Source: Candidatus Brocadia sp. | GTDB lineage: Bacteria; Planctomycetota; Brocadiia; Brocadiales; Brocadiaceae | Length of the DNA: 36,131 bases | Reading direction: 5' to 3' | Assembly: GCA_011525665.1 (NCBI GenBank) | Contig: WYAU01000033.1 | Coordinates: forward strand, 1 to 36,131 | Shown: positions 1-36,131 of the stretch, in pieces | How positions within the stretch are numbered: the stretch's first letter is position 1 | Layout of the letters: the number at the start of each line of letters is the position of its first letter | Position numbers and translations under genes: made by a program | Notes under the pieces: model-generated | What the model saw: the letters and a program-made list of their open reading frames with translations, nothing else | Databases searched by the model: none | What the model was told of the DNA's origin: nothing

Positions 1-342
1 CATGGAAATAAAATCGTGAAAACCAAGATTTTGCAGGCTATTCCGGCTATACCAACCTCACTTCCCTTACGGAGGGCTGGTTAGCTGGTGTTTGCTCTAT
101 TTTTCACGCAACTTATGTGTATATATTTAGATGTTTTAAGTTACATTGAGGCCCCGAAAATTAGAGATGTGTAACATTTACGCAGAATAGTTACAACAAT
201 AACAAATAAGCCTTTCATAAAGAGCCCGGTTTTCATGGTATACATAAAGATTATTTTAATGAGAATAACTATTCAGCGAAACTGACAGAGAATATTTTCT
301 CAGAATAGTTAAAAGCCAATAGGGAAAACGGGCAGACGGGAA

Positions 343-499
343 AATCCCGAAGGGATGATATGATTATAGAAAAATACACACCACAAGATTCAACCCCGCA
401 GGGGTGAAATATCGCGAAAATAATGATACCATGCCACCCCTACGGGGTTAACAATAACTGTATAATGATATGCTATAATAATGACATCCCTTCGGGATT
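343..499. repeat. Nested palindromic repeat cluster in AT-rich spacer
   Basis: Four short hairpins lie in the spacer downstream of the cytochrome gene. Each has a 5-bp stem and 3-nt loop: ATCCC-GAA-GGGAT (344-356), ACCCC-GCA-GGGGT (393-405), ACCCC-TAC-GGGGT (436-448) and ATCCC-TTC-GGGAT (486-498). The outer two are inverted copies of each other, and so are the inner two with one mismatch, giving an A-B-B'-A' nesting about 157 bp long. The arrangement resembles REP/BIME-type intergenic repeats. The rest of 1-562 is AT-rich and holds no convincing gene; a weaker imperfect hairpin sits at about 52-82. Confidence 0.7.
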
Positions 500-562
500 A
501 CTAATCAATATTTTGTTTACCCGTAGTGATTGTGGGCGAAAGTACGCTGAATAGATACATCT

Positions 563-2923
563 TTATTTACTTTTCTCCATAAGGCTTTTAATTGCCTCTG
601 AAACTATCCTCTCATGCTGTTCCGCAGTCTCTGCCCTCCCGTATTTTTCGATTATGTTATACCATTCAGGTGTTCCATGGTGCTGGTGGCATCCCATGCA
701 CAAACCTTCCCTTTCAACGAGATCCCTCTCTTCCTGATTTAACGACCTGTCTTCTGGGAGTGGCATGTTTTGGATCTGTTTTCCGCTTCTGACAACCAGT
801 TGGTCAAGCGCATAGGGAAAATCCTCTATCTTTGGGGTCTGCCACCTCCCCGTCTTTGCGCCGGGGATATCTCCATACACCCCTTTTGATAAATCCTGGA
901 ACAGAGGTTTGTCCCCCAGAAGCTTTTCAGCGCTCCGTGAATTACTCGTGCCATATCCTACGGTCTTGGGGTTCGTATGACAATCCTCGCAGGTTCTGGC
1001 AACCAGGCTGATTGAATGAGGGTGCATGGGCGCTAACGTAGGGGAATTATGCCCTGTAGAGGTAATATAATGCTTGTTGAGTGCCTTGACATTTCCCTCC
1101 TCATCAACAAAGGTATAGAATACCTGGCAACCGGGTGTCACCGGTGAAACCTTTCCCCTCAGATTAATTCCCAAAATGGGACTTTCCCATCTCATAAACG
1201 ACCTGTTCTCAAAAGAGAGATCACCTGATTCTTTCGTCACCGTTTGTCTGCCCGTTGCGGGGTCTACTTTCTTGGATGTCGTTATCCAGTCAGTACCTTT
1301 TACCCTCCTGTCATATTGCATATGACATCCATAACACTGGGGCGCCCACGTGGCATGGCAGGCGTAACACTCCAGTTTTTCAATATGCCTGTCAATGGTT
1401 GACATGGCAACCTTTCCCTGTTTGGTCTTAAACGCATTATGCGCATTTATTTCCTTGAGCAAAGGGGTTTCATGCTTCTTGCCTGTGTACAGGCTTACGA
1501 TATAGGCCTTGTTGTCTTCCCTGACCCAGTTGGCCTTCGCATTTCCCCTGGAGGTAAGGAGATATTCCCTTGCTCCACCCGTATAAACACCCCTGTCCCC
1601 ATCCAGAGTCACGGGTGTCCCGTATCCCACGGGAAGTTCCCATGGATATTTCTCCGGTGTGCCATGGCAATCATAGCAGGTAATCTCAGCTTGATAAACA
1701 GTCGCCGGATAGATATTCCCGTCTCCATGGACGTCTATTGAGGTATGGCAATCCGCACACTGCATACCCCTTTCAAAATGCACGTCCTGTCTTACATGCT
1801 GATATTCCTTCGTAAAGAGGGATTCCTGGGGCCTGGCGTGTTCGTCATACGGAGGCGCGTGGCTATCTTCCACATAGTCATACTCAAACATCCCGACAAA
1901 GGTGGTGCCTATTCTCCTTCCCCTTGTGTGGCAGTGGGTACACTGAGCTGCCGGTATAGCGCTTGTAATCCGATGTCTTAAAGGATGGGGCCGTGTAGTA
2001 TTTGCCTTGATATTCGGATCATCGCCTTCATATTTACCGTCATTCCCATAGATCACATGACATGCGGCACACCCGGATGCCCGTAAATCTCCCCTTTCAT
2101 TCCTCCCTTCGCCCCATACATGACACCGTGCACACTGTTTCCTGTACGTATCTGAAAAACCTGCTTTTTCTTCCGATCCAAATACCTCTGCACCATGTTT
2201 AAAATCCGGTATCTCTTCAACCTTTTCAAGCCTTCTCAGATAGCCCGCGCCAATCGCCTTTTCAACCCATTCCTTATATTTTTCAGAGCCTACCCTTGGA
2301 GTCAGGCCATCGGTGTCTATCATATCAAAATTTCCGTACGGGAAAGAACCCTTCGGTATGACACCATTCGAAGAAAGGGTCTTACTGGCAATCCCTGTCA
2401 TAAGGGAATGAAGTGACATCGACATCCGGTAGGTATAATCTATCCCCAGTGTTCCGGTAGGCTCGGATGAAAGCAGTTGCCCGGACATGAGCTCCCCTCC
2501 GACAGGCTGTTTGAGAGGCTTCCCCATCAGTGTCGTTATACTCCCTTTCCCATCATGGCACTTTGCGCAACCCTTTCCCTCATGAAGCGTCCACATGCTC
2601 GAGGGGTTTGGAATAAGACCGCTGTGGGCAGTTTCTTTTCTCCCGGATGCGGGATCGCCCTCATGGCAGATCGCGCATTCGTAACCCTTCCCCTTTCCGT
2701 ATTTCATTTTGGCAAAACCCAGGAGAAACGGCTGCATCCTGTCATTAATAACTTCGATCCCTTCGTGGCACGAAAGACACCCCTTTTCTTCCGCACCCTG
2801 CATCATAATATGTTCGTGAAGAGGGCTATTGTTTTCCCTTACACTTTTTGCCCCTCCGCAGCTACTCAAGAACCCTGTCAAAATGATTGCCGTTGCCGCT
2901 GAAAATAGGGATATTTTACTCAT
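563..2923 (-). CDS. Dodecaheme c-type cytochrome lipoprotein
   Basis: This 786-residue exported protein has twelve CxxCH heme c motifs (CLSCH near residue 49, then CAICH, CAKCH, CARCH, CAACH, CTHCH, CADCH, CYDCH, CYACH, CYGCH, CEDCH and CMGCH). The N-terminus is a short hydrophobic signal ending in a lipobox-like LSSC, so the mature protein is probably lipid-anchored on the outer face of a membrane. The start is supported by GAGGAG seven bases upstream of ATG. No catalytic-site signature such as the HAO crosslink Tyr or the NrfA Lys-heme was recognised, so an electron-transfer role is more likely than a defined enzyme. It lies downstream of, and in the same direction as, a two-component locus, from which it is separated by a terminator-like hairpin. 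The specific cytochrome family is unknown. Confidence 0.9.
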   Translation of the reverse strand: MSKISLFSAATAIILTGFLSSCGGAKSVRENNSPLHEHIMMQGAEEKGCLSCHEGIEVINDRMQPFLLGFAKMKYGKGKGYECAICHEGDPASGRKETAHSGLIPNPSSMWTLHEGKGCAKCHDGKGSITTLMGKPLKQPVGGELMSGQLLSSEPTGTLGIDYTYRMSMSLHSLMTGIASKTLSSNGVIPKGSFPYGNFDMIDTDGLTPRVGSEKYKEWVEKAIGAGYLRRLEKVEEIPDFKHGAEVFGSEEKAGFSDTYRKQCARCHVWGEGRNERGDLRASGCAACHVIYGNDGKYEGDDPNIKANTTRPHPLRHRITSAIPAAQCTHCHTRGRRIGTTFVGMFEYDYVEDSHAPPYDEHARPQESLFTKEYQHVRQDVHFERGMQCADCHTSIDVHGDGNIYPATVYQAEITCYDCHGTPEKYPWELPVGYGTPVTLDGDRGVYTGGAREYLLTSRGNAKANWVREDNKAYIVSLYTGKKHETPLLKEINAHNAFKTKQGKVAMSTIDRHIEKLECYACHATWAPQCYGCHMQYDRRVKGTDWITTSKKVDPATGRQTVTKESGDLSFENRSFMRWESPILGINLRGKVSPVTPGCQVFYTFVDEEGNVKALNKHYITSTGHNSPTLAPMHPHSISLVARTCEDCHTNPKTVGYGTSNSRSAEKLLGDKPLFQDLSKGVYGDIPGAKTGRWQTPKIEDFPYALDQLVVRSGKQIQNMPLPEDRSLNQEERDLVEREGLCMGCHQHHGTPEWYNIIEKYGRAETAEQHERIVSEAIKSLMEKSK

Positions 2924-2967
2924 AGTTTTCTCCTCTTTCCTTGTTCATTGATTTCACCTGTCCCGGG

Positions 2968-2992
2968 AAAAGTAAAAATGGCCCCGCGGGCC
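2968..2992 (-). terminator. Candidate intrinsic terminator after the NtrC-type gene
   Basis: On the minus strand a GC-rich hairpin GGCCC-GCG-GGGCC (2980-2992) is followed by ATTTTTACTTTT (2968-2979). It lies between the stop of the upstream regulator and the start of the cytochrome gene, so the cytochrome may have its own promoter in 2993-3120 or be expressed by read-through. The T-tract is interrupted by AC, which lowers certainty. Confidence 0.5.
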
Positions 2993-3120
2993 CTTATTGG
3001 CACTCATGTGGCAATTGAGTGCATGCGGTACGGTGGAATGCCTTTGCGGTTCGCCTAAACGTAAGAATTTCTGAAGACCTTCCCTCTCCGGAGCCTGAGG
3101 GTCCGGTCTCCGTCCGGTAG

Positions 3121-4551
3121 TCACTCTTTCGGAGTTGCGGTTAACCCGTCTTTATAATAGTCAGGATTTATATTATATTTTTTAATCAATTTATAAATAT
3201 CCGCCCTGTAGCGCTTCGCCATTTTCGAAGCGGCTGAAACGTTTCCCTTGCTTATTTTTAAGAGATTTTCAATGTATTCTCGTTCAAATCGTTCCTTGGC
3301 GTCCTTGTACGAATTGAAGGTATTCTTCAGGACATTTGTATCAGCAAAGACATCCTCCGTCGCAACGACATTTTTATTGGTTATGATGGCGGCGTGCTCA
3401 ATCTTATTTTGCAGTTCGCGCACATTGCCGGGCCAGTCGTAAAGGATCATCCTTTGGATGGCGGCAGGGGTAAATCCGACGATATCTTTCCTGAGCACCT
3501 TGCAAAATCCCGTCAGAAAGTACGTAGCTAACAGCGGGATGTCATCTCTCCTCTCGCGCAAGGGGGGAATATAAATAGGCACAACGTGAATTTTGTAAAA
3601 TAAATCCTTGCGAAACGTTTCGTCATTCACCGCCTTTTGGAGGTCAGTAGTTGAGGCAACAATGATCCGCACATCGGTTTTCATACCCTTCGCGCCGCCA
3701 TCGGGTTTTATTACTCCTTCCTGCAACACCTTCAAAAGCCTTGCCTGTAAGGAAAGCGAGGCGGCCCCGATCTCATCCAGGAAAATGGTGCCTCCCTTCG
3801 CTTGTATGAACAGTCCCTCCTTTTTTTCATGAAAACCTTTGTTGCCCCGTACATATCCAAAAAGTTCAGCTTCTAAAATCTCCTCCGGAACGGTATCGCA
3901 ATGTACGGTTACAAAAGGACCTTTCGGACGATTACTGTTATGATGGATGGCCCGTGCAATAAGTTCCTTCCCTGTGCCACTCTCACCGTAAAGAGAAACG
4001 ATACAGTCTGTATTTGCAATCCTGACAACCTGTTCAAGAATTTCCTGCATTCGTTTGTCTTTGCCAATAATATGCTTAAAATCGTTCCTTTCATCAAGCT
4101 GGCTTCTGAGATGTTCAATTTCCCTTGCCATATAGTGTTTTTCAAGCGCATTTTTGATATGGAGCAACAGATCCTCATTGTTAAACGGCTTGGTTATGTA
4201 ACTGTATGCCCCCTTTCTCATGGCTTCAACGGCGCTTTCGATACTTCCATGGGCAGTCAGGATAATAACGGGAATATTGGGGTAAAAGCGGATGATTTTT
4301 TCCATTAGCTCAATGCCATTTTCTTCAGACAGCCGCAAATCAATAATGACAAGGTTAAAGGGCGTAGAGGATAATGCGGCTTTTGCCTCATTGCCGTCCC
4401 TGGCAATCGTCACAAAATAACCCCATGCCTTTAAACGCATCCGGATGACTTCCAGGATATTTATGTCATCGTCTATAACCAATATCTTCTCATCGCGCAT
4501 GGCCTGACGCACCGTAAAATTGTTTTTTTTGTTCTCTACCCGCTTCGCCAA
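3121..4551 (-). CDS. NtrC-family response regulator, QseF/GlrR-like, with degenerate GAFTGA loop
   Basis: The protein has 476 residues: receiver domain (acidic pocket D27-D29, phosphoacceptor D71, K121), AAA+ ATPase domain (Walker A GESGTGKE 189-196, Walker B with D259-E260) and a C-terminal Fis-type helix-turn-helix (about 440-465). The sigma-54-contacting loop, normally GAFTGA after ELFG, reads GNKGFH (236-241) and is one residue shorter than in the paralogue at 8212-9576. Most GAFTGA-type regulators need this loop to remodel sigma-54 holoenzyme, so this one may work with another sigma factor or in a non-canonical way. The start used is TTG preceded by GAGG; an internal ATG at 4500 (MRDEKILV) begins just before the receiver domain. 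It is the last gene of the kinase, exported coiled-coil protein and regulator cluster. Confidence 0.9.
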   Translation of the reverse strand: MAKRVENKKNNFTVRQAMRDEKILVIDDDINILEVIRMRLKAWGYFVTIARDGNEAKAALSSTPFNLVIIDLRLSEENGIELMEKIIRFYPNIPVIILTAHGSIESAVEAMRKGAYSYITKPFNNEDLLLHIKNALEKHYMAREIEHLRSQLDERNDFKHIIGKDKRMQEILEQVVRIANTDCIVSLYGESGTGKELIARAIHHNSNRPKGPFVTVHCDTVPEEILEAELFGYVRGNKGFHEKKEGLFIQAKGGTIFLDEIGAASLSLQARLLKVLQEGVIKPDGGAKGMKTDVRIIVASTTDLQKAVNDETFRKDLFYKIHVVPIYIPPLRERRDDIPLLATYFLTGFCKVLRKDIVGFTPAAIQRMILYDWPGNVRELQNKIEHAAIITNKNVVATEDVFADTNVLKNTFNSYKDAKERFEREYIENLLKISKGNVSAASKMAKRYRADIYKLIKKYNINPDYYKDGLTATPKE

Positions 4552-4606
4552 CGACGCCTCTGCATGAATGGATTCCCCTGTGCCCCTCTGTTTCGTTTAA
4601 AAAAGT

Positions 4607-5011
4607 TTAGAGGGGATCGGTTAAGCCGTCCGTTGTCGTTACCGATCCAGTCCCCCCGGCTATCCCCTGAAGGCTCTCCGGAATCTTTTCTTCCCTGCCC
4701 GTATCGACCTCTTTCTTCTTCTCCTCGACCTGCATATCCACTTCCCGGAGCTTCTCTATATCGCCTTTGATATCCTGAATCGTCTTCTCGGCGGAGCGGA
4801 GTTCATCGGTGAGTTTTCCAATTTCCTGATCCTTCTGAGAAAGACGGTCTAAAAGTTCACTAATAGTTTTTTCCTTGAATTGAAGGTCGAGTCTGAGAGT
4901 TTTGATTTCTTCGTTTCTCGCACAAAATTCTTTATGGGTCATGCAGACGCAACCCGTACCCTGAATAAGTACGGAAAGAAAAAAGAATGGAAAAAAGTAG
5001 CTTTTTTTCAT
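4607..5011 (-). CDS. Small exported coiled-coil protein, QseG-like in position
   Basis: A 134-residue protein with a Lys-Lys start, a hydrophobic segment (about 4-18) and a cysteine in GTGC that could be a weak lipobox. Residues about 35-105 are rich in E, K, L and Q with heptad-like spacing, indicating a coiled coil; the C-terminal tail is low complexity (Gly/Thr/Ser). It lies between a membrane histidine kinase and an NtrC-type regulator, 55 bp from the latter. In enterobacteria the same slot is occupied by the outer-membrane lipoprotein QseG, which binds the sensor region of QseE. A similar sensor-accessory role is inferred from position and overall shape only. Whether it is lipidated is uncertain because the -3 residue is Gly. 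Confidence 0.75.
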   Translation of the reverse strand: MKKSYFFPFFFLSVLIQGTGCVCMTHKEFCARNEEIKTLRLDLQFKEKTISELLDRLSQKDQEIGKLTDELRSAEKTIQDIKGDIEKLREVDMQVEEKKKEVDTGREEKIPESLQGIAGGTGSVTTTDGLTDPL

Positions 5012-5085
5012 ATTACAATGTCCACTGACAGGTTTTCAATTTTAAATCAGGCATTCCGAGACTTTCCCGGGTCACACAGGTATGA

Positions 5086-5191
5086 GCCGTCTCCTGACGG
5101 CGACCGGCAACTCATACGGCGTTCATACGCCATGCCGCCAACAGGAGCCGGCTCCTGCCAAACACGTTGAATTTCCTTTCCCCTAAAGGAA
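5086..5191. repeat. Cluster of intergenic hairpins between kinase and small exported protein
   Basis: The 263-bp gap between the kinase and the coiled-coil gene holds several inverted repeats: GCCGT/ACGGC (5086-5101), GGCG/CGCC (5118-5131), a perfect 16-bp palindrome CAGGAGCCGGCTCCTG (5142-5157), and TTCCTTT/AAAGGAA (5173-5191). None has a clean T-tract on the minus strand. They could be RNA processing or attenuation structures, or degenerate repeat elements. Confidence 0.5.
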
Positions 5192-5274
5192 GGACAGACA
5201 AACAGAATTTGGCCGTGCCGCCCGAAGATCTGCTTAAATGACGTGAAAATTCATATTCTCTATAAAAGATTTTC

Positions 5275-6804
5275 CTAACACTGTACGGCATAATCGTATC
5301 GGCAGGGCAGCGTGAAATAAAAAGCGCTACCCTGCTCTCCGTTACTTTCTACCCAAATATCGCCCCCATGGTCAAGTATAATATGCTTTGCGATGGAAAG
5401 TCCCAGTCCCGTTCCTTTCATGCCGCCTTTTCCCTTGTTGCTGACCTGCTGAAATTTGTCAAAAATCGTTTTATGGCATTCGGGCGGTATCCCAATTCCT
5501 GTGTCAGCGATACCGACTCTGACAAACGAATGAACGCTGTTCAGCCGGTTTTTTTCTGCGAAAAAACGGGGAACACTGCCGGACTCCACTTCATCCACCT
5601 GTATGACAACAGAACCACCCGGTGGCGAAAACTTAATGGCGTTGCTCAAAAGGTTATCCATTACCTGGGCGATTTTGTCAGCATCAAGCAGGATATTAGG
5701 CAAAGAGACTCCGCTCACAGAGTGAATGCCGATATTTTTCCTTTCCGCTAAAAATCGTATTGCGTCCACGCTCCTCCGGACAACGTCCTGAACGTTCGAG
5801 CGCTGGAAATTGTAGCGCATCAATCCTGCTTCTATCCGTGAAATGTCCAATAAGTCGTTAATCATCATCGTAAGCCGGAGGGTTTCCTCTTTGACAATGC
5901 TCAGAAGTTTCATCTGTGGTTCATTTATGGGGCCTGCAATTTTTTCCAGCAGAAGATCATTTGCCTCACGGATAACCGTCAAAGGAGTTTTCAGGTTGTG
6001 GGACACATTGGAAATGAACTCCGTTTTCAATTGGTCCATTTCCCTGAGTTTATCGCACATCTGATTAAAAGCCCTCCCCAGAGTACCAATTTCATCGCAT
6101 GATGTAACTTCAATCCGATGACCCCACTCTCCCCGGGCAATACGGTCTGTGGCATCCTTCAGATTCTTTATGGGGACACATACACTGCGGGTAAAAAACC
6201 AGGCGCACACCGCTCCAAACAGGACGGCCAAAAGGATGATGATAAGGGAAATTCTGGCCGACTTGTCCCCGATGCTTTGAAAAAGTTCTATTTTTTTTAC
6301 CAATCCCGCCTGGGTGGCAAGGGTTAGCTTGTTAATAGACTCGGTAAGCAGGTCAAGCGTTTTTTTCTTTTCTTCTTCATAGCGAATGTCAGGCGGAAAA
6401 ATCTCTTCCTTGCCCACCAGGATGATTTCTTTGGAAACCAGGGAAATATATTTCTTATAAAGTTCCCTCATGTGGTTTATAAATGTCTCCTTTTCACGGT
6501 CTGTCGCCGACTCTTCCAAAAATTTTAGCCGTTCCAGAAATTCCTTTTTTTTCTTACCGAAGAGGTCCAGAAATGCACTGTCGTTCGTAATGATATATTT
6601 TTTTTCATTCCTCACCTGCTCAAGGAGGCTATCCATAAGTTTTTCTCCGTTTTCGATGAAAGGAATATCGACCCTCATGATTGAGTCAGTGACCTTGTTG
6701 AGATGGGTGAGACGAAAGATCAAATAAAAACTCATCGCCAGCATAAATAGCGCAATGGCGATATAACCAAAGAGTATTCGCTTCCAAAGGCTATTTTTAA
6801 TCAT
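5275..6804 (-). CDS. Membrane sensor histidine kinase, QseE/GlrK-like
   Basis: A 509-residue kinase. It has a transmembrane helix at about 10-30, an extracytoplasmic helical sensor region (about 31-183, rich in charged residues), a second membrane helix at 184-205, HAMP at 206-258, and a HisKA domain with phospho-accepting H269 in SHNLKTPL. The C-terminal HATPase_c has N-box DNLLSNAIKFS, G1 DTGIGIPPE and G2 GTGLGLS. The HisKA region (SHxLKTPLxxxRE followed by a GP motif) resembles QseE/GlrK. The start is ATG with GGAG seven bases upstream. It heads a minus-strand cluster with the coiled-coil protein and the NtrC-type regulator, presumably its partner. The input signal is unknown. Confidence 0.92.
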   Translation of the reverse strand: MIKNSLWKRILFGYIAIALFMLAMSFYLIFRLTHLNKVTDSIMRVDIPFIENGEKLMDSLLEQVRNEKKYIITNDSAFLDLFGKKKKEFLERLKFLEESATDREKETFINHMRELYKKYISLVSKEIILVGKEEIFPPDIRYEEEKKKTLDLLTESINKLTLATQAGLVKKIELFQSIGDKSARISLIIILLAVLFGAVCAWFFTRSVCVPIKNLKDATDRIARGEWGHRIEVTSCDEIGTLGRAFNQMCDKLREMDQLKTEFISNVSHNLKTPLTVIREANDLLLEKIAGPINEPQMKLLSIVKEETLRLTMMINDLLDISRIEAGLMRYNFQRSNVQDVVRRSVDAIRFLAERKNIGIHSVSGVSLPNILLDADKIAQVMDNLLSNAIKFSPPGGSVVIQVDEVESGSVPRFFAEKNRLNSVHSFVRVGIADTGIGIPPECHKTIFDKFQQVSNKGKGGMKGTGLGLSIAKHIILDHGGDIWVESNGEQGSAFYFTLPCRYDYAVQC

Positions 6805-6904
6805 ACGCGACTCCGGTAAGGAAGATGCTGCAGGGGCTCCTTTCTTCGGGAATCCTACTCACATGACGTGAAAAGACGGAGGATGAAAAATGTCGTGAAT
6901 AAGA

Positions 6905-6933
6905 ATATTACCCGATAACGGGATTGGCGGCAA
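6905..6933 (-). promoter_or_regulatory. Candidate sigma-70 promoter for the QseE-like kinase
   Basis: On the minus strand TTGCCG (6928-6933) is separated by 17 bp from TAATAT (6905-6910), about 100 bp upstream of the kinase start. The spacer contains a small CCCG-TTAT-CGGG palindrome. The -35 match is partial. It faces the promoter candidate of the plus-strand kinase, so 6805-7063 is a divergent control region. Confidence 0.4.
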
Positions 6934-6961
6934 GTAAAAAACGAGCGTGGAAATTTACCTA

Positions 6962-6991
6962 TTGCGGTAATATCGGGGCTTATGCTATAGT
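6962..6991 (+). promoter_or_regulatory. Candidate sigma-70 promoter for PAS kinase operon
   Basis: TTGCGG (6962-6967), an 18-bp spacer and TATAGT (6986-6991) lie about 70 bp before the start of the kinase at 7064, which itself has a strong AAGGAG ribosome binding site. The -10 matches five of six consensus bases. Confidence 0.4.
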
Positions 6992-7063
6992 AAAATTTTA
7001 AAGGATGACTTCAGATTGCCCCGCACCATGACAGAATAATTCATATCCTTTAAGGAGACAGCG

Positions 7064-8200
7064 ATGGATGTATCAGCGAGATTTCTCCAAACGGCCCTGG
7101 ATGGCATTCACGATTGTATTAACATCGTGGACAAGAATTTTCAGATCATATTTATCAATGAAGCTGCAAGTAAGAGGGCCGGGAAAAATTGGCGAACGAT
7201 GTTAGGGAACAAGTGTTACGCACAATTATGGGGAAAAAGCGCGCCGTGTGAGAATTGCGTGACAGGAAAGGCTTTTGAGACGGGGAATACGCAGCAAACA
7301 ATCAAGTGGGAAATTGGGCCCGATGGCAAGAAACGCTTCATGGAACATTTTGCATATCCCATTCCTGACAAAGAAGGAAATGTGGAATACACGGTAGAAA
7401 TCTTCAGAGACATTACCGAAAGGATACTGCTTGAAGAAGAACGGGAACAACAGCGATTGGAACTGGGCAAGCGGATACGGGAACTGCGCCACGCCTATGA
7501 GGAACTCAAATCCTTGCAAAATCAGCTCCTACAAGCGGAAAAAATGGCTTCTATCGGGCTTCTTGCCTCCAGCCTCGCCCATGAACTGGATACGCCACTT
7601 GCCACAATTTCCGGATATTGCGAATTACTGACAGAAGATAACCAGGATAAGAATGTGCTGGGGCGTATCAAAACCATTTCGGAGCAGGTAACAAAATGCC
7701 AAAAGACGATTAGAAACCTGTTGGATTTCTCAAGGAAATCCAATTGCGAAAGAAAGTTATGCAATATCCATCACTTAATCAACACCATTCTCTCCCTCGT
7801 CGAACATCGATTAATAATTCATAAAATAAGATTGCACAAAACTTTTGATGAGCAGGCGCCGCCTTTGTTTGTGGATGGAAATCAAATTCAGCAGGTAATT
7901 CTCAATCTCGTCAATAACGCCGTGGATGCATTACCCGGAGGAGGAGACGTCTTTATTGAAACAAGGGTAAATACAGAGTCGAAATCCTTTGAAATTATCT
8001 TTGAAGACAACGGAGTCGGCATATCGGATGAAAGTCGGAAATACATTTTTTCTCCCTTCTTTACAACGAAGGAACCGGGAAAAGGAACGGGATTGGGATT
8101 ATCAATTTGCAAAAATATCATCTCGGCTCATAATGGAAAAATAACGGTGGAAAACCGCGCCGGGAACGGGGCAAAATTTGTTATATCGTTGCCGCTCTAA
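7064..8200 (+). CDS. Cytosolic PAS-domain histidine kinase, NtrB/AtoS type
   Basis: A 378-residue kinase without membrane helices. An N-terminal PAS domain (about 5-120) is followed by a coiled-coil linker (120-160), HisKA with H173 in LAHELDTPL, and HATPase_c with N-box NLVNNAVDAL, G1 DNGVGIS and G2 GKGTGLGLS. The PAS carries C51, C62 and C65 in a CY...GxxxPCxxC pattern that recurs in many PAS domains and may bind a cofactor or sense redox; the cofactor cannot be read from sequence. AAGGAG precedes ATG. The partner regulator starts 11 bp downstream, so this is a soluble cytosolic sensor feeding a sigma-54 activator. Confidence 0.93.
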   Translation: MDVSARFLQTALDGIHDCINIVDKNFQIIFINEAASKRAGKNWRTMLGNKCYAQLWGKSAPCENCVTGKAFETGNTQQTIKWEIGPDGKKRFMEHFAYPIPDKEGNVEYTVEIFRDITERILLEEEREQQRLELGKRIRELRHAYEELKSLQNQLLQAEKMASIGLLASSLAHELDTPLATISGYCELLTEDNQDKNVLGRIKTISEQVTKCQKTIRNLLDFSRKSNCERKLCNIHHLINTILSLVEHRLIIHKIRLHKTFDEQAPPLFVDGNQIQQVILNLVNNAVDALPGGGDVFIETRVNTESKSFEIIFEDNGVGISDESRKYIFSPFFTTKEPGKGTGLGLSICKNIISAHNGKITVENRAGNGAKFVISLPL

Positions 8201-8211
8201 TGTGAGGGTGA

Positions 8212-9576
8212 ATGACCGTGAAAAAGATATTGGTTGTAGATGACGATATGGCAATGGGAGAAATGTGTAAAGAACTCCTGAAAAGCAAGGGCTATGCATC
8301 GGACGTTGTCACCAGTGGCAACGAAGCTATTGAAAAAGTATCCCGGGACGGCATATATACAATTATCCTTGCCGATCTGGTGATGCCGGATATCGATGGG
8401 ATTGAAGTTTTAAAAAGGGTCAAACAACAGAATCCGAACATCGATGTCGTCGTCATGACGAGTTATGGCACCGTAACAAACGCCGTGGAGGCTATGAAAC
8501 TTGGTGCCTCTGACTATATTACGAAGCCGTTTAAACGTGACGAGCTTATTATCATCATTGAAAAAATACTGCAACTGCAACGACTCGAAGGCGAGGTTGA
8601 CCGTCTGCGCTCGGAGCTCGGTGAAAAATACAAATTTGGCAGTATCATTGGCGAGAGCCCGAAGATTAAAAAGATCTATGAAATCATATCCAATGTATCG
8701 AACACCGAAGCCAATATCCTGATCCAGGGTGAAACGGGAACCGGCAAAGAACTGGTAGCCAGGGCCATTCATTACAACAGCGCCCGTAAAGATTATCCGT
8801 TTGTAAAGGTAGATTGCGCGGCACTGGCAGAGACTCTGCTGGAAAGCGAGCTTTTTGGACATGAAAAAGGGGCATTTACCGGCGCCACAAAAGACAGAAT
8901 CGGCCGTTTCAGAACGGCTGACCATGGCACGATATTTTTGGATGAAATCGGCAATATTCCCCTGGCAGTGCAGGCGAAACTGCTTCGCGTCCTGCAGGAC
9001 AGTGAATTTGAGGCGGTGGGGAGCGACGTGCCGATAAAAGTGAACGTGCGGATCATTGCGGCAACCAATGCAAACCTGGAAGAAAACGTTGAAAAAGGCC
9101 TATTCCGCAGAGACCTTTTTTATCGGCTCAATGTCATTCGTATTTTTCTGCCGCCCTTGCGTGAACGTTCAGACGATATCCCGTCTCTTGCTTCTCATTT
9201 CCTCTCCATTCACAATAAAAAGAACAGAAAAACCGTCGAGGGTATTTCCCGTGATGCGTTAAACAAACTCGTATCGTATACCTGGCCCGGGAACATACGG
9301 GAACTGGAAAATGTCATTGAACGTGCGGTTATCCTTTGCAAGGGAAAGATGATCGAACCCGTAGATATCCCGCTGTATCAGGAAAAAATGGGTTTCCCGC
9401 AGGATCTCTCCGGAAAACCGCTCGATGTACTCATGGATCAGGTTGAGCGTCACATAATCATTAATACTTTGGAATCGGCGGGGTCGGACAAGGAAAAAGC
9501 AGCGAAAATACTCCAGATTTCCCGCGCCAGTTTTTATAACAAGTTAAAGAAATACAAGATTACTGAACTGATATAG
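8212..9576 (+). CDS. Sigma-54-dependent response regulator, NtrC/AtoC type
   Basis: A 454-residue protein: receiver (acidic pocket D10-D12, phosphoacceptor D55, K105), AAA+ domain with Walker A GETGTGKE (173-180), intact GAFTGA (220-225) and LDEIG Walker B, and a C-terminal Fis-type HTH with a KEKAAKILQISRASFYNKLK-like pattern. All expected parts for ATP-driven opening of sigma-54 promoters are present, in contrast to the paralogue at 3121-4551. The start ATG has GAGGGTG just upstream and lies 11 bp after the kinase stop, so the pair is co-transcribed and probably cognate. No sigma-54 promoter was recognised near it, so its targets may lie elsewhere. Confidence 0.94.
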   Translation: MTVKKILVVDDDMAMGEMCKELLKSKGYASDVVTSGNEAIEKVSRDGIYTIILADLVMPDIDGIEVLKRVKQQNPNIDVVVMTSYGTVTNAVEAMKLGASDYITKPFKRDELIIIIEKILQLQRLEGEVDRLRSELGEKYKFGSIIGESPKIKKIYEIISNVSNTEANILIQGETGTGKELVARAIHYNSARKDYPFVKVDCAALAETLLESELFGHEKGAFTGATKDRIGRFRTADHGTIFLDEIGNIPLAVQAKLLRVLQDSEFEAVGSDVPIKVNVRIIAATNANLEENVEKGLFRRDLFYRLNVIRIFLPPLRERSDDIPSLASHFLSIHNKKNRKTVEGISRDALNKLVSYTWPGNIRELENVIERAVILCKGKMIEPVDIPLYQEKMGFPQDLSGKPLDVLMDQVERHIIINTLESAGSDKEKAAKILQISRASFYNKLKKYKITELI

Positions 9577-9583
9577 CTGAAAA

Positions 9584-10210
9584 ATGAAAGAATTCCCCAT
9601 TCTCCATATCGGACACTGGTATAATTTTCTGCTTGCCTTTATCCCGCTTTTTATCGCAATTGACGTGGTGGGAATATTGCCTATTTTTATGTCCCTGGTG
9701 GAAGGGTTGGAAAGGCCACAGAAATTAAAAACGATAAACCAGTCGGTAATTACCGCCCTCTCCGTCAGCGTGGGTTTCCTGGCCATAGGAAAGTCCGTTT
9801 TTTCCCTGATGGGCATTGAAATATTCGATTTTAAACTGGCAGGCGGGCTTCTGTTGCTGGTGTTTGCCATCTATGACCTGCTGTTTGCAGATAAAGGGAA
9901 GAGGATTATCACTTCGACAATAGGTGTCGTGCCCCTCGGCATACCGCTTGTCGTGGGGCCTGCTGTTTTAACAACGATTATCGTTACCGTGGATACCTAC
10001 GGCTATATTCCGACGGTAACTTCCCTCGTAGTCAATCTTCTCATTGTCTGGATCGTGTTTCTGAAGTCACATTTCATCTACCGCTTTATGGGTGAAGGAG
10101 GGTCCAAGGCCGTTGCCAAGATCGCCTCTCTATTACTTGCAGCCATAGCCGTAATGATGATCAGGCGGGGCTTCGTGGATATGATCCTCTATATGAAAAA
10201 AATCTCCTGA
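9584..10210 (+). CDS. MarC family integral membrane protein (UPF0056)
   Basis: A 208-residue hydrophobic protein with about six transmembrane helices and the family's conserved features, including the PIFMSL segment in helix 1 and the GxPLVVGPAVLTT segment in the fourth helix. It starts seven bases after the stop of the response regulator and is likely the third gene of that operon. The MarC family is widespread, but its substrate is not established; the old link to antibiotic resistance in E. coli MarC was not upheld. Its place after a kinase/regulator pair suggests expression linked to that system. Confidence 0.9.
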   Translation: MKEFPILHIGHWYNFLLAFIPLFIAIDVVGILPIFMSLVEGLERPQKLKTINQSVITALSVSVGFLAIGKSVFSLMGIEIFDFKLAGGLLLLVFAIYDLLFADKGKRIITSTIGVVPLGIPLVVGPAVLTTIIVTVDTYGYIPTVTSLVVNLLIVWIVFLKSHFIYRFMGEGGSKAVAKIASLLLAAIAVMMIRRGFVDMILYMKKIS

Positions 10211-10365
10211 CATACCTGTGCACCTATTCCCCTGAAATCTTTAACAAATTTATGGAGGGAGGATTATTGGTTGTATCGTTATTGAAAATCCGCAGGGATG
10301 TAACACCGGGAGGGCACAACATAAAGGAAAAGGAAAATATTCATCATGAAGAAAAAAGAAGTAGT

Positions 10366-10395
10366 TTGACATTATAAGTCACGATATATTACAAT
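10366..10395 (+). promoter_or_regulatory. Sigma-70 promoter for the parvulin gene
   Basis: A perfect TTGACA (10366-10371), 18-bp spacer and TACAAT (10390-10395) lie upstream of the gene at 10435. This predicts a leader of about 30 nt that includes the GAGGAG ribosome binding site. Nothing else was recognised in the spacer 10211-10434. Confidence 0.6.
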
Positions 10396-10434
10396 AATTC
10401 TTTAATTATTTTTCATTTTTTAGAGGAGAAGTCG

Positions 10435-11481
10435 ATGGGAAGAGTATTGGTTAAGCCGGTAGGGATTGTGTTGGGTGGGATATTGTGTATTCATATGAGT
10501 ATATTTGCCGCTGAAACGGATACAAAAAAACCCGCTACGCCCCCAAAAAAGGCAAAAGCTGCGCCGAAGGCAAAGACCGATGAACAAAAAGAGGCGGCGG
10601 CGCCCAAAAAACAAGAGGGTGATTCAAATAAGGTCCTGGCAACGGTAAATGGCGAAAATGTCAGCCAGGCGGAGGTTGATCATATACTCAGCAGATATGG
10701 AAACCAGATAGGCGAAGATCAAATTCCCGCGGTTACGAAACAAATACTCGAGGGACTGATTACCCAAAAGCTTATCCTGCAATTTATCCGGGATAATAAA
10801 ATCGAACCGACCCAGAAGGAAATAGAAGCAGAGGTGAATACGGTACGGGAAGACATCAAGGCCAATCCGGCTTTGGCAAACCAAACACTGGAGCAAGTAT
10901 TGGAATCTCACGGAAGTACCATTGAAGATTTGAAAAAGGATATTACCATATCCCTCTCCTTGGAAAAATATCTTGGCAAAGACCTTGACGACCAGAAAAT
11001 AAAGGCTTACTTCGAACAAAACAAGTCTGTCTATGACGAGACGGAAGTAAAGGCCAGCCATGTCCTCGTAGATACACGGCAAATGAAAACGGAAGCGGAT
11101 TTAGCGCAGGCGAAAGAGAAAATCAATAAAGTAAAAGCTGAGGTAGACGCAGGAAAGGATTTTGCAGAGGCTGCAAAGCAGTATTCCGACTGCCCTTCGA
11201 AAGAAAAAGGAGGCGACCTGGGTTTCTTTAAAAGAAAGGGACAAATGGTTGAGCCGTTTGCTGCCGCAGCATTTGGGTTAAAGGTAGGTCAGGTAAGTGA
11301 CCCTGTAGAGACGCAATTCGGATATCATATCATAAAAGTTGTGGAGATAAAAAAGGGGAAGGACATCGACTTCGATGCCATAAAGTCAAATGTCAAACAG
11401 GATATCCTCAGTGAAAAAGCCCGGGTGCTTATAGCACAACTCAGACAGAATGCAAAGATAGACATGAAAACGCCCCTCTAA
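10435..11481 (+). CDS. Periplasmic peptidyl-prolyl cis-trans isomerase, parvulin type (SurA/PrsA-like)
   Basis: A 348-residue exported protein. A signal peptide (about 1-26, ending SIFAAE) is followed by a low-complexity Lys/Ala/Pro linker (about 30-62), a SurA_N/trigger-like helical chaperone domain (about 65-190) and one parvulin rotamase domain (about 205-310). The last shows the VKASHVLV start, the GGDLGFF motif and the FGYHIIKV end typical of the family. It probably assists folding of exported or outer-membrane proteins. The start is supported by GAGGAG six bases upstream. It appears monocistronic, with a strong promoter before it and a strong terminator after it. Confidence 0.93.
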   Translation: MGRVLVKPVGIVLGGILCIHMSIFAAETDTKKPATPPKKAKAAPKAKTDEQKEAAAPKKQEGDSNKVLATVNGENVSQAEVDHILSRYGNQIGEDQIPAVTKQILEGLITQKLILQFIRDNKIEPTQKEIEAEVNTVREDIKANPALANQTLEQVLESHGSTIEDLKKDITISLSLEKYLGKDLDDQKIKAYFEQNKSVYDETEVKASHVLVDTRQMKTEADLAQAKEKINKVKAEVDAGKDFAEAAKQYSDCPSKEKGGDLGFFKRKGQMVEPFAAAAFGLKVGQVSDPVETQFGYHIIKVVEIKKGKDIDFDAIKSNVKQDILSEKARVLIAQLRQNAKIDMKTPL

Positions 11482-11536
11482 TAATTTCCTGGGCCCTCAT
11501 ATCTCATTGACAGGCTTTTATTCTGAATAGCGCTAC

Positions 11537-11580
11537 AAGCTTCCCATTCAAATCACAACGGATGGGAAGCTTTCTTTTTT
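11537..11580 (+). terminator. Intrinsic terminator after the parvulin gene
   Basis: A perfect 11-bp stem AAGCTTCCCAT (11537-11547) pairs with ATGGGAAGCTT (11562-11572) across a 14-nt loop, followed by TCTTTTTT. It is oriented with the parvulin gene and lies 55 bp after its stop. The rest of the 339-bp gap 11482-11820 holds the next gene's promoter. Confidence 0.9.
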
Positions 11581-11709
11581 ATATCTTTAATCTTTATAGC
11601 TGTTTACATTGATTTTTGCTTCCCCTGGAGGATCTTAACCATGCGCAGGGGGTATTTTTAAGATATTCTCATACAAGCAGATGGAACAAAATTTATGAAA
11701 ATAATACTT

Positions 11710-11738
11710 TTGACTATCGAAATCGTATGTGATATATT
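11710..11738 (+). promoter_or_regulatory. Sigma-70 promoter for the 11821-13824 gene group
   Basis: TTGACT (11710-11715), a 17-bp spacer and TATATT (11733-11738) lie upstream of the small gene at 11821. The predicted leader is about 75 nt. Three plus-strand genes with short gaps follow, so it may drive all of them. Confidence 0.55.
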
Positions 11739-11820
11739 CCCTCTCATTGATTCAGATAATGTAAGATAACGAATCCATTCAATTGCATATATTCGCTTTA
11801 GAGATTGAAAAAGGAGGTAT

Positions 11821-12189
11821 ATGAAATCAATGGCGCCGAAGAAGAATGTTACAAACAAGCTTGTATTAAGTTCCTTTTTCAAAATAATTACTATTGATGG
11901 GAAGACAGAGCAGGTAACCACAAAAGTGAGGAGGACGCTTTTCTTTGACGACGAAGATTGTTTCCCCTTTTCGAGAATAAAGAACGTGGAGGTGGTAAAA
12001 GACGTCCGTGAATCGATACCTCATGACTCTATACGATACGCAGTATTGTTGCACCTGACAAACGGCAAGAAGATGGTGGTTGACGAAGTGGGAGAATCAT
12101 CCACCCGCGGGGGACTCAAGGAAATGAAAAACCTCGGGAAAAAGATCAGCATGATAACAGGCAAGGAATTAAAACTCTTTGAAGCATAA
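11821..12189 (+). CDS. Small cytosolic protein of unknown function, PH-like beta-rich
   Basis: A 122-residue protein with AAGGAGG five bases before ATG, so the start is well supported. It has no signal peptide or membrane helix. The sequence alternates hydrophobic and polar residues in several predicted beta strands (KIITIDGKTEQV, RRTLFFDD, RIKNVEVVKD, RYAVLLHLTNGKKMVV) and ends in a helix (about 95-120). This pattern resembles small bacterial PH-like domains, but no family was recognised with confidence. It is the first of three plus-strand genes; the next starts 49 bp downstream. Function unknown. Confidence 0.75.
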   Translation: MKSMAPKKNVTNKLVLSSFFKIITIDGKTEQVTTKVRRTLFFDDEDCFPFSRIKNVEVVKDVRESIPHDSIRYAVLLHLTNGKKMVVDEVGESSTRGGLKEMKNLGKKISMITGKELKLFEA

Positions 12190-12238
12190 AAAACGTGAGG
12201 GATAGCGGCATACAAAACATCACTTAAGGAGGGCGGTT

Positions 12239-12805
12239 ATGAAGGGCATTATCTGGTATATGGGATTAATAGGGGTAATGGTAACGGGAATACCGACGCT
12301 ATCAGGCGCCTTCGACATTCAATTAACACAAGAACAGATGGAGGAGGCGCGTGAATACGGTGCAAAATATAAAGGAAAAGACGTCTTTGACAGCCCCGTT
12401 GTAAAATCAGCCTGCTTTGGCGATTACCCTCAAGGCGGAGGCGGCCTTATCATGAGCAAATATATTAAAATTGCGGTAAGTTCCGCCATGAGGTCATTGA
12501 AAGATCAGACCCTTACCCCTTCGGATTTAAAAGAAATCGGAGAATCCACGACCTTCACTGTCGTTGTGAGTGTTCCGGAAGAAAGCGTCCAAATCCCGGA
12601 AGACGTTCAAATTATCCTGAAACAAGGGACGAACACCATCCTGCCGCAAAAGACCGAGTTTGGCATGAAGTACAAGGACAACAGACAGGGCATTGTTGGC
12701 GCTTTCCGCTATGACAAAATCAATCCCGGCGCAAACACAACGATCATTGTCAAAACAAAAAAAAGTGAGGAAAAATATAAGATCGATTTTTCTGATGTAA
12801 AATGA
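12239..12805 (+). CDS. Exported protein of unknown function, coupled to radical SAM gene
   Basis: A 188-residue protein with a signal peptide (about 1-24, ending LSGAF) and strong AAGGAGG upstream. The mature part is hydrophilic and contains a Gly-rich patch (QGGGGLIMSK, about 65-74), one cysteine near residue 60, and a C-terminal half with beta-strand character that looks like an Ig-like or surface domain. No family was recognised. Its stop overlaps the start of the radical SAM gene (ATGA), so the two are translationally coupled and probably functionally linked, either as enzyme and partner or as enzyme and substrate. That link is inferred. Confidence 0.75.
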   Translation: MKGIIWYMGLIGVMVTGIPTLSGAFDIQLTQEQMEEAREYGAKYKGKDVFDSPVVKSACFGDYPQGGGGLIMSKYIKIAVSSAMRSLKDQTLTPSDLKEIGESTTFTVVVSVPEESVQIPEDVQIILKQGTNTILPQKTEFGMKYKDNRQGIVGAFRYDKINPGANTTIIVKTKKSEEKYKIDFSDVK

Positions 12806-13824
12806 TTGACACTTTAGAAAAGAAACACAGCGGCCCGAAACGGACGCTGAGAGACAGGGTATTCGATTACTCCTGCCAGAGGATCGGCAAGGAAAGGACA
12901 AAATTTTTCTTTAAGTTATACGACCTGGCCAGGTTCGACCTTTTTGGCAAACCAAAAGGCGCCATCGGGGCAATTGATATTACCAACCGCTGTAATTTGC
13001 GCTGCAAACACTGCTATTTCTATGCTCACGACTACGAAGGGAGGCCTGAACTCAGTGATGACGAATGGATCGGCAAACTGGAGAGTTTGAAAGAGACACA
13101 TTTTCCCTTTTATCAATGTTCCTGGATTGGCGGAGAACCCCTCCTGAGAAAAGAGTTAATAGAACGCGGGATGAAATATTTCAAGTCAAATCTGGTTGCC
13201 ACCAACGGCACAATTGAGCTGCCCGACTGGCGGGACGTGAACTTCTATATTTCGGTTGACGGCAGGAAAGACATGCACGACGCCATTCGGGGAAGAGGTT
13301 GTCATGAAAAGATAAAAAAGCATGCCAACAGGCCGGAATTAAAAATTCACGTGTCGATGGTGATTAACAAGATGAACTATCAGGATATTGAGTATTTTCT
13401 CGAAGAATGGAAAGATAACAGTGTTAAGGGGTGTTTATTTCAGATACACACGCCCATAAAAGGACTGAAAAACGACGACCTGTGGCCCGGCTGGCAATTG
13501 CGCGATGAAATACTGGATAAACTGCTCCGGCTCAAAGAAGATAAGTACGGGGATTTTATCGGTGTACCCGCTCTTGTCCTTAAACTCATGAAATCAGATA
13601 AATGCAAAGAGGTCACAAGGAATTGCATCTTCAAAGAGGTGTCTTTTTGTCTCGACCCGCAGGGGCAGATCAAAAAACCCTGCATGATGGGCCCGCAGGC
13701 GGACTGTCTGCGCTGCGGATGCGTTCTGCCCTTTCACATGTGGGCGCTTGAAGACAAATGGCTTATGGCAAGGGAAGTTTTCATGTCATTCAGGCGCAAG
13801 TTGGGAAAGAAGGCGCTCCGGTAA
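12802..13824 (+). CDS. Radical SAM protein with C-terminal cysteine cluster (SPASM-like)
   Basis: A 340-residue enzyme with the CxxxCxxC motif at C64, C68 and C71 (CNLRCKHC), which binds the SAM-cleaving [4Fe-4S] cluster, followed by the GGEP motif (SAM binding) and the VDGRKDMHD strand typical of SPASM-type enzymes. The C-terminus has many cysteines (KC, RNC, SFC, KPC and DCLRCGC, about 273-313) that could hold one or two auxiliary Fe-S clusters. This layout is common in enzymes that modify peptides or proteins, but the substrate cannot be read here. A conserved N-terminal basic/aromatic extension of about 55 residues precedes the core. The ATGA overlap couples it to the exported protein upstream. 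Confidence 0.88.
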   Translation: MIDTLEKKHSGPKRTLRDRVFDYSCQRIGKERTKFFFKLYDLARFDLFGKPKGAIGAIDITNRCNLRCKHCYFYAHDYEGRPELSDDEWIGKLESLKETHFPFYQCSWIGGEPLLRKELIERGMKYFKSNLVATNGTIELPDWRDVNFYISVDGRKDMHDAIRGRGCHEKIKKHANRPELKIHVSMVINKMNYQDIEYFLEEWKDNSVKGCLFQIHTPIKGLKNDDLWPGWQLRDEILDKLLRLKEDKYGDFIGVPALVLKLMKSDKCKEVTRNCIFKEVSFCLDPQGQIKKPCMMGPQADCLRCGCVLPFHMWALEDKWLMAREVFMSFRRKLGKKALR

Positions 13825-13856
13825 AGGATACACATTCAAAACACATTCTCCCTTTT

Positions 13857-15059
13857 TCATTCGGGCAAACGCCCCGGATGATTGGAAATCCGTTTGGTTT
13901 CCTTTTCCTTTCTTTCACCAAACCATTTTATGAACCCGTCAGACTCTTTCATGATGATGCTCCCCAGAATGGCGCTGAGCAGCACATAGACCCCGGTAAG
14001 GGATTTCAGGGGATAAGGCAAGCCGGGATTCATTGCAATCGTTCCGGCCAGGATAATCGAAAATTCCCCCCTGGGGATGAGGCTGAAACCAAGCCTTAGA
14101 CCCGCCCTCGCGCTCAAACGATACCTTCTTCCGACAAAATAACCTCCATAAACCTTGCTGAAAGAGGAGACAACAAAAATAAAAATCCCGACCGGAATGA
14201 GGCCCGCCACGTGTTTATAATCGATCGACATCCCGAATGCGACAAAGAAAATTGCTGTCGAAAATTGCTGAAAGGGCTTGATCGCTTCGGAAATCCGATG
14301 CCTTTGCTTTGTTTCTGACAATAAAAGCCCGGCAAGGAACGCCCCGATCGCCTCGGAAAGCCCTATTTTAGACGCGGCACCCGCAGAGAGCACGATGATC
14401 GAAAGGATCAGGATAACGAAGAGCTCCGTATGCTCAATGTCGATAATCTTATCGATAAATTTCTTTGACGTCCTGGCGAGAATAATAAAGAACAGAAAAA
14501 AGGCCGAGGTCTTCAGCATAACAATGCTTGTGCCCTTCGTGTCGATGTGGCCGTAATTCAGAATCCCAACAATGAACGCGAGGAATATGGCGATAAACAT
14601 GTCCTCGAAAATCAGGATGTTAAGGAGGTATTCCGTCTCCGGGTTTGCAGAACGCTTCAGATCGATGATAGACTTGGCCACAATCACGGAACTGGTTACA
14701 TAAACAATCCCTCCGAACAAAAGGGAATGCATCAAATCGTACCCCAGTATCCAGCCAAGAAAGAGCCCAAGAGGAAAATTAAAGAGAAGGTCATAAATCC
14801 CGGTATAGAATATTTTTCGCTGGTTATTGAATAAATTACCCACGGAAAATTCCAGACCGAACATAAACAGCATAAAAATAATACCCAGCGTGGCGATAAA
14901 TTCCGTAATGATCGTGAGGGGAAAAAAATTCTGCAGGATCATTCCTACCACGATGAATACAGCAGTAAGGGACTGATTAACTTTTGTGGCCAACAAGCCG
15001 GCAAAAAATAAGGCAAGAAGGGAAATCCCCAGGGATAATACCGTTTCATCAACGATCAT
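13857..15059 (-). CDS. CPA2-family monovalent cation/proton antiporter (KhtU/KefB-like)
   Basis: A 400-residue membrane protein with about 12 helices and the family features: FMFGLEF near residue 65-71, the central ED of ILIFEDMFIA (about 149-158), GAFLAGLLLSE, and FVAFGMSID near 272-280. It lacks the C-terminal TrkA-N domain of KefB/KefC. The regulatory domain is instead a separate protein encoded just upstream with a 4-bp overlap, as in the Bacillus KhtT-KhtU K+/H+ antiporter. The likely role is K+ or Na+ efflux in exchange for H+ under alkaline or electrophile stress. It converges on the radical SAM gene with only 32 bp between, in which no terminator is visible. Confidence 0.92.
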   Translation of the reverse strand: MIVDETVLSLGISLLALFFAGLLATKVNQSLTAVFIVVGMILQNFFPLTIITEFIATLGIIFMLFMFGLEFSVGNLFNNQRKIFYTGIYDLLFNFPLGLFLGWILGYDLMHSLLFGGIVYVTSSVIVAKSIIDLKRSANPETEYLLNILIFEDMFIAIFLAFIVGILNYGHIDTKGTSIVMLKTSAFFLFFIILARTSKKFIDKIIDIEHTELFVILILSIIVLSAGAASKIGLSEAIGAFLAGLLLSETKQRHRISEAIKPFQQFSTAIFFVAFGMSIDYKHVAGLIPVGIFIFVVSSFSKVYGGYFVGRRYRLSARAGLRLGFSLIPRGEFSIILAGTIAMNPGLPYPLKSLTGVYVLLSAILGSIIMKESDGFIKWFGERKEKETKRISNHPGRLPE

Positions 15060-15556
15060 TTTTCCACGTGTTGCCTGATCTCAAAGGTGGACATAAAATT
15101 TTTAATCTGGTCCGTATTCCCTATGATGATAAGGGTATCCTGGGGTTTAATAATTTCGCCGGAACAGGGATTAGGAATTACCGTTTCTCCCCTGATAATT
15201 GTGGTAATGGATACCCCTGTTGTCTTTCTGATGTCCAGTTCTTCAATCTTTTTATTGGCAAGCATCGAATCGGGGGCGATCTTAATCCATTCCATGGTCA
15301 CATTTTTCATCGTTAACTTCGGTTCGTCTTCAACAACAGGCTGAAAATATGTCCCCGAAAGTATGGCGCCAATCTGACGCGCCTCTTCGTCGCTAAGCGT
15401 GGTTACGGACGTAGGCTCGTCGTTACCCCTGGTAAATTTAAATACCTCCCTTTCCCCTGAAGAATGAATCACCACGACTAATTTATCTCCGGAATCCAGT
15501 TCCAGGCTAAATTTTTTCCCTATGCCAGGCAGGTCGCATTCTTTGATTTCCGACAT
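15056..15556 (-). CDS. KhtT-like antiporter regulatory subunit with RCK_C (TrkA-C) domain
   Basis: A 166-residue cytosolic protein: an N-terminal beta domain (MSEIKECDLPGIGKKF start, about 1-75) and a C-terminal RCK_C/TrkA-C domain (about 90-165) with the DTLIIIGNTDQIKNF ending. In KhtT the RCK_C domain senses nucleotide and pH and gates KhtU. The start at 15556 is preferred to an in-frame ATG at 15622. It has AAAGGGG upstream, it matches where family members begin, and the predicted promoter would place transcription start only a few bases before 15622. It overlaps the antiporter gene by four bases. Confidence 0.88.
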   Translation of the reverse strand: MSEIKECDLPGIGKKFSLELDSGDKLVVVIHSSGEREVFKFTRGNDEPTSVTTLSDEEARQIGAILSGTYFQPVVEDEPKLTMKNVTMEWIKIAPDSMLANKKIEELDIRKTTGVSITTIIRGETVIPNPCSGEIIKPQDTLIIIGNTDQIKNFMSTFEIRQHVEK

Positions 15557-15634
15557 ATACAACCCCTTTCTCCTCTCTCCCTTACATTTCCGACAAACAT
15601 AAAATGTTCTTGAACGTTCCATGGAAATAAACTG

Positions 15635-15663
15635 ATATTACGCATTGCATCGTCAGTTGTCAA
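15635..15663 (-). promoter_or_regulatory. Sigma-70 promoter for the khtTU-like operon
   Basis: On the minus strand a perfect TTGACA (15658-15663), a 17-bp spacer and TAATAT (15635-15640) precede the regulatory-subunit gene. The leader would be about 70 nt for the start at 15556. Confidence 0.6.
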
Positions 15664-15705
15664 TTCATTTTACAAATTGCCGCACATTGTCTTTCTTCAA
15701 TATCC

Positions 15706-15746
15706 TTGACTTTGAATCCTGATTCATATAACCTTTTACGTATAAT
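15706..15746 (+). promoter_or_regulatory. Possible promoter for the cobalamin adenosyltransferase gene
   Basis: TTGACT at 15706-15711 with TATAAC at 15727-15732 has a short 15-bp spacer. A perfect TATAAT at 15741-15746 has no good -35 at normal distance. One of these probably serves the gene at 15780. No cobalamin riboswitch was recognised in the short leader. Confidence 0.3.
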
Positions 15747-15779
15747 GAAAAGATACATTCTCACGCGAAGGAGGAGACT

Positions 15780-16307
15780 ATGGGAAACGGACTGCTCCTG
15801 ATACATACAGGCGACGGAAAGGGCAAGACAACAGCGGCATTGGGTCTTGGCCTTCGGGCAGTTGGTCATGGCATGAAAGTGCTCATGCTCCAATTTTTCA
15901 AAGGGCCGTGGCCTACGGGAGAACTCACTGCGATAAAACGGCTGGAACCCGGTTTCAAAATCATACCGTTAGGACAGGGGTTTGTCAAAACGCGAAATGA
16001 GGAACATTCCGCAGCAACCATTGAAAATGCCCGCGCATCCTGGGATTATGCAAAACAGGAAATTTTTTCAGATTTATACGACATCATCATTCTGGATGAG
16101 ATCAATAACATGATCGACCACGGACTTTTGCGCGTTGAGGATGTCATTGCAGTATTACAGGAGAGACCGAACAGATTAACCGTAATCCTTACGGGACGCA
16201 ATGCCCATGACAAGATTATCGAACTGGCTGACATGGTGACCGAAATGCGGGAGATCAAACATCATTACAAAAGTGGAGTCAATGCCCAAAAGGGTATTGA
16301 ATTTTAA
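15780..16307 (+). CDS. cobO: Cob(I)yrinic acid a,c-diamide adenosyltransferase (CobA/CobO/BtuR type)
   Basis: A 175-residue cytosolic enzyme of the CobA/BtuR family, which transfers the adenosyl group from ATP to cob(I)alamin or cobyrinate diamide to make coenzyme B12. The P-loop GDGKGKTT lies at 11-18, followed by the AALGLGLRA helix, the QFFKG segment near 39-43, the DEINN Walker-B-like motif near 104-108 and the TGRNA motif. Length is normal for the family. The start has AAGGAGG six bases upstream. It is a single gene between the antiporter operon (divergent) and thyX (same strand); no other cobalamin genes are visible in the window. Confidence 0.93.
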   Translation: MGNGLLLIHTGDGKGKTTAALGLGLRAVGHGMKVLMLQFFKGPWPTGELTAIKRLEPGFKIIPLGQGFVKTRNEEHSAATIENARASWDYAKQEIFSDLYDIIILDEINNMIDHGLLRVEDVIAVLQERPNRLTVILTGRNAHDKIIELADMVTEMREIKHHYKSGVNAQKGIEF

Positions 16308-16380
16308 TTTACCCTTAATCTCCTTATTTGTAAATTTAGGCCTTTGACTACTTGCTTGCCATGAAAATATCAAACCCGTA

Positions 16381-16408
16381 GTAGGGACACGGTGCACCGT
16401 GTCCCTAC
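16381..16408. repeat. 28-bp perfect palindrome upstream of thyX
   Basis: A perfect inverted repeat of two 14-bp arms with no spacer, reading GTAGGGACACGGTG followed by its reverse complement. It lies 25 bp before the thyX ATG and inside its leader. Similar GTAGGG..CCCTAC palindromes are scattered through many bacterial genomes as short mobile or repetitive elements. As RNA it would form a strong hairpin close to the thyX ribosome binding region. No T-tract follows it. Confidence 0.85.
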
Positions 16409-16433
16409 ATTGAAATTCATAAAACGGAAATTT

Positions 16434-17219
16434 ATGCCGGAATCCAAACTACAGGTAATCCTGCTACGATACACACCAAACCCCGAAGAACTCGTGGCAC
16501 AGGCGGCTAAGTTGTGTTATAGCCCCGCATCTCTTGAAGAACTCAAGAAACAGGTCGAAAGGAAAGACCAGGCAGGTTTTATTGAAAAATTGACCGATAT
16601 GAGACACCTGTCACCCGTTGAGCACGTTACCTTTACCTTTGCCGTAGAGGGGATATCCCGTGCCTGTTCCCACCAGATGGTACGACATCGCCTTGCATCC
16701 TATTCCCAGCAGAGCCAACGATATGTGGGGCAACAGACCGGGAAAACCGGAGGATTCCATTTTATTGTCCCGCCCGGTATAGAAAAGATCGGCAAAAAAC
16801 AGTGGTTTACGGAAAAGATGGATATCATTCAGGCGTGGTATGATGAACTTGTAGAAGCGCTTGGCAACGGCGGGGAAAGCACCTTTGAGGATGCCCGATT
16901 TTTATTGCCCAATGCCGCCGAAACAAAGATCATTATCACAATGAACGCCCGTGAACTGCTGCACTTCTTTCGGGTTCGCTGCTGTAACCGCGCGCAGTGG
17001 GAAATAAGGAACATGGCAACAGAGATGCTCCGGCAGGTCAAACAAGTTTCTCCGCACATCTTTAAAGATGCGGGGCCGGGCTGTGTAAATGACAAGTGCC
17101 CTGAGGGAAAGATGACCTGCGGGAAAGCGGATGAGGTGAGAAAACAATTTAAAAATCTTTCGGAAAACGTTCCTTCACGCAACAGAAATCAAAGCATACT
17201 CGGTGATACGACTCATTAA
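16434..17219 (+). CDS. thyX: Flavin-dependent thymidylate synthase ThyX
   Basis: A 261-residue enzyme that makes dTMP from dUMP using FAD, methylene-tetrahydrofolate and NADPH. The ThyX signature RHR(x7)S is seen at R84-H85-R86 to S94 (RHRLASYSQQS), and the SPVEHVTFTF segment at 60-69 is typical. The C-terminal half has conserved RVRCCNRAQWEIR and a cysteine-rich end (CVNDKCPEGKMTCG) common in ThyX of anaerobes. The ATG at 16434 is preferred; a longer frame would start at a GTG inside the 28-bp palindrome and adds no family-like sequence. The ribosome binding site is weak (CGGAAA). Promoter candidate: TTGACT at 16344-16349, with only a weak -10. Confidence 0.95.
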   Translation: MPESKLQVILLRYTPNPEELVAQAAKLCYSPASLEELKKQVERKDQAGFIEKLTDMRHLSPVEHVTFTFAVEGISRACSHQMVRHRLASYSQQSQRYVGQQTGKTGGFHFIVPPGIEKIGKKQWFTEKMDIIQAWYDELVEALGNGGESTFEDARFLLPNAAETKIIITMNARELLHFFRVRCCNRAQWEIRNMATEMLRQVKQVSPHIFKDAGPGCVNDKCPEGKMTCGKADEVRKQFKNLSENVPSRNRNQSILGDTTH

Positions 17220-17536
17220 ACCTTTTTTGTGATCTCCTTGAGTACGCCTCTATCGCTTTTTATGGAACACCTCGGCCAACCACGGACATTCTGCCCTTTA
17301 CAAGAGTAGGTATAAGCTGCTAACAACTCGGCAGACTTCAATAGCCGGCCATGTGATTGATTTGGATCCCTGTTGATAGCCCGTATGTAAGCATTCGCGC
17401 CGGGGTTCACATCAACCCCGTTATCTGCCACTGCGAGAGATGCAGGAGAATAACCACAACGCAACGCTTGAAACCCGCCTATCAGGTTAGTATTTTTCAA
17501 AAAATTCGCGTGTTCGTGCGTCCAAAAACACGAGCC
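17220..17536. other. Spacer between thyX and the V-ATPase operon, with an orphan frame
   Basis: No convincing gene is present. A 94-codon open frame on the minus strand (17216-17500) begins with TTG in the T-tract of a terminator, has no ribosome binding site and matches no family I recognise, although its composition is protein-like (GGFQALRCGYSPASLAVADN near the N-terminus). It may be a gene fragment or chance. Confidence 0.4.
17499..17532 (-). terminator. Intrinsic terminator of the V-type ATPase operon
   Basis: On the minus strand CGTGTT and AACACG (17509-17514 and 17527-17532) form a stem across a 12-nt loop, followed after two bases by AATTTTTT. It begins four bases after the stop of the subunit K gene. 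Confidence 0.6.
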
Positions 17537-17995
17537 TTACGATATGGTTTTCCCTATAAAAACCAGGACAAATAAAGCAACCGTCTCAATAACACCAAGG
17601 GCCATAAGGTAGTTGCCGAATCCCTGTCCTGTTTCTGCCAATGCATCGGCAGCCCATGCGCCTGCGCGTCCCTGCAACCATGCAGAAAGTCCCATGGCAA
17701 AACCACCCATCAATCCTGCCCCCAGCAACACGGGAAATGCCGTGCCTGACAGGGCAGCCTTTATGACGTTTCCCATTAAAATGATCCCATAAATAGTTTG
17801 TGATAATGGCGCTCCGACAAACTCAACAAGCATAAAAGGGGCGGACTTATTCTGCGCGTAACACTTTTTCCATCCCCCGATAGCCGCAGCGGCGGCGGCT
17901 CCGGTGCCGAAACAGGAACCTAATGCCGACATTCCTAGCGCCGCTACCGCACCCAATTTACCAAGGGACACAAGTGTTTCCTGGTCTACTGCCAT
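17537..17995 (-). CDS. atpK: V-type ATPase proteolipid subunit K (c)
   Basis: A 152-residue, four-helix double-hairpin proteolipid. The first hairpin has the Gly/Ala-rich GTGAAAAAAIGG segment and the conserved APLSQTIYGIIL. The second has the MGGFAMGLSAWLQGRAGAW segment and the ion-binding glutamate in GVIETVALFVLVF. In an intact enzyme it forms the rotor ring in the membrane. ATG at 17995 is chosen because AAAGGAG ends five bases upstream; the GTG at 18001 lies inside that site. The gene looks intact although its partners upstream (I, D, B and A) are truncated, missing or interrupted, so whether it is part of any working ATPase is doubtful. Confidence 0.9.
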   Translation of the reverse strand: MAVDQETLVSLGKLGAVAALGMSALGSCFGTGAAAAAAIGGWKKCYAQNKSAPFMLVEFVGAPLSQTIYGIILMGNVIKAALSGTAFPVLLGAGLMGGFAMGLSAWLQGRAGAWAADALAETGQGFGNYLMALGVIETVALFVLVFIGKTIS

Positions 17996-18027
17996 ACGCA
18001 CTCCTTTCTTGCCTGGTTACCAGCACT

Positions 18028-18267
18028 TTAGCATTTTATTATTTGATTTTTTGAAAATGGATGATAGGGAATACCTTTCCATTTCCACAGAACATCCGCG
18101 TGACTGGCAAATTCCAGTGTATTCAACCGTATGCCATGCACCAAAATACCCAACGCCATGAGCGCACAATTAAGACCGTGTCCGAGAAAAAGAATCATTG
18201 CCGCTATTAGCCCGGAGTATATTTCCACATGAGATGAGTCCTGAATATCAATTTTCCTTCTTTGCAA
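18028..18267 (-). pseudogene. atpI: C-terminal remnant of V-type ATPase subunit I
   Basis: The frame encodes about 79 residues. From about residue 17 it matches the last transmembrane region and tail of subunit I (NtpI/a subunit): GLIAAMILFLGHGLNCALMA, then LVHGIRLNTLEFASHA and the PYHPFSK end, parallel to the usual GHxxNxxLxxxGxxVHxxRLxxVEFF...PFxPF. A normal subunit I has about 600 or more residues, so more than 85 percent is absent. No ribosome binding site suits it. The remnant follows the end of subunit B by a few bases, where subunit D and the body of I are expected, so a single deletion removed D and most of I. Confidence 0.85.
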
Positions 18268-18280
18268 AGAGAGATTCTTT

Positions 18281-19594
18281 TTATGAGATACTCATGCGTG
18301 CATTGCCTGGCCAGAATTTCTCAATCAATTTTGTCGTAATACCAGTTTCCGCAGGTTGAAAACAATCCGCTAGTATCTGCCACTCGAAATCAAGCGCCTG
18401 GTCAAGAGGGATGTTTACATTTAAATCCATCATTTCGTGTTCGAAACGTTCGCCATACCTGAGTAATTTATTATCCCATGCGCTCATGCGAAATCCCATG
18501 GACTGTTTTTCCGTGCTTTCCTTAAACATAGCATAGAGTTGTATCATGGAGTCCATAATCGCACAATGATCTTCCCGTGTGTTCTTATTGACATGCTGCT
18601 TGAGTCGGCTCAATGAGCCAAAAGGCTCTATTCTGCCATTCCTCAGATAAAATTGTCCCTCGGTAATGTAACCGGTATTGTCCGGTATCGGGTGGGTAAC
18701 GTCGTCTCCCGGCATAGTCGTCACGGCGAGAATGGTAATTGACCCCCCGCCTTCAAAGGCAACGGCTTTTTCGTAACGAGATGCAAGCTGGCTGTAGAGA
18801 TCACCCGGATAACCACGGTTTGCCGGTATCTGTTCCATGGTATTTGCGATTTCCTTAAGAGAATTGGCAAAGTTTGTCATGTCGGTTAACAAAACCAGGA
18901 CACGTTTTCCCTCCAATGCAAACTGTTCGGCAACGGCAAGGCACAAATCTGGCACCAGGATGCATTCCACTGCCGGGTCGGCTGCGGTGTGAATAAAAAG
19001 GATCGATCGTGTAAGGGCGCCATTCTTTTCCAGCACATCTTTGAAGAATAGATAGTCATCGTGTTTCAGTCCCAAGCCGCCCAGAATAATGATATCCACC
19101 TTTGCCTGCATCGCAATCCTTGCAAGCAGAGGGTTGTATGGTTCTCCGGCAACGGAAAAAATCGGAAGTTTCTGCGATTCAACGAGGGTATTAAAGACGT
19201 CAATCATGGGAATTCCGGTTTGTATCATCGTACTCGGAGTCATGCGTTTTACCGGATTTACGGAAGGCCATCCGATGTCTATCGGGTTTTCAGTAATTGC
19301 CGGACGTTTATCACGCGGTTCACCACTGCTGTTAAGGATGCGTCCAAGCAGGGATCTTGAACAGGGTATTTTCATTGCATGTCCCAAAAAACGGACCTCG
19401 GCGTTTGTAGATATCCCTTTTGTCCCTTTCAAAACCTGCAGCGATACTCTGCCACCTTCAAGCCGTATAACCTAGGCAAGAGAACTGCCTTCCGGGGTTG
19501 TTATGGTGGCTAACTCTCCGTAAGAAACCTCATCGGCAATAACGGTAACCACATTTCCAACGATTTGTTCAATTTTTTTGTATACTCTGCGCAT
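18281..19594 (-). pseudogene. atpB: V-type ATPase subunit B with in-frame amber at codon 41
   Basis: Reading from the ATG at 19594 ([16 protein letters not shown], typical of V-type B N-termini) gives 437 codons to the stop at 18281, a normal length. Codon 41, complement of 19472-19474, is TAG. It falls in a strand that reads SSLA[17 protein letters not shown], where B subunits commonly have Gln (GQVL...), so a CAG-to-TAG change is the simplest explanation. The downstream part is well preserved ([57 protein letters not shown]). Restart at the internal ATG at 19432 would lose about 54 residues of the beta-barrel domain. The start overlaps the end of subunit A by 26 bases. Confidence 0.85.
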
Positions 19595-21271
19595 GTTCCA
19601 CAACCTTTTCCAGCATGGTGTCGATTTCTGATTCAATCGTCAGAAATTCATACGACTCCATAGCACTATAATTCCAATCTTTTGTTTTTTGTGTTAATAT
19701 TTGAAAAAACCTCCTTGCCTCATCTTTTTCATCAAAGTCCATTTTCGTTCCCAGTATCTTTACGATCTTGTGATGGGTATATCTTTGGCGTTCCACAGAG
19801 ACATAGGTAATAAAATCATCCATTAAGGTACCTTCTTCGTCGACCACCTTCATCATCTGCACAATGTCATTGCCATTCCGGAGAATTTTTTTGCCAGTTT
19901 TATGTCGTCTGATTCTATAATACTGCAATACTTGCTCCAACTATCAAGCGGGTGAATCGCAGGATACCTTCTGGCGTCTGAACGTTCTCTGGACAACCCA
20001 AGAAATGCCCCCACTACTTTAAGCGTTGCCTGAGTAACAGGACCGCCAGCAGGACTTACCGTGCCGCCAATGGTAACGGATCCTACCGTTCCGTCACGGA
20101 GCTTTACCATTGCAGCACGTTCATAAAACGATGCAATAAGCGACTCAAGATTCGCGGGGAATGCCTCATCGCCGGGTATTTCTTCGAGACGCCCTGATAC
20201 TTCCCTGAGTGCCTGTGCCCAGCGCGACGTGGAATCGGCCAGCAGCAAGACGTGCAGTCCCATTTGACGGTAATATTCCGCCAGCGTTGCTGCCGTATAA
20301 ATGGAAGCCTCACGGGTGGCCACCGGCATGGCGCTGGTATTGCATACAATCACCGTTCGTTCCATGATGCTTTTCCCCGTACGAGAATCGATAAGTTCTG
20401 GAAATTCACGAAGTGTTTCTACCATTTCATCTGCCCTCTCGCCGCACGCGGCAATGACAACGACGTCCACATCCGCATTCTTGCTGATGAGTTGCTGCAA
20501 TATGGTCTTGCCGGCGCCAAACGGGCCGGGAACGCAAAATGTTCCTCCTCTTGCAACGGGAAAATACGTGTCAACAATTTTGATTTTTGTCACCAAAGGG
20601 TCCGTTGGCATCAGCCGTTCACCGTAACAGCTCAGAGGGATTTTTATCGGCCATTTCTGTACCATGGATACCTCTACACGGAAACCCCTCTTATCTTGTA
20701 ACTCAGCAATGAACTCGCTGATCCGGTAGAAACCATGCGTTGCAATCCTTACCACTTCATATCTTCCCTTCAATGAAAAGGGGACCATGACACGATGACT
20801 GAAAATCCCTTCTGGCACGGTTCCAAGAGTGTCACCGGCACTCACCGTATCGCCATTTTTTGCCACAGGGGTAAATTCCCATTCTGCATCTCTCGGAAGG
20901 GCAGGTAAATACATGCCGCGCTTTAAGAAGAAACCGCATTGTCTGGCAAGTTCGGGAAGGGGATTTTGAAGCCCGTCAAATACTTGTGCAAGCAGACCAG
21001 GACCTAATTCAACGGTTAGCAGGTCTCCCATGAAATCGACATGCCCTCCTACTTTCAGCCACTTTGGTTCCTCCAGAATTTGTAAGTCTGCGTAGCGTCC
21101 CCGTATTCGTATTACCTCGGCTTTTAGTCGTAGATCTTCCCGTGTTGCGTAAGCAACTTCATTTTGCCTTACGGTACCATAGAATTCGGCAGTTATCATG
21201 TTGCCATTTATCGCTACGATTTTTCCACAATGGCAATGTGCGCTTTCACGATTTCCGCATTTACATCCCAT
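19569..21271 (-). pseudogene. atpA: V-type ATPase catalytic subunit A, frameshifted at a seven-A run
   Basis: From ATG at 21271 the frame encodes a V-type A subunit: GKIVAINGNMITAE near the start, Walker A GPFGAGKT at 249-256, then ADSTSRWAQALREVSGRLEE and GGTVSPAGGPVTQ. At codons reading LAKK (T run 19886-19892 on the plus strand) the frame runs into a stop ten codons later (19853-19855). Moving back one base at that point continues with KKILRNGNDIVQMMKVVDEE and about 105 residues of the normal C-terminal domain to 19569, for a total of about 567 residues, normal for the family. The N-terminus has an unusual extension with C3, C5, C13 and C15. The frame overlaps the preceding gene by 11 bases. 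Confidence 0.85.
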
Positions 21272-21803
21272 AACGTATTTCCTCACACGTACTATCCAGA
21301 AGCCCTCGCACCACATCACGTCCTTTTTCTTCATTGAACGACTTCCACCGCATGACCAGCTTCAGCTTCAAAATAAAAGAGAACAGAGAAGACACACCGA
21401 AATAATCACTCGCTGCCAGCTCATCGAGAAGCTGCCACCGGTATGCGTCCAGAGTACGCTCCTTCTCGAGAGGATTTTGTTTACTGAGTATCTCTGCTGC
21501 CACTGATGCACTGTTTCTGCCAATCTCTTCAGGCTCGCGTAAAAATTGCTGCGGATTGATGTGTAATCTTGCAGTTCTTGCAAATACGAGGGCATTTTTC
21601 AATTGGTTTTCCCTCCAAAGCCATTGCTGTATAAATGGATGGCACACCGTTTCTGGCTTTCCGTTTACCACCCGTTCAAGATCCTCCCTGTCCTGGAACG
21701 AAAGTAAATGCTTGCATGACTCAAAAAAATCTTCAGGGGTATGGGAAACGTCACTGTCGAGAGTAAGCGGCACAAGGCTTGTGGCGAGATAATAATATGC
21801 CAA
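21261..21803 (-). CDS. DUF2764 family protein of V-type ATPase operons
   Basis: A 180-residue protein beginning AYYYLATSLVPLTLD, which matches the YYYLxxSLPxL start of DUF2764 proteins found between subunits E and A in Chlamydia, Treponema and Bacteroidetes V-type ATPase operons. It probably takes the place of the central-stalk subunit C. It is helical and soluble. The start is TTG immediately after the stop of subunit E (TGATTG), with GAGGGG upstream. The reading frame appears intact and it overlaps subunit A by 11 bases. Confidence 0.75.
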   Translation of the reverse strand: MAYYYLATSLVPLTLDSDVSHTPEDFFESCKHLLSFQDREDLERVVNGKPETVCHPFIQQWLWRENQLKNALVFARTARLHINPQQFLREPEEIGRNSASVAAEILSKQNPLEKERTLDAYRWQLLDELAASDYFGVSSLFSFILKLKLVMRWKSFNEEKGRDVVRGLLDSTCEEIRYGM

Positions 21804-22439
21804 TCAATTTCCCCTCATAAAATTGTTTGCAACCCGGTGAATAATCTCAGCGAATTGAGGTTGTAAGAGACAACAGAGGGATTCTGCTATTGCCTCCTGT
21901 GTGAAATCATGAAAGACACCATCCGATTTCAGCGATACCCTGAATCCTCTGCGTATCGTATCGTCAGCCTGTATGTCAATTCCTTCCCGGAACCGTTCTC
22001 GGTACTTATCCATAAACAAGGTAACCAAAGTTTTTTGATCTTCCCGGCTTAGTAACAGTTTAACTCCCCCTTCCGCAAATCCCTTTTCAGCGTATGTTGA
22101 AATAAGTTTAACCATCATCTGCATCAAGGTGTCAGAAGAAAACGATTCACCGACTGAATAAAACACAATTTCCTGCAACAGGTTTTCCATGCTCTTGCCA
22201 ATGGCAAGAATAAAATCTCTTGCCGCCTGTTCTACCGTCTTGATGCCCTGTTCGGTAAGCAGGGCTGCCTCATGTCGTGCGTGCTCAAGGTTTCTTTTTG
22301 CCGCGGCTTCAGATTCCTGCACAATCCGTGCAGCCTGCTCTCTCGCTTTTGCGATGATGCCTGCAGCCTCTTGTTCGGCTTTTTCAACACCCTCTTTTTG
22401 AATACGAATTAATAAATTTTCAAGATTTTCAGCCATCAT
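21804..22439 (-). CDS. atpE: V-type ATPase peripheral stalk subunit E
   Basis: A 211-residue protein with a long N-terminal coiled coil rich in A, E, K and Q (about 5-90, including EGVEKAEQEAAGIIAKAREQ) and a globular C-terminal domain, the layout of NtpE/AtpE, which ties the catalytic head to the membrane part. The start at 22439 (MMAENLENLL) is chosen because family members begin just before the coiled coil. The 32 extra codons possible upstream (to 22535) run through a hairpin and look non-coding. GAGGTG lies 12 bases before the ATG, a rather long spacing; ATG at 22451 is the alternative. First gene of the operon; the frame is intact. Confidence 0.85.
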   Translation of the reverse strand: MMAENLENLLIRIQKEGVEKAEQEAAGIIAKAREQAARIVQESEAAAKRNLEHARHEAALLTEQGIKTVEQAARDFILAIGKSMENLLQEIVFYSVGESFSSDTLMQMMVKLISTYAEKGFAEGGVKLLLSREDQKTLVTLFMDKYRERFREGIDIQADDTIRRGFRVSLKSDGVFHDFTQEAIAESLCCLLQPQFAEIIHRVANNFMRGN

Positions 22440-22507
22440 AAAGGTTCCCATCACCTCTGGTTTGCTGGATCTTTTCCTCGTGAGATAAACATGAGGAAAA
22501 GACTCAT

Positions 22508-22537
22508 AAAAGAGTATGAAAATAGCCATTTTCATAC
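22508..22537 (-). terminator. Hairpin between the TPR gene and the V-ATPase operon
   Basis: A perfect 10-bp stem GTATGAAAAT/ATTTTCATAC (22514-22523 and 22528-22537) with a four-base loop lies 12 bp after the stop of the TPR gene. On the minus strand it is followed by TCTTTTA, a weak T-tract. It is AT-rich, so it may be only a partial terminator separating the TonB operon from the V-ATPase genes. Confidence 0.45.
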
Positions 22538-22549
22538 CACAGGATTCAT

Positions 22550-23947
22550 CTAACGGGATCTGGCAAAATGTTCGACCTGTTCCAGGTATTTTTGTACTTC
22601 GTCACTTGGTTTCAGTTGCTGAGCCCTGCGAAGCAGCGGAAGCGCCTCGTTGTATTTACCCGTTTTCACCAGCATCTGAGCGTGGCGCACTTTAGCATCC
22701 GCTTCATGGGTTTCAATGCTTGCGGCACGTTCATAGTAAAAAACGGCCTTTTCCGTATTGCCATTGCGTGCAGCGTGTTGTCCGAGCAGGATGAGCGCTT
22801 CACCATCCAGAGGATCGAGGGCCACAATCTCTTCAAGAACATGAGCCTCTTCATCGCCGGCTCCTTCCGCAACAGCAAGTCGTGCGCGGAGCTTAAGCAA
22901 GCCTTTCTGTTCCGCTGCTCCAAGCTCTTTACCGTGCAGGGTTTCTATGCGTTCAATCAGTCGCCGTGCTTCTTGAAGGGCACTGCGGGCAGTCAGCACT
23001 TTGGCAGCGCGAAGGGCACGGTCGGATTTTTGTTGTGGATTATTTTCCATTGCGCGAAGGTAGGAATTGACAGCCATTTCATAAAGACCTTCGTTCAGGT
23101 AAATGTCACCCAGCATATTGAGGCTGTCGCTGGTAGATTTACCGAGGCGATCGACGAGTTCATAATTTTCAGCGGCCTTGAGAGGCTGATTCATCCCGAT
23201 ATAGGCATTGGCCTGAAGCAACCAAAAGTCTGCGCGATCCGGTTGCTCAGTTATGAGGCGATCGCAGAACGCAGCAGCTTCGGCATAACGCATCTGCTTA
23301 AAAAAGCTGCGCGCCAGCCCCATTTTCCAGTCCATCGTAGATGGATCAAGCAGGACGGCCATACGAAATGCGGTCTCGGCGCAAAGGTAGTTCTCCACGG
23401 ATGCATAAGCAAAACCAAGCATACCGTAGGTAATCGAATCTCCGCCTCCGAGCTCAATAACGCGGGTAAGTGCGGGAATCGCCTTTTCATATTCATTCTG
23501 ACGGACATAAATCAGACCAAGGTTACGCCAGGCGCGGAGAAATTTGGGATATTTTTCAACGGCACCACGATAGACCTCAACCGCCTGTTCATATTTTTCC
23601 TGCTGAAAAAAAATATTCGCCAGCAGGAAATCATGAAGGGCGTTAGCCGTCTTACCGCGGCTTTTTTCAAGCAACAGGGCGGCATTATCCATCTGGTCAG
23701 ATGAAATGAGGTCAAGCATCTTTTGCATCTTGATTCGCTCATCCGTAGTAACGCGAGGCTCAATTTCCGTCTCCGACAGGTAACTTTCGATAAACCGTTT
23801 TTGAAATGCCGGACTGTTCCATATCTCAAGTACCGGTTGAGGCAACTGAGATGCGCCGGTGTGTGTCATCATGATACCAGAGGTAAAATGAATAAAGGCA
23901 AGGCTTATAAGGTATCCGGAAGTAAAATAGAATCGTAAGAGTTTCAT
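22550..23947 (-). CDS. TPR-repeat protein, last gene of the TonB2-type operon
   Basis: A 465-residue exported or membrane-anchored protein: hydrophobic N-terminus (about 7-27), then about eight to nine tetratricopeptide repeats from about residue 105 to the end (for example EKYEQAVEVYRGAVEKYPKF and NEYEKAIPALTRVIELGGGD). TPR proteins close TonB2-type gene clusters (DUF3450, TtpC, ExbB, ExbD, TonB, TPR) in Vibrio and relatives, where they are thought to aid complex assembly or receptor coupling. AAAGGA lies nine bases before ATG, and the gene begins six bases after the tonB stop. Confidence 0.85.
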   Translation of the reverse strand: MKLLRFYFTSGYLISLAFIHFTSGIMMTHTGASQLPQPVLEIWNSPAFQKRFIESYLSETEIEPRVTTDERIKMQKMLDLISSDQMDNAALLLEKSRGKTANALHDFLLANIFFQQEKYEQAVEVYRGAVEKYPKFLRAWRNLGLIYVRQNEYEKAIPALTRVIELGGGDSITYGMLGFAYASVENYLCAETAFRMAVLLDPSTMDWKMGLARSFFKQMRYAEAAAFCDRLITEQPDRADFWLLQANAYIGMNQPLKAAENYELVDRLGKSTSDSLNMLGDIYLNEGLYEMAVNSYLRAMENNPQQKSDRALRAAKVLTARSALQEARRLIERIETLHGKELGAAEQKGLLKLRARLAVAEGAGDEEAHVLEEIVALDPLDGEALILLGQHAARNGNTEKAVFYYERAASIETHEADAKVRHAQMLVKTGKYNEALPLLRRAQQLKPSDEVQKYLEQVEHFARSR

Positions 23948-23952
23948 GGATA

Positions 23953-24630
23953 TTATCCTTTCGGGAAGGTAATCGGTACACGCATACGGAACCGGACGGG
24001 TTTGCCGTTCCGCTTGCCGGGTTCAAATTTCCATTGTCTAATGGCAGAGAGCGCCGGTTTGTCGAATACCGGGTCGCTCGAACTCTGCACCACAGGCATC
24101 TCTACCCGTCCGTCTGCAGAAACTACAAAAAGAAGATAAACCGTGCCCGGCGCTTTTTTCCGCATGTGTTTGTCGATTGCCGGTGCAGGTTGATACACCA
24201 CGCGCGGTTTCTGGTCGAGGTCTGCCAGAGAGAAAAGTGCGTCAGCATCAAAACCATCACCATTGCCGCCTGAACCGAGGGTATTGAGTTTTACAAAAAA
24301 ATCTCCCCCCATCAGGCTCTCGTTCAATCCTGGATCAAGTGCAAGCTCAAGCTGCGACAAATCAAGCGGTGGCGACTTTTCCGTTAACTCCGGAGGAGGT
24401 TCCTCCGGTTCAGGTTCTTTTTCCGGTTCTTCCTCCGGCAGTGGTGGCGGCGGTGGAATGTTGCCCGTTTCCATGCTTCTCACCACCAAATCGGTTGCCG
24501 GCGGTTTGGTTATGGTCTGAATAAGCGGTAACACAAGAAAAAAGAGAAGCGTAAAGCCTGCGGCACCAAAAGCAATCTTCAGATAATACTTCAGCTGTTT
24601 GACGATAGAATCTTTCTTTTGCCTTTTCAC
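23953..24630 (-). CDS. tonB: TonB energy transducer
   Basis: A 225-residue protein with a cytosolic start, one transmembrane helix (about 20-40), a Pro/Glu-rich periplasmic spacer (IPPPPPLPEEEPEKEPEPEE, about 58-77) and a C-terminal TonB domain (about 135-225) with VYLLFVVSADGRV, SALSAIRQWKFEPG-type motif and the RVPITF end. It carries proton-motive energy from ExbB/ExbD to the outer-membrane receptor. The start is GTG, four bases after the exbD stop, with no clear ribosome binding site, so translation is probably coupled. Confidence 0.93.
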   Translation of the reverse strand: MKRQKKDSIVKQLKYYLKIAFGAAGFTLLFFLVLPLIQTITKPPATDLVVRSMETGNIPPPPPLPEEEPEKEPEPEEPPPELTEKSPPLDLSQLELALDPGLNESLMGGDFFVKLNTLGSGGNGDGFDADALFSLADLDQKPRVVYQPAPAIDKHMRKKAPGTVYLLFVVSADGRVEMPVVQSSSDPVFDKPALSAIRQWKFEPGKRNGKPVRFRMRVPITFPKG

Positions 24631-24634
24631 GAAA

Positions 24635-25054
24635 TTATTCGCGTTTGTTTGTTTGACTGGTAGCGACGCTTACCTTGTTGGCCCCACCCAGCTTTGCTTC
24701 ATCAATAATACGAACCAGCAGTCCCGATTGCGCTGCATTGTCAGCCTGAACGATAACCGGAATTTCCTCTTTCTGAAGCATGCGCTTCACGAGAGACCGT
24801 ACACCGCTGACGCCGATTTCCCGCCCTCCGTAAATCACTTCACCCTTTTCTGTTAGTGCAATTAAGATACTGTTTTTTTCAAGCCGAGATGCGGATGCTG
24901 CCTTTGGCTTATCCACTTCAACACCCGTCTCCTCGACAAACGTGGTGGTCACAATGAAAAAGATGAGCAAAATAAATACGCAATCAATCAACGGAGAGAT
25001 ATCAATTCCGGACTCGGTACTGTCATCAGTAGTAAATTCTCGAAAGCGACCCAT
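24635..25054 (-). CDS. exbD: Biopolymer transport protein ExbD
   Basis: A 139-residue protein with one transmembrane helix (about 22-42) preceded by the conserved aspartate-containing ISPLIDCVFILLIFF (D25 or nearby is the proton-carrying residue in ExbD/TolR), and a periplasmic domain with VIVQADNAAQSGLLVRIIDE near the C-terminus. GAGG lies six bases before ATG. It works with ExbB to power TonB. Confidence 0.93.
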   Translation of the reverse strand: MGRFREFTTDDSTESGIDISPLIDCVFILLIFFIVTTTFVEETGVEVDKPKAASASRLEKNSILIALTEKGEVIYGGREIGVSGVRSLVKRMLQKEEIPVIVQADNAAQSGLLVRIIDEAKLGGANKVSVATSQTNKRE

Positions 25055-25068
25055 ACGGTTCCTCTGTA

Positions 25069-25746
25069 TTAAGGTTTATCGGTTGTTTTTACCAGAACTT
25101 CCATCATCTCATGAGCGTTTCCGGATTGTTTTGTCTTTCTTAAGAGTTTCTGGGTGTAGATTGTTTCGAGATGCGCCAGAAAACCCTTATACCGTTCATG
25201 GTGTCGGGCAAGCTGATACTGAAAAAAGAGTCCGGGCAGCGCAATGACCAGTCCCGTTTCCGTCGTAATTAAGGCTTCGGAAATACCCTGAGCCACAAGA
25301 CCCATGGTTTTTTCCCCCCCGGAACCGGAAGCCAGCGCTCCAAACGTGGTAAGCATGCCCGTCACCGTCCCAAGGAGTCCTAATAAAGGCGAGGCACTAA
25401 CACAAATTTTCATAACGCGCAGGTCACGCTCGAACGGAACAATTTCAGTTTCACGCAACTCCTGGAAAAGAACGGCAGTATGTTTGAGTGAATTACTGTT
25501 TGTAACAAAATCAAGCAGGCTGCCTATCGGGCCTTTTCTTTCGTCCGGCTGGTCAATCCAGCGCCTCAATAATCTGTCGGGGACATTACGAAAGCCTTTT
25601 TCGTTCAGTTTAAGAAGTACGTGCATGCCCAACCCATACAGCACAAGGGCGTTTAGTGCTAACGCAATCATGCCCCATCCGCCGGAAAGCCAGATGGAAT
25701 ACGCCTGTTCCCATAAAACTTTTCCTTGCTCAATTATTGGAATCAT
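25069..25746 (-). CDS. exbB: ExbB/TolQ-type proton channel protein
   Basis: A 225-residue MotA/TolQ/ExbB family protein with three transmembrane helices, at about 20-40 and in the region from SPLLGLLGTVTGMLTTFGAL to GISEALITTETGLVIALPGL, the two hallmark stretches of the family. The start at 25746 (MIPIIEQGK) is chosen because GAGG lies eight bases upstream; a longer in-frame ATG at 25773 would overlap the previous gene by 14 bases. It forms the motor with ExbD. Confidence 0.92.
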   Translation of the reverse strand: MIPIIEQGKVLWEQAYSIWLSGGWGMIALALNALVLYGLGMHVLLKLNEKGFRNVPDRLLRRWIDQPDERKGPIGSLLDFVTNSNSLKHTAVLFQELRETEIVPFERDLRVMKICVSASPLLGLLGTVTGMLTTFGALASGSGGEKTMGLVAQGISEALITTETGLVIALPGLFFQYQLARHHERYKGFLAHLETIYTQKLLRKTKQSGNAHEMMEVLVKTTDKP

Positions 25747-25759
25747 TTTCTCATCCTCT

Positions 25760-27235
25760 TCATTCTTCATCAATCATTACGGTATCTCTTCTAACGTCTT
25801 CATGTGCAGCCCGAAAGGGAGTTTTGTTCATTTGGTTGATAAAAGCGACAGCTGCCTTTTGCATCTGATCGGTGACACTGCGGGCCTTTCGTGAAAGAAA
25901 GGCATGGAGCAGCAACGAAGGAATTGCCACAATCAGGCCAAACTCAGTGGTAATAAGCGCCTCTGAAATACCACTGGACAGTGATTTAACGTCGCCTGAG
26001 CCGAACACGGTAAGCAGCTTAAAAGTGTTAATGATGCCGGTGACCGTTCCGAGCAGACCGAGTAACGGTGCAGAAGAGGCGCTAATGGCAATAAAGGGAA
26101 GCAGGCTCTGAAGTTTGAGACGCGTGGCCTGAACCGTTTCGTACATAATCTCTTCTATCAGTTCGCACCGCTCCTGGAGATGCTCTGCACCGGCAACAAG
26201 CATTTTGCCAACCGGGCCGCCAATGGCATCGGCGGCAGAAATCGCCGCGTGTTTATTGTGCCGGGCAATGGCATGTAGGAAGGATTTGATAGTATCCTGA
26301 GACGGTTTGCGCAGAGAAAACAGGACAATGCATTTGTAAATCGTCAAGAGAAAGGCAGTGGCAGCCAGCGCCAGGATGGGTATCATAACTGGCCCTCCTT
26401 TTGTAATATGTTCCCAAAGCGCCTCGTTCGTTGCCTCAATTTTGTGTGCATTTCCAAGGGTAGGATCGAGCGGGAAATAGCCACGGGAATCAGTGACGAC
26501 GTGCGCCGCTGCATCAGAATCACCGGAGTTTTGAAAACCAAGTACGCTAGGTTCGAGTGACCCAAGGCGCTGTTCTGCGGTTCCAACGCTTTTTCCATCA
26601 TCCGAGCGAAAAAGCGCAACCGGGCCAACAAGTGCAAATGTGCCGTTCTTCACCAACCCGCCGATATCGACAGCGGTACCGGTAAAACGAGTGCCACCAA
26701 GTGCTTCGTCCAGACGATCGAGTGACATAACGATCAGGTCTGCTTGAGTTTGAAAAATTTCCTGCTTGGAAAGATTGCTGTTATCAAAGGCGAGTTTTGC
26801 TTTAGTGAGCGCTTCTTCATATCGTTGCAGTTCTGCAATGTGCAGGCGGGACTCAAGGTTCCGAATGTACTCACTCAGGAGGTTGGAAAGATAGGTCTCC
26901 TCTTCCTGCCGTATTTTGATCTCATTGCGCAGATTACTGAGGTCCAGCGCCCGGCTATCGAGTAAACGGGATGTTTGTTGATATTCGCCCCGAACCCTGA
27001 CGAGTTCACCTTCAAGGTCACTGAGTTTTCGGCTCAGCGGAATCTTTTCCCTTGCTATCTGTTCACGTAGCGCACTCAATGCGGCGAGGCTCTCATCAAG
27101 CTGCTGTTGCATGGTTGCTGCCGTTTTCCTGAAGGATTCTTCGGTTGTCTTTGGTGGTTCTCCAGCGAAAACGGGTGGTGAACTGACAGGAAAAGAGACA
27201 AGAAAAAAGATGAAGAAACAGTTTAGTGTTTTCAT
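25760..27235 (-). CDS. TtpC-like ExbB paralogue with periplasmic coiled-coil domain
   Basis: A 491-residue protein: signal peptide (1-24), long periplasmic coiled coil (about 35-150), a beta-rich middle part (about 175-265) and a C-terminal MotA/TolQ/ExbB module (about 275-465) with SSAPLLGLLGTVTGIINTF and GISEALITTEFGLIVAIPSL. This is the architecture of TtpC, the fourth essential member of the Vibrio TonB2 system, which is thought to bridge the inner-membrane motor and periplasmic partners. Two ExbB-type proteins in tandem distinguish TonB2-type from the simple TonB/ExbB/ExbD set. It follows the DUF3450 gene. Confidence 0.9.
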   Translation of the reverse strand: MKTLNCFFIFFLVSFPVSSPPVFAGEPPKTTEESFRKTAATMQQQLDESLAALSALREQIAREKIPLSRKLSDLEGELVRVRGEYQQTSRLLDSRALDLSNLRNEIKIRQEEETYLSNLLSEYIRNLESRLHIAELQRYEEALTKAKLAFDNSNLSKQEIFQTQADLIVMSLDRLDEALGGTRFTGTAVDIGGLVKNGTFALVGPVALFRSDDGKSVGTAEQRLGSLEPSVLGFQNSGDSDAAAHVVTDSRGYFPLDPTLGNAHKIEATNEALWEHITKGGPVMIPILALAATAFLLTIYKCIVLFSLRKPSQDTIKSFLHAIARHNKHAAISAADAIGGPVGKMLVAGAEHLQERCELIEEIMYETVQATRLKLQSLLPFIAISASSAPLLGLLGTVTGIINTFKLLTVFGSGDVKSLSSGISEALITTEFGLIVAIPSLLLHAFLSRKARSVTDQMQKAAVAFINQMNKTPFRAAHEDVRRDTVMIDEE

Positions 27236-27253
27236 AATGGTTGTCTTTCCCGA

Positions 27254-28099
27254 TTATCGGATTTCTATGGGCAGCGGTACAAAGGCTGCCGCGGTTTCAT
27301 TTTTAAAAATAGCGATGGCCTGAGCGATTTGAACAGCCGATTCGTTTGCCGGCATCCATACCCACCCATCAGGTGAAGCGGTTCCTATACCGGCCACATC
27401 TCCCCTGCCATTGACGTAATATGCCTGGCCAATTCCGATATAGAGTGCGGTAACTTCAGCAGAGGTTCCATCGGGTAGTTTGCGCACCTCGCTGGTAACG
27501 GTGATTTCACGATTGAATTTATTCACTTCGTTCAGAATTCCTATAATATTCTGAAACCGTTCACTCAATGATAGCTTGGTCACTGCCGGGCTATTTGGTA
27601 TCCGCTGACTGAGCGGTATGACGCGTTCACGGATCGGATCCGGCAGCCGTTTCAGGAGTTCTTTGGTCTTACCTTCCAGATCAATAGCCATACTGTTAAG
27701 TGATCCCGTGATTTCCTTCAGTTTTTCATTCTCCTGCAACAACTCAGCTTGTTTTTTGTCTGCCTCAGTGATGCTTTCTTTGGCCTCGCTGATTTTTCCG
27801 CGGAGTGATTCAATTTCACGACTTACGAGTTCAATCCTCTCGGAAAGCATTTCCCTCGCCAGCTCAAAGTTGTGTTTCTCCTGAGAAATAATGCGGCTGG
27901 TTTCCACCCACTTTTCCAGGGATGCGCGTGTTTTGTCCACATCGCTACCGCTGATGCCGGCGGATATGGTCATTGAGGACAACAGAACGGTCGCCGTCGT
28001 CAGCAAGAGCGTCGGGATTACTGACCACCGATGCATACGATATGACGAGTGTCTTCTGATCTTTGACTTATGATCTTTGTTTTTTGAAATTATTTTCAT
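27254..28099 (-). CDS. DUF3450 family periplasmic coiled-coil protein
   Basis: A 281-residue protein with a basic N-terminal stretch, a signal-like hydrophobic segment (about 27-47), a long coiled coil (about 55-145) and a C-terminal beta-rich part (about 185-281) ending in IAIFKNETAAAFVPLPIEI, which fits the DUF3450 family. DUF3450 genes sit directly upstream of ttpC in TonB2-type operons, as here. The exact role is not known; a periplasmic scaffold for the TtpC domain is the usual suggestion. The first ATG is used (AAAAAAGGATT upstream); M22 is an alternative with a more standard signal peptide. Confidence 0.85.
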   Translation of the reverse strand: MKIISKNKDHKSKIRRHSSYRMHRWSVIPTLLLTTATVLLSSMTISAGISGSDVDKTRASLEKWVETSRIISQEKHNFELAREMLSERIELVSREIESLRGKISEAKESITEADKKQAELLQENEKLKEITGSLNSMAIDLEGKTKELLKRLPDPIRERVIPLSQRIPNSPAVTKLSLSERFQNIIGILNEVNKFNREITVTSEVRKLPDGTSAEVTALYIGIGQAYYVNGRGDVAGIGTASPDGWVWMPANESAVQIAQAIAIFKNETAAAFVPLPIEIR

Positions 28100-28140
28100 G
28101 ATCGCTTAATCCTTTTTTTCTGTTTTCAGGGCAGAATTTG

Positions 28141-31100
28141 CTAAAATACTGCGCTTATGGAAAATGAAAAATCGATGCCCTTGGTGTAGGATGTCCTTAC
28201 TTCTTCGTCGCCAAGATGATCCGGAGTTCGGTAAACCTCCTCAATCTTTGGATTCAGCAGGTTTTTTGCCATAAATGTAAGATCAAAGTGCTTCCCGATT
28301 TTTTTCGATATACTCATGTTCAGTGTTCCAAACTCCTTTGCATAGATGTCCGGCACGTAATGGCCGTTTCTGTTTCCTGCGCCAACCACCAGGGTATCCC
28401 CCTTTACGGTATAAAAAAGTCCCATTTTTGTTTCAAAGGGCTCATAATCATACATCACGTAGAGATTGTAGAGGTATTCAGGCGCTCCGAGCATGTCGCG
28501 GGTTTTCGTGTCTACCCCTGCATTGGCAAGGTTTTCCCTTTCTCTCTCAGGGAGCGTTACTTCAGAGTCAATAAACGTAGCATTGCCTCCAATCGAAAGG
28601 CCATTCAGCGTACCCCAGAAATATCCAAGGTGCTGCCTCGTTTCCACTTCAAAACCGATTAACTTTCCTTCCGGAAAATTCAGCGGTGTTATAAATGAAA
28701 ATGCATTCACCAGGTCCTGCACATATTCAATGGGATCCTTGATGTCTTTATAGAACCAGGAAACCGAAAACAACCCTCCGTTATAGGGCATATAATCAAG
28801 CCGGAGGTCGTAATTTCTCAGGGCACTTAACTGGAGTTCCGGATTTCCGATAAAGATATCGTCGCCAAGGAATTCCTGTTGCTGAATGGGTGTAAGCTCT
28901 TTAAAGGTAGGGCGTGCCACGGTTTCGCTGTAAGAACCATGGATCGTAATCTTTTTGTACGGGTTTAACACCAATCCAATGGATGGCAACACATCATCCT
29001 GATCAAGCGAAACATCGGCGTCGCCAGGCTGCAGATCCGTATACAGACGGTTCCCTTTCTCGTCAATAGTGACCCATTTCGCATCCTTTTCAGGGTCGTT
29101 AATGATGCTGAGTGAAGTGGTTTCGTACCGAACGCCACCAATTACCTTCACAAAAGACCATAAGGGTACATCCGCCATGTAATACCAGGCTGAAATATTC
29201 TGCTCTCCCTCATAATCCACGTCCACAAAAGGTGGTCCGTCTTTTATTGTAGGGCCGCCCAGATTCAAAAAATCATCGCTATAAGAGTCATCATCCCAGT
29301 CTCCTTCTAAAATGGGAATAGGGCCTTCGCCAGTCTGCCGGTAGTTGCCAAAGGAATCCTGATCATAGGTACGGTCTACCTGATCATAAAATACACCGAG
29401 TTTCAGATATCCTTTATCACCACTCCATTGTTCAAAGGGGAACTTCCAGTTTGTAAAATATTGTGTGCTTTCTTCTGAAATCTCTTCCCAGGTTCGCGAA
29501 AGGTTTCCCAGGAGAATATTAGCAGAAGTAGTGAAGGGGCCATAGTATGCACGGTCAATTCTGGGTGGAATACCGAATTCAGGATTCCCCTTGTTATAAG
29601 AATTTGGATACCATACCGACCCGAATTGCCGCTCGTCAGGCTCATCTAAATCTGAAGAGCTGAGGGCAACCGTCCAGTCGATTTCAGGCGGGAGGGTCTC
29701 GAAGATGTTATTAAATCCGATTTCTGGAATCGACAGGGTATGATTACCGTTGAATTGCAGCGTGTCCGTTGTCCGCTCTGTATATTTCAGCGTTTCCGAC
29801 CTTAGATAGGGAGCGGCATGTAGATTGTCATGCAAATTGCCCAGATTCTTCGGATCATTGGGGTCATATCCGGGAAAATAATAAGCCTTGCCCCGGGTAT
29901 CTTCAGCGAGAATTGCCTTGTCCTCAGTAAGCCGGGTATGCATATAGAGCACCTCCAGTGAGTGGTCTTCGATTTCCACACCCACTGCGCTCAATACCCC
30001 CCATTGCACCTCTTCTCTGCCCTCGGTGACATCAAAAAGCGCTGTTTTAAAGTCTTCTCCAACTGCCGGTATCGGCGGGATCGGGGGCTTATCCGGATTG
30101 CCGTATTGAGGGGTCAGACCTTTTCTGGGATCGCCATTATCAATCCATAGGGAATCATTTACTCCGTTGTCATAAAAGGAACTGTCACGTTTGTAATATG
30201 AGCTGAGGAGGCCGCCGGCCCTAATCCCATTCTTGAATTGATGTTTCCCCCCGGCGGTCATCGCCAGGGAATAATCGATCGGCGCATCATCACGGGAAAC
30301 GCCCACGGTATCAGTAAAATTGCCATCTGACGGAATATCCCGGCTGCCATCATCAATACCAGAAAAATTCACTCCCCCACCGTCGTAGCTGAGGAAACGG
30401 TTCTTACCCGTCACCTGCGTGTTATATTCGGCTCCGGTCTTAAACATGAGCACTTTTTCGTCAGGAATTCCTTTGAGTGCAACATTCACTGCCCCGCCTG
30501 AGGCATCACCCTGCTGATCCGGGGTAAAGGTTTTGCTGACCTGAACATTGTCAATTACCTCCGTGGGAAACTGATCGAGCTGCACGGCACGCTTATCAGG
30601 ATCAGCGGTCGGCAGACGCACGCTATTCATCTGTGAATTTACATACCGGTCCGGCAACCCGCGCACTACAGCGTATTTACCGTCCTCTACCGTAGCGCCT
30701 GCTATCAGATTCAGCGCACTGGCAGCATCAGTGGCTCCCGCTTGTTTTAACCATTCAGAACTAATTGAGTCCAAAAGCGCCGGGCTTTCGACACGAAGCA
30801 TCAGCAGTCCGGCTTCCGTCCCTCCGATCTGCAGATCCTGGACAACAAACTCCTCCATCTCCGTGAACTCGCCGGACAGCGAAGCATCCACTTCTGTCAT
30901 CTTTCCCGGTGAAACTACCACATTGGCTTTCACCTGCCGGACGTAGCCATCTTTTGAAAAAACAACCGTATAGCTGCCCGGTGGCACCTGACCGAAGACA
31001 AAATTGCCCTCATCCGTTGTCATTGTTTTATATCCAACCTCAGCAATTGATACTTGTGCCGCGGCCAGCGGTGCGTCAAAATCCTTGTCGTACACCATGC

Positions 31101-31203
31101 CGCGGATAGAACCTGCTTGTTGCGCCAACGCTATTCTGGTTAAAAAAAGCATCATAAGGGGAAATATACAGCTATACCACTTTCTAGCTATAGCCATATG
31201 CAC
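28141..31203 (-). CDS. TonB-dependent outer-membrane receptor with carboxypeptidase-like N-terminal domain
   Basis: A 1020-residue receptor: signal peptide (about 1-28), an N-terminal CarboxypepD_reg-like beta domain (about 30-110), a TonB-box-like EEFVVQ (about 117-122), plug domain (about 135-255, with NSVRLPTADPDKRAVQL and GDASGGAVNVALKG) and a 22-strand-type barrel ending in a terminal Phe (SFSISAVF) for BAM recognition. It imports a large or scarce ligand across the outer membrane using the TonB motor encoded downstream. The extra N-terminal domain is common in receptors for organic ligands, but the ligand cannot be told from sequence. Confidence 0.93.
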   Translation of the reverse strand: MHMAIARKWYSCIFPLMMLFLTRIALAQQAGSIRGMVYDKDFDAPLAAAQVSIAEVGYKTMTTDEGNFVFGQVPPGSYTVVFSKDGYVRQVKANVVVSPGKMTEVDASLSGEFTEMEEFVVQDLQIGGTEAGLLMLRVESPALLDSISSEWLKQAGATDAASALNLIAGATVEDGKYAVVRGLPDRYVNSQMNSVRLPTADPDKRAVQLDQFPTEVIDNVQVSKTFTPDQQGDASGGAVNVALKGIPDEKVLMFKTGAEYNTQVTGKNRFLSYDGGGVNFSGIDDGSRDIPSDGNFTDTVGVSRDDAPIDYSLAMTAGGKHQFKNGIRAGGLLSSYYKRDSSFYDNGVNDSLWIDNGDPRKGLTPQYGNPDKPPIPPIPAVGEDFKTALFDVTEGREEVQWGVLSAVGVEIEDHSLEVLYMHTRLTEDKAILAEDTRGKAYYFPGYDPNDPKNLGNLHDNLHAAPYLRSETLKYTERTTDTLQFNGNHTLSIPEIGFNNIFETLPPEIDWTVALSSSDLDEPDERQFGSVWYPNSYNKGNPEFGIPPRIDRAYYGPFTTSANILLGNLSRTWEEISEESTQYFTNWKFPFEQWSGDKGYLKLGVFYDQVDRTYDQDSFGNYRQTGEGPIPILEGDWDDDSYSDDFLNLGGPTIKDGPPFVDVDYEGEQNISAWYYMADVPLWSFVKVIGGVRYETTSLSIINDPEKDAKWVTIDEKGNRLYTDLQPGDADVSLDQDDVLPSIGLVLNPYKKITIHGSYSETVARPTFKELTPIQQQEFLGDDIFIGNPELQLSALRNYDLRLDYMPYNGGLFSVSWFYKDIKDPIEYVQDLVNAFSFITPLNFPEGKLIGFEVETRQHLGYFWGTLNGLSIGGNATFIDSEVTLPERERENLANAGVDTKTRDMLGAPEYLYNLYVMYDYEPFETKMGLFYTVKGDTLVVGAGNRNGHYVPDIYAKEFGTLNMSISKKIGKHFDLTFMAKNLLNPKIEEVYRTPDHLGDEEVRTSYTKGIDFSFSISAVF

Positions 31204-31278
31204 TACGATTGATTGTCATAAGCGTAAATCTCATCATGTATTGTCTTTGATAAAAACTGAGCACCAGGCAAAAAATCT

Positions 31279-32412
31279 TTAAAAGCTGTTGTGTTTTACC
31301 ATCCACTCCCTGGCACGTTGCTGCGCCTTGTTAATTTGAGAGGGTGACATCCTTTTTTCAATCATGTCGCGATGCCTTGCCGCAGGAGTATGGCCTTGTG
31401 ACGTTCCAATACTGTACCACATATGTGCAGAGACATAATCCTGAGGCATCCCGCGTCCGCACTCATACAGCATACCCAGGTTGACCTGTGCTGAAGGCAT
31501 ACCCTGGTCTGCCGCGACCCGGAACCAGTATTCAGCCTGCCGATGGTCTTGAGTAACCCCCTGCCCTCTGAGGTACAGCAAGCCCAGGTTGATCTGCGCG
31601 ATACCTTCTCCTTGTTCGGCAGCACGTTTGAACCATGCGAATGCTTCCGCAAAATTTTGCGAAACACCACGTCCTTTCAGGCACAGCAAACCAAAATTGG
31701 TCTGTGCAACGGCAAGTCCGTGACTGGCTGCACGTCTGTACCAAAAAGCTGTTTCCTTATCATCCCGGGGCATGCCTTCGCCTTTATAGTACATCCAGCC
31801 CAGCAGGAACTGGGCCTCGGCAACTTCCTGTTCGGCAGACAGCCGGAACCATTTCACTGCTTTTTTCAGGTCTCGCCCAACACCCTGGCCTGCATAGTAC
31901 AGCAAACCCAGATTATGCTGTGCAGGGGCATATGCCTGCTTTGCAGCAAGTTTGTACCAATATGCTGCCTGCCTATGATCCTGAACAACGCCGCGTCCCT
32001 TTTCGTATATAGTCCCCATAGCGTGCTGGGCAAGGACGTATCCCTGTACCGCAGCAAGACGGTACCACGTGATTGCCTCCGGGATGTCCTGAGAAACACC
32101 TACTCCATCGTAATACATTGCACCCAGCGCGTACCTGGAACGGGCATCCCCCTGTTCAGCGGCAATCCTGTACCAATGAGCTGCTTGTCTATGATCCTGT
32201 GCAATACCTTTCCCGTCATAACACATTGCGCCCACAAGGAACATGGCTTTGGCATTTCCCTGCTCGGCAAGCGTTTTCCATTTCCGAAAAGCTGCCGCGT
32301 AGTCTCTTTTTCCGAGTGCATCCCAACCCTTCTGAAAGTCATCAGACCATCCTTTGGGGGATACAAGGAAGAGGACAGCACATGCAAAGAGAATAAGCGG
32401 CAGATTTTTCAT
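31279..32412 (-). CDS. Exported Sel1-repeat protein
   Basis: A 377-residue protein with a signal peptide (MKNLPLILFACAVLFLV, then GWSDD) and eight Sel1-type repeats of 36 residues from about residue 52 to 340 (pattern AxAQxxLGxxYxxGxGVxQDxxxAxxWxxxAAxQG). Sel1 repeats form a solenoid for protein-protein contacts. ATG at 32412, two bases after the stop of the upstream gene, is preferred because it begins a normal signal peptide; a longer frame to 32463 would overlap that gene. It lies between a lipoprotein with TPR-like helices and the TonB receptor, so it probably scaffolds this uptake system. Confidence 0.88.
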   Translation of the reverse strand: MKNLPLILFACAVLFLVSPKGWSDDFQKGWDALGKRDYAAAFRKWKTLAEQGNAKAMFLVGAMCYDGKGIAQDHRQAAHWYRIAAEQGDARSRYALGAMYYDGVGVSQDIPEAITWYRLAAVQGYVLAQHAMGTIYEKGRGVVQDHRQAAYWYKLAAKQAYAPAQHNLGLLYYAGQGVGRDLKKAVKWFRLSAEQEVAEAQFLLGWMYYKGEGMPRDDKETAFWYRRAASHGLAVAQTNFGLLCLKGRGVSQNFAEAFAWFKRAAEQGEGIAQINLGLLYLRGQGVTQDHRQAEYWFRVAADQGMPSAQVNLGMLYECGRGMPQDYVSAHMWYSIGTSQGHTPAARHRDMIEKRMSPSQINKAQQRAREWMVKHNSF

Positions 32413-32414
32413 TA

Positions 32415-33662
32415 CTACCACGGGTCTCCCAGTCCATCGTGAATCTGGTGGATTCTGTGCCACAGTTCATCGTCAGGCCCTACCTCGTGCAGGGCCATTG
32501 AGATGCAGGTGTCGGCCAAATCTTCGGCGCGTGGCCGGGAATTAGGGTTTTCAATACCTTCCTCAACAATTCGTTTGTAAACTGCCAGTGCCGTTGCCAT
32601 ATTGCCCATAGACTGATACGCCTCTGCAAGGGGCCGAAGGGCTCCTGCCCGGTCGATATTCACCATTTTATTCCGTTCTGCATCAAAGAGGGCAAGCAGG
32701 ATATCCGCATCGGTTCTTGCCTTTTGTTCATCACCGGCCCCGAAACGCAGTCTTACTAATTTTGAGGTCAGAGGAATGCGGTGTTCCGGACGCCATTGCA
32801 CACCATCCATGAAGGTCTGTGCTTCGTTAACCAGCGCAAGCGACTTCGCCTGATCCCCATGATCCAGCGCAAATCCAGCCAGATCTGTCAGGCATTCAAC
32901 CCGCCTAAAAATCGGTAATTTTTCCCAGGAGGTTTTCATCTTCTCTTCCACAAGGGAACGACGCACGGTATCATCATAAAAACGATGGAAGAGCTGAGCG
33001 CACGCCTGCAGCGCATTGTCCACGATGTCATAATTGTTCGATACAAGGAGTGCTTCCAGTGCATTCATGTGTTCATCAAAAGCATCTTTGTCGGCAATCG
33101 TTGCCTTTACTGCGGCTATTTTACCCCTCTCAGCATCTGCTACGCCCGTTCCATGCTGATCGGCCTCCTGATTTTGTCCCAGCAAGACATACGTATTGGC
33201 AATCTTTACTCTGATGTGGTCTCTGCGCCAGTCTGCAGCAGATTCTGAAACCTGAATGGCAAGATTGACATATTGTTGCGCTTCATCAGTGAACCCATGC
33301 TTAGCGCAATAAAGGGCCAGGTCGCCATAACCTGAGCCACGACGCCAATTGTCGATCTTTTCAATAAAACTGAGCGCCTGCAGTGGCTGGTCAAGTTCAA
33401 GAGCTGCCGAAACTACCTTCTCCTGCGCCCGAGACCGGTCTTTAATGTGCGGTTTGGCCGGAATTGCCGCAGCAGTTTCGAAGGCAAGGCCGAGCAGTCT
33501 ATTCTGATACGACGCGAGCGGTTTGTCAGTCAGGGAGCCAGTCGTGCCGGACTCATTCTGCACAAAATTGTTTATTGTGCCCTGCTTGCTGCAAGAGTTA
33601 GTGAACAAAAATACCGTGAAACCCACCAACAAAGAAATAATACATTGTAATTTTTCAACCAT
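32415..33662 (-). CDS. Exported TPR-like protein, possible lipoprotein
   Basis: A 415-residue protein with an N-terminal hydrophobic segment (about 7-22) and a cysteine in TNSC that may be a lipobox, though the -3 Thr is atypical. The rest is all-helical with loosely TPR-like pairs (LDQPLQALSFIEKIDN; GFTDEAQQYVNLAIQV; GDQAKSLALVNEAQTF; GNMATALAVYKRIVEE). No catalytic motif was found. It is the second gene of the operon, between the secreted beta-helix-like protein and the Sel1-repeat protein, and ends in TAG two bases before the next ATG, showing that TAG is an ordinary stop here. Confidence 0.8.
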   Translation of the reverse strand: MVEKLQCIISLLVGFTVFLFTNSCSKQGTINNFVQNESGTTGSLTDKPLASYQNRLLGLAFETAAAIPAKPHIKDRSRAQEKVVSAALELDQPLQALSFIEKIDNWRRGSGYGDLALYCAKHGFTDEAQQYVNLAIQVSESAADWRRDHIRVKIANTYVLLGQNQEADQHGTGVADAERGKIAAVKATIADKDAFDEHMNALEALLVSNNYDIVDNALQACAQLFHRFYDDTVRRSLVEEKMKTSWEKLPIFRRVECLTDLAGFALDHGDQAKSLALVNEAQTFMDGVQWRPEHRIPLTSKLVRLRFGAGDEQKARTDADILLALFDAERNKMVNIDRAGALRPLAEAYQSMGNMATALAVYKRIVEEGIENPNSRPRAEDLADTCISMALHEVGPDDELWHRIHQIHDGLGDPW

Positions 33663-33695
33663 AATGCTCTTCCTACTCGCTGTTTTAATTTACAG

Positions 33696-33724
33696 GATAG
33701 CAGCGGCATATCGCCGCTGCTATC
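33696..33724. repeat. 12-bp stem hairpin between first and second operon genes
   Basis: A perfect stem GATAGCAGCGGC (33696-33707) and its complement (33713-33724) enclose five bases. There is no T-tract on the minus strand. Located just after the secreted-protein gene, it would protect the 3' end of that message and allow it to be made in larger amounts than the downstream genes. Confidence 0.6.
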
Positions 33725-33753
33725 ATAGTGTCAGAGATACGTGTACATGCCTT

Positions 33754-35655
33754 TTATTTTTTTACTTTCACCTTCAGCACCGTTTTTAAATCTTCAGCTT
33801 CAAAGGTTACTTTTGCACTGCCTTTTTTCTTGCCGGTTATCGTGAACACGGCATTGCCATTTGCATCCGTTTCCGCGCTGACCGGAGAAATCTCGATGCG
33901 TTTCGCATGTTGTTTTCTAATATTCGCCTCAACGGTCACACCTTCGGATGGACATGCATCTTTTCCCACTACTGATACGGTGACATCACCACTATCCCCG
34001 TTGCTGATTTTCAGCACCTTTGTTGATGACGCCATTGATTCCGGGTCACATCCGTCAGAACTGGTGCTGGTCATTCCGTAAGCATCTGAAGCCGTCCAGC
34101 CGTCCAGCCAGTTGTCGGTTGCGCTAAAAGCGCCGCGGTACTGAGCAGGTGTAAAAAACCCGTCATCAGGTGCCATGCCGGCGCTGGTAAGCGCCTCATT
34201 TGCGGGAAGCGGATCTAATGATATAATGGGAAGCACTCCCTTTCCTTCTGAAGAGGTAAATAATGCACCACGGGTTATGCTTACAATGGGTGCGTCTGAC
34301 GAGTCAGACCCCGAAATGACGACGTTGTTCTTGTCTGGATTACTGCCGCCGCTTAACGTTACGCCAACCGTATCCGATTCGCTGTAGGCGTCTGTGTGAA
34401 GATTACGAAAGAACACACTGTCCGTAATTTCTGCAAGTTTACCGGAGGTCTGAGTCGTGTAGAGTGTCTTGGCGTGGTTAAATTCACCCTCGTTGCACCC
34501 GATGCAGGGATTTATATTTGAAGTAACCGTGTAATCAGTCTTCCACGTGTCTTCAAAAGAAAGCGTGCCATTAAAACCATACCCATTAGCACCGTCTCCG
34601 TCGTTACCATCGTTTTTCACAAGCCTTTCACCCAGATCCATAAAGATGCAGTTGCGATACTGAACGCGGGCATTGTCACGCCAGGCCGTTCCGTGATCGC
34701 CGTCAATCGGATTTCCAATAACGGTGGCATTATAAATGATGGATGTGGTTACCGGCTGTGCGTCGGAATCCTCAGCGCCATCCGTTTCGAAACAGTTGTC
34801 TCCCACACCGGAACCCTGTTTGGCATCCAGGCTATAGCCCTGAACAACTAAAATGAACTGTGCTTTACCGCGCCAGCCCTGGTCAATGTCGAAGCTGTCA
34901 TCGCCAACGTTCCAGATGCTGATATATTTCAAATTCACGGTACCACCCCAGATTTCAATGCCATCATCCACATTGTTCATGATTTCAACATGGCTGATAT
35001 CGGTTTCCCGGCCAATGCCACCCAGCGACAAACCGTTAAGCTCGTTGCCAAGCCCGACCACTTTACCTGCATATCGCAGGGACAGATAGCTGATCGAACC
35101 GCTGTCATCATTGTCGTCTTTACCACCGTATAATGAAAAATCAGGATCGGTCAAACCTTCCATCTGCTTCTCATTTAAACCAGAAGGGTCCTTTGTATTG
35201 TTTCCCACCTGCAGGCCACCGAAATGAGAAGCGGAAATCAGCCCTTTCCCCATAATCGTCAGATTTCCCCACTCATTTGCACCCGCGCGCCATTTTCCGG
35301 TTTTTGGGTCGCCGCCGCTGGGATGGCTTGCATCTTTTGCCCAGGTTGCAACGTCATCGGTGGACGTCATAATGACCGGGTTGTCCTTAGTCCCGTTCAC
35401 AAAGATTTTAGCGCCACGTGCCACAGCCAGACTACCGCCGGCACCCGTGGTGCTTGCAATAACCGTTCCTGCCTCAATGGTCAGTGTCGCTCCCGGCAGA
35501 ACGAATATCTGTTTCTCCATCCTGTAGACGTTGTCGGAGGTCCATGTCGTGGATGTGCTGATGTTTTCTGTCACCTTCACCGTGGCAGCACCTGCAGTGC
35601 CAGCAATAAAAAGGGAAACCACTACCCCGCAGAGTATTTTTGTTATATTCTCCAT
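33754..35655 (-). CDS. Secreted beta-helix-like protein with C-terminal Ig-like domain
   Basis: A 633-residue protein with a signal peptide (about 1-23, AGTAGA-A). The main body (about 25-480) has the PGATLTIEAGTVI strand-turn motif and many short beta strands with Gly/Asn/Asp turns (SHVEIMNNVDDGIEIWGGTV; IYNATVIGNPIDG), typical of right-handed parallel beta-helix surface proteins. The C-terminal about 80 residues resemble a Big_1/invasin-type Ig domain (SAETDANGNAVFTITGKKKG). Residues about 385-389 contain CIGC. AAAGGAG lies nine bases before ATG. It is the first gene of the TonB2-type uptake operon, so it may capture or process the substrate at the cell surface. No enzyme active site was recognised. 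Confidence 0.85.
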   Translation of the reverse strand: MENITKILCGVVVSLFIAGTAGAATVKVTENISTSTTWTSDNVYRMEKQIFVLPGATLTIEAGTVIASTTGAGGSLAVARGAKIFVNGTKDNPVIMTSTDDVATWAKDASHPSGGDPKTGKWRAGANEWGNLTIMGKGLISASHFGGLQVGNNTKDPSGLNEKQMEGLTDPDFSLYGGKDDNDDSGSISYLSLRYAGKVVGLGNELNGLSLGGIGRETDISHVEIMNNVDDGIEIWGGTVNLKYISIWNVGDDSFDIDQGWRGKAQFILVVQGYSLDAKQGSGVGDNCFETDGAEDSDAQPVTTSIIYNATVIGNPIDGDHGTAWRDNARVQYRNCIFMDLGERLVKNDGNDGDGANGYGFNGTLSFEDTWKTDYTVTSNINPCIGCNEGEFNHAKTLYTTQTSGKLAEITDSVFFRNLHTDAYSESDTVGVTLSGGSNPDKNNVVISGSDSSDAPIVSITRGALFTSSEGKGVLPIISLDPLPANEALTSAGMAPDDGFFTPAQYRGAFSATDNWLDGWTASDAYGMTSTSSDGCDPESMASSTKVLKISNGDSGDVTVSVVGKDACPSEGVTVEANIRKQHAKRIEISPVSAETDANGNAVFTITGKKKGSAKVTFEAEDLKTVLKVKVKK

Positions 35656-36043
35656 GATATATTTCTCCTTTGCTCATCTCCTGTAACCGTAATAGTTAAT
35701 AAAATTTACTGTTAAATGCAAACGTGATAAAAAAGTCACAAAAAACTTCCATTGAAAATGTCCCCAAATAAAAACCGTAGTTATTTTTCCATAATTACAC
35801 CTCCAGTTCATCACTTGTGGATGGGAAAAAACACTTGCATTCGAAAGAATAATGAGAAAACCCACCAGATTCAGAAACGTCATACCTAAAAACAGATATC
35901 TGCAGGAGAGAAGCCAATAAGGCTTTTTGAAATATAAACTTTATTTGTTAAGAAAATATTAAGAAATTGTTAAAATATTGTTAATTATATGATCGGGAAC
36001 CCTTGTTACGCGGAATAGTTTCAAAAATGTTTTGAGGGATACC
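35656..36043. other. Divergent control region between uptake operon and cation ATPase
   Basis: This 388-bp region is very AT-rich. It contains the 11-bp-periodic hexamer array (35946-35984), a small hairpin AAGCC-AATAA-GGCTT (35911-35925) and, on the minus strand, a GGAGG ribosome binding site (35798-35804) in front of a three-codon frame ATG-GAA-AAA-TAA (35781-35792). A 69-codon minus frame at 35674-35883 has no ribosome binding site or family features and is probably not a gene. The leader of the minus operon would be about 270 nt. No known riboswitch was recognised. Confidence 0.6.
35931..35993. promoter_or_regulatory. Tandem TGTTAA array resembling a PhoB/PhoP box, with divergent -10 elements
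   Basis: Hexamers TGTTAA (35946), TATTAA (35957), TGTTAA (35968) and TGTTAA (35979) recur at exactly 11 bp. On the other strand they read TTAACA, the Bacillus PhoP-box repeat, and 11-bp spacing is the helical repeat used by PhoB/PhoP-family and other OmpR-class activators. Nine bases beyond the array on the minus strand is a -10-like TATATT (35931-35936), with no consensus -35, as in activator-dependent promoters. On the plus side TATGAT (35988-35993) could serve the ATPase gene. Confidence 0.55.
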
Positions 36044-36131
36044 ATGATGGTAGACAAAATGACTGGTACATCCTGGTATGCGATGTCAGTTGATGAGATA
36101 ACAGGAAGACTTGATACCAATCCGGCCACCG
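36044..36131 (+). CDS. P-type cation-transporting ATPase, N-terminal fragment
   Basis: Only the first 29 codons are in the window. After MMVDKMTG the sequence SWYAMSVDEITGRLDTNPAT matches the start of the Cation_ATPase_N domain (WHxLSxEEVxxxLxTxxxxGL), found in P2-type Ca2+ and Na+/K+-like pumps. GAGGGA lies five bases before ATG. The gene continues past the window edge, so the substrate class (most likely Ca2+) cannot be decided here. Confidence 0.75.
   Translation, partial: MMVDKMTGTSWYAMSVDEITGRLDTNPAT

Follow-up and report, generated by a model that had tools for sequence, protein, structure and literature searches.

In Bacillus, the repeat bound by the phosphate regulator PhoP reads TTAACA. 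The Pho box of PhoB in E. coli and its relatives is built of 11-nt direct repeat units (PMC4415409). In Caulobacter, several TonB receptors are under the control of PhoB (PMC11208175), and ElpS (CC0170), which is made under phosphate starvation, is paired with the TonB receptor CC0171, with type II secretion system (T2SS) genes adjacent (PMC2996285). The PUSIII and PUSIV systems of Flavobacterium johnsoniae comprise abundant polygalacturonase-like exoproteins (lipoproteins) that are induced by phosphate depletion and whose genes accompany that of a TonB transporter or phoBR (PMC8115612). The TonB2 operon of Vibrio, with the order ttpB-ttpC-exbB-exbD-tonB-ttpD, is regulated by iron and carries a Fur box (PMC6957404). 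For anammox bacteria, we found incidental mentions but no description of a Pho box or Pho regulon in the open literature searched, of which our coverage was partial.

Here, we describe an array of direct repeats in a Candidatus Brocadia genome of 3.63 Mb in 111 contigs (G000). It lies in a stretch of 36,131 nucleotides, contig C22, referred to as the window. From its sequence context, this array is very probably the PhoB-binding Pho box of a Brocadiaceae anammox bacterium, which would switch on a minus-strand operon for a surface protein and for uptake at low phosphate.

The repeat array and its promoter

On the plus strand, the hexamers TGTTAA (35946–35951), TATTAA (35957–35962), TGTTAA (35968–35973) and TGTTAA (35979–35984) follow one another in exact 11-bp steps. 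Read on the minus strand from 35984 down to 35946, they form the array TTAACA-N5-TTAACA-N5-TTAATA-N5-TTAACA, four TTAAYA units in head-to-tail orientation with a period of 11 nt, an arrangement also found in an alignment of 41 sites. The units match the Bacillus PhoP repeat at the level of the hexamer; as the host is an anammox planctomycete, a recognition shared with Bacillus PhoP is presumed.

The array agrees with TTAAYA at 24/24 positions, whereas the best of 3000 Markov resamples of this intergenic region (388 bp, 31% GC) agreed at 20/24. In a motif-free test allowing any period from 8 to 13, its score of 23 exceeded all 400 resamples (maximum 22). Four TTAANA units at 11 bp occur only once in the whole 3.63-Mb genome, and the reversed control pattern has no match genome-wide. 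The four hexamers with an exact 11-bp period that had been claimed in the earlier note are therefore confirmed, both by their coordinates and by resampling.

A region that is 69% AT might produce periodicity by chance, and the plus-strand reading TTAAGA/TTAAAA is likewise periodic. However, the observed score was never reached in resampling, and the array is kept in register at orthologous loci while the spacers differ. Further evidence comes from 76 upstream regions of related loci, where three-unit arrays with a period of 11 beat nearly all shuffles in 29 cases, compared to 0 to 4 for other periods (8–10, 12–14) and 1 for period 11 inside the gene. Counting against a Pho box, the reverse strand of these regions is also in excess at period 11 (9/76). 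Because the array is conserved, and based on the resampling and the period-11 specificity across related loci, we rejected chance periodicity as an explanation; its probability is negligible.

A probable -10 element, TATATT (35931–35936, minus strand), is located 9 nt after the last unit, and upon inspection no good -35 element was seen at 17 bp before it. The array is thus positioned just upstream of a -10 without a -35, which bears out the earlier note on this point. Among 40 arrays, a TANNNT sequence follows at a gap of 9 in 26, at a gap of 8 in one and at a gap of 10 in none; as these arrays were chosen allowing gaps of 8–10, only the preference inside that range counts as evidence. The consensus derived from the 41 aligned sites is TTAACA-CAAAA-TTAACA-ATTTC-TTAAYA-TTTCC-TTAAYA-N9-TATAAT, in which the T and A positions within the units hardly vary and the spacers are looser. 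The leader is long (290 bp from the end of the box to the start codon of the first gene), which counts against a Pho box.

The array is situated between divergent genes and might serve the plus-strand gene, alone or jointly with the minus-strand operon. The plus-strand open reading frame is a stump of 29 residues, ended by the contig edge (36131), and weakly resembles the N-terminus of cation ATPases (Cation_ATPase_N, E = 0.26, below the cut-off), so that a cation ATPase is plausible; a P-type ATPase set on contig C44 is also found behind a box. However, both the units and the -10 are oriented toward the minus-strand operon, and in the related genomes G005, G018, G020 and G024 the array has no divergent P-type ATPase beside it, whereas the minus-strand operon is conserved there. 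We consider it unlikely that the array serves the divergent gene, and the side claim that a divergent ATPase may respond to phosphate is not supported.

Phosphate genes and the candidate regulator

When allowing for at most one mismatch, three-unit matches number 12 in this genome, compared to 1 for the reversed control. On contig C44, the box precedes an EAL gene heading the run Porin_O_P, PstS, PstC, PstA, PstB, PhoU (with a gap to the -10 of 8), a PhoX-like gene (PhoX domain just below the curated cut-off) and an HMA_2/P-type ATPase set. As the box of the pst genes stands before the EAL gene, transcription through to pst is assumed. On contig C96, boxes are found before a 118-aa gene (orf118) followed by CheW and PsiE, before a set encoding an 823-aa protein (orf823), phosphatidylserine decarboxylase, a methyltransferase and a PHP-glycosyltransferase, before an HMA_2 gene and before another EAL gene. 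The array is therefore present at recognized phosphate genes of the same genome (EAL-porin-pstSCAB-phoU, PhoX-like and psiE); the earlier note had proposed to look for it at pstS, phoX or phoU. Also counting against a Pho box, no array lies before the phoB gene of this genome, and the HMA_2/P-type ATPase loci that share the box do not belong to the classical phosphate genes.

Several of the other genes behind these boxes deserve mention. The orf823 locus on C96 (L022, 9214–18314) additionally encodes Lgt-like and radical SAM proteins, and its rRNA-dimethylase-like methyltransferase is taken to be PmtA-like; the locus is a probable phosphate-starvation lipid-remodeling cluster. EAL genes, encoding c-di-GMP phosphodiesterases, are located behind Pho boxes on C44 (L020, 9628–10449, heading the porin-pst run) and on C96 (about 19843–20739), which points to a possible link between c-di-GMP and phosphate supply. 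Genes with an HMA_2 domain and P-type ATPase genes occur behind Pho boxes in several Brocadiaceae, here at C44 13076–18572 and C96 19147–19464.

In seven genomes taken together, the three-unit matches amount to 76, compared to 13 for the reversed control. The box is located before porin/pst genes in five relatives (G001, G004, G018, G020, G024), in several of which it directly precedes the porin gene, before a second pstB in three (G004, G005, G024), before PhoX-like genes in two (G005, G018) and before phoB in one (G024). The build of the array at 35946–35984 thus recurs at pst, PhoX-like, psiE and phoB promoters. Orthologues of the 633-aa protein encoded by the first gene of the window operon are approximately 70–76% identical in other anammox genomes, and a four-unit box stands directly in front of the orthologous operon in G005, G018 and G020. 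In G024 and G019 it precedes one or more small genes just upstream of the operon rather than its first gene. In the two copies from Ca. Anammoxibacter, which belongs to a different family within the order, the box has the degenerate form TTCACA, and the operon directly follows phoU (L144) or pstSCAB-phoU (L192). Among relatives, the unit drifts from TTAAYA to TTCACR. A protein of 189–190 aa, which by eye looks like a cyclic-nucleotide-binding protein, is also encoded behind a Pho box (G020:C1 2766430, minus strand; G024:C168 47136, minus strand; G018:C1 300020, plus strand) and adjoins the operon in G020 and G024.

The genome contains only two Trans_reg_C (OmpR/PhoB-type DNA-binding) domains. 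One is found in an intact PhoB homologue of 228 aa (C68:3154–3840), the other in a KdpE-like response regulator gene that frame changes and a stop have disrupted (L087, G000:C15:1757–2393). No other Trans_reg_C protein is intact, although the PhoB homologue falls short of the curated equivalog cut-off (256 vs. 296 bits). The kinase encoded next to it, with which it forms a cognate PhoB-PhoR pair (C68:3154–5274), scores above the PnpS cut-off and nearly at the PhoR cut-off. As the second domain belongs to a broken gene, PhoB is the natural candidate to bind the array and would presumably do so.

Direct repeats of 11 bp are a general binding mode of OmpR/PhoB-class regulators, and the box could belong to another member of this family with a different signal, such as iron, potassium or envelope stress, with the phosphate genes reflecting cross-regulation. 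The iron control of the Vibrio TonB2 operon (PMC6957404) and the presence of the box at some HMA/P-type ATPase genes would fit such a regulator. Against it are the scarcity of Trans_reg_C domains, of which only that of PhoB is in an intact gene, the recurrence of recognized phosphate genes among the box-bearing genes of the seven genomes, and the box at phoB itself in G024; we regard another regulator as very unlikely. With arrays at phosphate genes here and in relatives, and a single intact PhoB homologue, the assignment as a Pho box is well supported, as is the earlier reading of the array as a phosphate control site of the PhoB/PhoP class before an uptake operon.

The operon and its relatives

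All genes of the operon are on the minus strand and would be co-transcribed. The first (33754–35655) encodes a secreted, ElpS-like right-handed β-helix protein of 633 aa. It is followed by genes for a 415-aa TPR-like protein (32415–33662), a Sel1-repeat protein (31279–32463) and a TonB-dependent receptor with a CarboxypepD_reg domain (28141–31203), which is CC0171-like by gene pairing. The remaining genes encode a TtpB-like DUF3450 protein (27254–28099), a long, TtpC-like ExbB/TolQ-type protein (25760–27235), ExbB (25069–25773), ExbD (24635–25054), TonB with a TIGR01352 C-terminal domain (23953–24630) and a 465-aa TPR protein in the TtpD-like position (22550–23947). ExbB and ExbD are open reading frames whose operon positions are conserved, and the position of the former is annotated as ExbB in Alteromonas. 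What appears from the translations to be a V/A-type ATPase gene set (17537–22535) starts on the same strand approximately 15 bp after the last TPR gene, so that transcription from the Pho promoter might extend into it; in G020, psiE and orf118 occupy this place.

With 7 sequences, structural modeling of the 633-aa protein gave low confidence (pLDDT 42), and that model was discarded. Modeling of residues 1–540 from an alignment of 35 sequences predicts a right-handed β-helix (pLDDT 86). A fold search with this model gave only weak matches to right-handed β-helices (the best being a polygalacturonase, E = 0.012), and a sequence search of the PDB gave no match. By inspection, there is no lipobox at the apparent cleavage site of the N-terminus, MENITKILCGVVVSLFIAGTAGAATVKV, and no T2SS genes were seen next to the operon. 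The protein contains an anammox S-layer domain (NCBIfam): its C-terminal ~110 aa (33757–34086) match the end of the Kustd1514 anammox S-layer glycoprotein. This S-layer-type domain recurs in many proteins of these anammox genomes, and is perhaps a surface-anchoring or export domain.

Relatives of the 633-aa protein are encoded at 78 loci in Planctomycetota, Omnitrophota, Verrucomicrobiota, Sumerlaeota and one Deltaproteobacterium (according to the titles of the metagenome-assembled genome records). Most of these loci also encode the TPR protein (74/78 for the 415-aa protein), the receptor and the DUF3450 protein. Clustering of the genes flanking these distant operons yielded no convincing recurrent partner; the larger clusters, which look like spurious reading frames on the strand opposite the operon, were set aside.

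More distant homologues are present on plasmids of, among others, Alteromonadales, Bacteroidota and Sphingomonadales. On an Alteromonas macleodii plasmid, phoB, phoR and a gene for a phosphate-binding protein are followed by one further gene and then by the order ElpS-like-receptor-DUF3450-ExbB-ExbB-ExbD-TonB; upstream of this ElpS-like gene there is no significant 11-bp box beyond a borderline two-unit match. In Pseudoalteromonas, an ElpS-like gene is preceded by a four-unit 11-bp box of its own, with units like CTGTCAT. A Marinobacter plasmid copy lacks an adjacent receptor, and an Indioceanicola copy repeats the order ElpS-receptor-T2SS, with no significant 11-bp box in the same test.

Taken together, these data suggest the following model. 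Upon phosphate shortage, the PnpS/PhoR-type kinase would phosphorylate PhoB (both encoded on C68), and the four 11-bp units would be occupied head-to-tail by two PhoB dimers. Bound PhoB, substituting for a -35 contact, would bring RNA polymerase to the -10 and thereby switch on the operon for the ElpS-like surface protein, the TPR and Sel1 proteins, and the TonB-dependent receptor with its own TonB2/Ttp-type energizer. Most likely, the operon would then capture and import a phosphorus-containing compound at the outer membrane, or help to free phosphate from one. Both the induction at low phosphate and the phosphorus compound as substrate are predictions from the genome sequence.

For anammox bacteria, our analysis yields a Pho-box consensus together with a first-pass Pho regulon. 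These organisms, which grow slowly and are used in industry, are predicted to meet phosphate shortage with TonB-driven uptake at the outer membrane, probable lipid remodeling and c-di-GMP genes. The analysis also provides a TonB2/Ttp system without an assigned purpose with a testable physiological role.

Comparison with described systems

Like the PhoB box of E. coli, the anammox arrays are built from 11-nt units in head-to-tail order that immediately precede the -10, and they occur at genes of the phosphate-uptake, phosphatase, psiE and phoB types. They differ in the unit, TTAAYA-N5, which is nearer to TTAACA of Bacillus PhoP than to CTGTCAT, and in that four units are usual.

The last six genes of the window operon (DUF3450, long ExbB, ExbB, ExbD, TonB, TPR) are in the same order as the TonB2 operon of Vibrio, but the set is headed by its own receptor and an ElpS-like gene, and lies behind a Pho box. 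As in PUSIII and PUSIV of F. johnsoniae, a predicted polygalacturonase-like exoprotein is combined with a TonB transporter, a likeness to FI/FII at the level of description; the host of those systems belongs to the Bacteroidota, and a TonB2/Ttp set was not reported there.

As in Caulobacter, where ElpS adjoins CC0171, a secreted or surface protein adjoins a TonB-dependent receptor. The link to CC0170 runs via a Sphingomonas protein in the ElpS position, to which the 633-aa protein is 37% identical over 36% of the protein, and whose neighbors have the same ElpS-receptor-T2SS order as in Caulobacter. Unlike ElpS, the window protein lacks an evident lipobox and T2SS neighbors, carries a C-terminal domain of the anammox S-layer type and is combined with a TonB2/Ttp energizer. 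Tentatively, and with less than even confidence, we propose that PhoB-controlled, TonB-energized phosphorus scavenging by an ElpS-like β-helix protein, a receptor and a TonB2/Ttp motor is widespread, from anammox planctomycetes to Omnitrophota and Alteromonadales, and that the β-helix might be a surface capture partner, comparable to SusD, for the import of phosphorus compounds. The window operon itself is best interpreted as the anammox version of PhoB-controlled phosphorus scavenging by an ElpS-type protein and a TonB receptor.
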